From the NCBI GenBank assembly GCA_003671025.1, contig QWPW01000001.1:62001-126000 (forward strand): a stretch of 64,000 nt of DNA, in the 5' to 3' direction. This document shows, piece after piece, positions 1-64,000 of this stretch. The notes beneath the pieces are model-generated. The model ran no database searches. It saw nothing but the letters and a program-made list of their open reading frames with translations, and was not told the DNA's origin. A program made the position numbers and the translations under genes. Numbering within the stretch: the first letter of the stretch is position 1; every line of letters starts with the position of its first letter. The DNA comes from Planctomycetota bacterium. GTDB lineage: Bacteria > Planctomycetota > Phycisphaerae > Phycisphaerales > SM1A02.

Positions 1-2
1 AG

Positions 3-209
3 GCGCGCGAAGTGCTCGAGCAGCCGATCTTTGAGCTTCGCGCGTCGTATCTCGCCGAACAGGCCCGTCAGCGCGAACTTCACGGAAGCGCGGGCGCGGC
101 AGCGTTTACAGCGGACGGCCAGCCGGATTTTGATTGCCTCGAGTGCCGCGGGTCGGATTTGTTTGATCCTGCGATCACGGATCCCGCGTACCTGCTTCCT
201 CAAAATTAA
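3..209 (+). CDS. C-terminal fragment of an unrecognised protein (5' end outside window)
   Basis: The reading frame is open from the first bases of the window and ends at a TAA at 207-209, so this is probably the last 68 codons of a gene that begins upstream. The tail contains a Cys-x2-Cys pair (CLEC) and ends in a Tyr-Leu-Leu-Pro-Gln-Asn sequence; no family is recognised. A GTG at position 12 could be taken as a start but has no ribosome binding site, so read-in from outside is more likely. A strong hairpin follows 55 bases downstream. It could also be chance coding potential. Confidence 0.4.
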   Translation, partial: AREVLEQPIFELRASYLAEQARQRELHGSAGAAAFTADGQPDFDCLECRGSDLFDPAITDPAYLLPQN

Positions 210-264
210 TCGCACGCGTTGCTCGCATGCGAGCAATTCTGGCGCTGCAACAGTGCCCACAAAA

Positions 265-300
265 GAACCACGGCCGCGAGATTTCTCGCGGCCGTGGTTC
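265..300. terminator. Perfect 17-bp hairpin between convergent genes
   Basis: Two perfectly complementary 17-base arms (265-281 and 284-300) are separated by two bases. Read on the minus strand the hairpin is followed by four T residues, so it fits an intrinsic terminator for the glmU-prs-rplY-pth-rpsF operon that ends at 388. It could also stop the plus-strand gene ending at 209. Confidence 0.75.
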
Positions 301-318
301 TCATGACGTGTTCATGAT

Positions 319-348
319 GTGCCGACATGTGCCGACATGTGCCGACAT
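319..348. repeat. Three tandem copies of a 10-bp unit (GTGCCGACAT)
   Basis: Three exact head-to-tail copies of GTGCCGACAT lie between the hairpin and the rpsF stop codon. The short perfect repeat suggests replication slippage; no function is evident. Confidence 0.9.
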
Positions 349-387
349 CGTGATCTCACTCGGCGCCTGCGCACCGAAGTGCGTACA

Positions 388-858
388 TCACTCTGCGGCC
401 GTGTCTGAAGCAACTTCGGTGCCCGCAGCGACCGGGGCCAAAACCACGGTGACCACTGCGCCGAGCTCATTCTCTCCGCCGCCTGGCTGCGACTTGCGCA
501 GCGCGGTTTCATCGGCGAGTTGCTGACGACCTTCCATCGCCAACATCTGCTCTGCGGAAACATGATCCGCGCGCGTGATCATCGAGCGAAGAAGTTTTTC
601 GCTGAGACGGCAGTCGCGCTCGATGAGCGTGAGCTTCTGCGCATCGCACTTGAAGTAGGTGAGGAAGTAGACGCCGCGCTTGTTGCCCTTGATGTCGTAG
701 GCGAGGCGACGCTCGTCCCACTTGCAAAGACTGATGACCTCGGCGCCGCCCTTGGAGAGCGTCTCGAGAACGTGATCAGCGGCGGACTGCAGATCGGCCG
801 AGACCGTCTGCGGGAAGAGGAACATGCCTTCGTAGGCGTTGATGCGTGTTTCGGCCAT
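388..858 (-). CDS. rpsF: 30S ribosomal protein S6
   Basis: A 156-residue protein that begins MAETRINAYEGMFLF and shows the S6 ferredoxin-like fold sequence, including the characteristic stretches around KWDERRLAYDIKG and RGVYFLTYF. S6 binds 16S rRNA with S18 in the 30S platform. The ATG at 858 is chosen over the upstream start at 888 because it has a GGAAA sequence just upstream and begins where S6 normally begins. The protein is longer than the usual 95-135 residues because of an acidic, Ala/Val-rich C-terminal tail. It is the last gene of the glmU-prs-rplY-pth-rpsF operon; the usual partners rpsR and rplI are not next to it. Confidence 0.93.
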   Translation of the reverse strand: MAETRINAYEGMFLFPQTVSADLQSAADHVLETLSKGGAEVISLCKWDERRLAYDIKGNKRGVYFLTYFKCDAQKLTLIERDCRLSEKLLRSMITRADHVSAEQMLAMEGRQQLADETALRKSQPGGGENELGAVVTVVLAPVAAGTEVASDTAAE

Positions 859-912
859 TGTTGTTTCCAATCTGAGTGCTGCGAACAATTTCGCAACGAG
901 TGTTGTGTGTGA

Positions 913-1644
913 CTAGTTCAGTTTCTCGCTCTGCGAGTTGGGCGTGTTGCCCGACTCACGAGGCGCAGGCTTTGTGGTTGTTGACTTGACTTGATCGGCC
1001 TTGTTGTCCCGCTCGGGCTTCTTCACTTCGTTTGACGACTTCTTCGCTTCACTTGAGTTGACGTCCGACACCTCAGCGCGCTTGTTGAAACGATTCATGG
1101 CCTCACTGATTCCGCGAGTGATCCAACATTCCGCGGCCTCGGCGGCGAAGCGAATCGCTTCGTCGATGAGCGGTTGTTGATCCTCACGAAATCGTCCCAG
1201 CACATAGTCTCGTTGTGGAATCCGTCCTGGCGCGTCGATGCCGATGCGGCATCGCGCGTAGGTGTTGAGTCCGAGCTTTGCTTCGATGTCTGACAGTCCG
1301 TTGTGGCCGCCGGAACTGCCTTCCATGCGCAATCGAATCGATCCGCAAGGAAGTGCAATGTCGTCGACCATCACCAGCAAGTCGCGCGATGCGTCGAGCT
1401 TGTAAAAGCGCATCGCTTCCGCCACCGAGTTTCCCGCGAGGTTCATGAAGGTCATGGGCTTGAGAAGGAGAACCTTCTCGCCGCCAGACTCGCCTTCGAT
1501 CGCAAGCGCTTGAAATCGCGCCTTCGCCGTTTGCGCACCGTCGCACACACGGCGCGCCAAACGATCGATGCAGTCGAAACCCACGTTGTGGCGGGTTCGC
1601 TGATATTCGATGCCTGGGTTGCCGAGTCCGACGACGATCTTCAT
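913..1644 (-). CDS. pth: Peptidyl-tRNA hydrolase
   Basis: A 243-residue enzyme that releases peptides from prematurely dropped peptidyl-tRNA. It begins KIVVGLGNPG and has catalytic His19 in RHNVGF, the PMTFMNLAG motif, the VMVDDIALP segment and SSGGHNG, all typical of Pth. The core is about 190 residues. The last 50 residues are a Lys/Ser/Glu-rich low-complexity tail that is not part of the family and is probably disordered. It sits between rplY and rpsF on the minus strand, matching the common prs-rplY-pth arrangement. Confidence 0.95.
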   Translation of the reverse strand: MKIVVGLGNPGIEYQRTRHNVGFDCIDRLARRVCDGAQTAKARFQALAIEGESGGEKVLLLKPMTFMNLAGNSVAEAMRFYKLDASRDLLVMVDDIALPCGSIRLRMEGSSGGHNGLSDIEAKLGLNTYARCRIGIDAPGRIPQRDYVLGRFREDQQPLIDEAIRFAAEAAECWITRGISEAMNRFNKRAEVSDVNSSEAKKSSNEVKKPERDNKADQVKSTTTKPAPRESGNTPNSQSEKLN

Positions 1645-1709
1645 GGTGACTTCGAGTGAAACTATGTCTTTGAACAGGTGATGAAAGCGCGAGCAGTGCA
1701 GTTGGGCAA

Positions 1710-2354
1710 TTACTTCTTGTCGTCTTCCTTCTTCGCGGGAGCAGCAGCAGCAGGAGCGGCAGCAGCAGCAGCAGGTGCAGCAGCTTCGCCCGCAGCTTCT
1801 TCCTTGACGACTTCGACGCGCACGATGATCGCGTGTGGATCGCCTGCGAGCGTGACACCGGTTGGGAGTTTGAGATCCGCAGCGGTGAAGGTGTCGTTGT
1901 GCATCGCGGTGAGATCGATGCGGATGTGCTCAGGAATATCACGCACCTTGCAGCTCACCTGAATGTCGTTGAGTTCGTTGACGATCACGACGCCCGACTT
2001 CTTCGCAGCGTCCGGCGCTCCGTAGAACTCGAAGGAGACGGCCACGGTCACCACTTCGTCGAGATTGACGCGGGTGAGATCCATGTGAATGACGTTGTCG
2101 CCGAGGAATCCGAACTGGAGATCCTTGACCAGAACGGTCTCGGTGCTCGCGCCGTCGATGGCGAGGTTGATCACGTGCAGACCCTTCTTGAGGGCGCTGA
2201 TGGTGATCTTCTCGTCAACGTGCACGGCGAGCGGCGTGGAGCCGTGACCGTAGATGACGGCGGGAAGACGACCCGCAGTGCGCAGTCGCTTGGAATAGCG
2301 GCTGCCGAGGCGGTCGCGCGTTTGCGCTTGGATGGTGGGAACTTCTTTAGACAT
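1710..2354 (-). CDS. rplY: 50S ribosomal protein L25 (general stress protein Ctc type)
   Basis: A 214-residue long-form L25 (TL5/Ctc) that binds 5S rRNA. The N-terminal domain includes GSRYSKRLRTAGRLPAVIYG, and the C-terminal beta-barrel domain continues to an Ala/Pro-rich, Lys/Asp-ended tail encoded by a repetitive GCA/GCC tract near 1735-1790. The ATG at 2354 (MSKEVPTIQ) is preceded by GGAGT and is preferred over the longer frame that opens at 2468. It lies between prs and pth. Confidence 0.93.
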   Translation of the reverse strand: MSKEVPTIQAQTRDRLGSRYSKRLRTAGRLPAVIYGHGSTPLAVHVDEKITISALKKGLHVINLAIDGASTETVLVKDLQFGFLGDNVIHMDLTRVNLDEVVTVAVSFEFYGAPDAAKKSGVVIVNELNDIQVSCKVRDIPEHIRIDLTAMHNDTFTAADLKLPTGVTLAGDPHAIIVRVEVVKEEAAGEAAAPAAAAAAPAAAAPAKKEDDKK

Positions 2355-2532
2355 AGTGTTTACTCCGATGTTGAAACTGGTTTGAAACCGGTGTTGATGA
2401 GACGAAGAAAGGTGCGCGTTGGTGCCGAAATTCTGTCGTGAAGGCGATTGCGAAATTGACTTCGACAACTAGATTTCTGTGCCACGCGCGAGAAGACGAA
2501 ACGATTGGACGTTGTGTGAGTGAGTCGGTGTG

Positions 2533-3516
2533 TCAGCGCTTCGCTCCTGCGCCGTGGCGGAAGAGTGCGGAGATGGATTGATCGTGATGAATGCGGTGAA
2601 TCGCTTCGCCAATCAGCGTGGCAACGCTGAGGACAACGAGTTTGGACTCGAGCGGCTTGGTGCGCGCTCCGCAAGGAATCGTGTCGGCAACGACGACTTT
2701 CGAAACGGGACTGTCAAGCAGTCGCTGCATCGCAAGACCGACCAACACCGGATGCGTGCATGCCGCAATGACATCGGTCGCGCCGCGCTCGACGACAAGC
2801 TTCGCCGCTTCGCACACAGTGCCCGCCGTCGAAATCATGTCGTCGAAGAGGAGCACAGTGCGGCCCTCAACTTCGCCGATCAAGTTCTTCACCACGACTT
2901 TGGATCCCGATTGGCGACGCTTATCGATGATGGCCAGATCGCACTGCAACACGTTGGCAAACATGTTGGCGACCTTGACGTTGCCCACATCAGGCGAGAC
3001 CACCACGATGTCGCCCAAGGTGGGACGAATTTGCAAGAAGTAGTCCGCGAGCACTGGAGCCGCGCTGAGGTGATCGACGGGAATGTCGAAGAAACCCTGG
3101 ATTTGCGCGGCGTGGAGATCCATGCACAACACGCGGTCCACACCCGCAGCCACGATGAGATTCGCGACGAGCTTTGCAGTGATGGGCACGCGTCCTTCGT
3201 CTTTGCGATCTTGTCGTGCGTAGCCGTAATAGGGGATCACCGCAGTGATGCGCTTGGCACTCGCGCGACGAAGGCAATCGATGAAGACCAAGAGCTCCAT
3301 CAAGTTGTCGTTCACCGGTTCGCATGTCGAGAGCACAACGTAGACATCGCGACCGCGCACATCCTCATCGACCTTGACCATGGTCTCGCCGTCGGGAAAG
3401 CGCACGACCGCGCCGAGTCCTTGAGGAAGACCAAGGTGCGCGCAGATTCCCGCGGCGAGTTCTCGCGTGCTCGAACCAGCGAAGATTTTCAGATTGTCGC
3501 GATCGCTCGAGCTCAT
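2533..3516 (-). CDS. prs: Ribose-phosphate pyrophosphokinase (PRPP synthetase)
   Basis: A 327-residue class I PRPP synthetase that makes PRPP from ribose 5-phosphate and ATP. It shows FAGSSTRELA near the N-terminus, the flexible-loop segment YGYARQDRK, the CMDLHAAQIQGFFDIP signature, and the PRPP-binding loop DDMISTAGT. The length is normal for the family. Its ATG overlaps the glmU stop by the 4-base ATGA sequence, so translation is probably coupled. Confidence 0.96.
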   Translation of the reverse strand: MSSSDRDNLKIFAGSSTRELAAGICAHLGLPQGLGAVVRFPDGETMVKVDEDVRGRDVYVVLSTCEPVNDNLMELLVFIDCLRRASAKRITAVIPYYGYARQDRKDEGRVPITAKLVANLIVAAGVDRVLCMDLHAAQIQGFFDIPVDHLSAAPVLADYFLQIRPTLGDIVVVSPDVGNVKVANMFANVLQCDLAIIDKRRQSGSKVVVKNLIGEVEGRTVLLFDDMISTAGTVCEAAKLVVERGATDVIAACTHPVLVGLAMQRLLDSPVSKVVVADTIPCGARTKPLESKLVVLSVATLIGEAIHRIHHDQSISALFRHGAGAKR

Positions 3517-4313
3517 GGTGTGACTCCTGCGTGGCGTGCGCAGAGAATCGCATCGACCTCCGCGAGTTGAATCAAGTCGTTGATGGAGAGGACATCTTGC
3601 GGAGGCACTGCGTCCACTGCCGCGACGGTGCGTCCTGATTCACGCAGAAGACCGAAGACATCAGTGATGTAGTACTCGCCGCTGGCGTTGCTGTTGCCCA
3701 CGCGCGCGAGCGCATCGAAGAGATCATCAGCGCGGAAGCAGTAGTAGCTGGGATTGATTTCGCGAATGGCGCGTTGCGCTTCGCTCGCGTCTTTGTGCTC
3801 GACGATGCACGCGAGTTTTCCTGCGGCGTCACGCACAATGCGACCGTATCCCTTGGGCTCATCGATCACGCTGGTCGCGAGTGTTCCTGCGGCCCGCTCG
3901 CGGCGATGAAGCGCGAGCAGCGTGTGCAAAGTTTCAGGGCGGATGAGCGGTCCGTCGCCACACAAGACGAAGACGTCACTCGTCGCGGCAACCGCGGCGA
4001 GATTTTCTTTCGCCATCGCGACGGCGTGACCGGTTCCGAGTTGCGATTCTTGCACCGCGAATTCGACATCACGCGCGTCAGCGAATTCGCGACGGAGAAG
4101 TTCGGCGCCGTGACCGATGACGAGAACGATCTTGCTCGCACCCGCCGCGCGCGCGGCATCAACGACCCAATTCACCATCGCGCGACCCATCACCTTATGC
4201 ATGACCTTGGGGAGGTCCGATTGCATGCGCGAGCCTTTTCCTGCAGCGAGGATGACGGCGACGAGACCGCGAGCGGCGTCGTGATTGGTGTGCGAAATCG
4301 TTTCGTTGGTCAT
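3513..4313 (-). CDS. glmU: GlmU-type UDP-GlcNAc pyrophosphorylase, uridylyltransferase domain only
   Basis: A 266-residue nucleotidyltransferase with the signature VILAAGKGSRM, PKVMHKVMGR, QLGTGHAV, CGDGPLI and GEYYITDVF, all matching the N-terminal domain of GlmU. It would form UDP-GlcNAc from GlcNAc-1-phosphate and UTP. The left-handed beta-helix acetyltransferase domain found in standard GlmU (about 450 residues) is absent. The frame ends cleanly and overlaps prs by ATGA, so this is not an obvious frameshift. The acetyltransferase step must come from another gene, or the substrate is different. It is the first protein gene of the operon, downstream of tRNA-Gln. Confidence 0.85.
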   Translation of the reverse strand: MTNETISHTNHDAARGLVAVILAAGKGSRMQSDLPKVMHKVMGRAMVNWVVDAARAAGASKIVLVIGHGAELLRREFADARDVEFAVQESQLGTGHAVAMAKENLAAVAATSDVFVLCGDGPLIRPETLHTLLALHRRERAAGTLATSVIDEPKGYGRIVRDAAGKLACIVEHKDASEAQRAIREINPSYYCFRADDLFDALARVGNSNASGEYYITDVFGLLRESGRTVAAVDAVPPQDVLSINDLIQLAEVDAILCARHAGVTP

Positions 4314-4474
4314 CTGCGCACGTGCGTGCTGCAGAGAAATCAGAGAGGCGGATCCCGCACAGTTGGGGTGGTTGATTGATGAGGTGCGCGCTTGAGGCGT
4401 TTCGAGTTTCGAAACTCATCGCGCACTGCAGTCACAACCACGAATCAAGACAAGTCACACCAACGAATCAAGAA

Positions 4475-4545
4475 CTGGCCCGCTTGGATTCGAACCAAGA
4501 CTAAGTGGATCAAAACCACTTGTGCTACCTTTACACCACGGGCCA
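4475..4545 (-). tRNA. tRNA-Gln (anticodon TTG)
   Basis: On the minus strand the sequence folds as a cloverleaf. The 7-bp acceptor pairs TGGCCCG with CGGGCCA, and a short D-arm follows. The anticodon stem AGTGG/CCACT encloses the loop TTTTGAT with anticodon TTG at 4513-4511, then a TAGT variable loop and a CTTGG/CCAAG T-arm with TTCGAAT. The U1-A72 pair is typical of tRNA-Gln. CCA is not encoded after discriminator G at 4475. It is read towards glmU, 160 bases away. Confidence 0.93.
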
Positions 4546-4879
4546 AAGTCGTTTGCAGTGCGGGAGGAATGTCGGCGTTTTGCGCCCCGTTTGTTCATTC
4601 GGGATGCCACGCCTCACGCCTGACTCACTGCTGGAAATTGTTGGCCTGTCGCGCAGTTCTGAATTCGCGTCTGACTTTCGTCTGACTCGCGCGGCTCATG
4701 CATGATCAGAATTCCGATCACGCATCAACGGCGGCTGCCTGTCGCTCAATCAACTGCTGATCAAAACCGTGAAGTCGTGATCAGTTCGGGATCATCTGAA
4801 ATCTTCTGCGGACGCTTCCTCGGTATGGCCTTCGCGCGTGAGCGTGAAGACGGTTGGACACTCGACGCCGCGCGCGCCA
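4546..4879. other. Non-coding stretch, nothing recognised
   Basis: About 330 bases upstream of the tRNA gene. Only short, mutually contradictory open frames occur here, none with a recognisable protein or a ribosome binding site. It presumably holds the promoter for tRNA-Gln and the glmU operon on the minus strand, but no convincing -35/-10 pair was found. Confidence 0.5.
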
Positions 4880-5075
4880 ACGTGGCGAACGCGTCCGCGG
4901 CGAGGTCCTCGACACATGCTCAAGGCATGAGTCCCGAGGGATCCTGCTCGCGGCCTAAGTCCGTCGTTCGCGCACCGCGCGAGGACGAGACTTTTCCTCT
5001 CAGGCTGGGGCACCGGCAGAGGCCGCATTGGTGCTCCATGCGAGGCCTGCATTGACGCAGTCCTCGACGGCCCAT
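4880..5075. ncRNA. Candidate structured RNA (family and strand not determined)
   Basis: The stretch is rich in compensable stems. A 14-bp hairpin with two bulges runs over 4959-4991 with an ACC loop, an 8-bp stem pairs 5007-5014 with 5030-5037, and a 9-bp stem pairs 5041-5050 with 5057-5066. A short CATG/CATG stem lies at 4915-4929. This density of stems and the lack of coding potential suggest a structured RNA. I compared it by eye with RNase P RNA, tmRNA, SRP RNA, 6S RNA and the TPP riboswitch and could not match any. Strand is open because hairpins read both ways. Confidence 0.35.
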
Positions 5076-5129
5076 CGTTAGAGGGTCGGACAATGTAACG
5101 AGGCACGCGGTGAAGTCAATGCGCTCGGC

Positions 5130-5400
5130 GGTGTGCGCGACGAGGAGCCGATGTGCCAGGCACTTTCAGATGCCGACGAGGAGCCAATGTGCCAGGCACT
5201 TTCAGATGCCGAGTGGCGGCCGAGTGGCCAGGCACATTTTGGGCTTCAAGACGACGAGCCAATGTGCCAGGCACTTTCACTAGGAGCCAAAGGAGCCAAT
5301 GTGCCAGGCACTTTCAGATGCCGAGTGGCCAGGCACATTTTGAGCTTCACGACGATGCCCGATGCCGAGTGGACAGGCACATTTTGAACTTCACCACAGT
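5130..5400. repeat. Irregular array of GTGCCAGGCAC / GTGGCCAGGCAC repeats
   Basis: The 11-base near-palindrome GTGCCAGGCAC occurs at 5153, 5189, 5264 and 5300, usually followed by TTTCAGATGCCGA. Variants GTGGCCAGGCAC (5225, 5325) and GTGGACAGGCAC (5370) are followed by ATTTTG and a CTTCA motif. The two subtypes partly alternate. The sequence resembles REP-type palindromes, but no REP-associated transposase gene lies in the window. Confidence 0.85.
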
Positions 5401-5524
5401 GACACGCCGGTTGGACGGTGACTGCGGTTCTCCGAATTGGAACATCGTAACTATTGCTTGAATCCAGACTTCTGATCATGGATGCCAAATGGATAGGCAC
5501 CCTTTGAGCGTCAACACAATGCCG

Positions 5525-5705
5525 AGTGGCCAGGCACATTCACGCCAACGTGCCAGGCACATTCACGCCAACGTGCCAGGCACATTCACGCCAACGTGCC
5601 AGGCACATTCACGCCAACGTGCCAGGCACTTTCACGCCAACGTGCCAGGCACTTTCACGCCAACGTGCCAGGCACATTCACGCCAACGTGCCAGGCACTT
5701 TCACC
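5525..5705. repeat. Tandem array of a 23-bp unit containing GTGCCAGGCAC
   Basis: Seven copies of GTGCCAGGCAC start at 5550, 5573, 5596, 5619, 5642, 5665 and 5688, exactly 23 bases apart. They are joined by the 12-base linker (A/T)TTCACGCCAAC, and a diverged copy (GTGGCCAGGCAC) precedes them at 5525. Copies differ only at one A/T position after the core. The array ends about 58 bases before the alcohol dehydrogenase start. The linkers are identical, so this is not a CRISPR. Confidence 0.95.
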
Positions 5706-5762
5706 GCGCCGACCTCCGTGCATCGCAGACGCTAAATCGCTTTGGCCGCCTATCCTCGGCAA

Positions 5763-6764
5763 ATGCCGACCAAGTTCCGCGCCTATGCCGCCCGCACTTC
5801 CAAAGCCCCGCTTGAAGCGTTCGAGTACGAACCAGCTCCGCTTGGCGATCATGACATCGAACTGGCCATCACTCACTGCGGCATTTGCCACAGCGACGTG
5901 CACCTCGTCGACAACGATTGGGGAATCTCGAGCTATCCGCTGGTGCCTGGCCACGAGGTCGTGGGCCGCGTCGCCGCGCGCGGGAAACACGTGACGAATC
6001 TCGCCGTCGATGACATCGTGGGCGTGGGCTGGACGCGCAGCACGTGCCGTCACTGCGCCGAGTGTTTGCGCGGGAACGAGAGTCTCTGCCTCACCAACCA
6101 AGCGACGTGCGTGGGAAACTTCGGCGGGTTCGCTGATCGCATGCGTCTTCCCGGCGATTGGGCGTTCAAGATTCCCGCGAACCTCGATCCCGCGTCGGTC
6201 GCGCCCATGCTGTGCGGTGGCGTCGCGCTCTACGGTGGGTTTCGCGCCGCGGAGCTCCATCCGTCGATGCGCGTTGGCGTCATCGGGCTCGGTGGACTGG
6301 GACACATGGGTGTCAAGTTCGCGCGCGCGATGGGCTGCGAGGTGACCGTGTTCAGCCAGTCGCCAGACAAAAAGGCGGACGCGCTCGCGATGGGCGCGCA
6401 CTACTTCGTCGCGCCCGGTTGCGCCACGGCGCCGCTCAACCACTTCGACATCATCGCGAGCACAGTCTCGGTCGACCTCAACTGGGGCGACTACGTGAAC
6501 ATGCTGCGGCCTACGGGCAAACTGCTCATGCTCGCCGCTGCGGGAAAGCCGTTGAATGTGTCGGCGATGCCGCTCATCATCGGGCGCAAAACGGTCATGG
6601 GAAGTTGCACTGGCGGCCGCTGGGTGATCAACGAGATGCTCGAGTTTGCCGCGCGCCACAGCATCGGCGCGCAGGTCGAGCGCTTCTCGTTCACCGATGC
6701 GAACAAAGCACTCGACTGGGTGCGCCAAGGCAAGCCGCGGTATCGCGCGGTGCTGCAGGCGTGA
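5763..6764 (+). CDS. Zinc-dependent NAD(P) alcohol dehydrogenase (YahK/cinnamyl-alcohol type)
   Basis: A 333-residue medium-chain dehydrogenase. It has the catalytic-zinc segment CGICHSDVH, the PGHEVVG motif, the structural-zinc cysteines in CRHCAECLRGNESLC, and the Rossmann motif GLGGLGHMG. These place it with the broad-substrate NADPH-dependent aldehyde reductases such as YahK and Adh of the CAD family. The ATG at 5763 is preferred to the ORF opening at 5742 because the family begins with the FRAYA-type strand right after this Met. No clear ribosome binding site is seen. An aldehyde dehydrogenase follows on the same strand 75 bases later. Confidence 0.93.
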   Translation: MPTKFRAYAARTSKAPLEAFEYEPAPLGDHDIELAITHCGICHSDVHLVDNDWGISSYPLVPGHEVVGRVAARGKHVTNLAVDDIVGVGWTRSTCRHCAECLRGNESLCLTNQATCVGNFGGFADRMRLPGDWAFKIPANLDPASVAPMLCGGVALYGGFRAAELHPSMRVGVIGLGGLGHMGVKFARAMGCEVTVFSQSPDKKADALAMGAHYFVAPGCATAPLNHFDIIASTVSVDLNWGDYVNMLRPTGKLLMLAAAGKPLNVSAMPLIIGRKTVMGSCTGGRWVINEMLEFAARHSIGAQVERFSFTDANKALDWVRQGKPRYRAVLQA

Positions 6765-6839
6765 GCACTCTTGGCGGTCGTTGACGCGCGCGCGCCGACG
6801 TCGAAATCATCTCGCGCAAGCGCTTGGTAGCCTCTTCGC

Positions 6840-8219
6840 ATGTCTACTGCATGCGCCAATGACTCGCTCTTGACATCCATCAATCCCGCCAACGGCGAAG
6901 TCGTGGGCAGCATTGCATTCACGCCGGTCGAACACGTTGCGCGCATGGTGCAACAAGCGCACGCCGCGCAGCAAACCTGGGGTGCGTTGAGCCTGCGCGA
7001 GCGCGCCGAGATTCTTCGCCCCGCCGCGGCGCGACTCACGCAAGAGGCCGCGCGTCTTGGCGACCTCGCTTCACGCGAGTTGGGCAAGCCGCTCGCCGAA
7101 GCCGTCGGCGAGGCGACGTACACCGCGACCGCCTTCGCGCAAGAGATCGATCAGATCGTCGACGCTCTCGCGGACATCACGCGTGCTGACGCGCGCACCA
7201 CCAGCATCTTGCGTCACGCGCCGCTTGGTGTTTGCGCCGCAATTACCCCGTGGAATTTCCCCATTCTCATGCCGCATCAGTCAGTGCTGCCCGCGCTCAT
7301 CGCCGGCAACACCGTGCTGCTCAAGCCAAGCGAAGAGACCACACTCGTCGCCTGCGAATACGCTTCGATCCTCAATGAGTTTCTGCCTCACGGCGTGCTC
7401 ACGATGGTGATCGGCGATGGCACGCAAGGTCGCGCGTTGGTGCTCTCGGATGTGAATCTCATCGTCTTCACCGGCTCGCGCGAAACTGGCAAGCGCATCC
7501 TCAGCGATGCGGGTCCTTCGCTCAAGCGCGTCATTCTCGAACTCGGCGGCAAGGATCCACTCATCGTTCTTGATGATGCGGATCTTGATCTTGCCGCGGC
7601 GTTTGCGGTGCGAAACAGTTTTCGTAACGCAGGGCAAGTGTGCGTGAGCACCGAGCGCATCTATGTCGACGCGGCGGTGCGCGCAGAGTTTCTCGCCAAG
7701 ATGGTGGAGAAAACCGCGGCGCTCAAGCAAGGTGATCCGAGCGAAGAAACGACCACCGTTGGTCCGATGGTGAATGCGCGTCAGAAGGCGAAAGTCGTTG
7801 CGCAGATCGACGCTGCGATCGCCGCGGGCGCGACGGTGTTGGCGGGGGGCAGCGCGGGCAGTGGAAATTTCATTGCGCCAACCATCCTCGCGAACGTCAA
7901 TCACACGATGGAAATCATGCGCGAAGAAACCTTCGGGCCAGTCGCGTGCGTGCAGAAGTTTGACTCGCTCGATGAAGCGGTGCGCCTCGCCAACGACACG
8001 CCGTTTGGTTTAGGCGCGGCCGTGTTTGGCCGCGATGTCGCGCGCGCGGAAGGCATCGCTGCGCGCATCAACACGGGAATGGTGGGCGTGAATCAAGGGT
8101 GCGGCGGCGCCGACGGTTGCCCTTGGGTGGGCGCGAAGGACTCCGGCTACGGATTCCACTCGGGCCCTGAAGGACATCGCCAATTCGCGCAGGTTCGCGT
8201 CATTTCGCGTCCCGTCTAG
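6840..8219 (+). CDS. NAD(P)-dependent aldehyde dehydrogenase (succinate-semialdehyde dehydrogenase-like)
   Basis: A 459-residue ALDH superfamily enzyme that oxidises aldehydes to acids. Visible hallmarks are ITPWNFP, the NAD-binding FTGSRETGK, the general base Glu234 in LELGGKDP, the catalytic Cys268 in NAGQVCVS, and EETFGPVAC. It is slightly short for the family but complete. The closest style is the succinate-semialdehyde or glycolaldehyde group; the true substrate cannot be told from sequence. It follows the alcohol dehydrogenase and may act on its product. Confidence 0.92.
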   Translation: MSTACANDSLLTSINPANGEVVGSIAFTPVEHVARMVQQAHAAQQTWGALSLRERAEILRPAAARLTQEAARLGDLASRELGKPLAEAVGEATYTATAFAQEIDQIVDALADITRADARTTSILRHAPLGVCAAITPWNFPILMPHQSVLPALIAGNTVLLKPSEETTLVACEYASILNEFLPHGVLTMVIGDGTQGRALVLSDVNLIVFTGSRETGKRILSDAGPSLKRVILELGGKDPLIVLDDADLDLAAAFAVRNSFRNAGQVCVSTERIYVDAAVRAEFLAKMVEKTAALKQGDPSEETTTVGPMVNARQKAKVVAQIDAAIAAGATVLAGGSAGSGNFIAPTILANVNHTMEIMREETFGPVACVQKFDSLDEAVRLANDTPFGLGAAVFGRDVARAEGIAARINTGMVGVNQGCGGADGCPWVGAKDSGYGFHSGPEGHRQFAQVRVISRPV

Positions 8220-8253
8220 CTTGCGCGGCGTGTGCGTGTAGTCTGCGCGGCTC

Positions 8254-8871
8254 GTGTACTTCCACGCCGGAACCGCCCATCGCTTCGACGCACGCACCGT
8301 GCTCAATGCTTACGCGCAGGGTGCGTTTCCTATGGCCGATCCGTGTGGAACGATTCAGTGGATCGTCTCCGATCCTCGGTTTCTTCTGCCGATTGGCCAA
8401 CTGCATGTTCCGCGACGACTCGCGCGTCTCGCCGCGCAGAGGCCCTTTGAAATTCGCGTCGACACCGCGTTTCGTCGCGTGATGGAACATTGCGCGCAGG
8501 ATCGCGGCGGCGAAAACGTCGCATGGATCACGCCGCGCATGATCGACGTCTATTGCGAATTGCATCGCCTAGGCAACGCGCATTCCGTTGAAGCATGGCT
8601 CGGCGGCGTACTCGTCGGAGGGCTGTACGGCGTGACGCTGGGCAGCGCGTTTTTCGGCGAGAGCATGTTCACGCGACGCGAGCTCGGTGGCGCGAACGCT
8701 TCCAAGATTTGCTTGATTGCGCTCGACGCTCGACTTTCCGCCGGCGGATTCACTCTGCTCGACAGCCAAGAAGCCAACGAGCACATGGAACAATTCGGCG
8801 GCGTCGAACTTCCCTTCGATGACTACAGCTCGTTGCTCGAGCAGGCTTTACATCAATCCGCGCAGTGGTGA
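8254..8871 (+). CDS. aat: Leucyl/phenylalanyl-tRNA-protein transferase
   Basis: A 205-residue Aat that adds Leu or Phe to N-terminal Arg/Lys of proteins, marking them for ClpS/ClpAP. It has YAQGAFPMAD and IQWIVSDPR near the N-terminus, GLYGVTLGSAFFGESMF, and the ASKICLIAL helix. The start is GTG at 8254, 34 bases after the aldehyde dehydrogenase stop. The usual partners clpA and clpS are not nearby. Confidence 0.93.
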   Translation: MYFHAGTAHRFDARTVLNAYAQGAFPMADPCGTIQWIVSDPRFLLPIGQLHVPRRLARLAAQRPFEIRVDTAFRRVMEHCAQDRGGENVAWITPRMIDVYCELHRLGNAHSVEAWLGGVLVGGLYGVTLGSAFFGESMFTRRELGGANASKICLIALDARLSAGGFTLLDSQEANEHMEQFGGVELPFDDYSSLLEQALHQSAQW

Positions 8872-9312
8872 GCGAGATCGGCTCACGGTCGCGGCCCTCA
8901 TTGCATCTGCTCGAGCGGCGCTGAATTTTGCGAAATACTTTGACAATCGCAGCGGTTCACTTGCAGACGGCAGGAACCGCGGCATAATCGGACTGCTCGG
9001 AAGGAACACAGGGAGCGCTTCATGCGCTGTTTGGGTTCCTTTTGTCGTGGATGGCCTTCGCACTTCGTGCATCAGCCCCCGCTCGACACCGGTCGCCCTC
9101 ACAGCGCCGAACCACTCACTGCGTTTCGTTTCATCTCTGGTTGTCCAACCAGAATGTTTTGTCCGCGTTCTGACCGTGTTCTGTCCCTACACCCTGTCTC
9201 GGGTTCCTGCGCGTCACGTGTCCAACGCGATGCGCGCAAACTCTTCACGCGCTCGAATCGCCGTAGTTTCGGTTCTCGCCCGATTCTCGTAACGCCTATT
9301 TCCGGAGGCTTT
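8872..9312. other. 440-base intergenic leader upstream of the PEP-CTERM gene
   Basis: No credible gene is seen. An open frame runs in from 9022 in phase with the PEP-CTERM gene but lacks a start signal and reads as low-complexity sequence. A possible promoter lies at 8961-8988. The long leader (about 320 bases from that site to the ATG) could hold regulatory RNA, but nothing specific was identified. Confidence 0.5.
8961..8988 (+). promoter_or_regulatory. Possible sigma70-type promoter
   Basis: TTGCAG at 8961-8966 and CATAAT at 8983-8988 are spaced by 16 bases and stand ahead of the PEP-CTERM gene. This is a weak, by-eye match in a GC-rich genome. Confidence 0.3.
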
Positions 9313-9927
9313 ATGCGCAAGGTCACTCTTCTCACTGCAACTCTCGCAGTCACTGCCGTTGCATCGATTACTTCGATGTCGAGCGCGGCCGTCATCGTCT
9401 TCACCAATGAATTCGTGTGGAACGCCTACACCGCCGCTAGCGATCTCTCGCTGGTGGACGAAAACTTCGCTGCGTACGACGGGTTCTACCCAACGGGCGT
9501 AAGCGGCACGATCGACGGAGTCATGTGGAGCGCGAACGCTGCCGGCGGCATCTTCTGCCAAGGCGGAATGCTCTCGACGAACAGTCCCGCCGCGTTGGTG
9601 TTGGATTGCGCTGGCTCGGGCGTGCAAGGAATCGCGGGCAATGTCTTCGGAACTGACATCGACTTCAACGTGGTTCCCAGCATCGTCACCATGAGCCTCG
9701 CCGACGGCACCAGCTACATGGGCTTCATCGATTCGTCCTCGTCGTTCATCGGCTTCTACTCGACGACCTCGTCGATCACGTCGCTCACGATCGTCGCCCA
9801 ACCATTCGCGGGTTCGGACAGTGTCTACGCCACCGTGGACAACCTCACCTTCGCCGTGGTTCCAGCGCCGAGTGCGTTGGCACTGTTGGGCCTCGCCGGC
9901 GCGGCGATGGGTCGCCGTCGTCGCTGA
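9313..9927 (+). CDS. PEP-CTERM-sorted secreted protein
   Basis: A 204-residue exported protein. It has an N-terminal signal peptide (MRKVTLLTATLAVTAVASI, cleavage near SSA-AV) and a C-terminal sorting tag. The tag reads VPAPSALALLGLAGAAMGRRRR, split here as the Pro-x-Pro motif, a hydrophobic helix, and a basic tail, as in the PEP-CTERM/exosortase system. The middle is Ser/Thr/Asp-rich beta-type sequence without recognised catalytic residues. The start is set by a clear CCGGAGG ribosome binding site at 9302-9308. No exosortase gene lies in the window. A strong terminator follows. Confidence 0.88.
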   Translation: MRKVTLLTATLAVTAVASITSMSSAAVIVFTNEFVWNAYTAASDLSLVDENFAAYDGFYPTGVSGTIDGVMWSANAAGGIFCQGGMLSTNSPAALVLDCAGSGVQGIAGNVFGTDIDFNVVPSIVTMSLADGTSYMGFIDSSSSFIGFYSTTSSITSLTIVAQPFAGSDSVYATVDNLTFAVVPAPSALALLGLAGAAMGRRRR

Positions 9928-9951
9928 GTGACACGAAAGAAACGTAGAACG

Positions 9952-9980
9952 ACAAACCCCGCGTTTGACGCGGGGTTTGT
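9952..9980. terminator. Bidirectional intrinsic terminator
   Basis: Perfect 13-bp arms ACAAACCCCGCGT (9952-9964) and ACGCGGGGTTTGT (9968-9980) enclose a 3-base loop, followed on the plus strand by a T-rich run. It lies between the convergent PEP-CTERM and ychF genes. Confidence 0.9.
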
Positions 9981-10020
9981 TGCTTTTGATTGTTTCGTTT
10001 CTCGCGCGCGCGTGTGCCCA

Positions 10021-11109
10021 TCACACGTTGAACAAGAAGTGCGTGATGTCGCCATCATGCATCACATAGGTCTTGCCTTCCGCGCGCAAACGACCAGCTT
10101 CGCGAATCGCTTTCTCGCTGCCGTACTGTTCGAGATCCGCCAAGGTGTAGATTTCGGCGCGAATGAAGCCGCGTTCGAAATCGGTGTGAATCACGCCCGC
10201 AGCTTGCGGCGCGGTGAAACCCTTGTGAATCGTCCACGCGCGAACCTCTTTCTCGCCCGCGGTGAAATAGCTTTGCAATCCGAGCAAGTCGTAGGTGCCA
10301 CGCACAACGACCGCGAGCGCAGGCTCTTTCATGCCGAGGCTCTCCAGCATTTCGACGCGATCGGCGGGTTCCATCTCCGCGAGTTCGCTTTCGATCTTCG
10401 CGCAGACGACCACGACTTGACCACCCGTGGAACTCGCGTGCGCACGCACGCGCGCGACGAGTTCGCCTTCGTTCGCCAGCTGCGCTTCGTCGACATTCGC
10501 GACGTAGAGCGTGGGCTTCGCGGTCATCATGCCCAGGCTCTTGAGCAACTTCGTCTCGTCAGGATCAAAGCTCTCGCTGCGCACAGGCTTCGCCGCATTA
10601 AGCGCTGCGAAGCATTTCTCAAACACGCTCACGCGAAGGATCTGCTCCTTGTCACCTGACTTCGCGAGTCGACGCGATTTGTCGAGCGATTGCTCAACGA
10701 CTTGCAAGTCCGCAAGCATCAACTCAGTTTCAATCGTGCCAATATCGCGCAGCGGATCAACCGTGCCTTCGACATGCATGACATCAGGATCCGCAAAGCA
10801 GCGCACCACATGGAGAATCGCATCGACCTCACGAATGTGGCTGAGAAATTTGTTGCCGAGGCCTTCACCAGTCGACGCGCCCTTCACGATGCCCGCGATG
10901 TCAACCAAGCGAAGCGCCGCAGGAATCACCTTCTGCGTCTTCACATGTTTCTGGATGCGATTGAGTCGATCATCGGGAACACTCACTACGCCGATATTTG
11001 GCTCGATGGTGCAGAACGGATAGTTCGCCGCCTCGATGCCTGCAGCAGTGAGGGCGTTGAAGAGCGTGCTCTTTCCGACGTTGGGTAGACCGACGATTCC
11101 AGCTTCCAT
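10021..11109 (-). CDS. ychF: Redox-responsive ATPase/GTPase YchF (Obg family)
   Basis: A 362-residue protein, the usual YchF length. It shows the P-loop [14 protein letters not shown], the [12 protein letters not shown] switch region, YVANVDE (NVDE in place of NKxD, typical of YchF's ATP preference), and the C-terminal TGS domain ending [12 protein letters not shown]. It binds ribosomes and is linked to oxidative-stress control. The ATG at 11109 (MEAGIVG) is chosen because the family starts there; the frame remains open for 132 codons upstream without family sequence. It is divergent from the RND adaptor gene. Confidence 0.95.
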
Positions 11110-11197
11110 AGTGCAACCTCTGTGTTCGTTTGAAGGGGGCGAATGGTAGCGCGCGCGCGCGTCTTTGCGGCACACGTTGCCCGTATCATTGGTCCCC

Positions 11198-12478
11198 ATG
11201 CTGTGTCTGAACTCTGCGTTTGCGCGCTCAATATCGGTTTGCGTCGTGATCTCTTCGTGCATTGCCTTGCCTTGCGTGTCCGCCGCGCAAGAGAAAGCCT
11301 CCTCATATGGACCTCCACCAACCGCAGTGCGGGTGGTCGCGGTGACGGAGCAGTCGCTGGCGCCGCGCAAGCAAGTCTTCGGCGAATTGCGCCCCGCACG
11401 GTTCTCGACCATCGCCAGCGAAGAGGCGGGCATCGTGCGCAGCGTGCTCGTGCGCGAGGGCGATCTCATCGAGCGTGGCGCGGTGATCGCGAAGCTTGAT
11501 GGCACGCGTCTTCACATCGAAGTAAAGATGAATTTGCACAACATCGCGTCGGCAGAAGCGATGGTCGCGGAGCGCAGTGCGTCATTGCTCATGCAGCAGC
11601 GTCAGCTCGAACTGATTCGCAAGGCCAGCGAGGAGGGCGCGACCAATCCGCGCGAAATCCTCGATGCGCAAAGCAAATCCGACATCGCCAAGAGTCAATC
11701 GGAACAGGTTGCCCAGAGCATGCAAGCGTTGGAGAAGACTAAGGAGTTGCTCACCAAACGCCTCGGCGATCTCGATTTACGCGCGCCCTTTGGCGGCGTG
11801 GTGGTGAAGAAACATACCGAGGTCGGCGAGTGGATCTCGGAAGGCGCGCCCATCATTGACCTCGCAGAAACTGCGATGCTCGAAGCGTGGTTTGAGGTTC
11901 CGCAAGAGTTGTTTGAAGCGGCCGTCGCCGAAGTCGGGCGCACGCGCGGCGAGCCAACCACTCCAAGCCCCATCGAAGTGCGTACCGCGTCGCAAACGCG
12001 CGTGGTGGGAAAAGCGCTGCGCGTGATTCCCGCGATCGATCCTCGTTCGCGCACCTTCTATGCGGTGCTTGATGTGACCAATGAGAACGGCGCTCTCGCC
12101 GCAGGTTTAGCGCTGACGGCGTACGTACCTGCAGGTCCACTCACACCGCGATTGATCATCCCCAAGGACGCGCTACTACGCGGCGATGCAGGAGCATTCG
12201 TGTACGCAGTGCGCGGAGGTGTTGCCGTTCCTGTGAACGTGCGTGTTGCGTTTCCAGTTGGTGACAACGTCGCACTCGAAGCTTGCGCGCTTGAAAGCAC
12301 AGACCAAGTCGTAGTCGAAGGCAACGAGCGACTCATGCCGATGTCCGCAGTCGTCGCCATCGAAACGCCGCGTACCGCGACACCGACGACAGCAACAACA
12401 GCGTCGCCAACGACGGGAACTCCAACGACCGCAACTCCCGTCGCCGCAGGTTCGCCGGAGACGGCGGGTGACTCGTGA
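11198..12478 (+). CDS. RND efflux periplasmic adaptor (membrane fusion protein)
   Basis: A 426-residue HlyD/AcrA-family adaptor that links an inner-membrane RND pump to the outer membrane. It has a signal peptide ending near VSAAQ, a split lipoyl half-motif ([22 protein letters not shown]), a helical hairpin around residues 115-190 with high Glu/Gln/Lys, the second half-motif [18 protein letters not shown], and a beta-barrel domain. The last 40 residues are a Thr/Ala/Pro-rich tail. The ATG at 11198 gives a proper signal peptide; a TTG at 11165 is the alternative. Its stop overlaps the pump gene start (GTGA), so they are translated together. Confidence 0.9.
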
Positions 12479-15400
12479 AGATTGTTGAAGGATCGATTCG
12501 CCAACCCGTCACAGTGTTGGTTGGTGTGTTGTTGGTGTTGCTCTGCGCGGTGATCGCGGTGCGCGAAGTTCCCGTGCAACTCACGCCTGATGTTGATGAC
12601 ACCATCGTGAGCATCTCGACGATGTGGCCCGATGCGTCGCCGCAAGAAGTCGAGCAATCCATCGTCGAAAAGCAGGAAGAAAAGCTGCAAGGCGTCGCAG
12701 GTGTGCGCACGATGACCAGCAGCGCCACGCAAGGTTCCGCGTCGGTTCGCCTTGAGTTTGCGCCGGGCACCGACAAGGACGCGGCCATTCGCGAAGTGAG
12801 CGATCGCTTGCGCCAAGTGAGCGCGTATCCCTTTGGCGTTGATGAACCCGTCGTCGAAGCGAGCGATCCGGAGAACAAGGATTACATCGCATGGATCGTG
12901 CTCTCTGCAGGTGAAGGCGCGATGCGTGATGGTGCGCCGTTTGATATTCGCACGATGCAAGAGTTTGCTGTCGATCGAGTCAAGCCACAGCTTGAGCGCG
13001 TGCAAGGCGTCGCCGAAGTTAACGTTCTTGGTGGTCGCGAAAAAGCGCTGCAAGTGCGCGTCGATCCATCAGCACTCGCAGCACGCGGGGTGACCATGAC
13101 TCAACTCGCCAACGCGTTGCGCGCGGCGAATCAAAATGCACCTGCGGGCAGCGTCACCGAATCGAAGCGCGATGTGGTGCTGCGTTGCGTGGGGCAATTC
13201 GAATCGGTGCTCGATGTCGAGCGCGTCGCCATTGCGCAGGGCGCGGGTGGGCCGATTCTGGTGAGCGATGTCGCGCAAGTCGTTGAGGCGTGGAAGGAAG
13301 CGCGCAGTTTCGTGCGTTCTCAAGGCGTTTCCGTGCTGGCGATCAATGTGCAGAAAGAAGTGGGAACCAACGTCATCGAGGTGATGGAAGGGGTCAAGGT
13401 CGCTCTCGCGCAACTGGCATTGACGGGCGGAGTGCTCGACACCGAGTCCAAAGAGTTGCAACTCAGCGCGCCACTCACCGCCAAGTTGGTCTTCGATCAA
13501 ACGGTGTACATCGACGACGCGCTCAATCTCGTGCTCAACAACATCTGGCAAGGCGGCTTGTTGGCCGTGATCACGCTGATGGTGTTCCTTCGCTCGTGGC
13601 GCAGCATCGTGATCGTGGGCACCAGCGTTCCGCTCGCAGTGATCGCGACGGTGGTAGTCATGCTCTCGATGGGTCGAACCATCAACGTGGTGAGTCTCGC
13701 CGGACTCGCGTTTGCCATCGGCACGCTCATCGACAACTCCATCGTGGTGTTGGAAAATGTCGTACGCCACATGGAAATGGGCAAAGACGCGCGTCGCGCC
13801 GCACTGGTGGGAACGCAAGAAGTCGCGGGCGCCATTCTGGGATCGACTCTCGCGACGTGCGTGGTCTTCATTCCGATCTTCTTGATCGGTGATGAAGTCG
13901 GTCAACTGTTTCGCGACATCTCGCTGGCGATTTTGATTTCGAATCTGCTTTCGATGGTGGTCTCGATCACGGTGACTCCGTGCGCGTGCGCATATTTGTT
14001 GAAGGCCCCTAAGCGCGCAACGGATGCAGCTTCGATCGCGGCGCTCAGCAGCAAGCCCGCGCGCGTAGGACTTGGTGAACGATTCGCCACGGGAATTGCG
14101 CGCTGGATCTTCTCGATATCGCGTCGCAAGTTGGCCAGCGTCGCGTTCGTGATGATCATGATGTTGGCATCGTTGGCAGGAAGCTATTACTTGATGCCGC
14201 CGTCGGATTACTTGCCCAAGGGAAACCGCAACTTGGTGTTTGGTTTGATCTTGCCGCCACCAGGAACATCGAGTGCGATGCAAGAAGAACTCGCGCAACG
14301 CGTGGAAAAAACCGTGGCGCCGTATTGGGAACGCATGATGCCTGAGCGCGGCACGACAGAGCGCGCCGCTGCCGAAAGTGCGCTGCCCAAGGTCGCGGTC
14401 ACTCCGTGGATGGCCTTCAAGTTCGGCAAAGAAGTGCAACCCGCGCCGCTGGAAAACTATTTCGTAGTCGGCTTCGGTCCAACGATGTTTCACGGCGGAA
14501 TTGCCGCCGAGCCTGAACGAGCGAGTTACAACGAACATCTTCTCGCGCACGCAACGCGCAGCGAAGTGCTTCCGGGCACGATGGCGTTTGCGTTTCAAGT
14601 TCCGCTCTTTCGTACCAGCGGTTCATCAGGCAGCGCGGTCGCTGTTGATTTGCGCAGCGATGAACTCGAAGATGTGAAACGCGCGGCGGAGCGCATGATG
14701 ATGCGCTTGACCGGAGCGTTTGGACCGCGCTCGGTGCAGCCCGACCCCGCGAACTTCGCGACACCAGGATTGGAAATGCGCGTGCGTCCTGATCAGCGCC
14801 GCATCTCGGATGCAGGCATTTTGCCCGAGGATTTGACGCTTTCCGTCGCCGCTGCGGGCGATGGTGCGCTCATCGACGAGTATCGCGCGGGCGGCGACTT
14901 CATCGATCTCATCATCATCAATCGCGCCAGTGCCGAAGCGGCGGCAACGCGGCGCTCCACTGATCTTGACGAAGTTCTGAACGTTCCTGTCGCGCTTCCT
15001 AGCGGACGACTGGTGACGGTCGGACAGTTGGCCGACGTAGAACGCGGCGCGAGTGATACGCAGATCAATCACGTCGATCGTCAACGATCGGTGCGTCTGC
15101 AAGTGACACCACCGCCCACGATGTCGCTCGAAGAGGCAGTGACATCCATCGAGAAAGAACTCGCAGCGGGGCGCGCGGATGGATCGATTCCTGGCGGCGT
15201 CGTGAGCGAAGTTTCGGGCACAGCGAGCGCCTTGGCGCAAGTGCGCGGTCAACTGATCGGTGACGGAAGCGCCATCGGACTCATCACCAGCACGGTGTTC
15301 CTCGCACTCTTAGTGTGCTACTTGGTGATGGCCGTGTTGTTCCAGAGTTTCGTGCTGCCGTTCGTGATCATGTTTAGCGTGCCGCTTGCGGCAGTAGGCG

Positions 15401-15885
15401 GATTTGCGGCGCTGTTTGCAGTGTTCATCGTGAGCTTGACCAGTCCCACGCTGCCCATGCAATCGCTCGATGTATTGACCATGCTCGGCTTCGTGATCCT
15501 CATTGGAGTCGTGGTCAACAACGCGATTCTGCTGGTTCATCAGACGCTCAACTTCCAACGTGGCACTGCGGATGAAACTCCTTCAGACGCGTCGTTTCGT
15601 GGACTTGTCGGCGCGCCCAAAGTGATCGTGGGCGGAAAACTTCCCCTGCGCGCAGCCATCGCCGAGAGCGTGCGCACGCGCGTGCGTCCGATCTTGATGA
15701 GCGCGTTCACCAGCGTGGCGGGACTGCTGCCGTTGGTCTTCGCGCCCGGCGCGGGCAGCGAGCTCTATCGCGGACTCGGCGCTGTCATGGGCGGCGGCTT
15801 GTTGGTCTCGACCATCTTCACGATTGTTGTCGTGCCATTGGTGATGGCGGTGCTCGTGCGCGACGATGCGCCGAGCGCGACGTGA
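12475..15885 (+). CDS. RND efflux pump, AcrB/HAE1 family
   Basis: A 1136-residue inner-membrane transporter with the classical two-fold repeat: a TM helix, a large periplasmic loop, then six TM helices, repeated. The N-terminal VEGSIRQPVTVLVGVLLVL helix, PQEVEQSIVEKQEE and GVRTMTSSATQGSASV are typical of the porter domain. In TM4 the proton-relay site reads GTLIDNSIVVLEN, with Asp-Asn in place of the Asp-Asp pair, and TM10 has VVNNAILLV. It is longer than AcrB because of inserts near residues 510-540 and 1020-1050. It may export the product of the neighbouring polyene locus; that is inference from location only. Confidence 0.92.
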   Translation: MKIVEGSIRQPVTVLVGVLLVLLCAVIAVREVPVQLTPDVDDTIVSISTMWPDASPQEVEQSIVEKQEEKLQGVAGVRTMTSSATQGSASVRLEFAPGTDKDAAIREVSDRLRQVSAYPFGVDEPVVEASDPENKDYIAWIVLSAGEGAMRDGAPFDIRTMQEFAVDRVKPQLERVQGVAEVNVLGGREKALQVRVDPSALAARGVTMTQLANALRAANQNAPAGSVTESKRDVVLRCVGQFESVLDVERVAIAQGAGGPILVSDVAQVVEAWKEARSFVRSQGVSVLAINVQKEVGTNVIEVMEGVKVALAQLALTGGVLDTESKELQLSAPLTAKLVFDQTVYIDDALNLVLNNIWQGGLLAVITLMVFLRSWRSIVIVGTSVPLAVIATVVVMLSMGRTINVVSLAGLAFAIGTLIDNSIVVLENVVRHMEMGKDARRAALVGTQEVAGAILGSTLATCVVFIPIFLIGDEVGQLFRDISLAILISNLLSMVVSITVTPCACAYLLKAPKRATDAASIAALSSKPARVGLGERFATGIARWIFSISRRKLASVAFVMIMMLASLAGSYYLMPPSDYLPKGNRNLVFGLILPPPGTSSAMQEELAQRVEKTVAPYWERMMPERGTTERAAAESALPKVAVTPWMAFKFGKEVQPAPLENYFVVGFGPTMFHGGIAAEPERASYNEHLLAHATRSEVLPGTMAFAFQVPLFRTSGSSGSAVAVDLRSDELEDVKRAAERMMMRLTGAFGPRSVQPDPANFATPGLEMRVRPDQRRISDAGILPEDLTLSVAAAGDGALIDEYRAGGDFIDLIIINRASAEAAATRRSTDLDEVLNVPVALPSGRLVTVGQLADVERGASDTQINHVDRQRSVRLQVTPPPTMSLEEAVTSIEKELAAGRADGSIPGGVVSEVSGTASALAQVRGQLIGDGSAIGLITSTVFLALLVCYLVMAVLFQSFVLPFVIMFSVPLAAVGGFAALFAVFIVSLTSPTLPMQSLDVLTMLGFVILIGVVVNNAILLVHQTLNFQRGTADETPSDASFRGLVGAPKVIVGGKLPLRAAIAESVRTRVRPILMSAFTSVAGLLPLVFAPGAGSELYRGLGAVMGGGLLVSTIFTIVVVPLVMAVLVRDDAPSAT

Positions 15886-15960
15886 TTGATGATGATTGCA
15901 ACGTTGCATGGTGTCTTTCGCGCTTCGCTCATGGCGAATCACTTGGAGTACGCTGCGCCA

Positions 15961-16506
15961 ATGACTGAGCAACACTCTGAACATGGGCAGAAGGTCGCCG
16001 CAAAAATTGCGCCGTCGCTGCTGCTGGAAATCGATGTGGCGATCGATGTGTTGCTCGCGACCGAGCCAACCAAAGCGGGCCCGCAGTGGGGCGCGATGCA
16101 CAAGTTGTTGCTTCGCGCCAAGGTCGATCCCAAGTCAATCATGGCGTTGGTGATGGCACGCGATGGCGCAGGATTGCAAACCCTCGCGCGGCGTCTGCAC
16201 GGCGAAATCATCGCTGAAGCCGCGGAAAAACCAGCGATCGCCGCAACACCCCTCGCCGACGCCGACACGATGAGGTCCGCGCTCAAGGCCTTTCGCAAGC
16301 GTCTTAAGATCACTCGTCTCGATGCCGAGAGTCGTCTTGGCGTCGGTCCCATGACCGGCGGACGAAGTCACAACATCGACGCGATCATTCCGCCGAGCGA
16401 CTTCGCGCGCAGCGTTTGGGAATCTTTGGTCACCACCGGCAAACTGCGCAACACTGGCGCGGGCTTCTACGCGTTGGTCGATGATCACGACTCGTCGGAT
16501 TCGTGA
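15961..16506 (+). CDS. Conserved-looking protein of unknown function
   Basis: A 181-residue soluble protein without signal peptide or membrane segment. The frame opens at 15886 but the ATG at 15961 (MTEQHSEHG) is the more natural start. The N-terminal half is helical (LLLEIDVAIDVLLATE). The C-terminal part has a Gly/Ser-rich GVGPMTGGRSHN segment and a final GAGFYALVDD, resembling a small winged-helix-like tail. No family is recognised. It lies between the RND pump and the acyl carrier protein, all on the plus strand, and could belong to either module. Confidence 0.6.
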   Translation: MTEQHSEHGQKVAAKIAPSLLLEIDVAIDVLLATEPTKAGPQWGAMHKLLLRAKVDPKSIMALVMARDGAGLQTLARRLHGEIIAEAAEKPAIAATPLADADTMRSALKAFRKRLKITRLDAESRLGVGPMTGGRSHNIDAIIPPSDFARSVWESLVTTGKLRNTGAGFYALVDDHDSSDS

Positions 16507-16569
16507 GTCGCATGGCTCGTCGCCTTACTGCGAGTACGCTCGCTGGCATCTTTCGTAGGAGTACCTCGC

Positions 16570-16839
16570 GTGTCGGCAACCCGAGAGCAGATCTTTCAAA
16601 CCGTGTGCGACATCATCCATACCGATCTCAAGTTTTCGGGAATGGATGTGACGGATGACCTCGAACTCGTCGGCGGAGGACTCGCGCTTGACTCGCTTGA
16701 TCTGCTCATGCTGGTGACAGGAATCGAGAAACGTTTCGGCCACAAGATTGCGACCAAGAGCCTCAATCGCGACACCATGGGAACGGTGGGGCGATTCGTC
16801 GACTTTGCACAGAGTGAACTCGCGGCATCGAAGACGTGA
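16570..16839 (+). CDS. Acyl carrier protein
   Basis: An 89-residue carrier protein. The phosphopantetheine attachment motif is GLALDSLDLLML, with the Ser of DSLD as the modification site, followed by the helix IEKRFG. Start is GTG at 16570 with AGGAG at 16557-16561. It differs from housekeeping AcpP (no DSLDTVEL), which suggests a dedicated carrier for the polyene-like pathway. Its stop overlaps the dehydratase start by GTGA, so the two are coupled. Confidence 0.9.
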   Translation: MSATREQIFQTVCDIIHTDLKFSGMDVTDDLELVGGGLALDSLDLLMLVTGIEKRFGHKIATKSLNRDTMGTVGRFVDFAQSELAASKT

Positions 16840-17270
16840 ACACGCTCATCGAACAACTTCCGCATCGCGCACCGTTTGTGTTTGTGTCGCGTGTCATGAT
16901 CTGCGACGGCGAGCGCTTCGAAGCAGAGTGGCAAGTCGATGGCACGGAAGACTTCTTTCGCGGACATTTTCCCAGCGACCCAATCGTGCCCGGCGTGTTG
17001 CTCATCGAATCCATGGCGCAAACGGCAGGGATGTCGCTCATCGCGCGCTACGGCGACACAGGGTGCCGCGGAATGTTGGTGCACTCCGAGATTCGCTTTC
17101 GCATTCCCGTGCGTCCGCCCGCGGTGATCACGCTGCACGCCAGTGAACTGACCTCAGTGGGACAACTGTTCCGCCTTAGCGTCACCGCAATCGTCGCAGG
17201 TGTCGTGGCCGCCGAAGGAACGGTGGTGCTGTCAACGGCGGGCAGTGCTGCAGCGACGCCCGATGTCTAG
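16836..17270 (+). CDS. FabZ-like 3-hydroxyacyl-ACP dehydratase
   Basis: A 144-residue single hot-dog protein. It has LPHRAPFVFVSRV and the catalytic stretch FFRGHFPSDPIVPGVLLIESMAQ, where His and the later Glu are the FabZ dyad. It would dehydrate 3-hydroxyacyl-ACP to trans-2-enoyl-ACP, the step that leaves a double bond in each polyene extension cycle. It starts with GTG overlapping the ACP stop. Its TAG stop shares two bases with the TAG of the convergent aminotransferase gene. Confidence 0.9.
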   Translation: MNTLIEQLPHRAPFVFVSRVMICDGERFEAEWQVDGTEDFFRGHFPSDPIVPGVLLIESMAQTAGMSLIARYGDTGCRGMLVHSEIRFRIPVRPPAVITLHASELTSVGQLFRLSVTAIVAGVVAAEGTVVLSTAGSAAATPDV

Positions 17271-18703
17271 CGAACGGATTGCCGATCGCTCGCAGGGGAA
17301 GGCGCAGAAGTCATCATTCCCGCGCGCAATCGATTCAATGCGTAAAACGTTCCGTGCAGCAGCGGGGACGCGATTCCGCTCAGCGTGTGCAGCGTCGCAT
17401 CGAATGCGGCAACGACGCGTGCGCACTGACTTTCGTCGATGACCAGAGGCGGAGTGAACTTCAAAATATTCGAGCGACTGTCAGTGACTTGGCAGAGCAC
17501 GCGATGGCTCTCGAGCATTTTCATGGCGAACGCCTGTCCGAAGAGCACGCGCTCGAGTGAGCCGATCAACGGAAGCTGCGACAAGAATCGTTCCGCGAAA
17601 TCTTTGTGCAGCGCAACGCCGAGCATGAGTCCGCGGCCTCGAACTTCAACCGCGCCGTCATGGCGCCGCACACATTCGTCAAAGCCCTTACCAAGGATGG
17701 TGCCCATGCGCTCGGCGCGTTGCGAGAGTTGTTCCGCGTCGTGAATCTCCAGCGTCATCAATGCCGCGGTCATGGCCAACACTCCGCCTTGAAACGTTGA
17801 GGCGTGCACCAACGCGTTGGTCATCGAGTTGAACGTCGCGCGCCAAACATCAGCGCGCACCAGCGCCGCGCCCACGGGCACGAATCCTCCCGCGAGCGCC
17901 TTCGAGAGCACGACGATGTCAGGCCGACACGCCGCATCATGCTCGAGTGCGAGGAAGCGGCCCGTGCGTCCAATTCCCGTTTGCACTTCGTCGACGATGA
18001 GTAGCGTGCCGAACTTGGCACACAGCCTCGAGGCTTCGCCGAGATAGCCGTTCGATGCCACGCGGAGACTCTTGCCTTGTACGGGCTCCACGAGAAATGC
18101 AGCAAAACGCCTTGTTTCGAGGGCTTTTTCCAACTCGACGAGATCATCAAACGCGATCGAAGTGGACTCGCCCAGCGGCCCAAATCCTTCGCGCAGATGT
18201 TGGTTTCCGTTGGCGGCGAGTGCGCCCAATGTGAGTCCATGAAACGCCATGTCGCAGTGAAGCACAGCACTGCGAGAAGTAAAGCGCCGTGCTAGTTTGA
18301 GCGCGCACTCCACGGCTTCGGCTCCCGAGTTGGAAAAAACCGCGTGACGCAAATCACCAGGCACGCGCGCGCACAGTCGTTGCGCGAGCAACGCAGCCAG
18401 CGGATTGCGCTCGAACTGCACCCAGTTGGGAAGTTGGCTGCGCAGCGCTTCGTCGAGTGCGGCGATCATTCTTGGATGCGAACGACCGACGGCATGCACC
18501 GCGTAGCCCGCGATGCAATCGACGTACTCGTGACCAACGTCGTCCCACAAGCGCGCATCGAGTCCGCGCACATAGCGCCGATCGAAACCCGTCAAGTGGA
18601 GCAGCTGCGCGAAACTGGGATTGACATGCTCGACGTAATTGTGGTCGACATGCGCGCGCGCATCGTCCACCAGTCGTGTGAAATCGCTCCGCTGCGCGCT
18701 CAT
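17267..18703 (-). CDS. Class III pyridoxal-phosphate aminotransferase
   Basis: A 478-residue aminotransferase of the ornithine/acetylornithine/omega-amino-acid group. Hallmarks are FSNSGAEAVECALKLAR, AFHGLTLGAL, LLIVDEVQTGIGRTG, and the PLP lysine in VVLSKALAGG. The donor and acceptor cannot be deduced. It has a longer C-terminus than the family. Start is the ATG at 18703, with GGAG upstream, rather than TTG at 18721. The gene is divergent from the glycosyltransferase, with only 17 bases between start codons. An aminotransferase is not a usual part of known aryl polyene loci. Confidence 0.88.
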   Translation of the reverse strand: MSAQRSDFTRLVDDARAHVDHNYVEHVNPSFAQLLHLTGFDRRYVRGLDARLWDDVGHEYVDCIAGYAVHAVGRSHPRMIAALDEALRSQLPNWVQFERNPLAALLAQRLCARVPGDLRHAVFSNSGAEAVECALKLARRFTSRSAVLHCDMAFHGLTLGALAANGNQHLREGFGPLGESTSIAFDDLVELEKALETRRFAAFLVEPVQGKSLRVASNGYLGEASRLCAKFGTLLIVDEVQTGIGRTGRFLALEHDAACRPDIVVLSKALAGGFVPVGAALVRADVWRATFNSMTNALVHASTFQGGVLAMTAALMTLEIHDAEQLSQRAERMGTILGKGFDECVRRHDGAVEVRGRGLMLGVALHKDFAERFLSQLPLIGSLERVLFGQAFAMKMLESHRVLCQVTDSRSNILKFTPPLVIDESQCARVVAAFDATLHTLSGIASPLLHGTFYALNRLRAGMMTSAPSPASDRQSVR

Positions 18704-18720
18704 GGGTTTACCATACTCCA

Positions 18721-19731
18721 ATGCGTGTGGCAGTCATCGTTCCGACATATCGCAATCTGCGCACGTTGCCCACCGTGCTGCAAGAACTGGCCGATGCCGA
18801 GTTGTCGGTGATCGTCATCGATGATGGCTCTGACGACGGCACCAACGAGTGGGCGCGCGCGTGGTGCGATGGTCACGCACAGCGCACGCTGATCACGTTC
18901 ACCCACAATCAAGGCAAAGGTGCAGCTCTGGTTGCGGGTCTGGCACGCGCGCGCGAGTTGGGCTTTGGCTGTGCGTTGACGATGGACTCCGATGGACAAC
19001 ATCGCATCGGTGACGCGTTGAAATTGCTGCAATCGGCTCGCCGCGGCGTGTTTTTGCTCGGTCGTCGCTGCGAGGTCACCGAGGGCTATCCCACCGCAAG
19101 TTTGTTTGGTCGACGATTGTGGGCATTGGGAATCCGCGCCTTGACGGGCCTTGGCGTGAGCGATCCGATTTGTGGATTGCGTTGCTATCCGTTGGCGCAA
19201 GTCGAACACATCGTCTGTCGCGGCGGCCGCTACGCATGGGAAGAAGAGTTCCTCGTGCGCGCCGCGTGGGCTGGTGTCGAGATCGATGAACTCGAAATCG
19301 CAACGGTCTATCAAACCGGAGAGCAGCGCGTTTCACACTTTCGCTTCGGAGATTGGGTTGAATCTCTGACGGTGTTTGCGCGTCTCGCTGCGACACGAGT
19401 TTTCGTGTTGACGCCGTCGAGTGCTCTGCGCGGGAGTTTGCTGCGGCGCGATCGATCATGGCGACGCATTCAAGGCGCGGCCATTCTCGTGGCAGGGACG
19501 CTGGCACTATGCGCGACGCAGCAGTTCGATGTGTTCGTCGCTCTCGCCATTGTGGTGCCCATTGTCATGTGGCTGGGGTGGCGACTGCACGCATCGGTGT
19601 TGGTCGCGCTGTGCGCAGCAGTGATCGTCGCCTTGCTTTCGACGATCGCTCCTGCTTGGTTGTCTGCGATTGCTGTGATCAGCCTCATGCTCGCGTTCAC
19701 GCGAGCGGCGCGCTGCCTCGGTAGCAACTGA
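18721..19731 (+). CDS. Family 2 glycosyltransferase with C-terminal membrane segments
   Basis: A 336-residue GT-A enzyme of the polyprenol-phosphate-glycosyltransferase type. It starts MRVAVIVPTYRN and has VIVIDDGSDDG, the metal-binding TMDSDGQH, and a GLRCYP / EEEFLVRAAW acceptor region. The last 90 residues hold three or so hydrophobic helices. Family 2 glycosyltransferases are regular members of aryl-polyene and xanthomonadin loci, where they are thought to decorate or anchor the pigment. There is no ribosome binding site before the ATG, so the mRNA may be leaderless. Its 3' end overlaps the convergent ligase gene by 35 bases. Confidence 0.88.
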   Translation: MRVAVIVPTYRNLRTLPTVLQELADAELSVIVIDDGSDDGTNEWARAWCDGHAQRTLITFTHNQGKGAALVAGLARARELGFGCALTMDSDGQHRIGDALKLLQSARRGVFLLGRRCEVTEGYPTASLFGRRLWALGIRALTGLGVSDPICGLRCYPLAQVEHIVCRGGRYAWEEEFLVRAAWAGVEIDELEIATVYQTGEQRVSHFRFGDWVESLTVFARLAATRVFVLTPSSALRGSLLRRDRSWRRIQGAAILVAGTLALCATQQFDVFVALAIVVPIVMWLGWRLHASVLVALCAAVIVALLSTIAPAWLSAIAVISLMLAFTRAARCLGSN

Positions 19732-21790
19732 ACATTCCCAACTGCAGCAAGTGTCGCGTGCCGGTGAAACCGCAATGCTCAAGTGCGCGCACGATGTGTG
19801 CGGGCTTTACGGCGGCGCGCATGGTGTCCGCCCAGTAGCGCATCATGGGAAACGTCGAGGGCCGTCCGCTCGCGATGACGCCAATGGTGGGCACAACCCA
19901 ATCCATCGCAAGATCGAAGGCGCTGCGCATGGCAACAGGCTCTGGTCGCGTGAGTTCGAAGATCAAGATTCTTCCGCCAGGACGCAGAACGCGACGCGCT
20001 TCTGCAAAGGCAATCGCGAGGTCGTCGACATGGCGCAGCATGTAGCTCATCGAAACGAAATCGAACGATTCGTCGGCAAAGGGAAGGCTTTCGGCCCGGC
20101 CAACCACGGTCTCACGCACGCCGCGTTTGGATGCTTGTGCCAGCATGCCAACGCTGGGATCAAGCGCGACCACTCGTCCTGTTGCACCAACAATTTCTTG
20201 CGCGATCGCTGCGCACAATCCAGTGCCGCTGCCGATGTCGAGATGCGCCGACCCGGTGGTGAGCCCGCCGTTGATCAGCATGCGCCGGCGATAGCGGCGA
20301 CCCGTTCGCAAGAACGCGAACCCGCTCGCATGGTCGTAGCCAGATGCAGAGTCGTCGAACAATTGTTTGGTGTATTGCTCACGCGCACCTCGATCAATGA
20401 GTGAATCGGGACGAGTCACAACGGGCGCAAACTCGCTTGCCGCGCACGCGCGAATGAGCTTTCCACTTGGGGTTCGCCCGAGCGCGGCCACCACTGTTGC
20501 GATGCGCGGCAGTGCGTGACTGGGAAGTAAGGGCGCGAGAAACGCACGAATCTCGGCAAGCGTGGGCTCATTCACGCCGTCGCGCAATTCCAATTCGGCA
20601 GCAACTCGCTGCAGCGCGCCGCTTGCGGCGACGGGTTTCACCAATGCGTATCGAATCGATGGATGCAGTTCCAACGCCTCTTCGACTTCGAGAGGATTGA
20701 CTTTGAGTCCGCCGACATCAAACACCAAACGCAAGCGTCCGGTGATGCGCAGCGTTCCATTCATCGCGCGCTCGCCAAGATCACCAGTGCGAAAGTATCC
20801 GTCCATCAATCCGCTGCTGCTCGAGCCGTCCTCTGTAATGATTCCATCGAGCATGCCGGGACACTTCACTGTGATCTCACCATGGGTGGCGAGTTCGGAC
20901 GAGTCGCCCTTTGCCAGCACGACCTCGACGCCACGCACGAGTTTTCCGCCTTGGCCGCGATCGAGCCAGATCGTGCCCAACTCCGTCGCGCCGTAGAGAT
21001 CAATGAGCGGGCGCTTGAAAACCCCTTCAAAACGCGCACGAATCGCTGGTGTCAGCACGCTGCCCGCAACCACCACACTGCGAAGGTGCTCGCAGGGAGG
21101 CGACGCGTGCGCGAGCGCATCGGCGGTGAAGGGGACGAGCGGCATCGAAGTCGCGCCTTCCGCCAAGGCGCGCACTGCGCGATCAAGCGAAAACGATTCC
21201 ATGACCCGCACACACGCGCCCGCAAGAATCGGCGCGAGAAACGCGTGCTCGAATCCATACGCATGCGCCATGGGGAGAAACGATGCGACGACATCGCCGC
21301 GCACACACAACTCTTCTTCGACGAGTGTTGCCGCGATCTCATCGATGCTCGCGCTTGAACGCATGACAAACCGCGATCGTCCCGTGGTGCCCGACGAAAG
21401 CAAGATCGCGCCCTGAACATCGTGACTGCGCATCACACTCATCGTGGAGTGTGCAGCTTGTGCGAAGGTGTGTTCATCGAGCATGAGTGCGGGCTTGAGT
21501 TCGTGCGGCAAGCGCCTCGCCAACAAGCCTGCGGTGGGAAAGGGCAACACGCAGGGAACGCGTCCTGCAGCAGCAATTCCCAACACGGCAATCCAGAAGT
21601 CGCTGCCCCAACCGAGGCTCACGCTCACACGCGCACCGATGTCGCAGTGCGCATTGACGTAACTGCTCACGCGCAACACGTTCTCGCGCAATGAGCCCCA
21701 ACGCAGTTCGATCCCCTCGCTGTTGATCAGCGCGACCTCGTGCGGTCGTTGCGACGCGTGCCGCGTGAGGGCGTCGAGGATCGCTCTCAT
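19697..21790 (-). CDS. Fusion of acyl-CoA/aryl ligase (AMP-forming) and SAM methyltransferase
   Basis: A 697-residue two-domain protein. Residues 1 to about 460 are an adenylate-forming ligase: AILLSSGTTGRSR, SFLPMAHAYGFEH, YGATELG, YFRTGDLG and the C-terminal GKLIR lysine. Residues about 475 to 697 are a UbiE/COQ5-type class I methyltransferase: LDIGSGTG, VVALDPS, ESFDFVSMSYMLRHV and LRPGGRILIFE. The ligase would activate an aromatic acid, probably the chorismatase product, and load it on CoA or the ACP; the methyltransferase could methylate the ring or its hydroxyl. The start overlaps the upstream stop by ATGA. It is the last gene of the 28.5-19.7 kb operon. Confidence 0.88.
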   Translation of the reverse strand: MRAILDALTRHASQRPHEVALINSEGIELRWGSLRENVLRVSSYVNAHCDIGARVSVSLGWGSDFWIAVLGIAAAGRVPCVLPFPTAGLLARRLPHELKPALMLDEHTFAQAAHSTMSVMRSHDVQGAILLSSGTTGRSRFVMRSSASIDEIAATLVEEELCVRGDVVASFLPMAHAYGFEHAFLAPILAGACVRVMESFSLDRAVRALAEGATSMPLVPFTADALAHASPPCEHLRSVVVAGSVLTPAIRARFEGVFKRPLIDLYGATELGTIWLDRGQGGKLVRGVEVVLAKGDSSELATHGEITVKCPGMLDGIITEDGSSSSGLMDGYFRTGDLGERAMNGTLRITGRLRLVFDVGGLKVNPLEVEEALELHPSIRYALVKPVAASGALQRVAAELELRDGVNEPTLAEIRAFLAPLLPSHALPRIATVVAALGRTPSGKLIRACAASEFAPVVTRPDSLIDRGAREQYTKQLFDDSASGYDHASGFAFLRTGRRYRRRMLINGGLTTGSAHLDIGSGTGLCAAIAQEIVGATGRVVALDPSVGMLAQASKRGVRETVVGRAESLPFADESFDFVSMSYMLRHVDDLAIAFAEARRVLRPGGRILIFELTRPEPVAMRSAFDLAMDWVVPTIGVIASGRPSTFPMMRYWADTMRAAVKPAHIVRALEHCGFTGTRHLLQLGMFSCYRGSAPLA

Positions 21791-23142
21791 GAAATCGAAT
21801 TCTCAGGGGTTTTCTCGCGCAAAGGTGGCATCGCCTCCGCGAAGGGCGGCATTGCCACCGGGCTCGCGAGTGTGATCTTGAACGGACGCACTCGTGCGGC
21901 AACGGCGCGTTTGCGTTGAATGCTGCACAACCCGCGCAGCGCCTGACAGCGCACACCCACACCAAACGGAATGTTGTCGATCTCTCCTGCGAGCAACGTG
22001 ATGAACGCGCGCTCGAGTGTCTTGGTGCGTTTGGGCGAGAAGAGCAGATCGCGAAACGCAGGATCGTAAAAACCTTCGACCAAGCGAAACGCGCGATCGG
22101 TGATGCGTTTGGTCCACGCGTGATGACGGGCGCGTTCGCAGGCTGCGCTCGTGCGCAACGACAGTGGACCAGTGAGCATGCGAATGACGCTGCCCGCTGC
22201 TTGCTCTGCGCCGAGCAGTCCGAGCGTCAATCCGGTGGACCACACCGGATCGAGAAATGCAGCCGCATCTCCGATCAAAAAATGTCCCGCACCCGAGAAG
22301 GGATCACAGCGATACGTGAAGTCAGAGATCACGCGATTCTGATTGGGTCCCACTGCGTGTGCCATGCGTTCGCGCAGCACGGGCGTGCGTTCAATCGCCC
22401 AACGCAATCGATCTTCCGGCGGAACATCGAGTGTGCGATGCAGCGATTCACGCGCGACAAATCCGATGCTGGTTCGCGTGTCATCGAGCGGAATCATCCA
22501 GAACCAACCTTCGTCGGCGACCACCAACGCGAAACAGTTTTGTCCGCGACCGCTGGGACGAATCACTCCTTCAAAGTGCTCGAAATACGCCACATTGCGC
22601 AAGAATGAGTGGAATCGTCGCTGCTCGCGCTCGCGGCCAATCGTGCTCGCTTGTCCGCTTGCATCAATCATCCAGCGTGCGCGCACTGGTCCCGATTCGG
22701 TGTCCACTTCGACATCGCCATCGTGCAGTCGAGTGACTGCGCGCAGCGCGCAGGAGGTTCGCACTTCTGCACCGGCTTCGCGCGCGGACTCCATCATCAT
22801 CTGATCGAGATGAATGCGCGCCATGTTGAATGCTTCTTTGTCGCCGTTACCGAACACATCGCGAAAATAAAAATACTGCGATCCGTGGCGCCAATCGCCC
22901 AACGAAATCTCCACGCCCAACTTGCGTGCGTGCGGCAGCGCCATGCACTTGTCGAGCACGCCGAGGCGACGAAACGCGCGCTTGGTGCGCGGAAGAAAAC
23001 TCTCACCGATGCGAAAGCGCGGGAACTCGCCGCGGTCAAGCACAATCACGTCGAGTCCTGCGCGAGCCATCTCGATCGCCGCGGCGCTGCCCGCGGGGCC
23101 AGCGCCGATGACCACGCAGTCGTAGAGATGCTCAGCAGACAT
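21787..23142 (-). CDS. FAD-dependent halogenase-like oxidoreductase
   Basis: A 451-residue flavoprotein of the tryptophan-halogenase/geranylgeranyl-reductase superfamily. The FAD-binding motif is VVIGAGPAGSAAA (Gly13-Gly18), followed by FRIGESFLP. The WxWxIP signature of flavin-dependent halogenases is present as WFWMIP at residues 213-218, and GDAAAFLDPVWSTG near 291-304 is the second FAD motif. It may halogenate the aromatic head group, as in brominated xanthomonadins; oxygenase or inactive homologue roles remain possible. Start is ATG 23142, overlapping the chorismatase stop by 11 bases. It needs a flavin reductase, which is not seen here. Confidence 0.82.
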   Translation of the reverse strand: MSAEHLYDCVVIGAGPAGSAAAIEMARAGLDVIVLDRGEFPRFRIGESFLPRTKRAFRRLGVLDKCMALPHARKLGVEISLGDWRHGSQYFYFRDVFGNGDKEAFNMARIHLDQMMMESAREAGAEVRTSCALRAVTRLHDGDVEVDTESGPVRARWMIDASGQASTIGREREQRRFHSFLRNVAYFEHFEGVIRPSGRGQNCFALVVADEGWFWMIPLDDTRTSIGFVARESLHRTLDVPPEDRLRWAIERTPVLRERMAHAVGPNQNRVISDFTYRCDPFSGAGHFLIGDAAAFLDPVWSTGLTLGLLGAEQAAGSVIRMLTGPLSLRTSAACERARHHAWTKRITDRAFRLVEGFYDPAFRDLLFSPKRTKTLERAFITLLAGEIDNIPFGVGVRCQALRGLCSIQRKRAVAARVRPFKITLASPVAMPPFAEAMPPLREKTPENSIS

Positions 23143-23986
23143 CACACACGCCTTCGATCTCGACGCGAAGTTCGCGTCGACAAATTGGTGCGTGCAGAAT
23201 TCTTTCGGTGTTGGTTCCGAAGTGTTCGAAGGCCAATGCGCGAACTGCTTCGAGTTCATCGGCATCGCGCACATAGATTTGCAGCGAGCGCCACGGGGTC
23301 GTTGCCGTTGCCGCCGTCGCAAGCGCTTGCAGATTGCGCAGCGATTCTTCGAATTGCAACACGAGCGCGTCGTGATGGACCGAGTCTTCGCCAACCACTG
23401 AGGCCGTGCCCGACGCAAGGAGTAACGACGACGTTCGCATCGCACGCGTGAATGCCGGCGGGGTCGGCCCGTAGCGACTGGAGTATTGCCACGCGGGGCG
23501 TTGCCGCGGGTTTTCCACGGGGTGCAATGGAGTGTCGAGCCACAGCGCGTGAACCACGAGGTCGGTTCCGTAATGGCCGACGCACGTTCCTGCGGGAATC
23601 ACGCGCACACGATCGTTCAGCGCGCGATAGGCCATGGTTCGGCCTGCATTGAATCGCATGTATCGATCAAGATCGACTTGATCGATTTCGCAGCCGTTGC
23701 CACGATCTACGCTGATGTCATTTGGTCGAGGCAGAAACGCCCAGATGCGACATGGACCCGCGGGCAATTGCGACAAGACTTCGACAAACGCATCACGAGT
23801 GAGCGCGCTCAGCGCGGAGCCTTCAACGTCGTTGCATGCGATTGAACGCGATGCGATCGCGTGTGCATCGCCAGTCCAACTTCTCGTCCACGAGGCGAGG
23901 TCATGCGCGGGATTTCCCGTCGCAGTCCATGAGGTGACGACAACGGGAGTCGATCGCCCCGTCGCTGGTGTCGATGAAGTCAGCAT
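23132..23986 (-). CDS. XanB2/FkbO-type chorismatase (hydroxybenzoate-forming)
   Basis: A 284-residue protein resembling XanB2 and the FkbO/Hyg5 chorismatases, built on a YjgF-like trimer fold. Matching stretches are RIWAFLPRPNDIS, YMRFNAGRTMAYRA, WQYSSRYGPTPPAFTRA and the ASGTASVVGEDSVHH segment. Chorismatases remove pyruvate from chorismate; XanB2 yields 3- and 4-hydroxybenzoate, the starter for xanthomonadin. It is about 50 residues shorter than XanB2 at the N-terminus. It sits between the KS-CLF fusion and the halogenase-like gene in one operon, which supports a starter-unit role. The product cannot be fixed from sequence. Confidence 0.85.
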   Translation of the reverse strand: MLTSSTPATGRSTPVVVTSWTATGNPAHDLASWTRSWTGDAHAIASRSIACNDVEGSALSALTRDAFVEVLSQLPAGPCRIWAFLPRPNDISVDRGNGCEIDQVDLDRYMRFNAGRTMAYRALNDRVRVIPAGTCVGHYGTDLVVHALWLDTPLHPVENPRQRPAWQYSSRYGPTPPAFTRAMRTSSLLLASGTASVVGEDSVHHDALVLQFEESLRNLQALATAATATTPWRSLQIYVRDADELEAVRALAFEHFGTNTERILHAPICRRELRVEIEGVCDVC

Positions 23987-24001
23987 CGAATTGCGATGGT
24001 A

Positions 24002-26284
24002 TCAAGAGGCATTGTGAATCGCTCCTGTCCGCGTGAGGACCGCCCACGATGCGCCGTGAGGATCGTTCGAACAGAGCCATCGAGGAGTTGATGACGGCAC
24101 TGAATCAGCGACGGACCAATTGTTCACCAACAACGCAGCCAGTGGTGTTGCCGCGCCGAGTTCGGCAAGCTCAATGCAGGGAAACCGCTGAAAACCCCGC
24201 GAAAATCGTGCATCGCAAGGTCTCCCGAGGCAGCGCAGTAGCGGATGGTCAAACGGCGAATTGGTCGTCTGCCCGGTCTGTCCATCCAACGGTGCCACGC
24301 GAAGACGCCGACAAAGTTTCGCTGCCGCCGTGCCTGGTGAGCGCGCGCAGGTGACGCCGAGAACATGCTCGATCTCTAACAATGTTGGGCGCGTTGATCG
24401 TGTTTCATCGCTCGCGATTGGTTGCGCGCGCTCGAGCAAGATCGCCACTGCGCCAGACCGAAGCTCGATCGAGGCGCCGATGGCGCGACTGAGCACGCGC
24501 TCGACGATGGGGTGCGTTTCTTCGCCCGCCACAACGATTGCGCGGGTCCATGTGCCCAGGCGAATGCGCGCGCTTGCGAGCATGATCGCTTCAAGCGCCG
24601 CAGTGCGCCGTCCAATGACGCTCAGCGTCGACGCGTCAATTCCAAACGCGAGCGAACACTGCGCGCTGCCGATATTGGGAACGCTCTCCGCGAACAACAT
24701 GGGATTGGCCAGGTCGATTCCTGAACGCACGAGGTCGCGGTAGTAGCGCTCGGTGTAATCAGCGGTGCCGAACCAGTTGGCGGCGATGAGTGGAGTGGAG
24801 CGCAACTCGTCGGTCGTGAGATTCGTGCTCTCGATGAGGTCACGGACTGCGCCAATCATCAAGCGCGGAAGCAACGCGAGTCGACGCGACTTGGTTCGAT
24901 CAAGCAGAGGCGTGAGCGTGTCTTCCGAAAACGCTGGCCAAATCCCTCCTTCGCGCGCGCGTGCACGCAGTGCTGCAACGCCGCGACCTGCCGAAGAAAC
25001 TGCGCCCGCGGCGGTGATGCGAATCGTCGAGTCCGCAACAACGCGCGGCGCAAGGGTGGTGGAAACTTCAAGTCTCGCTTCGTTTGCGCGACTCACGCGC
25101 AGCGCCGCGTTGGCTCCACCAAAACCTGCGGAAAGCACGACGATCGATTGCACTGATCCGTTGCGCGTCGCGTCTTCGATGAGATCAAGATCCGGAAACG
25201 CCTCAGCATCGCGTCCGCGTCCGATGCTGCTGGGAATGAAATCGTTCTCCGCACAGCCGATGACACTTGCAAGTTCCAGCACGCCAGCGGCGCCGAGTGG
25301 ATGACCGAAGCGACTCTTGAGCGCAACCACTGGCACAGTCGCGAGCGCGCTTCCTACTGCCGCGCGATACGCCTCGTACTCCGCGCTGTCGTTGCCCGCA
25401 GTTCCCGTCGCGTGTGCCACGATGAGGTCGGGTGGTTTCACCTTGTGCGCGCCGTCGTATTCGAGCACCTGCGACAACGCGCGCGCCGCGCCGATTCCTT
25501 GCGGATGCGGCTGCGTGAGATGATGCGCGTCGCTGGTTTCTGCGCACGCTTCGATGACGCCGCGGATGTGCGCGCGCTCATGCTCGTCGAGATCAACGAG
25601 TCTTCGCAAGAGAAACAACGCAGCGCCTTCGCCGAGTTTCATCCCTTCGCGATCTTTCGCGAATGGACTCAACGGACCCGCGGCGACCAATTGCAAAGCG
25701 GAGAATCCGCCGTAGACAAACTCGCTGATGGGGTCGTATCCGCCGGCGATCACCGCGTCGACTTCGCCTGCTTGAAGCAACGTGCATGCATGCGAAACTG
25801 CAGTGAGCGCCGAAGCGCACGCGCATGACACCGTCATCGTCGGCCCAGTGATGGCACAGCGGCGCAGCGCACTACTCAACACGGAAGACGCGCAGCTGCG
25901 CGCGTAGGCGAGTTCGGCGTCGGTCATGCGTCCGTCGTTCTCCGCGCGAACTCCCGCCGCGCAGTGGCGCATTCCCGCGAGCGTCGTTCCCAGCGCGATT
26001 CCCCATCGATGCGGCGCACAAGCAATGGCGGTGTGATCTTCGCGTGTGAGCAGATTGTCGATCGCCGTTGCCAGAAGAATCTCAGCTCGCTCGGCGCCAC
26101 GCGGCTCTCCACAAAGCGCAACCTCGCCCGCGCCCGCATCGATGCGCGGAGTTTGCTCAAGAGCGCACGGCGTGCGAATGCCAACTTCATTGCGGCGCAG
26201 CGCGGCCACGGTTTCTTCAAGCGAATTGCCCAACGCAGTGCAAACGCTGATGCGGGTGATGACGATGGTGCTCAACGCGTTCAC
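24002..26284 (-). CDS. Fused ketosynthase and chain-length-factor-like protein
   Basis: A 760-residue protein made of two ketosynthase-fold halves. The N-terminal half (about 1-400) has a complete KAS II-type active site: Cys156 in TVSCACAS, His291 in HATGT, and Lys323/His328 in KSRFGHPLGAAG. The C-terminal half (about 420-760) keeps the fold signature VPNIGSAQCSLAFGI and a VVAGEE segment. There the catalytic Cys position reads TLSVIGRRTA, Gly558 in place of Cys, as expected for a chain length factor. In known aryl-polyene systems these are two separate proteins. Start GTG 26284 overlaps the upstream stop (GTGA); the frame also opens earlier, at 26335. Confidence 0.85.
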   Translation of the reverse strand: MNALSTIVITRISVCTALGNSLEETVAALRRNEVGIRTPCALEQTPRIDAGAGEVALCGEPRGAERAEILLATAIDNLLTREDHTAIACAPHRWGIALGTTLAGMRHCAAGVRAENDGRMTDAELAYARSCASSVLSSALRRCAITGPTMTVSCACASALTAVSHACTLLQAGEVDAVIAGGYDPISEFVYGGFSALQLVAAGPLSPFAKDREGMKLGEGAALFLLRRLVDLDEHERAHIRGVIEACAETSDAHHLTQPHPQGIGAARALSQVLEYDGAHKVKPPDLIVAHATGTAGNDSAEYEAYRAAVGSALATVPVVALKSRFGHPLGAAGVLELASVIGCAENDFIPSSIGRGRDAEAFPDLDLIEDATRNGSVQSIVVLSAGFGGANAALRVSRANEARLEVSTTLAPRVVADSTIRITAAGAVSSAGRGVAALRARAREGGIWPAFSEDTLTPLLDRTKSRRLALLPRLMIGAVRDLIESTNLTTDELRSTPLIAANWFGTADYTERYYRDLVRSGIDLANPMLFAESVPNIGSAQCSLAFGIDASTLSVIGRRTAALEAIMLASARIRLGTWTRAIVVAGEETHPIVERVLSRAIGASIELRSGAVAILLERAQPIASDETRSTRPTLLEIEHVLGVTCARSPGTAAAKLCRRLRVAPLDGQTGQTTNSPFDHPLLRCLGRPCDARFSRGFQRFPCIELAELGAATPLAALLVNNWSVADSVPSSTPRWLCSNDPHGASWAVLTRTGAIHNAS

Positions 26285-27246
26285 GGAGTAGCCTTCGCAG
26301 ACGCGGATGAGCGCAACGTGTCGATGGCCATCCACTGTCGTGGATAGCGACGAATCGCGCTCTCCATCGCAGCAACGAGTTCAAGTTGCGCGGGATGCTG
26401 AGCGACATCACGCGCCGTGAGTCGTTCTTGTTGGGTCTCGATGCAACGATCGGCCCACACGCGCAAACCCGTCGGAGTCCGCGCGCAAAACGTGGGAACA
26501 ATTGGTGATCCGTTTGCGCTCGCCAATCGCACCGGTCCTGAAGGAAGCGCAGCGTCGACCAGTCCTAGGAACGGCATTGGCGACGCGATTTGTCCTGGCA
26601 TGGTGCGATCAGCGTGGATCACCACGGCCTCGTCGGCTCGAAGCGCATCGCGCAACGCGACCCATGAGGAGATCCCATCCGCGACGGGATGTTCGATGAT
26701 GCCCAGTCGTCGACGATGTTCGCTGCGCGCTCGCTCGAAGCGCGGCATAGCGTCGGGTTGGAACAGAACATGCACGCGCGACTCGATCGTGCGCAACGTC
26801 GCCAACGCGGGTTCGAATGAACCAAGGTGAATGCCCGCGATGACCACTCCGCGGCGCAGTCGTCGTGCGGCGAGATAGGTCTCCGTTCCTTCCAACTGGG
26901 TGACTGGCGAATGTTTGGCTGGTTGGCGCGCGCCATGTTTCTGCAGCACCTCTGCGATAAACACTTGCATCGCGCCGAGCATGTCATACGCGCAACGTGC
27001 ACGCGCGAGTGCTGTGGAATCGGGGCCAAGCGCAAGCCCAGCGTTGAACATGAGATTGCGCCGCCAACTATGCGCACAGGCAAACGCACCCAACTGCACG
27101 AGTTTGCACGCAACCGGAGAAAGCACGCGCGCATCTTGCAGAATGCGATAGTAGATCTCATCAAACGCCAGATGCGCCGCGCGCTGGCCCATGCTCGGAG
27201 TCACGCGTGGAAGCGGAGGACGTGTTGCGCCACTGTCATCGCTCAT
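26281..27246 (-). CDS. LpxL/HtrB-family acyltransferase
   Basis: A 321-residue member of the lipid A late-acyltransferase family. The catalytic HX4E motif is HLGSFE, and VIHADRTMPG and the downstream GSPIVPTFCAR segment match the family. It lacks an obvious N-terminal membrane helix. In aryl-polyene loci, LpxL-like enzymes are thought to join the polyene acyl chain to a lipid or sugar carrier. Start ATG 27246 overlaps the PlsC-like stop (ATGA), and its own stop overlaps the KS-CLF start (GTGA). Confidence 0.87.
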   Translation of the reverse strand: MSDDSGATRPPLPRVTPSMGQRAAHLAFDEIYYRILQDARVLSPVACKLVQLGAFACAHSWRRNLMFNAGLALGPDSTALARARCAYDMLGAMQVFIAEVLQKHGARQPAKHSPVTQLEGTETYLAARRLRRGVVIAGIHLGSFEPALATLRTIESRVHVLFQPDAMPRFERARSEHRRRLGIIEHPVADGISSWVALRDALRADEAVVIHADRTMPGQIASPMPFLGLVDAALPSGPVRLASANGSPIVPTFCARTPTGLRVWADRCIETQQERLTARDVAQHPAQLELVAAMESAIRRYPRQWMAIDTLRSSASAKATP

Positions 27247-27926
27247 GCGCAGCTCGATTGTGGCGACGGCGCGATCGCCTCGGCCACTCGCGCGAGAAAC
27301 TGCGCGTGCGTTTCACCCTCACGTGCAGAGATCGGTGCACGGAAGCGCACCGTGACTCGATTGCGAAAGCGTGGGAAACGCTGCGATTTCGGCAGCGCCT
27401 GCAGTGTTCCATCGATGCGCACGGGAACGACGGTGCAACCAGTAGCGAGTGCAACCATGGCCACGCCGGGCTTGAGTGTTCCCAGCGCGCCTGTGCGCGA
27501 ACGTGTTCCTTCGGGATACATCGCCACCACATCGCCTTGCACAAGCGCTGCTGCAATCAAGTCGACGGCGCGCAATCCGTTCGCATCGCCAGTCGCGTCG
27601 CCGCCCACCAACACCGCACGAAAGACGCGCACCGCAAGTCCGTTGAGCATCCATCGCTCGAGGCGCTCTCGCATTGGTGCACCGGCCGCAGCCAGACGAA
27701 GACGGGGCCCGCTCGCGACGAAGCGCACGCGACGGCGGCAGGACAACGGAAGCGTGTAGTAGAGCACGCTGGTATCGGCATGACTTTGATGATTCGCGGC
27801 GACGATCAATCGGTCCGCCGCGACAACTGTTGCGAGTCCGCCTTCATCGATCACGGTGACCGTCGATAGCGTCGCGATGCGCAAGCCGTCGTAGAGCACT
27901 CTCGAAAACGTAGTCCAGAATGTCAT
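27243..27926 (-). CDS. PlsC-like 1-acylglycerol-3-phosphate acyltransferase
   Basis: A 227-residue acyltransferase. It carries the NHX4D motif as NHQSHAD, the GVAMVALATG segment, and the glycerol-phosphate-binding EGTRSR motif. It would transfer an acyl chain to a lysophospholipid-type acceptor at the membrane. Start ATG 27926 (MTFWTTFSRVLYDG) is used because the frame upstream belongs to the overlapping lipoprotein gene; start and stop overlap by ATGA. Xanthomonadin loci also encode such acyltransferases. Confidence 0.87.
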   Translation of the reverse strand: MTFWTTFSRVLYDGLRIATLSTVTVIDEGGLATVVAADRLIVAANHQSHADTSVLYYTLPLSCRRRVRFVASGPRLRLAAAGAPMRERLERWMLNGLAVRVFRAVLVGGDATGDANGLRAVDLIAAALVQGDVVAMYPEGTRSRTGALGTLKPGVAMVALATGCTVVPVRIDGTLQALPKSQRFPRFRNRVTVRFRAPISAREGETHAQFLARVAEAIAPSPQSSCA

Positions 27927-28522
27927 GGACGCGGTGCTTCCTGTGCAGATTTCGCCGTCGGTTGGGCCGTCGGTTGGGCCACGTCTTGTGCGTGGGTGAA
28001 GTCCAACTCGATGCGGGTCGTCCCTGCACAGACCACGAACGAGGCGCGCCTCCACGAGGGCGGGATCAGTGAGGAGCCGCCATTGGAAAACGCCCACGGA
28101 TCGCGAGGAATCCCCAAGATATTGCGCCGCAGCGAGCCACAATTCGTCGTGTCGTGGAACGAGGAAATCGCATAGCGCCCAGGGGCGAGATCGGTGATGG
28201 CGGTGATCTTGGAAGAATCGGCCGCGGCGACGCTCACCCCGCGCACCCACTCGCCGTCCTTCATAAACGTGGGTTCACTGCCCCACAACGCGATGTGAAT
28301 TGGTCCATCACCGTCGCTTTGTTTGACACCATTGAGTGCAATCTCAATGGTGCTCGTCGACACCATCGGAGGTTGCGCGAGCAGGGGCGCAGGAGTGCGC
28401 GCGTTGCCGGCACATCCCGCCATCAGCGCCGCTTGCAACAGCGAACGAAACAATGTTCGCGCGCGCGACCATCGAGTCGCCCCACGCGCATGTTGACTCT
28501 TGCTGAGAGGGCAATGCGTCAT
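27923..28522 (-). CDS. DUF2141-type lipoprotein
   Basis: A 199-residue probable lipoprotein. The N-terminus is long and basic, then FRSLLQAALMAGC gives a lipobox (LMAGC). The mature part shows the DUF2141 pattern: IHIALWGSE, APGRYAISSFHDTTN, NILGIPRDPWAFSNGG. DUF2141 proteins are small secreted beta-proteins of unknown function. It is the first gene of the minus-strand polyene operon and overlaps the PlsC-like start by ATGA. The ATG 28522 is preferred to TTG 28528. Confidence 0.78.
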   Translation of the reverse strand: MTHCPLSKSQHARGATRWSRARTLFRSLLQAALMAGCAGNARTPAPLLAQPPMVSTSTIEIALNGVKQSDGDGPIHIALWGSEPTFMKDGEWVRGVSVAAADSSKITAITDLAPGRYAISSFHDTTNCGSLRRNILGIPRDPWAFSNGGSSLIPPSWRRASFVVCAGTTRIELDFTHAQDVAQPTAQPTAKSAQEAPRP

Positions 28523-28551
28523 GCTCAATGTTTGATGTTACAACACCTCGC

Positions 28552-28953
28552 ATGAACAAACTCTTAAACTTTCTTTCGGTTCTCTGTGGTACCGCGGCGC
28601 TCACCATCACCGTCGTCGGGCTCACCGCCTGCGGCACCAACACGAACTATGTCGACCTCATGCGCGTGACTGGCGAGACTGAGCAAAGGATCATGTCTGA
28701 TGAAGCGACGTACCGCGCCGACGGCAACCTCAGTGACCGCGTTCGTGCCTGGTCCGACATCAAGAGACTGCGCGAAAAGCAGATGATCATGGCCCAACGC
28801 ATTCGCGTGGAATCGATGCCCGAGGTTCAAGCCAAGACCATGACTGTCGAGCAGGGCAACGCGAAAAAGGCGGAACTCGTGGCCGCTGCGACCGCGCGTT
28901 ACCAACAGGCGGAGGCGCTTCCGCGTCCCACCCAAGGCATAACCGCGATGTAA
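28552..28953 (+). CDS. Small lipoprotein of unknown function
   Basis: A 133-residue lipoprotein with signal peptide MNKLLNFLSVLCGTAALT and lipobox LTACG. The mature part is helical, charged and Gln/Ala-rich (VRAWSDIKRLREKQMIMAQRIRVE), probably a short coiled coil. No family is recognised. It starts 29 bases from the divergent DUF2141 gene, so the two share a promoter region. Confidence 0.65.
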   Translation: MNKLLNFLSVLCGTAALTITVVGLTACGTNTNYVDLMRVTGETEQRIMSDEATYRADGNLSDRVRAWSDIKRLREKQMIMAQRIRVESMPEVQAKTMTVEQGNAKKAELVAAATARYQQAEALPRPTQGITAM

Positions 28954-29010
28954 GGATTCCAAGTGCGGCGCGCCGCTGTTGATCTCGCCCTCGCTTGCCG
29001 ACCTTGCGAC

Positions 29011-30249
29011 TCATAGGCCGGCGGCGGCGAGGTCAATGGTGGTGCCCGCGGCAATGACCGCGGGTTCAAGTTGCGCGGCACGCGTTGACGTGCGCAGCAT
29101 CGCGATGAGCCGCGCGAGGTCGCTCGCAATGGGCGCAGTGAACGACATCGGAACCTCGGTCATCGGGTGGAAAATCCCTAACGTGGTCGCGTGTAGCGCT
29201 TGTCGCGTGAGCAGGATTTCATCGGTGTCTCCGCCGAGATCGCGGTCGCGTGGATGCTTTCCGCCGTAGAGATCATCGCCGACGATGGGGTATCCGATGA
29301 ACGACATGTGCACGCGAATTTGATGCGTGCGTCCGGTCTTGAGTTCGAGTTCCACCAGCGCGAACTTGTCACCGCGCGTCGAGAGATAGCGTTCGCGTAC
29401 CCGCGCAATCGTGACTGACGCTTTGCCGGTCTCATCGAAGCGCACCGTGTTTTTCTCTTTGATCACGGGATGCTTGCCGATGGGCAGGTTGATGTTTTCC
29501 ACGTCGCGTTCTGGCCAATCGTGGACCAACGCGAGATAGCGTTTGTCGGTGCGACGCATCTCAAACTGCTTGCCGAGGCGCCAGTGCGCAGTGTCGTTCT
29601 TCGCGCTCACGATCGCGCCCGAAGTAAATTTGTCGAGGCGATGCACGATGCCCGGACGCGCGAATTCTTCGCCGACCTTGGAGAGCTCGCCGCCCGAAAT
29701 GAACTTGAAGCGCCACGCCAAAGCGTTGACCAACGTGCCCGACTTGTGACTGCGCGCAGGATGCACGATGAGTCCCGCAGGCTTGTTGACCACGATGATC
29801 GCGTCGTCTTCGAAGATCACATCAAGCGGAATATCTTCGGGTGCAATCGCGCCCGAGGGCGGCGGTGGCAGAATCGCCACGACGCGATCACCCTTGCGCA
29901 ACTTGGTGGAACTCTTGGGCACGCGACCGTTGACGGTGATCGCTTCTTCTTCGATCAAACGCTGGATTTGGGTGCGCGAAAGAAAGGGCACGCGATCGAC
30001 CAAGTAGCGATCGATGCGCTTCAGCACATCTTTGGGCAACTCAAACTCGACGCTGATCGGCGACTCGTCATCGCGCGTGGAGTTCAGTTCGTACAGCGCA
30101 AAGAGCGCGTCGCGATCGACGATGCCGTTGGCACCGATGACTCCCTCAGTGTGATCGACACTCTTGGCGCGCGGGGTCGTTGACTCGACGCCTTGCGGCG
30201 CGCGAGGCATCGACGCCTCATCGTCTTCTTCTTCGCTGAATTCGTTCAC
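29011..30249 (-). CDS. RluA/RluD-family pseudouridine synthase
   Basis: A 412-residue enzyme that converts uridine to pseudouridine in rRNA. It has an N-terminal S4 RNA-binding domain (KRIDRYLVDRVPFLSRTQI...), the IIVVNKPAGLIVHPA motif, the catalytic aspartate in VHRLDKFTSG, RYLALVHDW and GRTHQIRVHM. The first 70 residues are an acidic extension not found in E. coli RluD. GTG 30249 is the likely start, 4 bases after the upstream TPR-like stop; the frame remains open to 30351. Position specificity cannot be given. Confidence 0.9.
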   Translation of the reverse strand: MNEFSEEEDDEASMPRAPQGVESTTPRAKSVDHTEGVIGANGIVDRDALFALYELNSTRDDESPISVEFELPKDVLKRIDRYLVDRVPFLSRTQIQRLIEEEAITVNGRVPKSSTKLRKGDRVVAILPPPPSGAIAPEDIPLDVIFEDDAIIVVNKPAGLIVHPARSHKSGTLVNALAWRFKFISGGELSKVGEEFARPGIVHRLDKFTSGAIVSAKNDTAHWRLGKQFEMRRTDKRYLALVHDWPERDVENINLPIGKHPVIKEKNTVRFDETGKASVTIARVRERYLSTRGDKFALVELELKTGRTHQIRVHMSFIGYPIVGDDLYGGKHPRDRDLGGDTDEILLTRQALHATTLGIFHPMTEVPMSFTAPIASDLARLIAMLRTSTRAAQLEPAVIAAGTTIDLAAAGL

Positions 30250-30253
30250 AGCA

Positions 30254-31111
30254 TCAGCCGCCAGCGCCGGGCGCTGGAGTTGGGGCCGGAGTTGGAATCG
30301 GCGCAGCGTCAGGCGTCTTTGAAGCCGCCGCGTCTTGCGCCTTCTGCTCATTGATCAATTGCTGGAAGAGATCGTCCGTCGCGGTTGCCGCAGGCGCTGC
30401 ATCGACAGGCTTCACCAACAACTCCGATTGCTTAGGCATCGAAATCGCCGTGGCCAACCCAGTCATGCCGCTGATGCGCATGTTCGCGACTTCGACAAAG
30501 CGAGGCCATCGATCGCTCGCGACGGTGATCGCTTCTTGGAGAAATTTCGTCGCGCCGTCAAAATCGCCACGACACTCTGCGACAGCGGCGCGGCCAAAGA
30601 GGCTCGGAACCACAATCACAGCAGCGCGCGTGCGGTCGCCACCAGTCACTTTCGTGGCGATTTCCGCGGCCTTGGCGTAGTCTTCATCGGCGGCATCGAG
30701 CGCGATCTTGCGACCAGCTTCATCAAGCGCGATCGCCGCAGTTTCACCCGCAGCAGGAACGAGCACGCCAGTTTGCACTTGTTGCAGACGGCGATCGGCC
30801 GCTTGCATGAGCGCCATCATCGCGGCTTGCGGAACATCGGCGTGATCCTTGGCCACTTGCTCATACGCTTCGGGCAGCGTCGCCTGCGCGAGATCGCCCC
30901 ACGCGGCACTGGTCTTGCTTGTGTTCTTGCGTTCCCAATAGTTGTAACCCAACACGGCGCAAGCGATGAGCAGCACGACCAACAGGTAGTTGTGTCCCTT
31001 GCTCTTGAGCCAAAACACAAAGTCATCATTCAGACGACTCTCGGTCAGGTCCTGAGTTTGCACCTGGCTCATGCGCTTACGGTCGAGTTTGCGATCCGAT
31101 TTGGGGTCCAT
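30254..31111 (-). CDS. Single-pass membrane protein with TPR-like domain (YfgM-like)
   Basis: A 285-residue protein. The N-terminal 35 residues are charged, followed by one TM helix (YLLVVLLIACAVLGYNYW), then an Ala-rich helical region with TPR-like pairs (AAEIATKV..., GRAAVAECRGDFDGATKFLQEA) and a Pro/Ala-rich tail. The layout resembles YfgM, the periplasmic TPR protein linked to the Sec translocon, but the match is to architecture and not certain. ATG 31111 or ATG 31072 could be the start. The stop lies next to the pseudouridine synthase start. Confidence 0.65.
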   Translation of the reverse strand: MDPKSDRKLDRKRMSQVQTQDLTESRLNDDFVFWLKSKGHNYLLVVLLIACAVLGYNYWERKNTSKTSAAWGDLAQATLPEAYEQVAKDHADVPQAAMMALMQAADRRLQQVQTGVLVPAAGETAAIALDEAGRKIALDAADEDYAKAAEIATKVTGGDRTRAAVIVVPSLFGRAAVAECRGDFDGATKFLQEAITVASDRWPRFVEVANMRISGMTGLATAISMPKQSELLVKPVDAAPAATATDDLFQQLINEQKAQDAAASKTPDAAPIPTPAPTPAPGAGG

Positions 31112-31348
31112 GGGATGGACTCTATCGGCTCAGCGAGTTTCGCGCCCGAGTGGATGTCGAAGATCTGCGTCGGTGCGCCAACATGCGCAAAGAACTGCAC
31201 GTGCTCATAGTGGCAGCGGCGTTGCGTGCGCCGCGTCATCGCGGGAGCCCGCCTCGAGGCGTTGCTCGGAAAGCCCGTGTTTTCGCGGGGATTCATGCGA
31301 TTTTGCTGATTCGTGCGCCGCGCTCACTCGGGCAAGGTCATGCGGGCG

Positions 31349-32236
31349 TCACCGCTGAGCGCGTTGATTCCGAGAAGTCTGCGCCGCCAACACGAGTTCC
31401 GCGGCATCGGCAAATCCATCGCGGTCATGATGACCCGCCACAGTGCGCGCGACGGCTTTGATGCGTGGGTCCGCGTTTTCCATCGCGATGCCCCAACCCG
31501 CTTGACCAACCATTTCGAGATCGTTGAGTCCATCACCGATGGCCACGGTTTCTGCAGGATCAATCCCGTAACGCTGGCAGAGTGCTTCGATCGCGGTCCA
31601 CTTGTTGACGTCTTTGCTGAAGGTCTCGAGCAGATGCGTTTCACTTCCGATCGCAGCCTCAGCAGTCAACGCCGACCAATGTTGCACCACCACGTGTTCG
31701 CCGAAGTCGCGTTGCACTTCGCCCGCGATTTCTCCGAGCACACTGCCCAACGCGATTGTTCCCACGCGCACCGTGTGTTCGTCGGCGTGATGCTCAGTGA
31801 TGGAAGCGATGCGGCGATACTTCACTGGCAGCGTGCGAAACCACCAGTCTGTCGCAGCGTCGAACGGTTGATCGCCGACCATCACATAGTCGATGCCCGC
31901 TTCGGTGTGATCTTGCAGGAGATGCGCGAGATGTCCGTGGCGCGCGAGAACTCCCGCAAGCGCGCGCACGAGTTCCGGGGCGATGGTGCGGCGAATCACC
32001 ACTGATCCATCTTTCGCATCGTGAATCAGAGCGCCGCCCGCAGTGATGGCGTGACCCGCGTGGGCGATGAGGTCGAGCACGAACGAACATTCGGGCAACG
32101 AGCGTCCTGTCGCAGGAATCACCTCAATTCCCGCGTCTTGCAAGCGGCGAATCATGGTGAGATTGCGCTCGCTCACGCGGCCGCTGCGGTCGAGGAGCGT
32201 TCCATCAAGATCGGTGACGAGCAGTTTGTAGCGCAC
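31349..32236 (-). CDS. HAD-superfamily (Cof-type IIB) phosphatase
   Basis: A 295-residue hydrolase with the four HAD motifs: LLVTDLDGTLLD (nucleophile Asp), PATGRS, the Lys in FSKDVNKW, and GDGLNDLEMV with a downstream GWGIAMENA. The capped IIB type acts on sugar phosphates or FMN/PLP-like substrates; the substrate is unknown. The start is set at GTG 32236 (VRYKLLV); the frame continues upstream without family sequence. It is divergent from the large oxidoreductase-like gene. Confidence 0.88.
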   Translation of the reverse strand: MRYKLLVTDLDGTLLDRSGRVSERNLTMIRRLQDAGIEVIPATGRSLPECSFVLDLIAHAGHAITAGGALIHDAKDGSVVIRRTIAPELVRALAGVLARHGHLAHLLQDHTEAGIDYVMVGDQPFDAATDWWFRTLPVKYRRIASITEHHADEHTVRVGTIALGSVLGEIAGEVQRDFGEHVVVQHWSALTAEAAIGSETHLLETFSKDVNKWTAIEALCQRYGIDPAETVAIGDGLNDLEMVGQAGWGIAMENADPRIKAVARTVAGHHDRDGFADAAELVLAAQTSRNQRAQR

Positions 32237-32332
32237 GAGACGAATGGTACCGAAGGTTGCTGCGTCACTAGAGCGCGCGACTTGCTGACGCAGAACGCGC
32301 CAAAGTGCGAGTGATCGCTTTACACTCTCGAG

Positions 32333-35300
32333 GTGATTCCCACCGCCGCGAATCTTCCACCGACTCCGCTGCATGCTGCGGACGGTGCGGCACTGATGGA
32401 TGTTTCGGAAGCGATTCTCAAGGGAATTCTCGAGTCGCAAGTGCCTGTCGGATTGTTGGCCACGCCGATCACGCCGCGATTTGCGGGCCTGAATCGTGCG
32501 GCGCAGTCGGACTCGGTGCAAAAACTTTTGGCGCGTCATCAAACCGAGTTGGTCATCGGCGGCGATGGCGCGCGCGCAGTTTCGATTGCGCTGCGTGCGG
32601 TGCGCGCGGGTCGAAGCGCCGTTGCAGTCGTGCCCGCAGTGGGACTGGTGGGCGCCGTCGAAGCGCTGCGTGATGCGCGTCGTGCCTTCACCAATCCCGA
32701 GCATGGCTTGGCCATCATTCTTGAAGATGATCCGCTCGCCGAGCCCATGCTCTGCCCTCGACAACTCGCAGCGAGTGCTGGTCTGGGCATCGTGGAACCC
32801 ACTGACCTCTCGTGCTTGCGCGACATGATCGAGCACGCACTGCGGCTTTCGCGTGCGGGCGTGGTGCCCATCGCCATCGTGGTTCATCGCGCGCTTCTTG
32901 TCGCGAGTGAGACGATTGCCGCGCGACCCAATCGCGTAGTGAGCAGCGTCGACGAACTCATTTTGCAGCGGAAATACAGGCCCAATTCGCGTGCCGCCGA
33001 TGCGGGAGACATCATGCGTGTGGCGCGGCGCATCGAACTCAACGTCGCAACCAGTCTGCCTTCACCTGGCGAGCGCGAGGTGGTTGGCTTCATCGCGGTC
33101 GGTGCGTGCGAGCGCGCACTGGTCGATGTGCTCGACGAGTTTGGTCTCGGTGGACGCGTGCCCGTGTTGCGATTGGGACTGGTGATGCCCATCGATGACG
33201 CGTCGCTGCAACGATTTCTTGATCGCGTGCAACACGCGGTGATTCTCGAAGCGCGCCCTGGATCGGTGGCATCATTTGTTTTGGCCGCGGTAGACATGCT
33301 GCGCCGCAAAGGCGCGCGCATCCCGCCGATTTCGTTTGCGTCACTTCCGCCGACAACTGCTGGTGAGCTCATCACGCTCAGCAACGATGATGCAGTGCGA
33401 CCATCACTCTTGGCGCGTCGCATCGTGCATCTGTTGCACTCGGTGCGCCCTTCGCTTGCAGTCGCAACTCGATTGACTGCAGCCGATGCGCAACTGGAAG
33501 CGATCGAACTTCCGCAGCGTTCGCAAGATCTCGGTGGACTGTGTGCTTTGCGCATGGTGCGCCAGCTGCTGATCGATGTCGATCAAGAGATGCGCTCACG
33601 CCCAATCATGCCTGATGCTACGGCGGCTCCGCGTGCCATCGTCATCGATGCGCTGCCACCGCGAAGCGACGCAGAAGGCTTTGTAGCCGCCGAAATCTAC
33701 ACACGCGAGCGATTCATCGTCGAAGGACGCGAAGCGATTCGCCAGTCGGCGCGTGATGGATTGTGTCGCATTGTGATTGCGATTGATGTGGGTTCCGCGG
33801 GCGAGGGCGATCTCGCGCGTTTGGCCGAGGCGGCGATTCCTACGGAGCGCGGTGATCGTGTGCGAGTCGTGCGCTGCGATATCAACGACAAGACTGCCGC
33901 ACGCGAATGTGTGAATAAAGCAGTCGCAGCCGAAGGCGTGACTGTGTTGGTGCTCGCCGATGGTCCACCGGCGCGCCTGGATGCTGATGCGATCGAACGC
34001 ACGTTTCTTGAGCGCGATCGATTGGGCTATCAATCACAACAACGATTGGTGTGGAGCGCGGACATCGCTTGTGAGATTCGTCCACCCGCAGTTGCAGGCT
34101 TGCTCGACGAAGCGGAAGAACGCGGAGCAACGCCGCTGCAAGGAAGTTTCATCTCGGAAGACTTGGGCATGCGTGTCGAGCATGTGCAGTTTCGCGCGAT
34201 GGCACTCTCGGAGCAGGTTGAAGTGGTGCGCACGCGGCCACCGATTACCGCGTATTCGCGCGGCGCCGTTGGGCTCGTGCCTCCGCGTCCGATTCATGCT
34301 TCAAACGGCACATATCGCGTGCATTTGGCGGGATACCGCGGATCCACGCCGGGATTGCTCGGTCGCGTGTTGGCCGATGCCGGACGCGCCATGGGCTATC
34401 GCGTCGAGATCGTGGGCTGCGATGAACCGTGTGGACGAGGTCGCCGCGCGTGGAGTCAACTGCTGTTCGTGAAGTTTCGCGCCGGTGAATCGCGTGCTCC
34501 GCGCACTCCCATGATTCCTTACGGCGAAGCAGATTTGCTGCTGGGCATCGATGCCGTCGAAACATTGCGCGCGCTCGGGCCTGATGTTTCGCTGCGCGTC
34601 GCCAGCAGTGCGCGCACTTCGATCGTGGCCAACAGTGGTGCGCTCGAAGATCAGTTCGACGATGAGCGGCTCGCGGCGTGTGACATGCTCGCCTCCGCCG
34701 TGAGTCGCTGCTCCGTGACGAGTTCATCGTCGGTCGACGATTACGCAACGCTCTGTCGCAGCAATCTCTTGTCCGAGCGTTTGCTCGATGCTGCGATGTT
34801 GGGTGTCGCGTTTCAGCGCGGACTCATTCCCGTCTCCATCGAAGCGCTTGAGTTTGCACTGCGCCGCGCGGAAAACGCTGGTTTTGGCCGCACTTTCGAG
34901 GCATTTACCTTTGGTCGCCGTCTCGAAGCAGGCGCAGTAGTTCGTCGCACCGTTGAAGAGCGCGAGCCTGTGGAGCGCTTAGTGCGACGACTCACACTCG
35001 AGTTGCAGCGCGAGCGTTTCGGTGGACGCAAGCGCGCGCAACGCTACGCACTCAGCGCGCTAGGAATGGTGGCCGCGTTTGCGCGCTTTGGTGAAGAAGA
35101 AGAGGCGGATCGCGCCGCGCGCGCGGTGGTGACGGCGCTTCATCGATCGATCGTGTGGGGCGGCACGCGCATGATGCGTCTCTACGAAGGCTTAATCGCG
35201 GGATTGCTGCATGCCGATGCGAGTGGCGCGTTGGTGATTCTCGCGGCGGAACCGCTCGCCGATGCGTTGTTGATTCGCGACATTCTTTACGTGCTCTCGA

Positions 35301-35689
35301 TGTCGACCAGTCTCGAGCAACGACGGCGCATTCGCGAACGACTCGGTGTTCGCTCTTCGCATGGCGACACGCTGGAGCGACGCTTTCTCAGTCGCTTCGA
35401 ATTGCTCGTGGGCACGAAACGATTCCGCTTGGACTTTCGTTCGAGTGATTGGCCCGCGGAAATTGTGCGTCTGGCGCGCCCGATTTGTCCATGGTCACTG
35501 CGCGGCGACAGCAGAGCGCAAGAGGTTCGCGCCTACGCGATTTCGCTGGGGGAGCGCGCTGCGAAGGGATACGAGCACGATCCTGCGCACTGGATGATGT
35601 GCCTGCGCCGGTTCACCATGCTCGCCGCCGACGGCGGTTTACGCGCGTTGAGTGCCGCAGAACTGCGCGCGAGCGTCGAAGGTTTTTGA
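32333..35689 (+). CDS. Divergent IorA/IorB-like 2-oxoacid oxidoreductase fusion
   Basis: A 1118-residue protein recalling fused indolepyruvate:ferredoxin oxidoreductases. Residues about 25-200 match the N-terminal domain (AIILEDDPLAEP, GLGIVEPTDLSCLRDMIEHALRLS), and 250-330 the second domain (VLRLGLVMPIDDASLQRFL). Residues about 655-790 match the gamma domain (YRGSTPGLLGRVLADAGRAM, YGEADLLLGIDAVETLRAL), and a long C-terminal helical extension follows. I do not see the ferredoxin-type CxxCxxC clusters or the thiamine-diphosphate GDG motif, so it may have lost electron-transfer chemistry. GTG 32333 has GAGG too close to serve well; ATG 32396 is an alternative. Convergent with rlmN. Confidence 0.65.
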   Translation: MIPTAANLPPTPLHAADGAALMDVSEAILKGILESQVPVGLLATPITPRFAGLNRAAQSDSVQKLLARHQTELVIGGDGARAVSIALRAVRAGRSAVAVVPAVGLVGAVEALRDARRAFTNPEHGLAIILEDDPLAEPMLCPRQLAASAGLGIVEPTDLSCLRDMIEHALRLSRAGVVPIAIVVHRALLVASETIAARPNRVVSSVDELILQRKYRPNSRAADAGDIMRVARRIELNVATSLPSPGEREVVGFIAVGACERALVDVLDEFGLGGRVPVLRLGLVMPIDDASLQRFLDRVQHAVILEARPGSVASFVLAAVDMLRRKGARIPPISFASLPPTTAGELITLSNDDAVRPSLLARRIVHLLHSVRPSLAVATRLTAADAQLEAIELPQRSQDLGGLCALRMVRQLLIDVDQEMRSRPIMPDATAAPRAIVIDALPPRSDAEGFVAAEIYTRERFIVEGREAIRQSARDGLCRIVIAIDVGSAGEGDLARLAEAAIPTERGDRVRVVRCDINDKTAARECVNKAVAAEGVTVLVLADGPPARLDADAIERTFLERDRLGYQSQQRLVWSADIACEIRPPAVAGLLDEAEERGATPLQGSFISEDLGMRVEHVQFRAMALSEQVEVVRTRPPITAYSRGAVGLVPPRPIHASNGTYRVHLAGYRGSTPGLLGRVLADAGRAMGYRVEIVGCDEPCGRGRRAWSQLLFVKFRAGESRAPRTPMIPYGEADLLLGIDAVETLRALGPDVSLRVASSARTSIVANSGALEDQFDDERLAACDMLASAVSRCSVTSSSSVDDYATLCRSNLLSERLLDAAMLGVAFQRGLIPVSIEALEFALRRAENAGFGRTFEAFTFGRRLEAGAVVRRTVEEREPVERLVRRLTLELQRERFGGRKRAQRYALSALGMVAAFARFGEEEEADRAARAVVTALHRSIVWGGTRMMRLYEGLIAGLLHADASGALVILAAEPLADALLIRDILYVLSMSTSLEQRRRIRERLGVRSSHGDTLERRFLSRFELLVGTKRFRLDFRSSDWPAEIVRLARPICPWSLRGDSRAQEVRAYAISLGERAAKGYEHDPAHWMMCLRRFTMLAADGGLRALSAAELRASVEGF

Positions 35690-35715
35690 TTGAACGCGTT
35701 TCACTTCGAGACGCA

Positions 35716-36885
35716 TTACTTCGAAGACTGCGTTCGGCTCTCGTGACGCAATTGCCCGCACGCAGCAGCAATATCGCGTCCACGACTCGCGCGAATGTGC
35801 GCGTTGACATTGCGGTCACGCAGCGTCTCTTGAAACACACGCACCGCGTCATTGGTGGGTCGCGCGAAGGGCATGCCCTTGACTTCGTTGTAGCGAATGA
35901 GGTTCACGTTCGCGCGCATTGATCGCGCGAGTGACGCGAGTTCTTCCGCATGATGCGGCGCATCGTTGACTCCGCCGAGCAGGATGTACTCGAGGGTGAT
36001 CTCGCGCCCCGTCTTCATGAACCACTCATGACAAGCGTCGAGCAGCTCAGCGATGGTGGAATACTCCGCCCACGGAATGATCGAACGACGGAGTTCATCA
36101 TTGGGAGCATGCAACGACAACGCGAGCGTCACCGGAACATCGAAGGTGCACAACTTGCGAATCGCCGCAGGAACTCCCACCGTCGACACGGTGATCTTGC
36201 GCGCGCCGATGCCAAGACCCCACGGCGCGTTGATGATGCGAATCGCTTGAGTCACGCTTTGGAAATTCGCCAGCGGCTCGCCCATTCCCATGAACACGAC
36301 GTTGGAGATTCGTCCCACGCCAGGCAGTTGTCCCAAGCGCCACACTTGCTCGACGATGCGACCCGCCGAAAGATTTCCGTCGAGTCCGCCGATGCCTGAG
36401 GCGCAAAACTTGCAACCGACGGGGCAGCCCACTTGACTCGACACACACGCGGTGCGTCGATCTTCGGTGGGGATCATGACGGTTTCCGTTTGACGATCAG
36501 ACTCGTCGCCGGCGATGCGCAGCCGCGAATCCGCCGGAGTCGCTGCGGGTGAGAGCGTGGCAAAATCACCAGTATTTTCGGCGTTTCCCAATGCATCTGG
36601 CCACGAGATGAGAAGTTTCTGTGTGCCGTCGCTCGCCACTTGTTCGCGAATCACCGTTCCTTGGACGATGGAAAAACGCGCTGCAATCTGCGCGCGCGCG
36701 TTCTTCGAAAGATCGGTCATCAACTCGAAATCGGAAACGCCCTTTTCGTAGAGCCACTTCAACAACTGCGGTGCGGTGCGTCGTGGAAGTCCCATCGCTT
36801 CGACTTCTTTGACGAGCGAGTCGAGATCAAACTCAAACAGTGAGGTGCGCTCGGACAGTGGCTGATGGGTCGTGGGATTGCTCAT
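35716..36885 (-). CDS. rlmN: 23S rRNA (adenine2503-C2)-methyltransferase RlmN
   Basis: A 389-residue radical-SAM enzyme that methylates C2 of A2503 in 23S rRNA and A37 in some tRNAs. The cluster-binding motif CPVGCKFC (CX3CX2C) is preceded by RTACVSSQVG. The FMGMGEPLANF and GVPAAIRKL segments are typical, and the C-terminal catalytic Cys is in DIAAACGQL. ATG 36885 is preferred to GTG 36894. It lies between the oxidoreductase-like gene and ispH. Confidence 0.95.
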   Translation of the reverse strand: MSNPTTHQPLSERTSLFEFDLDSLVKEVEAMGLPRRTAPQLLKWLYEKGVSDFELMTDLSKNARAQIAARFSIVQGTVIREQVASDGTQKLLISWPDALGNAENTGDFATLSPAATPADSRLRIAGDESDRQTETVMIPTEDRRTACVSSQVGCPVGCKFCASGIGGLDGNLSAGRIVEQVWRLGQLPGVGRISNVVFMGMGEPLANFQSVTQAIRIINAPWGLGIGARKITVSTVGVPAAIRKLCTFDVPVTLALSLHAPNDELRRSIIPWAEYSTIAELLDACHEWFMKTGREITLEYILLGGVNDAPHHAEELASLARSMRANVNLIRYNEVKGMPFARPTNDAVRVFQETLRDRNVNAHIRASRGRDIAAACGQLRHESRTQSSK

Positions 36886-37019
36886 GAGTGGCACAAGAGA
36901 GGCGATTGAGTAGTGAGGCGCAGCAAGTGCGAATTGAATTCGAAAGACGGGCGCACAACAGTGCGAACAAAGCGGTGATTGTCACGACGCCACGTGCTGA
37001 TCGCCCTAAGGCGAGCAAG

Positions 37020-38084
37020 TCACTTTTCGCTGGCGCGGATCGAGACTTGCACGGTTCGATTGGGAATGTGCTTGCGCTCGAGCCACGCGGTGGTGTCGGC
37101 TTCGCGATCGATGCGAATGCGCCGCGAATCGGGATCGAGCCCGCGCTTACGCATGAGTTCGCGAAGTGTGCCGGGCAAACCAAACTCGACGCGTTCATCA
37201 TGGACGTCGCGCTGCTCGACATCGCCACCAAAACGCTCGATGAGCGCTTCGATGACGCCGTGCACGAGATCTTCAGGAGCGCTCGCACCCGACGTGACCA
37301 GCACGGTGTTGATGCCATCAAACCACGATGGATCAAGACCAGTCGCGTCATCGACCAGTCGCGCTGGCACTCCATCGCTCTCTGCAATCTCGGTGAGTCG
37401 CACCGAGTTGGAACTGTTCTGACTGCCGACGACCAACACTAATTGCGCCTCAGGGGCGATCACGCGTACGGCACTCTGGCGATTGGTGGTCGCGTAGCAA
37501 ATGTCGCTGGTGGGCGGTTCATGAATGTGCGGAAAGGCTTGTTTGAGCGCGTGAATCATCACGTTCGCGTCATCCACCGACAGCGTTGTCTGCGTGAGGT
37601 AAATCAGTTTGTGCGGATCATTGATCACCAGACTGGGAATGTCCGCGGGGCTCTCGACCACTTGAATTGCGTCAGGCGCTTCGCCGCGCGTGCCCACAAC
37701 TTCTTGATGGTTGCGATGACCGATGAGCAGGATTTGCCATCCGCGTTTGGCAAAGCGAATCGCTTCAGCGTGCACTTTGGTGACCAACGGACACGTCGCA
37801 TCAATCGCAGTGAGGTTCTTCGCACGCGCCTCTGCGCGCACTGAGGGGCTCACTCCATGTGCAGAGAACACCACAATGGAGTTGTCAGGAACCTCAGCGA
37901 TCGATTCGACGAACGTCACGCCGCGGCCACGAAATCGGTCCACCACATGACGATTGTGCACGATCTCATGGAAGACAAAGACCTTCTCGTCGTCGTCGCA
38001 GATATCGAGCAACTGATCGACCACATCGATAGCCATATAGACGCCGGCACAGAAGCCGCGCGGATTTGCGAGAAGGATCTTCAT
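37020..38084 (-). CDS. ispH: 4-hydroxy-3-methylbut-2-enyl diphosphate reductase
   Basis: A 354-residue Fe-S enzyme, the last step of the MEP pathway, giving IPP and DMAPP. The three cluster cysteines are Cys12 (RGFCAGV), Cys98 (DATCPLVTKVH) and Cys196 (DICYATTNRQ). HEIVHN, FSAHGVSP, IGHRNHQEVVGT and GSQNSSNS are also family hallmarks. A C-terminal extension of about 50 charged residues is unusual. ATG 38084 (MKILLANPRG) is taken because the family starts here. It is divergent from the hpnCDE squalene operon, which uses its products. Confidence 0.95.
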   Translation of the reverse strand: MKILLANPRGFCAGVYMAIDVVDQLLDICDDDEKVFVFHEIVHNRHVVDRFRGRGVTFVESIAEVPDNSIVVFSAHGVSPSVRAEARAKNLTAIDATCPLVTKVHAEAIRFAKRGWQILLIGHRNHQEVVGTRGEAPDAIQVVESPADIPSLVINDPHKLIYLTQTTLSVDDANVMIHALKQAFPHIHEPPTSDICYATTNRQSAVRVIAPEAQLVLVVGSQNSSNSVRLTEIAESDGVPARLVDDATGLDPSWFDGINTVLVTSGASAPEDLVHGVIEALIERFGGDVEQRDVHDERVEFGLPGTLRELMRKRGLDPDSRRIRIDREADTTAWLERKHIPNRTVQVSIRASEK

Positions 38085-38142
38085 GAGGCGGCGATGATAC
38101 GGCCACGGCGACATCCTCGGCGGTGGTACCTTTCTCCGTTCG

Positions 38143-39237
38143 ATGGCAGCGCGCAACCTCGTCCGTGATGACCTCTCGCAGTTCGGACCGACGCAGACGC
38201 AAGCCGTCTCGTTGCACGCCGCGCAGGGGTACTGCCGCGCGTTGACGCTGGGCCATTACGAAAATTTTTCCGTACTCAGTCCGCTGGTTCCTGCGGATAA
38301 ACGCGACGATTTCGCGGCGGTGTACGCGTTTGCTCGTTGGGCGGATGATCTTGGCGATGAGTCTGGTTCGCCCGCGCGCGCGCTCGAACTGCTCGCATGG
38401 TGGCGCGGCGAGCTCGACGCGATGTTTCGCGGCGAAGCGCGTCACCCGGTGTTCGTCGCGTTGAGTGTCGCGGTGAAGCGCAATGCGCTTGCGCAGACGC
38501 CGTTTGCGGACCTCATCAGTGCCTTTGAGCTCGATCAAACCAAGACGCGCTACGCCACATGGAACGAAGTGCTCGAGTACTGCCGTCTTAGCGCGAATCC
38601 TGTGGGCCGCTTGGTGTTGCAAGTGTTGGGTGAACGTTGTGACGAAGCGCAACTGGCCGCGAGCGACGCCGTGTGCACCGCGTTGCAATTGACCAATCAC
38701 TGGCAGGACATCAATCGCGATTGGACGCAGCGTGGTCGCATCTATGTTCCTGCGGATATGCATGACATCGCAGAGTTTGAGCAACGGTTGGATCGCACAA
38801 CCGCGCAGGGGTTCTCATCGGACTCCGAGTTTTTCGGCGCATCCAAGCGATTGGTGCGACGATTGGTCGCGCGCACATGGGATGAGTATGAGCGCGGCGA
38901 AAACCTGTTGACGTTGGTTTCGCCTCGGTCACGACCGCTGTTGTGGCTGTTCGCTGCGGGCGGACGCACGGTGCTGCGCAACATCGAACGATGGAATTGC
39001 GAGACGGTGCTCGAGCGGCCAACGCTGTCGCCGCCGCGCAAGATCATGCTCATGGCACGCGCCTCGTTGATGGCACACATTCCAACCTACGCGCCGACGC
39101 TTCCAGGCCCAAGCCAATGGATTGTTGATCCCGAGCCTGATGCCGACGCGCATCGATTTCCACGCGCCATGATGAGTGATGCGTTGAGTCACGCATCAAG
39201 CGCAGTCGTCGTCGATGCGGAAGAACACACACCATGA
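38143..39237 (+). CDS. hpnC: HpnC-like squalene/hydroxysqualene synthase
   Basis: A 364-residue trans-isoprenyl synthase. It has ENFSVLSPLVPADKRDDFAAVYAFARWADDLGDE, shown here as its key parts ARWADDLGDE (first Asp-rich motif) and QLTNHWQDINRDW (second Asp-rich motif) with RGRIYVP after it. In the three-step squalene route HpnC turns presqualene diphosphate into hydroxysqualene. The gene begins the operon and overlaps hpnD by ATGA. The C-terminus is about 60 residues longer than usual. Confidence 0.9.
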   Translation: MAARNLVRDDLSQFGPTQTQAVSLHAAQGYCRALTLGHYENFSVLSPLVPADKRDDFAAVYAFARWADDLGDESGSPARALELLAWWRGELDAMFRGEARHPVFVALSVAVKRNALAQTPFADLISAFELDQTKTRYATWNEVLEYCRLSANPVGRLVLQVLGERCDEAQLAASDAVCTALQLTNHWQDINRDWTQRGRIYVPADMHDIAEFEQRLDRTTAQGFSSDSEFFGASKRLVRRLVARTWDEYERGENLLTLVSPRSRPLLWLFAAGGRTVLRNIERWNCETVLERPTLSPPRKIMLMARASLMAHIPTYAPTLPGPSQWIVDPEPDADAHRFPRAMMSDALSHASSAVVVDAEEHTP

Positions 39238-40232
39238 AATCCTCGGCGGCGCGGATGCTTGAGCAACCCGACTGCGTGCAGGCGCTCGACGCCTGCGAAC
39301 GCATCACTCGCACCGAAGCCGCGAACTTCTATTACGGGTTGCGCTTGCTGCCGCGCGAGAAACGGCGCGCCTTGTACGCGGTCTATGCGTGGATGCGCGC
39401 CATTGATGATGTCGCCGATGATGACGGCCTGAGCGCCGACGAGCGCAATGCACAGCTGACGCAACTCGAGTCACTCACGCGCGACGCGTTTGCGGGCCGC
39501 CCGCACGACGACGTGTTGTCGCAAGCTCTCGCGGCCGTTGTGCGCGTGTATCCGCTGGATTTGCAGGAGTTTCTTGCAGCGCTCGAAGGGCAACGCATGG
39601 ATCTTGCGCCAAGGGTCTACTGCGATTTTTCGGAACTGGAAACGTACTGCGATCGTGTCGCCTCGACGGTGGGGCGCATTTGCGTTTCGATTTGGGGCGT
39701 CGAACGCGGCATTCGTGACGCGGCGGTTCCGGCCACGCTCTCGTCGCACCATCGCGCCGATCCTCTGGCGAGTGATGGCGATGCAGGCTCCGACGCGGTT
39801 GCTGCGGCATTGGCGACGCAACGTGGCATCGCATTTCAACTGACCAACATTCTGCGCGACATCGTGGAGGATCACGCACGCGGCCGCTGCTATCTACCCG
39901 CCGACGAACTCAGCACCGCAGGTCTTACCACTGCGGCGTTGTTGGAATGGCGTGACCCTGCGGCGTGTGCGCGATTCATGCACGTTCAATGCGCACGCGC
40001 GGAACGAATCTTCGCCGCGAGTGCGCCGCTTGAGGCGATGCTCTCACGCGACAGTCGCGCGACCAGCGCGGCGATGAATGCGATTTACCGCGCGATTCTG
40101 CGGAAAATCGCCCGCGATCCACGACGCGCACTTTCGCATCGAGTTCGACTGTCACGTTGGACCAAGACGATGATCGCCTTACGCGCGCGACTGGGTTTGC
40201 TCGATCACGCGTACGTCGGAACCAAATCATGA
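39234..40232 (+). CDS. hpnD: HpnD-like presqualene diphosphate synthase
   Basis: A 332-residue squalene/phytoene synthase family enzyme that condenses two farnesyl diphosphates to presqualene diphosphate. The motifs are FYYGLRLLP, AIDDVADD, YCDRVASTVG and QLTNILRDIVEDHARGRCYLP (second Asp-rich motif RDIVED). An insert of roughly 20 residues lies before the ATQRGIAFQL helix. It overlaps both neighbours by ATGA. Confidence 0.9.
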   Translation: MKSSAARMLEQPDCVQALDACERITRTEAANFYYGLRLLPREKRRALYAVYAWMRAIDDVADDDGLSADERNAQLTQLESLTRDAFAGRPHDDVLSQALAAVVRVYPLDLQEFLAALEGQRMDLAPRVYCDFSELETYCDRVASTVGRICVSIWGVERGIRDAAVPATLSSHHRADPLASDGDAGSDAVAAALATQRGIAFQLTNILRDIVEDHARGRCYLPADELSTAGLTTAALLEWRDPAACARFMHVQCARAERIFAASAPLEAMLSRDSRATSAAMNAIYRAILRKIARDPRRALSHRVRLSRWTKTMIALRARLGLLDHAYVGTKS

Positions 40233-41635
40233 AGCGCACAGTCGCCATCATCGGCGGCGGCGTGGCGGGCATTGCCGCGGCAGTGCGTGCAGCGGAAGCG
40301 GGCTGGAGCCCGATCCTCATTGAGACGCGCACCAAACTCGGTGGACGCGCCACCAGCTTTGTTGATGCGCGCAGCGGACTCGAACTCGACAACTGCCAAC
40401 ACGTGGTGATGGGTTGTTGCACCAACATCATCGAGCTGTACGACACGCTCGCGGTGCTCGACGAAATCGAATGGATGCGCACCTTGTGGTTTGCGCGTGG
40501 AGGCGGCCCTCGCGATGCGCTCTCCATCGGTGCGTTGCCCGCACCGATGCATTACGCGTGGAGTTTCGCGCGCATGAAGTTGTACTCATGGAGCGAAAAA
40601 GCCGCGATTGCACGGGGTTTTCTGGCCATTCTTCGCGGAGGGGCGGTGGCGCGCGTGCGTTGGCGCGGACGCAGCTTCGCGGAGTTCTTGCAGTCAACGC
40701 AGCAACCCGCGCGCGTCATCGAATTGTTTTGGGATCCCGTAGTGCTTTCCGCGTGCAATGTTTCGAGCGCGAAGTGTGAAGCGGCGCACGCACTCAAAGT
40801 GTTTGACGAAGGAATGCTTGCCCATCGATTCGCAGGAGTGGTGGGAGTGGCACGCATTCCTTTGGCGCGCTTGTATGACGCCGCGCAGAAGATCATCGAA
40901 GCCGCGGGAGGCGAACTGCGACTGCGCACCAGCGCGAAAGCGTTTGCGTTCGACGGAACGCGCATCACCGGCGTGGTGTGTGACGATGGCGTCGTCGCGG
41001 CGCAAGCGTTCATCGCCGCGGTTCCGCCCGATCGATTAGCCAAGCTGTGCAGCGCGACGATGTGCCAAGCGGACAAGCGCTTGCACACGCTTGAGCAATT
41101 TGAGTTTTCGCCGATCCTAGGCGTGCATTTAGCGATGAAGCGACGAGTGATGACCACCGCAAATCTCGCGCTTCCCGGCCGCGCCACGCATTGGCTCTTT
41201 GCGCACGAGGTCACTGCCGAGTGCGGGTTTGCGCAGCGCATCGAAGCGGTGGTCTCGGCGGCAGACGATTGGATGGACCTTTCCGAAGCGGAAATCGAAG
41301 CGCGGGTGTTGGCGGACATGCAGTGGGCAATTCCTGGCGTGACCACGGATGACATCGTGTGGTCGCGTCGAGTGTTGGAGAAACACGCCACGTTTGTCAG
41401 CGCTCCTGGTGTCGACTTGATTCGTCCGCGTACGCGCGTCGCTGCGGGCGACATCAAGGGCGGCGTGGAAAACCTCTACCTCGCTGGCGAATGGACCGAC
41501 ACCGATTGGCCGTCCACGATGGAAGGCGCGGCGCGTTCGGGTTTCGCTGCGGCCGCCTCGGTGACGGGCGCGCGCGGGATCAGCGCGGATCTTCCCACTG
41601 CGGCGCTGGTGCGGTTCGCTCGTCTGTTCTCGTGA
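40229..41635 (+). CDS. hpnE: HpnE-like hydroxysqualene dehydroxylase
   Basis: A 468-residue FAD-dependent amine-oxidase/phytoene-desaturase-fold enzyme that removes the hydroxyl from hydroxysqualene to give squalene. It starts MKRTVAIIGGGVAGIAAAVRA (Rossmann motif GGGVAG), followed by LGGRATSF and the DNCQHVVMGCC segment typical of HpnE. The final FAD-binding stretch is NLYLAGEWTDTDWPSTMEGA. With hpnC and hpnD it completes a squalene pathway, but no squalene-hopene cyclase is in the window. ATG 40229 overlaps the hpnD stop. Confidence 0.92.
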   Translation: MKRTVAIIGGGVAGIAAAVRAAEAGWSPILIETRTKLGGRATSFVDARSGLELDNCQHVVMGCCTNIIELYDTLAVLDEIEWMRTLWFARGGGPRDALSIGALPAPMHYAWSFARMKLYSWSEKAAIARGFLAILRGGAVARVRWRGRSFAEFLQSTQQPARVIELFWDPVVLSACNVSSAKCEAAHALKVFDEGMLAHRFAGVVGVARIPLARLYDAAQKIIEAAGGELRLRTSAKAFAFDGTRITGVVCDDGVVAAQAFIAAVPPDRLAKLCSATMCQADKRLHTLEQFEFSPILGVHLAMKRRVMTTANLALPGRATHWLFAHEVTAECGFAQRIEAVVSAADDWMDLSEAEIEARVLADMQWAIPGVTTDDIVWSRRVLEKHATFVSAPGVDLIRPRTRVAAGDIKGGVENLYLAGEWTDTDWPSTMEGAARSGFAAAASVTGARGISADLPTAALVRFARLFS

Positions 41636-41683
41636 GTAACTCAACGGATCGATGAACTTGCATCGATGAGTTTGTCGCGTCGT

Positions 41684-42823
41684 TCAGCGCAACGCATCGA
41701 TGGTTGCCGTGGCAGCGGCACGCACGATTTCGCTTTCACTTTCGTCGAGTGCGATGGTGGCGCATCGCGCGCGCACGTTGAGCGCGAGCGTCGAGTCGCT
41801 GCGCGCAATCGATGCGAGTGCGAGCAACGCGTTGCGCTTCATCATTTCTAACGACGCGCGTTTGAGTGCACTCGAGACGACGAGACGCGCGCGATCGCTC
41901 TCGCTCCAACCGAGCACCTCGAGCAAGTCGACCGAGTCCAAGCGCGGCGCGTGAACAGCGTTGATTCCCGCACGCTTTGACGCACGCGTCGGCTGCGCAT
42001 GGGGACACACTTCCTGGCAGATGTCGCAGCCGAACCACCAATCGCCGGTGATTCCGAAGTACTCCGAGTCAATCGCGCCGCGATGCTCGATGGTGAGGTA
42101 GGCAGTACAGCGGCGCGCATCAACCGACCATGGTGTGATCGCCTTTGTTGGACAAGCATCGATGCAGCGTGTGCACGAACCGCACAGATCAAGCGGCGCG
42201 CGTGTGGAAGATGATTCGTCGCGTGCGCGAATCATCGACGCAGTCTCATCAATCGCACTCGACGCGTTTGTGCGCGGCGCTTCATCGCTCGCGGCAATGT
42301 CCGCGTCGGTGATGATCTCGCCGAGCATGAACCAACTTCCCATCGCGGGTCGAATGAGCAGCGTGTGTTTCCCAATCGCGCCGAGCAACGCGCGCGCCGC
42401 TTGCTCGCGCTCGAGAATCGGATGAATGTCGCCCGTGAGTCGGGTTTGCGCATCGGGCACACACGCGCGAATGAACCGTCCGAGTTTGCGCAATCGATCG
42501 CGAATCAGATCGTGATAGTCCTTGCCTCGCGCGTAACGAGCGATGCGTCCGCGCGCGCCAGGTTCGATGCAGTCGGGCCGTCCATCGTGATATCGATCCG
42601 CCACCGCGATCACGCTGCGCGCGTTGCGCAACATGGTGCGCACATCAACGCGTTCCTCAACGCAGTCGGCAAGCCAATCCATCTCGCCGTGCTTGCCTTG
42701 CGCAATCCAACGGCGCAGCGCATCACCATGGCTCGACGGCGACGCGCGCGCGACGCCTACGAGCGCGAAGCCGAGCTCATGCGCTTTCGCTTCGATCTTG
42801 GTGCGGAGTTCAACGCGATCCAT
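41684..42823 (-). CDS. queG: Epoxyqueuosine reductase QueG
   Basis: A 379-residue cobalamin- and Fe-S-dependent enzyme, the last step of queuosine synthesis on tRNA. It has two 4Fe-4S motifs: CGSCTRCIDACP and CDICQEVCP, together with ARGKDYHDLIRDRL and YLTIEHRG. The C-terminal 60 residues resemble a HEAT-like helical pair. An insertion around residues 180-210 is richer in Ser/Asp than in E. coli QueG. It is convergent with hpnE. Confidence 0.94.
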   Translation of the reverse strand: MDRVELRTKIEAKAHELGFALVGVARASPSSHGDALRRWIAQGKHGEMDWLADCVEERVDVRTMLRNARSVIAVADRYHDGRPDCIEPGARGRIARYARGKDYHDLIRDRLRKLGRFIRACVPDAQTRLTGDIHPILEREQAARALLGAIGKHTLLIRPAMGSWFMLGEIITDADIAASDEAPRTNASSAIDETASMIRARDESSSTRAPLDLCGSCTRCIDACPTKAITPWSVDARRCTAYLTIEHRGAIDSEYFGITGDWWFGCDICQEVCPHAQPTRASKRAGINAVHAPRLDSVDLLEVLGWSESDRARLVVSSALKRASLEMMKRNALLALASIARSDSTLALNVRARCATIALDESESEIVRAAATATIDALR

Positions 42824-42870
42824 CAGTGTTCATCGCTGGGACTCACCACTTGGGACTCATCGCTCTTGAC

Positions 42871-43278
42871 TCATCCATTGAGCGCCTTGGAATAAATCTG
42901 TCCAATGGCGCCGACCACGCCCAAGAGAAAGAACGCAATCGGCGGGAGCAGCAGAAGGGTCGAAAGAGTCATCCACAGAAAGGGGCGTTTTGTGCCGCGA
43001 AACAGCGGGACACACGCCCACACTGCCGGCAGTGAGAGGAGCAACACCAACCACGGCGCGCGAAAATACCAGTCGGCGATTCCTGAGGGGGTCACGCGGT
43101 TTTCTCGCAGCACGGGCGCGAGAGTCGCCGCCACAAACCATGCGGCGAGTCCCATCACTGCGACGGTGACGAGCAACATGATGGCCTTCACGCGACCGAC
43201 GGTCTTCCATCCTGTGCCTGTGACAACTCCGGCGACGGGAGCGCGTGGCGGTGGAGGTGGTGGTGGCAGCATGCTCAT
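42871..43278 (-). CDS. Small integral membrane protein, unknown function
   Basis: A 135-residue protein. It begins MSMLPPPPPPPRAP, a run of seven prolines, then three TM helices (MLLVTVAVMGLAAWFVA, WLVLLLSLPAVWACVPLF, TLLLLPPIAFFLLGVVGA). No family is recognised. ATG 43278 is chosen; the frame remains open to 43338 across the upstream terminator. It lies 47 bases upstream of queG on the same strand and may be co-transcribed. Confidence 0.65.
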   Translation of the reverse strand: MSMLPPPPPPPRAPVAGVVTGTGWKTVGRVKAIMLLVTVAVMGLAAWFVAATLAPVLRENRVTPSGIADWYFRAPWLVLLLSLPAVWACVPLFRGTKRPFLWMTLSTLLLLPPIAFFLLGVVGAIGQIYSKALNG

Positions 43279-43296
43279 GCACGCAGCGTAGAAAGA

Positions 43297-43324
43297 AACA
43301 GCCCCGACGATGTGCGGGGCTGTT
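43297..43324 (-). terminator. Intrinsic terminator after the large lipoprotein gene
   Basis: The arms AACAGCCCCG and CGGGGCTGTT (10 bp) enclose an 8-base loop. On the minus strand the hairpin is followed by TCTTTC, so it fits termination of the lipoprotein gene ending at 43400. Confidence 0.8.
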
Positions 43325-43399
43325 CGGGGTTCATTCACGAGTCACTGATTGTGCGCTGAACGATTGTGTCGCGTTCGAATGCTCGCGACTCGAATCGTC

Positions 43400-45415
43400 T
43401 CAGCGACGGCGCGGCGGGCCACCGAGTGCACCAGCCGCACCTGCAGCCATCATCTCTTGCAGCGCAGCCTGCGCTTCTTCAACCGTCGCGAATTCATCCG
43501 CGGCGATGCGCGCGGCAACTTCGGTCGCCGCCTTCTTCATCGAGCCCATCATTGGGCCCATCATCATGCTCATCATCGGTGCCATCTGATCGATCTGTTC
43601 ATCGGTCATTCCACTCGCGCGCATCGCTTCGCTCATGTCTATGGCCCAACCGTTGGCGCCCTTGACGAAGGTGATTTCGGTGCCGCCCTCAGCGCCGTAG
43701 ACCGCACGCGTGCCGTCGTTGGAGCGCTGCGTGAGATTGCCCAAACTCGACACATCAAGAGCGCCCATGCCGCCTGCCATCGAGCCGAGTGATGCGGAGC
43801 CAAACTTCTCGATCATCGCATCAGAGACGGGCTTCATCGCGGTCATCATCGAGCCAACCATGGACTTCATTGCTTTGCCGATGGGCGTGGAATCGTCGAT
43901 TGCTCCAACAAAGAGAGCGGCGGCTGCGCTGGGATCTCCGCTGAGCGCAGCGAGTTTCGCGACGAAGGCATCCGGATCAGCGATCCCTGTGTTGCTTTCA
44001 CCAGAGCTTGATCGTCCGCTCGAGGCGCCCGCGCCGATCGCCTTCGCGGCAGCTGGTTTCTTCACTTCCACAACTGCGACCGGAGTCATCAGCTTGTCGA
44101 CGGTGAGGCCATCGGCAACTTTCTTCACGCCGTCGATGTAGGTCTTGAGTCCAGCGAGCGCGGGGTCTTCGCCGAGATTGGCAAACTGATCCGCGGCAGT
44201 CGTCGCCTTCTCTTTGAACGCGGTGATCACTGCTTCTGCCTCAGTGCGCACTGTCGCGAGCGCGGCGGCGTTGTCCGCGACGCTTTCCATTCCCAGCATG
44301 CGTCCTTGCGCGCCGAGTCCAGCGATTTGCGTGGAGAGAAGACGCAACTCTTCGATCATGAGTGTGTTGGCCAGCGCGGCGGAGTCCGCACCGGAACCGC
44401 CAGCACCTGCGCTTGCGCTGCTGAAGTCGGCGATCGCACCTTCGTAGGCACTCTTGAGTGCGCCCGCGCGCTCATCATCAATGGCCTTGAGCAGACTCTG
44501 CGCATTGCGACGAAGTTCATTCGCCATCTCGCGGCTCTTGCCCGATTGACCTTTGATGTCCGCGTCAAACGTTCCGAGGAATTCGATGGCGTTGGTTGCC
44601 GCAGCCTGCGTGTTCTGCGCGGCGGTGAGTCGCGCGGAGGCGTATTCGCCTTGCGAAACAACTTGATCCGCGACGATGGTGTCGTTCTCAACCGAGGTCT
44701 GCAGCGTGCGTGCATCCGACTGAATGAGCGCGGCTTCTTCGACAAACGCAAGCCCAGCCGCGGGAGTGGATTCGCGCGCCTTGCGAGCGAGCAGAGCCGA
44801 CTCTTGATTCAACTGCGAGAGACGCGCCGATCCTTCAGCGATGCGCTGCGCCAGTTGCGCCGCAGGAACTTCGATCTGTCGAACTTCTTCTTGGAACGCG
44901 CGCATATCCGCGGCGCTGGCGGCTTTGACCTCGCGCGCGTCATCGGTGGAACTCGAGAGATTGAGATCCTCGCCCGCTTGCGCCACTGCATCGAGATCGG
45001 CAGCGAGGCTGCTCGCGTTGATCGCGAGGTCGCGCACAATTTCTTGTCCCGACTCAAGCCATGCGGCGCGAGCAAGCGCGATCGAACCAGTGGTGCGACT
45101 GATGCTCGCGGCCAACGCGCGTGCGCTCTCTTCTTGTGACGCGGTGCCGCCAGAAAGTCCGCGCGCGCGATTGCCTAATGCGCGCAACGCAGTCAGCGCT
45201 TCATCGCTGGGCGCAGTCGAGAGCATCGCCGGGTCGCCACCAACGGCCGCGACATATCCCGCGCTCACTTCGTCGAGTTGCTTCTGAAACTTCGCTTGCT
45301 TGTCGAGTTCGGGATCAACGCATCCGCTCAGCAGCGTCGCGGCCATGCAACTTGAGAGCACGACGGCGATGTGAAACACAGGACGAAACGCGAAGCGGGG
45401 CGACAGGTTCGACAT
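43400..45415 (-). CDS. Large helical lipoprotein of unknown function
   Basis: A 671-residue lipoprotein: signal peptide to LLSGC lipobox, then VDPELDKQAKF. The body is almost wholly alpha-helical, Ala/Glu/Gln/Ser-rich, with long stretches that would form coiled coils (residues about 60-420). A Met-rich segment (residues about 620-650, MAPMMSMMMGPMMGSM) precedes a helical tail ending GGPPRRR. No family is recognised. The start ATG 45415 gives the signal peptide; the frame continues upstream. A terminator follows. Confidence 0.75.
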   Translation of the reverse strand: MSNLSPRFAFRPVFHIAVVLSSCMAATLLSGCVDPELDKQAKFQKQLDEVSAGYVAAVGGDPAMLSTAPSDEALTALRALGNRARGLSGGTASQEESARALAASISRTTGSIALARAAWLESGQEIVRDLAINASSLAADLDAVAQAGEDLNLSSSTDDAREVKAASAADMRAFQEEVRQIEVPAAQLAQRIAEGSARLSQLNQESALLARKARESTPAAGLAFVEEAALIQSDARTLQTSVENDTIVADQVVSQGEYASARLTAAQNTQAAATNAIEFLGTFDADIKGQSGKSREMANELRRNAQSLLKAIDDERAGALKSAYEGAIADFSSASAGAGGSGADSAALANTLMIEELRLLSTQIAGLGAQGRMLGMESVADNAAALATVRTEAEAVITAFKEKATTAADQFANLGEDPALAGLKTYIDGVKKVADGLTVDKLMTPVAVVEVKKPAAAKAIGAGASSGRSSSGESNTGIADPDAFVAKLAALSGDPSAAAALFVGAIDDSTPIGKAMKSMVGSMMTAMKPVSDAMIEKFGSASLGSMAGGMGALDVSSLGNLTQRSNDGTRAVYGAEGGTEITFVKGANGWAIDMSEAMRASGMTDEQIDQMAPMMSMMMGPMMGSMKKAATEVAARIAADEFATVEEAQAALQEMMAAGAAGALGGPPRRR

Positions 45416-45699
45416 AAGGACGATTCCGAAGGTGCGGCCATTGCAGCCGCGCGTTGCAAGCGAATAGATGAACCGCGGCAGGGGTCCTGACGGGGGTGTG
45501 GGAGTGTAACGAAGGACGCGCTGTTCGCGGGTGCGGCGCACGACAGCGCGGGGTGCCGCTCACGTGAAATTTCATATGCGCGGAGGATGTTCACGTGGTC
45601 GCATCGAGGCGTTGAACGCAGTTGTCACGGAGGCGAGTGGCTCGCGATCAAACGAACGTACCAACCAACGCGTGCGTCACCCACATGCGCTGAATTCAT

Positions 45700-45722
45700 G
45701 GCAAAAAGCAGTGCTTTGCGCC
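45700..45722 (-). terminator. Hairpin just after the CX4CH protein gene
   Basis: On the minus strand GGCGCAAAGC and GCTTTTTGCC pair over ten positions (one mismatch, one G-T) around a 3-base loop, starting five bases after the stop codon. It has no T-run after the stem, so it is a weaker terminator candidate. Confidence 0.4.
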
Positions 45723-45726
45723 GTTC

Positions 45727-47289
45727 TCAGCGATCAGGACCAGTCTGGTCGACTTGATCTGGCGACTTGAGCGCGGGCGGTTCATACTCGATGGGATAGC
45801 CGCCTGCAGGCACGCGCATCGAACGAACCCAGTCGATGAAATCTTCTTGCAGCGAGCGACGATTGCGGTGGAGCACAGGCTCCCAACCGCGCACATCAGG
45901 ATGCGGCCGTCGTGCTTCGCTGCGCGGCAGGGCGTACTGGTAAATCAGACTGTCGGTGGGCTTGTCGAAATCAATGAGCGGCAGTGTGTCGATCGATGTG
46001 CGCAACAGAATGAGCAGATTGGTGTAGCGCACGTTGTCGTCTTTGGCGTTGCGATTGTGGAGAAACAATCGACCCGCGTCGGCGCCGCCATGGCAACGAC
46101 TCGTTGCACAGTTGCCGATGAGCCACGCGTTGTGCACGCGTTGGCGAAAGGTGTTGAGTCCGCGCGGTTCGCCGAGCACTTCGACTTCGCCATACAGCTC
46201 GCGCGCTTTGAGCGCAAAGAGTGTGCGTACCAATTCCGCGGGATCCTTCGAGAAGAACGCGGTTTTCTCCGAAGTCTGCGAGGGGATCAGCGCGCTGTCG
46301 GCGTACTTCTCGAGCATCTTGCGAATGGTGCTCTCAGGAATCTGCATCCGCGGCGGATCCGAGAGATCGAGTTCGTACACGCGAATGAGATTGACTTCGG
46401 AGTCGGTGAGCAACTTCGATGGAAGTTGATCGCGCAATCCAGGCGCGCCGCTGGGATCGTCGCTCTCCACGCGTTCAATATTTTCCGCGGGCTCTTCGAG
46501 CGGAGTCATCAGTGCGAGCTGCGCATTGATTTCGACGAGAAGTTTTTTCGCCTCGAAATGATTAGTCGCCTCGAGCAAACTCTCCAACTCGGTCTTGGCC
46601 TCGACATACATCTTTTTGTTGTAGAGCCAAAACGCCATGGTGAATCGCGCGGCGTATTGATCGGGCTCGATCGACGCGCGAAAGCGCAGATAGAGCTCCT
46701 TATCGGTGGGATAGGCGCGCACTTCGTTGACTGCGGCGCGGGCGTATTTCGTGCGGATTCCGTCGATTTCGAGCGTGACCTCTTCGTAGCCATCTTCGAT
46801 GAGCGAAGCCACGATCACGCGTCCATCGTTGAACACCGCGCGCACGCGTCGTCCCTCTGGACCTTCGAGCAAGTAGCAAACCGAGATCACGCGCGCCTTG
46901 GCGAAACTGCGCACGCGCGCCTTGCCGTCACGCAGCACGATGACTTCATCGGTTTCACTTTCGATCACGCCCGCGGCGGTGGTGAAGCGATCGATGATGA
47001 TGTACGCGCGCTTATGAACTTCGGCGACGGGCGCATCGATGCTCATCTTTTCGGTGGTGGGCTTGTCCGTACTCTGCGTGTCCGCGGTCGTCGTCGACGC
47101 GGGCACAGGCGTGTCGGTTGGCGCGAGCGGTGGAGCAAGCGGTGGTGCAAGCGGTGGTGCAAGCACTGGTGTAATCGGCGGCGTCGTTGACGCAGGAGTC
47201 ACCGTTGGAATCGGCGTTGCTGCGGGGCTCGTCGCCGGAACTGGTGGCTCACACCAAAGAAGGAGTGCTGCAAAGATCGCCAAGTGCAT
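45727..47289 (-). CDS. Secreted protein with Pro-rich linker and CX4CH motif, unknown function
   Basis: A 520-residue exported protein. The N-terminus MHLAIFAALLLWCEPPVPA is a signal sequence, possibly a lipoprotein signal (LLLWC). A Pro/Ala/Thr linker follows, with four LAPP repeats coded by a 12-bp DNA repeat near 47125-47170. The middle has beta-rich sequence with VIVLRDGKARVRSFAKA, then a TPR-like helical pair. Near residues 392-398 is NCATSRCHGG, a CX4CH site that might bind heme. No oxidoreductase family is recognised otherwise. Confidence 0.72.
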   Translation of the reverse strand: MHLAIFAALLLWCEPPVPATSPAATPIPTVTPASTTPPITPVLAPPLAPPLAPPLAPTDTPVPASTTTADTQSTDKPTTEKMSIDAPVAEVHKRAYIIIDRFTTAAGVIESETDEVIVLRDGKARVRSFAKARVISVCYLLEGPEGRRVRAVFNDGRVIVASLIEDGYEEVTLEIDGIRTKYARAAVNEVRAYPTDKELYLRFRASIEPDQYAARFTMAFWLYNKKMYVEAKTELESLLEATNHFEAKKLLVEINAQLALMTPLEEPAENIERVESDDPSGAPGLRDQLPSKLLTDSEVNLIRVYELDLSDPPRMQIPESTIRKMLEKYADSALIPSQTSEKTAFFSKDPAELVRTLFALKARELYGEVEVLGEPRGLNTFRQRVHNAWLIGNCATSRCHGGADAGRLFLHNRNAKDDNVRYTNLLILLRTSIDTLPLIDFDKPTDSLIYQYALPRSEARRPHPDVRGWEPVLHRNRRSLQEDFIDWVRSMRVPAGGYPIEYEPPALKSPDQVDQTGPDR

Positions 47290-47468
47290 GAAGCGCCATC
47301 GTACGGCGACTTGCGTGTTTCGAAAGCACACTTGCGCGAGACTTCTCATTCATATGCCTTGGCAACGACGCACCGCTCGCCCTTGCGTGGTAGTTTTCGG
47401 GCCATGCAGTGCCGATTTGCGAGCGCAATCGCAAGGCCAAGCGGGTTCAGCTTTCTAGGAGTTGCTCA

Positions 47469-48461
47469 ATGAAACTAGGTGTCATGGCCGCGCTCTTCTC
47501 TGGGCGCAAACTCGAAGATGTCGCGGCCTACTGCGCGGAAATTCGACTCGACGCCATCGAGTTGCCCGTCGGCGCCTATCCGGGCAAACCGTTTTTTGAT
47601 CCCGCGAAAGTGCTTGCTTCTAAGAAGGAGCAGGATCGCATCAAAGGAATTCTGAAGGACCACGGACTCGCGCTCTCAGGACTCGCCGTGCATGGAAATC
47701 CGGTGCATCCCGACAAGAAGCACGCGACCAATGATCACCGCGATTTCGTAAACGCAGTCAAACTCGCGCCGCTCTTAGGCACCGATGTGGTGATCACATT
47801 TTCCGGTTGCCCTGGTGGATCGAAACTCGACAAGACTCCAAACTGGGTCACGTGCGCGTGGCCCAATGACTACCGCGCGATTCTCGATTACCAGTGGAAG
47901 CAAGTGCTCGTTCCCTACTGGTCGACGCAAGCGCGTCTGTGCGCAACGCATGGCGTGAAGGTCGCGTGGGAAGCACATCCAGGCTTCTGTGTCTACAACC
48001 CCGACACGCTCATTCGCTTGAGTGAGCAGTCGATGAAAGTGTCAGGACTCAAGGGAAAACCCATCCTTGGCGCCAATCTCGATCCATCGCATTTCTTCTG
48101 GCAAGGCATCGATCCAGTGGAGGCCGCGCGAGTTCTCGGTGAAGCGGGTCTGCTGTTTTACGTTCACGCGAAAGACACCGAACTGCACACGCATGAGGGT
48201 CGCGTCAATGGTTACAACGACGCGCGTTCGTATGGTGATCTCAAGAATCGCGCGTGGAGTTTCCGCACCTGTGGCTACGGCCACGGACATGAATTCTGGA
48301 AGCCGTTCGTGTCGATGCTGCGCCGTCACGGCTACGACCATGTGTTGTCGATCGAGCACGAAGACGCACTCATGTCCGTCGAAGAAGGACTCGAGCGCGC
48401 GGCCGCGTTCCTCGCCGAAGCAATCATCGTCGAGCCCGCGGCCAAGCCGTGGTGGTGTTGA
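47469..48461 (+). CDS. Sugar phosphate isomerase/epimerase-type TIM-barrel protein
   Basis: A 330-residue member of the AP-endonuclease-2/xylose-isomerase-like superfamily. It has the start MKLGVMAALFSG, IELPVGAYPG, the metal-binding acids in VAWEAHPGF, NLDPSHFFWQGID, FYVHAKDTE and LSIEHEDALM. Enzymes of this fold isomerise sugars or cleave AP sites; the sequence looks like the sugar type. The AGGAG at 47457-47461 sets the start. The upstream gene is divergent and a strong terminator follows. Confidence 0.9.
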   Translation: MKLGVMAALFSGRKLEDVAAYCAEIRLDAIELPVGAYPGKPFFDPAKVLASKKEQDRIKGILKDHGLALSGLAVHGNPVHPDKKHATNDHRDFVNAVKLAPLLGTDVVITFSGCPGGSKLDKTPNWVTCAWPNDYRAILDYQWKQVLVPYWSTQARLCATHGVKVAWEAHPGFCVYNPDTLIRLSEQSMKVSGLKGKPILGANLDPSHFFWQGIDPVEAARVLGEAGLLFYVHAKDTELHTHEGRVNGYNDARSYGDLKNRAWSFRTCGYGHGHEFWKPFVSMLRRHGYDHVLSIEHEDALMSVEEGLERAAAFLAEAIIVEPAAKPWWC

Positions 48462-48515
48462 CGCGACGATGTTGAGGCTTATCTTGCGGCCTATCTTGCT
48501 GCTTTGAGTTGAATA

Positions 48516-48562
48516 CAAAACACGAGCGCGTTCGCTGCATAAGCGAACGCGCTCGTGTTTTG
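48516..48562. terminator. Bidirectional terminator, perfect 21-bp stem
   Basis: Arms at 48516-48536 and 48542-48562 are fully complementary around a 5-base loop, with A-rich and T-rich ends on the two sides. It separates the TIM-barrel gene from the convergent glutamate dehydrogenase gene. Confidence 0.95.
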
Positions 48563-48592
48563 ATGGCTGTTCATCTTCAGCCGCGCGTGTCG

Positions 48593-51532
48593 TTAGTTCA
48601 ATCCCGCGCGCGCTCCGCCGCGTTCGAGCAGCAGTGCGATGTGTTCCTTGTCCGCGAGGTTCGAGGCGCGCACTTGCGCCACCACCGCGCGGTTGGTGAT
48701 ATCACTCTTCATGTAGCGGCGCGCGAGATCCGCCACTTCGACGGGCGAGCAACCCTCGAAGAAATCCATGCCTTCGCGATAGGCGATCGCGCTGGCGAGT
48801 CGGTTGGCGATGATCCACGTTTGATAGGACTGCGGCAGCGATTTCCACACGCGATCGCCCGCGAAATCGAAGAGCACTTTCGGAAGGTGATCGCGAATCA
48901 TTTGATTCGCCAACGCGCGATCCTCGCTCGACCATGTCGTCACGCCCGCCGCAATCGCCGCCGCGCTGGTGTTGATGACCTTGGAGAGTTCGACCGACAA
49001 TTTCGGCAGCGACACATCGGGATGCGCTTTGGCCGCGCGCATGAGGAACATCGCTTCGACGCGCGCGAGTTCGCGCAAACGCTCGAGCACTTGCTCGACA
49101 TACACCGACTTGATCGCGAGGAACTCATCGTCCGAGAGAACCATGCACGCGCTGATTTCATAGCTCGAGCAAATCACGCCGCACTTGTTGGCCGACGAAT
49201 CTTTGATGATGGTCACGCCCTTCTTGCACAGCTCTTCGCGCGCTTTCGCGGTGAGGAAGAGATTCGCGCCTTCGGAAATCACCTTGGCGCTGGGCGTTCC
49301 ATCCGCTTGGAGAAACTCCTGCCAATTGCCTTCATGAATCGTGGCGGGGCGACCGCCGCCGGGAACGAACGCATCCGCGACAAGACGATTGTGCATCGTG
49401 TTGCGCAGGTGCGCGCCTTCGGGTGATTCGACGGGCGTGACCCGCCCCTTCGCTGAAAGTTTTTTGGGATCAAACGAGGCGATGGGCAAGCCCTCGTAGA
49501 ACAAGCGCAAGAGTTCGGCATGGTTGAGTCCCGCAGGATCTTCGCCGCAACCCGATCCATCCGCGACACCAATGATCACCGCGTTGGCGCCGTAATCACG
49601 CTCGAGAATGCTCATCATGTTGCCCGCGACATCGCCGTCAGGACCACCAGTGAGTTTGATGGTGAACGGTTGCGTGCGCGGATTGATTCCTCGCGCCAAC
49701 AACGCGATCTCGAGGAACACATTGACGCCTTCGCTGGTGACGCCGTAGACCTTGTGATTGATTCCCGCGTTGGGCTTGGAACTCATGAACGCGGTGGGCA
49801 TCGAGTAGCCGCGACGACGCGCGCGATCGACAATCCATTCGATGTGCGCGGGCGTGATGTTCTCATCAGGGCCGAGATAGATGAGTTCTTCGCGGCCGAA
49901 GCGATCGACCACCAGCTTCTTCACCTCGGGCACTTGAACGATGAGATCAAGGATCGAATTGACGAACGCTTTCATGCAACGATCGACGGTCGCGCCTGGC
50001 TCGAGCAAGATTGCCGCTTTCGCTCCGCCCTCAGGGATGTCCTTGTTTTTCAGCTGTTGCGCCCACGAGAGGCCGTAGACCTCATCGAAGAGTCGCTCAC
50101 TTTCGCGCGCGTGTTGCGCCGCATTCGTCGTGCGAATGACGCGCAATCCACCACGCGCAATGTCTTGAAAGCGATTGTGGAACCCATCGAATCCGCGACC
50201 GTGGACGAAGAATGTTGCGTAGGGTTTTTCTGGTCGATCCGCGTTGGCCAGATACGAAGGGTCGATGCGCAAGCACAGGGCGAATCGATCGGGCAAGAAG
50301 AAATTCGTTCGCAAGGTGGCACACACGCCATCCAACATCTTGTTCAACACGACGCGAGGCATCTCGCTCGGTTGACGGGCGATGCTGGCCGCGACATTGG
50401 CGCGAGCAGCTTCAAAGGCCGCGTCACTCAATGGGTTCGCGGGATCAAAGCGCATGATCAACAACTCGGCGATGGCGCCCGACACTTGAATGGACTCTTC
50501 GGCAAACGATTGGATGCGCTCGCGTGTCCACAAGAAATGATTCTGCGGCGCGAGCACTTGGTGCGCGAGATTGCACAACGCGAGAATCGCTTCGGCGCGA
50601 TCAATCGAGAGATGGGTATTGCGTGCCGAAATTTCCAACGCGCGATCATCGACCCACTTGATGCGACGCAAGTCGCGCACCACCGCGGCCCAAGCATCGC
50701 TCTTAGGCGAAATCGCCTTTCCATCGGGGCCTTGCACCACAAAGCCAACAAAGGTGACCGAGCTGGACTTTCCGTCGCGCACGATGTCGAGATAGGCGCG
50801 CTGAATCGAGATCGAGTGACGCGCGAGAATCTTCGCGGTGCGCTCGAGCATGGTGCGCGTGCGCGCGTTTTCCACCACCACCACGATGCGACTCATGTTC
50901 TCGTGCGTTTCCGCTTCGAGTTCAATGATGGTGCCATCGGTTCCGGTCACACGGCTAAAGAGATTCCAATGCGCGGCGACACGCAGCGGGGTGCAGGTGA
51001 GCACATATTCGGCGCTGCAGCCCGCGAAATACGCAGAAATTTGATCGGGAGTCCAGTCGAGTTTGCACTCTTGCGCATAGCGAATGGTCTCGGTGAGTTT
51101 GGCGGATTGCCGCGGATCGCGACTGTCAAATGGTTCAGGATCGTCAAACACAAATGTGTCGAGCACCAAATTGCCGTCGAGGCTCGAGTGAATCTTGGCC
51201 GCGCGCAACGAGCGATCCATGGGCAACTGCGCCACCAGTTCCGCGAGAATGCCTGCGTAGTTCGCGCCCTTGATCAGCGTGAGTTGCCGACCATCTTCGC
51301 TCTTGAGCATGAGGTCGATCGGTCGGCCCGATGCCTTCGCCGCGATGATCGCGCGCAGATGCGCCAACTGCGTCAGTCGATCCGTGTCCTGAAAGTACAT
51401 CGAAGGCATTTGCGCGATAAACCACGGAACCACGCTCTGGGCGGTGTCGCGAAAGCTGCTGGCAAGTTCATCGACGATGCGAGCGCAGTCGGGCGCGGAA
51501 TTGACCGACGGCGTGGATGGGGCAATAGTCAT
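48593..51532 (-). CDS. Large NAD-specific glutamate dehydrogenase
   Basis: A 979-residue oxidative-deamination enzyme of the large GDH class. The catalytic core is in the second half, with FDGFHNRFQDIARGGLRVI, the active-site lysine region KNKDIPEGGAKA, MSSKPNAGINHKVYGVTSEG and a nucleotide-binding GGPDGDVAGN. The first 400 residues are a regulatory-type N-terminal region including an ACT-like portion (ENARTRTMLERTAKIL). It converts glutamate to 2-oxoglutarate with NAD. The length lies between the yeast Gdh2 (115 kDa) and bacterial 180 kDa classes and is closer to the first. Divergent from ribF. Confidence 0.93.
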   Translation of the reverse strand: MTIAPSTPSVNSAPDCARIVDELASSFRDTAQSVVPWFIAQMPSMYFQDTDRLTQLAHLRAIIAAKASGRPIDLMLKSEDGRQLTLIKGANYAGILAELVAQLPMDRSLRAAKIHSSLDGNLVLDTFVFDDPEPFDSRDPRQSAKLTETIRYAQECKLDWTPDQISAYFAGCSAEYVLTCTPLRVAAHWNLFSRVTGTDGTIIELEAETHENMSRIVVVVENARTRTMLERTAKILARHSISIQRAYLDIVRDGKSSSVTFVGFVVQGPDGKAISPKSDAWAAVVRDLRRIKWVDDRALEISARNTHLSIDRAEAILALCNLAHQVLAPQNHFLWTRERIQSFAEESIQVSGAIAELLIMRFDPANPLSDAAFEAARANVAASIARQPSEMPRVVLNKMLDGVCATLRTNFFLPDRFALCLRIDPSYLANADRPEKPYATFFVHGRGFDGFHNRFQDIARGGLRVIRTTNAAQHARESERLFDEVYGLSWAQQLKNKDIPEGGAKAAILLEPGATVDRCMKAFVNSILDLIVQVPEVKKLVVDRFGREELIYLGPDENITPAHIEWIVDRARRRGYSMPTAFMSSKPNAGINHKVYGVTSEGVNVFLEIALLARGINPRTQPFTIKLTGGPDGDVAGNMMSILERDYGANAVIIGVADGSGCGEDPAGLNHAELLRLFYEGLPIASFDPKKLSAKGRVTPVESPEGAHLRNTMHNRLVADAFVPGGGRPATIHEGNWQEFLQADGTPSAKVISEGANLFLTAKAREELCKKGVTIIKDSSANKCGVICSSYEISACMVLSDDEFLAIKSVYVEQVLERLRELARVEAMFLMRAAKAHPDVSLPKLSVELSKVINTSAAAIAAGVTTWSSEDRALANQMIRDHLPKVLFDFAGDRVWKSLPQSYQTWIIANRLASAIAYREGMDFFEGCSPVEVADLARRYMKSDITNRAVVAQVRASNLADKEHIALLLERGGARAGLN

Positions 51533-51639
51533 TTCGTGTATGTTCCAAGTGTCGTGAAGTGAAGGGGGACAGCGTACCCCGACCGCGCGGTTGATACCTT
51601 ACTTGCCCAATTGCGCCGCACGCCGCGAACGCCGAAATC

Positions 51640-52569
51640 ATGCAGGCCATCGTCATCGGCAACTTCGACGGAGTTCATCGCGGGCATCAGGCGCTCTTTC
51701 AACTTGCGCGTGAGGCAGTTGGCTCGGGGAGGGTGGTCGCGGTCACCTTCGAACCGCTGCCCATCGCAGTTTTGCAGCCAAAACTCCCAGTGATTCGCTT
51801 GACTCCGTCGGCCGATCGCGCGCGACTGCTGCGTGAGCGCTGCGGCATCGATGACCTCTTGGAGTTGATGCCTTCAGCGCAACTTCTCGGACGAAATCCG
51901 CAGGAGTTCATCGCCGACTTGCACGCGCGTGTCCGCTTCGACGTGGTGGTTGAAGGACCCGATTTTCGCTTTGGCCATGGGCGATCCGGTTCGCTCGACA
52001 CGCTGCGCGAACTCGGCGCGACGTTCGGCTTTCGAGTCATCGAAGCGCCGGTGGTGTCCATCACTCTCTTCGATGGAACCAATGTTCAAGCGCGCAGTTC
52101 GGTGACGCGCGACTTGCTCGCACAAGGGCGCGTGCACGATGCCGCGCGAGTCCTCGGACGAGCGTACGAGTTGCGTTGCCTCACCACCCGCGGCGATCAA
52201 CGAGGTCGCACCATCGGTTGGCCCACGATGAATCTCAACACCGCTGGTCTCGTGCTGCCTGCCGACGGCGTGTACTCGGGCGAAGCGACGCTGCCTGATG
52301 GACGCACGGCCATCGCCGCGATTTCCATGGGCACCAAGCCAACGTTTGGTGAGTCGGCGCGCACCTGTGAGACCACGTTGTTGCAGCGCGATGGAACGCC
52401 GCTCTCGTTGCCGCTTGATTGGTACGACTTTCCGCTCGCGCTGCGTTTTCACCAATGGATTCGCGGACAAGTTCGATTCTCTAGCGTGGAAACGTTGTTG
52501 GCGCAGATGGAACTTGATCGTGCGGCGGTGATGTTGCATGCGACGCAGGGCACCGATTCGCTGGGGTGA
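51640..52569 (+). CDS. ribF: Bifunctional riboflavin kinase/FAD synthetase
   Basis: A 309-residue enzyme that makes FMN from riboflavin and then FAD. The N-terminal adenylyltransferase domain starts QAIVIGNFDGVHRGHQALF, and has EGPDFRFGHGRSGS and SSVTRDLLAQGRV. The C-terminal kinase domain has GRTIGWPTMNLN and CETTLL. It starts at ATG 51640 without a ribosome binding site. NrnA-like gene follows after about 170 bases, on the same strand. Confidence 0.94.
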   Translation: MQAIVIGNFDGVHRGHQALFQLAREAVGSGRVVAVTFEPLPIAVLQPKLPVIRLTPSADRARLLRERCGIDDLLELMPSAQLLGRNPQEFIADLHARVRFDVVVEGPDFRFGHGRSGSLDTLRELGATFGFRVIEAPVVSITLFDGTNVQARSSVTRDLLAQGRVHDAARVLGRAYELRCLTTRGDQRGRTIGWPTMNLNTAGLVLPADGVYSGEATLPDGRTAIAAISMGTKPTFGESARTCETTLLQRDGTPLSLPLDWYDFPLALRFHQWIRGQVRFSSVETLLAQMELDRAAVMLHATQGTDSLG

Positions 52570-52738
52570 GCGTCACTGTTCTGCCAACAGTGCAAGCATG
52601 ACGAGAGACCAGTTGCGGCAGCATCGAACGCTTGGATCACTCGACACCCCGCGCGCCACGCATCGCCTGTATACGCTTGACAAATTCGCGGCACGCATCA
52701 ACGTGCATCACCAATTGTTTACCTCGCTCAACGCCCTC

Positions 52739-53764
52739 ATGCCCTACCAGTCCACAACAACCATCGAGGCGATTGCGCATGATTTGCGCGCTGCGCGCCG
52801 CGTTCTCGTCACCACTCATGCCAAGCCCGATGGAGACGCGTTGGGTTCGGTGCTCGCAGTTTTGCGCTCGTGCGCGGCCATCGGTGTCGCCGCCGATGGT
52901 TGGGTCGTTGGCCCGTGCGAAGGGAATCTGCGCAGCTTTGAGGGATCAACGTTGGTGCGGCACGTTGATCCGCGCGCGCCGGAACTTCCCAGCGACGACT
53001 ACGACCTCGCAGTGGTGGTGGACACGGGTGCGTGGACGCAACTCGAGGTGCTCGCACCGTGGTTGCGCGCGCACGCCGACAAAGTCATCGGTCTCGATCA
53101 TCATGCGCGCGGCGACGATGTGGCCTCGCGTCGCGTGATCGATGTCTCGTGCGGATCGTGCACCGCGTTGTTGGTGCGACTGGTGGACGCGCTCGGTATC
53201 GATCTCGCATGGGGCGCCGACGCGCATCGAAAATGTTCCATCGCCGAAGCGCTGTACATGGGACTCGCGACCGACACGGGTTGGTTTCGATTTCAAAACG
53301 CGCGCGCATCTGAGTATGCGTTGGCGGCGCGTCTGCTTGCAGCAGGTGTCGACAAAGATGCGATGTATCAGCAGATCGAGCAGACCAGTCGCGTCGCGCG
53401 GGTAAAGCTGCAAGCGCGCGCACTCTCGACCTTGGAGATGGTCGGGCAGCACGCTGCGATGATGACGCTGCGCGCGGATGACTTTGTCGAAACCGGCGCT
53501 TTGCTCGAGGAAACCGCGGGAATCGTGAACATCCCCATGGAGATCAACTCCGTGCGCGTGTGTGCGCTCGTGGTTGAAGATCGCGCCGCGGGCGTGACCA
53601 AGCTGAGCTTTCGTTCGAAGCCTGCGGGCAGCGATGGGAAGTTCGTCGATGTCAATGTGTTGGCCGCCCCGTTTGGCGGCGGAGGCCACGTGCACGCGGC
53701 GGGCGCGAAGCAGCGCGATGCGCTTGATGTTGTCGTGAACAAAGTGCGCGCCGCGCTGGCGTGA
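52739..53764 (+). CDS. nrnA: DHH/DHHA1 phosphoesterase (NrnA-like nanoRNase / pAp phosphatase)
   Basis: A 341-residue DHH-family enzyme. Motif I is THAKPDGDALGS, the second acidic motif VVVDTGAW, the DHH motif GLDHHARGD, and GLATDTGWFRF; the DHHA1 domain ends with FGGGGHVHAAGAK. Family members degrade short RNAs and 3'-phosphoadenosine 5'-phosphate. The start is placed at ATG 52739, close to where the family begins; the frame is open upstream into ribF. It ends 20 bases before the convergent HMA gene. Confidence 0.88.
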   Translation: MPYQSTTTIEAIAHDLRAARRVLVTTHAKPDGDALGSVLAVLRSCAAIGVAADGWVVGPCEGNLRSFEGSTLVRHVDPRAPELPSDDYDLAVVVDTGAWTQLEVLAPWLRAHADKVIGLDHHARGDDVASRRVIDVSCGSCTALLVRLVDALGIDLAWGADAHRKCSIAEALYMGLATDTGWFRFQNARASEYALAARLLAAGVDKDAMYQQIEQTSRVARVKLQARALSTLEMVGQHAAMMTLRADDFVETGALLEETAGIVNIPMEINSVRVCALVVEDRAAGVTKLSFRSKPAGSDGKFVDVNVLAAPFGGGGHVHAAGAKQRDALDVVVNKVRAALA

Positions 53765-53783
53765 TGCGCGTCACGCGCCTCGT

Positions 53784-54131
53784 TCACTCAACCGTGTAGC
53801 CGAGTCGCTTGATCGCTTCGACGATCATCGTGCGTTGCTCGGGCGGCGCCGTAACTTCGACGGACTCGCTCACATGACTCGCCTTCACCAGCGTGACGCC
53901 GGCGATCTTCTCCACCTTGCCGCAGATTGCGCCTTCGCAACCATCGCAGTGCATGCCTTTGACCGAGATGCTCATGGCCACTGGTGCGGTGAGTGAAACG
54001 GGTTGGGTGGCGGGGGCGGTCGTCTCGTCCTCCGGCGGCGGAGGACACTCGGCGCAACACGCGCTGAGCGAGATGGTGAGCAACGCCAACACGCATGTGC
54101 CGGCAACGCCGCGCGTGGACGTGCGATTCAT
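53784..54131 (-). CDS. Lipoprotein with heavy-metal-associated (HMA) domain
   Basis: A 115-residue protein. The N-terminus MNRTSTRGVAGTCVLALLTISLSACC gives a signal peptide and lipobox (LSAC), then a Pro/Thr-rich linker. The remaining 70 residues are a ferredoxin-like HMA domain, with metal-binding Cys pair in MHCDGCEGAICGKVE and the ending VEAIKRLGYTVE. It would bind Cu(I) or a similar metal outside the cytoplasm, which is unusual because HMA proteins are normally cytosolic chaperones or P-type ATPase domains. A GTG at 54167 and ATG at 54164 are alternative starts. It follows the DUF1501 gene closely and is probably co-transcribed. Confidence 0.82.
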   Translation of the reverse strand: MNRTSTRGVAGTCVLALLTISLSACCAECPPPPEDETTAPATQPVSLTAPVAMSISVKGMHCDGCEGAICGKVEKIAGVTLVKASHVSESVEVTAPPEQRTMIVEAIKRLGYTVE

Positions 54132-54170
54132 CGAGGAGAGAAGTTGAGGCATGAGATTGAGCATCACTTG

Positions 54171-55487
54171 TTAGGTCTTTCGGATGAGGCCAGGATTCAC
54201 GAAGTCGCCGCGCAAAATTTTCGATGCGGGCGCTTTCATCCAATCTTCGAGGATCGAGGTGTACACCGATCGGAAGTCGATTCCGTAGCGCAGATCGCCT
54301 TGATCGAGATCGATCAGACTCGGATGCGCGCCGAACACGCCGGGCTTCGCAGCAGGGCCGATGAGAAAAGTTGGCGCGGCAGTGCCGTGATCGGTTCCGC
54401 CCGAGCCATTCTGTTTCACGCGGCGACCAAACTCGCTGAACACCATGGTCAACACGCGCGCGTCGTTTCGCTGCTCGATTAGATCGTTCTGAAACGCCTT
54501 CACCGACTCCGCGAGGTGACGCATGAGGTTGCCGTGCGCGCCCGCTTGTCCGCCGTGGGTGTCGAAGCCACCCATCGACGCGTAGTAGACGCGGGTGGGC
54601 ATGTTATCGCGAATCATCGCGCCAATCGTTTGCAATTGCCGTGCCAGCCCATGACCGGGATACTGCACCAACGGCTGCTTGGCCACCGCCGCGCGAATGC
54701 GATCGCTGGCCAACTGCGCATCAAGCGCGGTGCGCATGAGGAACGCCTTCTGCGTGTCCTTGCCGCTGTTGCTGCCTGCAGCGCTTGAAGCTGCGCCGAT
54801 GACGCCCGCGCGATTGATCGCGTCGTAGGGATCCTTCATCGACGCGTGGAGTTCCTCGCCCATCCAACGGAACATCGAAGGGTTTTCGAATGAAATCGGC
54901 CTCTGCACCTCACCTTCCATCGCCAGCGGTGCAGCGCGGCCGATGGCGATGGCGCCTTCAGGGATGGGCGTGCCGTTGCAGGCGTTGTCGAAGTAACGCC
55001 CGATCCAACCCGATCCTTTGGCATCGAGTCGGCCCGTGTGCCAAATGTCCATCGAGGTGAAGTGCGAGCGATTGGGGTTGGGATAGCCCACGCCTTGCAC
55101 GATGGCCAAACTTCCCGCGTCGTAGAGCTCGCGAAATCCGACGAGGTTGGGATGGAGTCCAACGCCACGCGCTTGATTCAATTCGAGCGCTGATTGTTGC
55201 CCGTTTTGCACCGGCGCTCCTGGTCCACGGATGCCCAGTTGCGGGCGCGCTCGGTAGTACTCCGCGTCGCCGTAGGGGATCACGGTGTTGAGTCCGTCGT
55301 TGCCACCACCGAGTTGCACCACCACGAGAATGCGTTCGTCAGGCACACCAGGGTTGGAAGAGAGCAGCGGGTTGCCCAGCATTCCCATCGCGCTCTGTTC
55401 GATGAAGTAAGGCACGGTCGCCGTGAGCGAAGCCAACGCGCAACCACGTTGCAGGAAGAGTCGACGAGTGAAAGCAAGGTCGTGCAT
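54171..55487 (-). CDS. DUF1501 family protein with Tat-like signal
   Basis: A 438-residue secreted protein. The N-terminus has TRRLFLQRG and a hydrophobic stretch, resembling a Tat signal. The family hallmarks ILVVVQLGGGNDGLNTVIPYGD, AIVQGVGYPNPNRSHFTSMDIW, and VFSEFGRRVKQNGSGGTDHG are clear, putting it in the DUF1501 (sulfatase/alkaline-phosphatase-like) family. It pairs with DUF1800, a hallmark of planctomycetes and some Bacteroidetes; the biochemical role of the pair is not known to me. Only 6 bases separate the two genes. Confidence 0.93.
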   Translation of the reverse strand: MHDLAFTRRLFLQRGCALASLTATVPYFIEQSAMGMLGNPLLSSNPGVPDERILVVVQLGGGNDGLNTVIPYGDAEYYRARPQLGIRGPGAPVQNGQQSALELNQARGVGLHPNLVGFRELYDAGSLAIVQGVGYPNPNRSHFTSMDIWHTGRLDAKGSGWIGRYFDNACNGTPIPEGAIAIGRAAPLAMEGEVQRPISFENPSMFRWMGEELHASMKDPYDAINRAGVIGAASSAAGSNSGKDTQKAFLMRTALDAQLASDRIRAAVAKQPLVQYPGHGLARQLQTIGAMIRDNMPTRVYYASMGGFDTHGGQAGAHGNLMRHLAESVKAFQNDLIEQRNDARVLTMVFSEFGRRVKQNGSGGTDHGTAAPTFLIGPAAKPGVFGAHPSLIDLDQGDLRYGIDFRSVYTSILEDWMKAPASKILRGDFVNPGLIRKT

Positions 55488-55493
55488 GGTTCC

Positions 55494-57038
55494 TCAGCAG
55501 AGTTGAAATTCAGGCATCGCGCCGATGAGGCACAGCAGCGCTTTGATGCGATCGTCGGTCACTGTGTCACCGAGTCCTCCGATGAATCCGTTCAGTTGCG
55601 CCAAGCGCGCGGCGTCCGCGTCTCCCGCGAGAGCGAAGCTCAAGAGGCTTCGTGTTGCTTCTTCGGGATCGAGACTCATGGAAGCGTCGCGCAGATGTTC
55701 GACCAAGTGTGTCGAGTCATAGGCCATGTCCGATGGACTCCAATCAAACGCTTGCGGCCGGCGTCCCGTCACCAGATAAACCACCACGTTTTGCCGCACA
55801 AACAGCGTTGCCGTGTTGATCCACGCGCGGCCGCCATCCCAACCTTTCACGCTCGGCGGCTGAAACAACTGCTGCCCCATGAGATCGCCCGCTTGCACCA
55901 GCGCGCTCATGTCGCGCGTGGGCGTGGCGAAACTGCGAATGGTTTGCACCATCAATTGCGTTGGGCTCTTCACCACCGCGAGATGGTTTTCCGGCGCGTA
56001 AAACCCGCGTGAACGAAAGAGCGCGCGCAGCACTGGGCGAAGTTCGTAGCGATTGTCACGCAACTCTTTGGCCAGACGCTCGGTCAGGTCGAGGCCGTCG
56101 CGCGAAGGTTGCGGCGCGTCGTTGACAAAGAAGCGAAACAGTTTCGTGGCGATGAATCGTGCGCACTGCGGGCGCTCGAGAATGATTGAGACCAACTCGT
56201 CGCCCGCGAAATTTCCCGAGCGACCCAGAATTGCTTTCGCCGCAGTGTCGTGTTGCGCCGCGTCGAAAAAGTACGCGTTGTCGCGGAAGGTCATCCCCGT
56301 GAGTGCGCGCGCGGCTTGCTTGATGTCCTGCTCGGAGTAGCCGTTGCCTTCGCCGAGGGTGAAGAGCTCGAGGAGTTCGCGTGCGAGATTTTCGTTGGGG
56401 CTGTTGCGACGATTCTCATCGTTGTCGAGATACTTGAGCATCGCGGGATCGCGAATGATCCCGCGCACCATGTCGGCAAAATTGCCGGCGCATTCGCGGC
56501 GCAGCAGTCCGTTCTGCGCGAGCATGTGCCAACTATTTTCGATCGTGCGATAGCCCGTCGCGAAGTGGCCGTGCCAGAGCAGCGTCAGTTTTTCTTCGAG
56601 CGGGCGACCAGTTTCGATCATGCGCGCGAGCCACCAGCGTTGCATCGACGCGAGTTGATCGCGATCGGTGCGCTCGCGCATTTGTTGTTCGCGCTGCAGC
56701 CGCGCGATGGTTTCTTCATCGCCGGCAATGCGCGCGCGGCGAGCGGTCTCTTGCTCCTCACGCGTTGGCTGGCGCATGATGTCGCCGCGAAAATCGAGTC
56801 CTGATGAGCGCTCGGGAAGTTCGCCGAAGTCAACGAGATAGTCGACTGCCTTGTCGAGTCCCATCTCAGTGAGTGCGCGGATTTGCGTGGGCGTTCCACC
56901 AAACCCAGCGCGGTTGAGCAAGTGCTGCGCCGCTGCGTAGGTGAAGTCTTTCTTGGGTAGAGGTTGCAGCGTGTTCTGACCCATGAAGTGCGCAGTGCTC
57001 CTGATTGATGCTTCGACCGATTCGTGCGCCGACATCAT
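55494..57038 (-). CDS. DUF1800 family protein
   Basis: A protein of 514 residues from ATG 57038 (the start is uncertain: ATG 57035 and ATG 56984 are possible). It has AAQHLLNRAGFGGTPTQI and LLWHGHFATG, followed by NENLARELLELFTLGEGN-type sequence (EQDIKQAARALTG) and GRSGNFAGDELVSIIL, typical of DUF1800. These proteins are thought to act outside the cytoplasm together with DUF1501 proteins, possibly in polysaccharide or adhesin handling. I saw no signal peptide in this frame, so an upstream start or a non-classical route is possible. Confidence 0.88.
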   Translation of the reverse strand: MMSAHESVEASIRSTAHFMGQNTLQPLPKKDFTYAAAQHLLNRAGFGGTPTQIRALTEMGLDKAVDYLVDFGELPERSSGLDFRGDIMRQPTREEQETARRARIAGDEETIARLQREQQMRERTDRDQLASMQRWWLARMIETGRPLEEKLTLLWHGHFATGYRTIENSWHMLAQNGLLRRECAGNFADMVRGIIRDPAMLKYLDNDENRRNSPNENLARELLELFTLGEGNGYSEQDIKQAARALTGMTFRDNAYFFDAAQHDTAAKAILGRSGNFAGDELVSIILERPQCARFIATKLFRFFVNDAPQPSRDGLDLTERLAKELRDNRYELRPVLRALFRSRGFYAPENHLAVVKSPTQLMVQTIRSFATPTRDMSALVQAGDLMGQQLFQPPSVKGWDGGRAWINTATLFVRQNVVVYLVTGRRPQAFDWSPSDMAYDSTHLVEHLRDASMSLDPEEATRSLLSFALAGDADAARLAQLNGFIGGLGDTVTDDRIKALLCLIGAMPEFQLC

Positions 57039-57150
57039 CGGCTCGGCAGGGAGCCACTTCAGACTACGAGCAAGCACGCGCCGATTCACTCGAGGTTCGG
57101 GCAATTCCCGCGAAATGACGCAGTTGCCCGATGATCTTGGGCACCACGCA

Positions 57151-58263
57151 TCATGCCGTCGCGCGCAGAGTATCGGCGCGTTTGCGCGCAAATCCAAGCG
57201 CGGCGAGCACCGGCAGGACGACGGCGAGCGGCGCCCAAACGGCGGGTGCGTCCGTGAAACTGTGGTCGAGAATCGGCACCACGACGGCGACAGAAATTAG
57301 CAGCGCGATCAATGAACTGCGTGTGGGACGGCCCGCGCAACGCAACGCGAGAAGCGCGTACGCGGGAAAGAGCAAACCATACAAGCCGAGGTAGCGCAGA
57401 TAGGTGCTCTCGCTAGGCAGCCAAAGCGCGGTGGCAAGTCCAAGCACCGCCGCCGCGATGGTGAGCGCAACGCGCATGATGGGCGCGATGAGCGCGCTGC
57501 GCAATTCATTCAAATGCAACGCGCTGGTCACGACCAACTGCATCACGATGTGGACCTGCACCGCGGGAATAGTCAGTCCGCGGGGGCTCGCGAGATATGA
57601 GGTGGTGAGCAACAACATCGAAGCGAAGCACACGCCAAACACCGCAAATTCCGCGGGAAACGCGGGGTTTACCGCGGTTTGTCGCGCGCGATGAAAGGTG
57701 AGATCGAGGTTGGGTGAGAGTGCAAATCCAAACACAATCGTGGGCAGCACGAACGCGAGTTGCATCGTGCTCCACTCGCCAGACGCACTGATGGAGTGCA
57801 TCGACTCCCACGGAAGAAATGCGAAGGTGAGCACGCTCAGCGGAAACGCGAATGCGGCGAGCAGCCACAGCCATGCGCGCGGAAGGAGGGCGAGTGCGAA
57901 TGCTGCGGCGAGGAATCCGCCGCACAGCATGATGGTCGCGCCGAATGAGGTGGTACTCGTGCTCGTTGCGGTCAACGTCGGCGTGACAATCCAACCCACA
58001 AAAAACACTTGATACGCCACGGTTGCCGCGGAAAATATCGCCATGAACAGCGCGTGATCGCGCGTCTCGCGTTGCGATTGTGCGCGCGTGCGCAGAAATC
58101 CAAAGAGCGCGCAGCCGAGGACGTTGGGGATCGCGAAGGCGAGGATTCCTGGCCAGCCGAACATGCGTCCGAGCAAGACGGGCAAGAACATTCCGATGCA
58201 CCAAGTCCAACTGCTCGCGAGGGCAAAGCCAGTGAGAACCGTGCGAATCGCGGCGCTACTCAA
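57151..58263 (-). CDS. Multi-pass membrane protein, unknown function
   Basis: A 370-residue protein with about ten TM helices (for example GMFLPVLLGRMFGWPGILAF, ATIMLCGGFLAAAFALALL, FPAYALLALRC). It has a NLDLTFHRARQ segment in a cytoplasmic or periplasmic loop, recalling transporters, but no family is recognised. Its ATG overlaps the DUF4442 stop by ATGA. The frame ends inside the open region upstream of DUF1800. Confidence 0.7.
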   Translation of the reverse strand: MSSAAIRTVLTGFALASSWTWCIGMFLPVLLGRMFGWPGILAFAIPNVLGCALFGFLRTRAQSQRETRDHALFMAIFSAATVAYQVFFVGWIVTPTLTATSTSTTSFGATIMLCGGFLAAAFALALLPRAWLWLLAAFAFPLSVLTFAFLPWESMHSISASGEWSTMQLAFVLPTIVFGFALSPNLDLTFHRARQTAVNPAFPAEFAVFGVCFASMLLLTTSYLASPRGLTIPAVQVHIVMQLVVTSALHLNELRSALIAPIMRVALTIAAAVLGLATALWLPSESTYLRYLGLYGLLFPAYALLALRCAGRPTRSSLIALLISVAVVVPILDHSFTDAPAVWAPLAVVLPVLAALGFARKRADTLRATA

Positions 58264-58982
58264 GAGCTCTCGCCCTCGATGGCGCGCGCTGAGGCCGCGC
58301 GTTTTTCATGACGCGCGCGGCGGCGATCAGAACGCTCACGCACCATCGTCTTTGGAGTGCAATGAAAGGTGATGTCGCAGCGACCAACCAGCGGCTCCTC
58401 ACCCTTTTTCATCAGTTGCTGCTGCGAAACTTCGAGTTCGAGCGCGACGTTGAACTCGCCACCCGCGGCAACTTTGTCCTCGACATCCTGACTCTTCACC
58501 ACGCGATAAATCGCGGGACCTAAACATGGTCGAAGAAAGCGGTACTTCATCTCTTTGCACACGACGGTGTAATCGTCGCCGCACACCGAGAAGAGATACA
58601 TCCCCGCAGCGACTTCTGAGTTTCCCAGCAGCGCCGCACCCGCCATCGCGTCGTAGAAGTTTCGATTGAAACGTCGAAAGGGAAGGATGGCCGCGAAGCG
58701 TTCGGCGCTGAGTCCGCGCGTGAATCCGTGCAGGCGAATTCCCGAGCGAAACGCATAGGGGAGCCACACCAGCGAGAAGACTTTGTGCCAGAAGTTGTTG
58801 CGAATCGAGAGGCGTGTCAGCCATGCTTCGATGCGTTCGAGACGCGTCGGAGGTCGAATGGGACGACGCGCGGCATGGGCGACTTTCGGCGTGCTCGGCT
58901 CCGCCTTAATTGATGCATGTGCGGCCACAACGCCGCGCTGCAGTGGATCGCCAGAAGGGGAGTTGAGATCAGCGGCGCTCAC
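58260..58982 (-). CDS. DUF4442-type hot-dog protein
   Basis: A 240-residue protein with a 65-residue charged N-terminal region. The core matches DUF4442/PaaI-type hot-dog proteins: KVFSLVWLPYAFRSGIRL, FRRFNRNFYDAMAGAALLGNSEVAAG. The role may be a thioesterase or acyl-binding protein, but catalytic residues are not certain. It is the first gene of an operon DUF4442-membrane protein-DUF1800-DUF1501-HMA; the first two overlap by ATGA. Confidence 0.72.
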   Translation of the reverse strand: MSAADLNSPSGDPLQRGVVAAHASIKAEPSTPKVAHAARRPIRPPTRLERIEAWLTRLSIRNNFWHKVFSLVWLPYAFRSGIRLHGFTRGLSAERFAAILPFRRFNRNFYDAMAGAALLGNSEVAAGMYLFSVCGDDYTVVCKEMKYRFLRPCLGPAIYRVVKSQDVEDKVAAGGEFNVALELEVSQQQLMKKGEEPLVGRCDITFHCTPKTMVRERSDRRRARHEKRAASARAIEGESS

Positions 58983-59215
58983 TGTTCAAATCAAGTCGGG
59001 AACTCCGCGCAATGCGCAGACACGCACTGTAGTAGCGGCTCGCGCGTCTGGCGAGTGAGAGTCGCTGCGAGTTGGAGGGACGAGTTGTGCAACGCGCTCG
59101 GCGGAGCACGACGCAACGCGGAACTCAACCCACATCAGCCTCGAGCAATGAAGCGCGCTCGCCGCCACAAATCTGATGGAAAACGCGCGATAGACCGCAA
59201 CCGTACATTGCGCGG

Positions 59216-60052
59216 ATGCCTCTTTCGACTTCTCCCGTTGCCGTCTGTTCGTGGAGTCTTCAGGCGCAAGGTCCCGCGCAACTCATTGAGTTGGTACGCG
59301 CAACGGGCGCAACCGCGGTGCAACTTGCGCTCGTGCCCTTGATCGAAAATCCTACGGTGTGGGGCGACACATTTGCGATGCTCGCGGGCGCGCAAATCGA
59401 AGTGGTGAGCGGCATGCTTGAGACCGTGGGCGAGGACTATTCCTCCCTCGAATCCATTCGCCTCACTGGTGGCGTTGCGTCGGATGCGTCGTGGCATGCG
59501 ACGCGCGCGCGGGCGCAGATGGTTGCACGATTGGCTGGTCATGCGCGGCTGGGTTTGGTCACCTTTCACGCGGGATTCATTCCTCACGATGAGACTGATT
59601 CCACGCGCGAGACAGTGCTCGAGCGCGTGCGCGAAATCAGCGCGCTCTTCGCTGCGCAAGGTGTGCGCATCGCATTGGAAACGGGGCAAGAATCCGCAGC
59701 AACTCTCGTCGATGCATTGCGCGCGATGAAGGATGCGTCGATCGGCGTGAACTTCGATCCCGCCAACATGATCTTGTATGGAATGGGTGATCCGGTCGCG
59801 GCGGCAACGCTCTTGGCGCCGTACATCGTTCAAGCGCACATCAAAGATGCGCAGAGCGCGACCGAGGCGGGCGCATGGGGAAGCGAAGTGCGCGTGGGCA
59901 CGGGAGCGGTCGACTGGCCTGCGTTTCTTGCCGCGTTGAACCAGGCTCCCGCATCGATTCGACTGGCCATCGAACGCGAGGCAGGAGTCGAGCGAGTCGC
60001 AGACATTCGCGCGGCGCGCGTCGTGTTGGATCGCGTGTTGGGTGGCAAGTGA
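59216..60052 (+). CDS. Sugar phosphate isomerase/epimerase-type TIM-barrel protein
   Basis: A 278-residue barrel of the AP-endonuclease-2 family. It has VAVCSWSLQAQGP, LVTFHAGFIP, IALETGQESA (metal acid), VNFDPANMILYGMGDP, VQAHIKDAQ and GTGAVDWPAFL. The organisation fits sugar isomerases such as those acting on inositol or hydroxypyruvate. It is smaller than, and only distantly similar to, the gene at 47469-48461. It stands alone, 233 bases from the divergent DUF4442 gene. Confidence 0.88.
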   Translation: MPLSTSPVAVCSWSLQAQGPAQLIELVRATGATAVQLALVPLIENPTVWGDTFAMLAGAQIEVVSGMLETVGEDYSSLESIRLTGGVASDASWHATRARAQMVARLAGHARLGLVTFHAGFIPHDETDSTRETVLERVREISALFAAQGVRIALETGQESAATLVDALRAMKDASIGVNFDPANMILYGMGDPVAAATLLAPYIVQAHIKDAQSATEAGAWGSEVRVGTGAVDWPAFLAALNQAPASIRLAIEREAGVERVADIRAARVVLDRVLGGK

Positions 60053-60134
60053 GCGGGCGCGGCGTGTGAACACCAGCGTCTTTCCGCAGAAATGATGCGA
60101 ATCGGTGTGAGCTGCGATGCGCCGCGCAAAGAGG

Positions 60135-60428
60135 TCAATCGCGTTTGATGGTGTCCGGTCCCGCGCCCGCTGTTTTCTCGTAGCGCCCATCGCCGACCTT
60201 CTGATATTTGGTAAACCCAAGTCGGTCGAGATTGGCGTCAGAGGTCTTGCGCTTGTCTGCCGCCGTGGAATGTTGTCCGCCGAGCATTGGCCGTTGCGGA
60301 ACGCGTTGCACAGGCTTGCCCGATTCGGGATGCTGCACCAGAGCGTCCTCGCTCATCTTCTGCACACACTCGAAGTGGTCGCTCAGAGTTCCGTCGGGGT
60401 TCACGACCGCATAGACATAGGTGGGCAT
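60135..60428 (-). CDS. FmdB-like zinc-ribbon protein lacking the zinc cysteines
   Basis: A 97-residue protein that begins MPTYVYAVVNPDG, like the MPTYEYRC of FmdB-family zinc ribbons, and continues with HFECVQKMSED, PVQRVPQRPML and NLDRLGFTKYQKVG. The family normally has two Cys-x2-Cys pairs; here only one Cys remains, so zinc is probably not bound. ATG 60428 is the only sensible start. It is close to the divergent ligA gene, 53 bases between starts. Confidence 0.75.
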   Translation of the reverse strand: MPTYVYAVVNPDGTLSDHFECVQKMSEDALVQHPESGKPVQRVPQRPMLGGQHSTAADKRKTSDANLDRLGFTKYQKVGDGRYEKTAGAGPDTIKRD

Positions 60429-60457
60429 GCGCGCATGGTAGAAGGCCATCGCGTTGA

Positions 60458-63108
<2,651 letters not shown>

Positions 63109-63130
63109 GTCTTCGCGGACGCGTGCTGGT

Positions 63131-63180
63131 CGAATCAGCTACGAATCGCCTACGAATCAACTACAGATCAACTACGAATT
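63131..63180. repeat. Tandem 11-bp repeat at the 3' end of uppP
   Basis: Four and a half copies of an 11-base unit (CGAATC followed by AGCTA, GCCTA or AACTA) run from 63131 to 63180, across the uppP stop codon at 63172-63174. The third and fourth units carry substitutions. It is a simple slippage-type repeat. Confidence 0.85.
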
Positions 63181-64000
63181 GGCCGCTTGGCTCAGCGCAA
63201 AGATCGTGTACGCAGCGGCGAGCAACAAACGCCAAACGCCGAAAATGGCGAAGCCGCCGCGTGAGAGGTAACTCACCGAATTGGCCGCTTGGCTCAGCGC
63301 AAAGATCGTGTACGCAGCGGCGAGCAACAAACGCCAAACGCCGAAAATGGCGAAGCCGCCGCGTGAGAGGTAACTCACCAGCCACTTGATTGCCAGCGCG
63401 GCAGAAGCTGCGGCGACCACGATGCCAACCATGATGGGAAGCGATCCTCCAAGCGATTCGACGAACGCCGCGGGATCAGTCTTTGTTGCTTTGTACAGGC
63501 TGTAAACGCACGCGGCGCCGAGCGTGGGCAGACCGAGGAGAAAGCTGAACTCCGCCGCGCGCCGCGGTGAGAGTCCAAAGATGATGCCGCCGAGAATGGT
63601 CATCATCGAGCGCGAAGTGCCAGGCCACATCGCGACTGCTTGCATGAAACCAATCGCAAGCGCGTGCGTGAAACTGAGCGTCGAGAAATCATCAGGCTCG
63701 TTCGCTTCTCGGGTGGTGAGCGTGCGAATCCACGGCGTGAGAATGAGCAAGAGCACGCCGCCGCCGCCGAGCGCCATGACTACGGGCGTCGGTTCAAACA
63801 ACCGCGCCTTGATCCAATCGTTGAAGAGCAATCCCAAGACCGCAGCTGGAAGAAACGCGACGATGAGTTTGAGAAACAGGGTGCGCCCTGCGGGATTTTG
63901 CCCAGCGATGCCGCGCACCATCGTCATCACGCGCACGCGATACAAGCCGAGCACTGCGAGAATCGCGCCGCCTTGAATGATGATGTTGAAAGAGTCGATC
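63172..64000 (-). CDS. uppP: Undecaprenyl-diphosphatase UppP/BacA (5' end outside window)
   Basis: The frame is open to the window edge, giving 275 C-terminal residues. The membrane phosphatase recycles undecaprenyl diphosphate for cell wall synthesis. Visible motifs are NIIIQGGAILAVL at the edge, LAIGFMQAVAMWPGTSRS and RRAAEFSFLLGLPTL. The GTSRS segment is part of the active site. The C-terminus carries a duplicated 34-residue block (SYLSRGGFAIFGVWRLL-type sequence appears twice), coded by a perfect 102-bp tandem repeat. The first part of the gene is not seen. Confidence 0.92.
   Translation of the reverse strand, partial: IDSFNIIIQGGAILAVLGLYRVRVMTMVRGIAGQNPAGRTLFLKLIVAFLPAAVLGLLFNDWIKARLFEPTPVVMALGGGGVLLLILTPWIRTLTTREANEPDDFSTLSFTHALAIGFMQAVAMWPGTSRSMMTILGGIIFGLSPRRAAEFSFLLGLPTLGAACVYSLYKATKTDPAAFVESLGGSLPIMVGIVVAAASAALAIKWLVSYLSRGGFAIFGVWRLLLAAAYTIFALSQAANSVSYLSRGGFAIFGVWRLLLAAAYTIFALSQAANS
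63176..63379. repeat. Perfect 102-bp tandem duplication inside uppP
   Basis: The blocks 63176-63277 and 63278-63379 are identical over 102 bases, equal to 34 codons, so the reading frame is kept. The duplicated piece codes for the final TM helix region of UppP. It is a recent duplication or an assembly artefact. Confidence 0.95.

Follow-up and report, generated by a model that had tools for sequence, protein, structure and literature searches.

The 64,000-nucleotide stretch of DNA analysed here (the window), from a Phycisphaerae genome, raises the question of whether a planctomycete can build an aryl-polyene-like pigment from an aromatic starter derived from chorismate. The genes examined make it likely that the locus encodes an aryl-polyene-like type II polyketide pathway primed by chorismatase-made hydroxybenzoate. 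Its product would probably be a coloured aromatic polyene lipid originating from chorismate, comparable to the yellow pigment of Xanthomonas. Gene content, synteny, co-occurrence, catalytic residues, predicted fold and the absence of the genes from sister genomes are the support seen directly.

Extent and gene content of the island

The locus is a discrete island of 12.5 kb (16507-29010 of the window) flanked by hyp206, a hypothetical gene, and by RLU, which encodes a pseudouridine synthase. The block is cleanly absent at the same site in sister genomes: in five island-free genomes of the genus (L207, L209, L210, L212 and L213) the matches to hyp206 and RLU adjoin, with a gap of 29-212 bases, while L208, L211 and L214 end at RLU and are uninformative on absence. 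The island-free genomes thus revise the extent originally predicted (16570-28522). The island is carried by two of the ten sampled genus members. The RND and HlyD-like genes upstream (11165-15885) were considered as an exporter for the island and rejected, since island-free members of the genus retain RND, and mostly the HlyD-like gene, where the contig reaches.

The plus strand encodes an acyl carrier protein (ACP; 16570..16839; PP-binding PF00550, 21.8 bits against a cut-off of 20.8) which recurs in relatives, a FabZ-like 3-hydroxyacyl-ACP dehydratase (16836..17270; FabA-like PF07977, 67.3 bits; under the NCBIfam FabZ cut-offs), a family 2 glycosyltransferase (GT2; 18721..19731; Glycos_transf_2 PF00535, 65.7 bits) and a small protein without a Pfam match (28528..28953; cluster c18), found in three sequence sets and, in L056 and L057 as here, adjacent to the cluster. 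The minus strand carries a class III aminotransferase gene (17267..18721; PF00202, 240.9 bits) and the overlapping operon that had been predicted, whose seven genes overlap or lie at most 15 bases apart. These encode a DUF2141 protein (27923..28528; PF09912, 67.3 bits), a PlsC-like acyltransferase (27243..27926; Acyltransferase PF01553, 62.9 bits), an LpxL-like acyltransferase (26281..27246; Lip_A_acyltrans PF03279, 58.0 bits), a single-chain KS-CLF of 760 aa (24002..26284; ketoacyl-synt 100.8 bits, Ketoacyl-synt_C 68.9 bits), an FkbO/Hyg5-superfamily chorismatase as putative hydroxybenzoate source (23132..23986; FkbO_Hyg5-like_N PF21168, 32.7 bits, cut-off 27), a flavin-dependent halogenase-like protein (21787..23142; Trp_halogenase PF04820, 81.3 bits) and a 697-aa acyl/aryl-AMP ligase fused to a UbiE-type methyltransferase (19697..21790; AMP-binding PF00501, 108.7 bits; Ubie_methyltran PF01209, 91.7 bits).

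Every gene named in the original prediction is present, by Pfam profile matches above cut-off and, for the CLF half, mainly by structure, but the aminotransferase and DUF2141 genes had been missed. The KS, dehydratase and chorismatase match the expected Pfam families above cut-off. The nearest named relatives among the matches listed are Planctomycetia and Phycisphaerae records, as expected of a planctomycete-type genome. Ten island proteins reach no NCBIfam cut-off among the matches listed, indicating that they are divergent members of their families.

Synteny and distribution

The same gene order recurs in L057 and L058. It is shared by L059 and L056 as well, apart from an additional gene of the ABC-2 permease cluster (the L056 contig begins within the dehydratase gene). 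Such recurrence of the same genes in the same order places the set far beyond chance, and the gene layout, predicted to be the locus's own, is one that it shares with these relatives.

Among 301 genomes of the order, 39 carry the KS-CLF. A strong chorismatase match (E<1e-70) occurs in 34 of these 39 genomes versus one of the 262 others (Fisher p 2e-38, ignoring kinship); when all matches down to E<=1e-12 are counted, the figures are 35 of 39 versus 12 of 262 (Fisher p 5e-31, likewise ignoring kinship). Elsewhere in the order the core adjoins transport genes of the aryl-polyene type: LolA and MMPL in L078, which belongs to a different family, and the same MMPL cluster in 12 loci. The genomes G558 and G463, whose loci are uncut, have KS-CLF, ACP, dehydratase and LpxL with no chorismatase, ligase or halogenase, so that the core can serve another starter.

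Across 392 genomes of the phylum, TIGR04444 gives matches in 48, none above the curated cut-off and many weak (E ~1e-12 to 6e-4); among 14 regions around such matches, from 13 of the 47 other matching genomes, only L031 and L035 had further genes of the set. The titles of the 80 chorismatase loci listed include Acidobacteria, Nitrospirae and Actinobacteria, and chorismatase loci outside the Proteobacteria are not peculiar to planctomycetes. The predicted xanthomonadin-like route outside the Proteobacteria thus stands as an aryl-polyene-type gene set but not as a planctomycete peculiarity, and antiSMASH arylpolyene calls in planctomycetes are in print (PMC8882080, PMC10923784). One is in Phycisphaera mikurensis, of the same bacterial class as the island host, for which the paper reports a count only (PMC8882080). 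In eight of ten Stenotrophomonas-titled loci the neighbourhood of the chorismatase includes homologues of LpxL, GT2, ligase, ACP and PlsC; these stretches give no KS, CLF or dehydratase signal, and hence no case for whole-cluster homology. A Caballeronia plasmid chorismatase was set aside as not lying within a polyketide locus.

A one-chain KS-CLF and the nature of the product

The best Pfam stretches of the KS-CLF (ketoacyl-synt and Ketoacyl-synt_C) cover residues 66-354, with a second stretch of ketoacyl-synt, and its above-cut-off Pfam matches are of ketoacyl-synthase type only, with no multidomain PUFA synthase. The Cys-Lys-His-His of the KS half is present in 35 of 37 aligned rows, the remaining two being incomplete. 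The predicted model of the full protein (pTM 0.88) has the PfaC KS-CLF (6riw) as its top Foldseek match, over 912 columns at 14% identity. Because all chains that VIA-align listed against the full model were of KS type, the CLF half (356 residues) was modelled alone, and its top structural match is the CLF of ishigamide synthase (6kxd/6kxe/6kxf; Z 35.4, 2.6 A, 321 residues). In these models the KS and CLF folds are joined in one chain, the CLF half being identified mainly by structure. Ishigamide synthase makes polyenes with a two-chain KS-CLF, unlike the single chain of the island, and its pathway is not known to have a chorismatase starter. PfaC also holds KS and CLF in a single chain; however, it belongs to a PUFA synthase (PMC12895367), whereas the island protein is a 760-aa component of a putative type II pathway.

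No match to PF13723 (Ketoacyl-synt_2) was found across the whole genome. One-chain KS-CLF is absent from the ten non-planctomycete genomes examined and present in at least one (G681) of 199 genomes from the phylum of G663, among the matches listed. The G681 protein is probably an independent fusion, as it is placed elsewhere in a KS tree limited to sequences longer than about 300 residues. In the accessible literature searched, mostly outside subscription journals, no aryl-polyene pathway with a one-chain KS-CLF came to light.

Among the features of aryl-polyene and xanthomonadin clusters, the island has a KS with a CLF partner, a dedicated ACP, a FabA/FabZ-type dehydratase and an aromatic acid source with an activating ligase (chorismatase and AMP-ligase), but an in-cluster ketoreductase and an in-cluster LolA and MMPL-type exporter are lacking. 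By Pfam, the island genes include neither a ketoreductase nor a thioesterase, and a second KS, LolA and MMPL are likewise missing. The island has no SDR; elsewhere in the genome there are ten SDR matches in nine frames. In Lysobacter, a ketoreductase mutant loses its pigment (PMC3691225), so this activity must be supplied from elsewhere. In 27 of 37 rows the CLF site is occupied by Arg, and no row has Gln; at the CLF-like site of Lysobacter ORF16, Gln is reported as essential (PMC3691225).

These features bear on another possible product: an aryl or alkyl lipid whose chain is not a long polyene with conjugated double bonds and which gives no visible colour. A short lipid or glycolipid primed by hydroxybenzoate, with an amine in its head group, would be one example. 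Such a lipid would suit the lack of a ketoreductase, the presence of an aminotransferase, the altered CLF site and the KS-CLF loci G558 and G463 with their missing chorismatase, ligase and halogenase. However, a FabZ-like dehydratase is retained next to the ACP, the closest structural match of the CLF half is the CLF of a polyene-making synthase, and L078, a relative in the order, keeps the core beside LolA and MMPL. We regard this lipid as rather unlikely and favour the polyene.

Chorismatase and the starter unit

The chorismatase matches 5ag3 in the PDB (E 2.8e-20) and scores 108.7 bits with TIGR04444, against a cut-off of 325. Its Gly193, Cys269 and Glu276 are invariant across 17 aligned sequences and align with Gly240, Cys327 and Glu334 of Hyg5, the roles of which have been described (PMC7170507). 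The catalytic Glu and the Cys and Gly of hydroxybenzoate-forming types are therefore all kept. An enzyme of FkbO type, giving a dihydroxycyclohexadiene acid instead of hydroxybenzoate, would agree with a protein of the FkbO/Hyg5 superfamily that lies far under the curated family cut-off, and the reaction type is stated to be unreadable from an alignment alone (PMC3949708). It is nonetheless improbable, as FkbO (4bps) has Ala at both the Gly240 and Cys327 positions in the printed alignment, and in a larger alignment the Gly is present in 109 of 109 rows and the Cys in 106. Formation of hydroxybenzoate is the preferred reading, and genetics in Xanthomonas and Lysobacter indicate that xanthomonadin is made from 3-HBA (PMC3949708, PMC3691225).

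The enzyme had been called XanB2-like, which its active-site residues bear out and its phylogeny does not: 37 of 38 planctomycete rows stand apart from proteobacterial sequences. Enzymes of the XanB2 type (CH-III) make both 3-HBA and 4-HBA. The island chorismatase clusters with planctomycete and acidobacterial sequences, divided by a branch with SH-aLRT 95 from those of Stenotrophomonas and Pseudoxanthomonas, in a quick tree built without Xanthomonas XanB2 itself. Sequences of fewer than 200 residues, along with L068 and L074, were left out, and both the chorismatase and KS trees contain duplicates (L095 = L057, L096 = L061, L098 = L085). The Cys shared with Stenotrophomonas at the third chorismatase site was rejected as proof of XanB2 type, since the tree splits the two, the residue is Gly or Ala in other planctomycetes, and the actinobacterial row L155 also has Cys.

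As predicted, the island has no ammonia-lyase gene. The genome encodes a single PF00221 protein, which lies on another contig and is HutH-like (NF006871, 552.2 bits against a cut-off of 524; TIGR01225, 538.5, just below 539.15), and an ammonia-lyase starter was rejected for the island on this basis.

Methyltransferase, halogenase-like protein and aminotransferase

The ligase and methyltransferase are fused in the window and in eight fetched loci, and the methyltransferase is separate in four. Since it matches the UbiE/COQ5 family, and since 4-HBA made by XanB2 goes into coenzyme Q in Xanthomonas (PMC3949708), it might be read as a quinone enzyme, with hydroxybenzoate going to a quinone-like compound, but its fusion to an acyl-AMP ligase in the same operon as the KS-CLF, and an island with no prenyltransferase or decarboxylase matches, make this very improbable.

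The best PDB match of the halogenase-like protein is the halogenase 8zop (E 6.9e-49), and the conserved Lys is present in 27 of 27 aligned rows. The sequence WFWMIP in the window fits the WxWxIP motif of flavin-dependent halogenases. The best NCBIfam row of the aminotransferase is PigE (NF053554, 384.8 bits against a cut-off of 850). Of 41 sequence sets, 17 have a class III aminotransferase, counting the window itself. The enzyme is unaccounted for by the xanthomonadin scheme; the paper on the Lysobacter cluster does not use the word aminotransferase (PMC3691225).

Proposed pathway and relation to known clusters

Gene families and conserved residues are the basis of each proposed step. The chorismatase would convert chorismate into hydroxybenzoate, probably 3-HBA, which the ligase would activate for the ACP. 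The one-chain KS-CLF would extend this hydroxybenzoyl starter with malonyl units, and a borrowed FabG-type ketoreductase together with the FabZ-like dehydratase would yield a conjugated polyene. The methyltransferase and halogenase-like flavoprotein may alter the ring or the chain, and the GT2, LpxL- and PlsC-like enzymes would anchor the chain on a lipid or glycolipid that may be destined for the outer membrane, with the aminotransferase perhaps providing an amine in the head group.

The clusters for xanthomonadin (Xanthomonas and Lysobacter) and arcuflavin (Azoarcus), as described in PMC3949708 and PMC3691225, resemble the island in having chorismatase-made hydroxybenzoate, a KS with a CLF-like partner, ACP, FabA/FabZ-type dehydratase, AMP-ligase, glycosyltransferase and acyltransferase, with halogenase genes in some. 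In the same accounts their KS and CLF-like proteins are encoded separately, the latter being short (275 residues) with an essential Gln, in contrast to the one chain of the island. The Lysobacter cluster has a ketoreductase, two dehydratases, a LolA-like carrier and exporters (PMC3691225), whereas ketoreductase, LolA and MMPL are missing from the island. The aryl-polyene clusters of Xenorhabdus and Acinetobacter (ApeO-ApeC) have the KS-CLF, ACP and dehydratase logic in common with it. However, ApeO-ApeC is described as a two-chain heterodimer in which the second thiolase fold of ApeC is almost lost (PMC8358021), and the island protein is one chain with a longer CLF half. What sets the island apart from the pigment genes of Xanthomonas is its gene layout and the one-chain KS-CLF. 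More tentatively, the Phycisphaerae may hold a lineage of their own, with a fused KS-CLF bearing the CLF Arg, a separate chorismatase clade and, in the family of the window, an aminotransferase-added amine, leading to an undescribed amino- or amide-linked aryl-polyene glycolipid.

The planctomycete one-chain KS-CLF would offer a simpler enzyme with which to probe CLF control of polyene length and the need for the CLF Gln, and the pathway suggests a non-carotenoid pigment to seek in Phycisphaerae. As the island is clean where it occurs in the sampled genus, its gain and loss can be traced there.

Gene content and relation to known pathways

Reading frames and family scans of the island (16507-29010) confirmed each gene named in the original prediction of an aryl-polyene-like locus, and added two further genes from family scans, for a class III aminotransferase (17267-18721, minus strand) and a DUF2141 protein (27923-28528, minus strand). 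Seven genes on the minus strand, DUF2141 first and the ligase-methyltransferase last, overlap or are separated by at most 15 bases; the plus strand carries the acyl carrier protein (ACP) and FabZ-like dehydratase (DH) genes and, separately, GT2. Among the rows listed, NCBIfam cut-offs were reached by no island protein and, judged by sequence, these proteins are divergent relative to the NCBIfam families. The best row for the aminotransferase, PigE (384.8 bits, cut-off 850), assigns it no function. The halogenase-like protein matches the halogenase 8zop (E 6.9e-49) and has a lysine common to all 27 aligned members; its WFWMIP, exact in 13 of these 27 rows and variant in the remainder, is presumably the flavin-dependent halogenase motif (WxWxIP). 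The ligase and methyltransferase are fused in the window and in eight of the loci compared, whereas four loci encode them separately.

Type II pairs of ketosynthase and chain-length factor (KS-CLF) in Planctomycetes have already been catalogued (PMC10132072), and antiSMASH arylpolyene counts are in print for Phycisphaera mikurensis (PMC8882080) and, as a table column, for planctomycetes (PMC10923784). The literature searched yielded no description of the island's gene layout, no aryl-polyene pathway using a stand-alone one-chain KS-CLF and no planctomycete chorismatase in an aryl-polyene-type locus. The proposed xanthomonadin-like route stands in part: the island most likely works like a xanthomonadin cluster, as its gene set would suggest, but the ketoreductase, LolA and MMPL genes of those clusters were looked for within the island and are absent, and its chorismatase lies outside the Xanthomonadaceae group. 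For these reasons the island is not classed as a xanthomonadin cluster.

A one-chain ketosynthase and chain-length factor

A KS-CLF in one chain occurs in PUFA synthases (PMC12895367), and the island protein resembles PfaC (6riw), part of a PUFA synthase, in this respect. In a Foldseek search, an AlphaFold2 model of the whole protein (mean pLDDT 77.6, pTM 0.88, from an input of only 9 sequences) matched the PfaC KS-CLF best (E 5.4e-36, TMq 0.74, 912 columns). Modelled alone (pLDDT 77.2, pTM 0.84), the CLF half was structurally closest to the ishigamide CLF (6kxe_B; Z 35.4, 2.6 A, 321 residues), followed by FabF-type chains (Z 33.7).

The Cys, Lys, His and His of the KS half are intact in 35 of 37 rows, the other two being incomplete. 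The CLF site holds Arg in 27 of the 37 aligned rows, Val in 5, Ser in 1, Ala in 1 and a gap in 3, with Cys or Gln in none. The short CLF-like ORF16 of Lysobacter requires a Gln (PMC3691225), and ApeC is half-size (PMC8358021). Since three separate acidobacterial CLFs (L101, L128, L148) have Glu aligned at this site, loss of the Gln is not specific to the one-chain form.

Of the 40 sequence sets that gave a KS signal, the window included, 35 carry KS and CLF in a single frame. In the other five they are two adjacent genes (L035, from another class), cut by contig ends (L066, L091), in pieces (L089) or, in L087, lacking any CLF signal in the KS frame searched. Among the 80 named chorismatase loci, the best retained from a wider search, the single frame occurs in eight (L095-L098, L107, L109, L111, L124), all planctomycete-titled records. 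In the KS tree, 44 planctomycete rows from loci of the order and named records, including a few contig-cut or duplicate rows, form one clade whose sisters are two one-chain rows from another planctomycete family; this group stands apart from the KS found in chorismatase loci of Proteobacteria and Acidobacteria (SH-aLRT 99). Of the 382 genomes sampled across the phylum, 14 matched KS-CLF at E<=1e-100: four with one frame across both halves (G000, G356, G191, G118), seven with both halves but intervening stops, and three with the KS half only. Among the matches listed for 199 genomes from the phylum of G663, G681 has one single-frame KS-CLF (L194, 771 aa), which sits elsewhere in the KS tree with acidobacterial sequences and looks like an independent fusion.

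The chorismatase and its association with the cluster

The closest solved structures to the chorismatase (23132-23986, minus strand) are 5ag3 (E 2.8e-20), taken as Hyg5 from its residue numbering, and FkbO (4bps, E 1.3e-12). In alignment it retains Gly240, Cys327 and Glu334 of Hyg5, the first two being Ala in FkbO, and all three columns are invariant in 17 aligned chorismatases; over 109 rows the Gly240 site is always Gly and the Cys327 site Cys in 106, Ser in one and cut off in two. Glu334 is essential in Hyg5, and Gly/Gly/Cys marks the Hyg5 type in Nat-hyg5 (PMC7170507). The first Gly of that set, placed at Hyg5 173 by a constant offset, is Cys in the window's branch and Stenotrophomonas rows, Gly in Streptomyces rows and many planctomycetes, and Ala in many Proteobacteria; because it varies across groups, it cannot settle the chorismatase type. 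The reaction is in any case not deducible from alignment (PMC3949708).

In a chorismatase tree made by a quick method from 107 rows, a branch with SH-aLRT 95 separates 37 of 38 planctomycete rows, together with five Acidobacteriota, one Myxococcota and one unassigned row, from proteobacterial and actinobacterial rows, acidobacterial L148 and the long-branched planctomycete L035. The predicted XanB2-like enzyme is accordingly a chorismatase with Gly, Cys and Glu kept, but outside the Xanthomonadaceae group, and the split between planctomycetes and Proteobacteria is why it is labelled chorismatase and not XanB2. Among the matches listed, the best loci were 'Planctomycetia bacterium isolate F1-140-MAGs141' (59%) and a MAG labelled Phycisphaera mikurensis (47%), and the lower ones Phycisphaerae/Phycisphaerales MAGs interspersed with Acidobacteria and Proteobacteria. 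The chorismatases of L095 and L096 are identical to those of genomes in the window's own family. These relationships bear out a planctomycete host. That of L123 (JAHREJ010000002.1), titled Bacillus subtilis SK7B5, nests within Stenotrophomonas, so that this is probably a mislabelled or contaminated assembly.

The chorismatase profile matched 47 of 301 genomes of the order at E<=1e-12, 35 of them strongly (E<1e-70). Genomes with KS-CLF have a strong match in 34 of 39 cases and any match in 35, against 1 (G425) and 12 of the 262 KS-CLF-free genomes (Fisher p 2e-38 for strong and 5e-31 for any match, uncorrected for kinship). A strong match is missing from five KS-CLF genomes: contig ends truncate G602 and G608, each of which keeps a chorismatase remnant, and the genome-wide profile search gave no match at E<=1e-12 in G464, G463 or G558. 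The loci of the last two (L088, L064), both from the window's family, are uncut yet without chorismatase, ligase and halogenase, and retain KS-CLF, ACP, DH, LpxL, PlsC, GT2 and aminotransferase. They are real exceptions in which the core can be used without a chorismatase-derived starter, possibly with a different starter unit; a Pfam scan of seven neighbouring frames of L064 gave no ammonia-lyase. A Pfam Flavoprotein family gene (5686-6279) adjoins the L064 aminotransferase.

Distribution, synteny and possible exchange between genera

Of the 301 genomes sampled from the order, 39 carry KS-CLF (E<=1e-40), 25 in the window's family and 14 in two others. From 37 of these genomes, 38 regions surrounding the matches were compared, together with L031. 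The conserved synteny expected among relatives was found in L057 and L058, identical to the window in gene content and order; L059 and L056 have the window's set and an additional member of the ABC-2 permease cluster, placed between the KS-CLF and LpxL genes, the L056 contig beginning within the dehydratase gene, and the L055 locus is truncated by its contig. Pfam scans cover the ABC-2 permease and ABC ATPase genes in L062, L063 and L071 only; elsewhere the assignments come from clustering. An MMPL-type gene occurs by clustering in 12 loci (L035 from another class, L070 and L077 from the window's family, nine from the other two families), with a Pfam scan in L078 that also found LolA. As these genes differ among loci, the transporter varies and the core is constant. 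A gene for a 675-681-aa protein adjoins related clusters in L069, L071, L072 and L073; in L069 this protein combines a glucosamine isomerase domain with a PIG-L deacetylase domain, a hint of an amino-sugar head group.

The window's partner in the KS tree is G602, from another genus (support 97), and G523, from the window's genus, pairs with G514, from that of G602 (support 97). Identity to the window is 69% (G602), 61% (G523) and 58% (G514) for KS-CLF, and 72%, 78% and 69% for the pseudouridine synthase. Because the KS pairings cross genus lines, the tree suggests that cluster copies moved or were replaced between genera, the alternative being that the crossing reflects old parallel copies. 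The quick chorismatase tree leaves a fork of the window, G523 and G514 without resolution, and the G602 gene is cut.

Island borders

The island is flanked by a hyp206 gene at 16506 and a pseudouridine synthase gene at 29011. Only two of the 10 members of the window's genus in the sample have KS-CLF, the window's genome and G523, whose cluster adjoins the same pseudouridine synthase gene. Five of the eight KS-CLF-free members have enough contig to be informative (L207, L209, L210, L212, L213), with 29 to 212 bases between the matches to the two flanking genes; the contigs of L208, L211 and L214 stop at the pseudouridine synthase gene and are uninformative for island absence. Base composition gives no mark of the island (GC 0.610, flanks 0.603 and 0.604), and the two border stretches compared share no exact direct repeats of 8 to 20 bases. 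HlyD-like and RND efflux genes lie immediately to the left (11165-15885); since island-free members keep both at this site where the contig reaches, they were excluded from the island. A 1118-aa reading frame at 32333-35689, with no Pfam match and 66-72% identity in same-genus genomes, overlaps an opposite-strand HAD-family gene, and its true start is probably further downstream.
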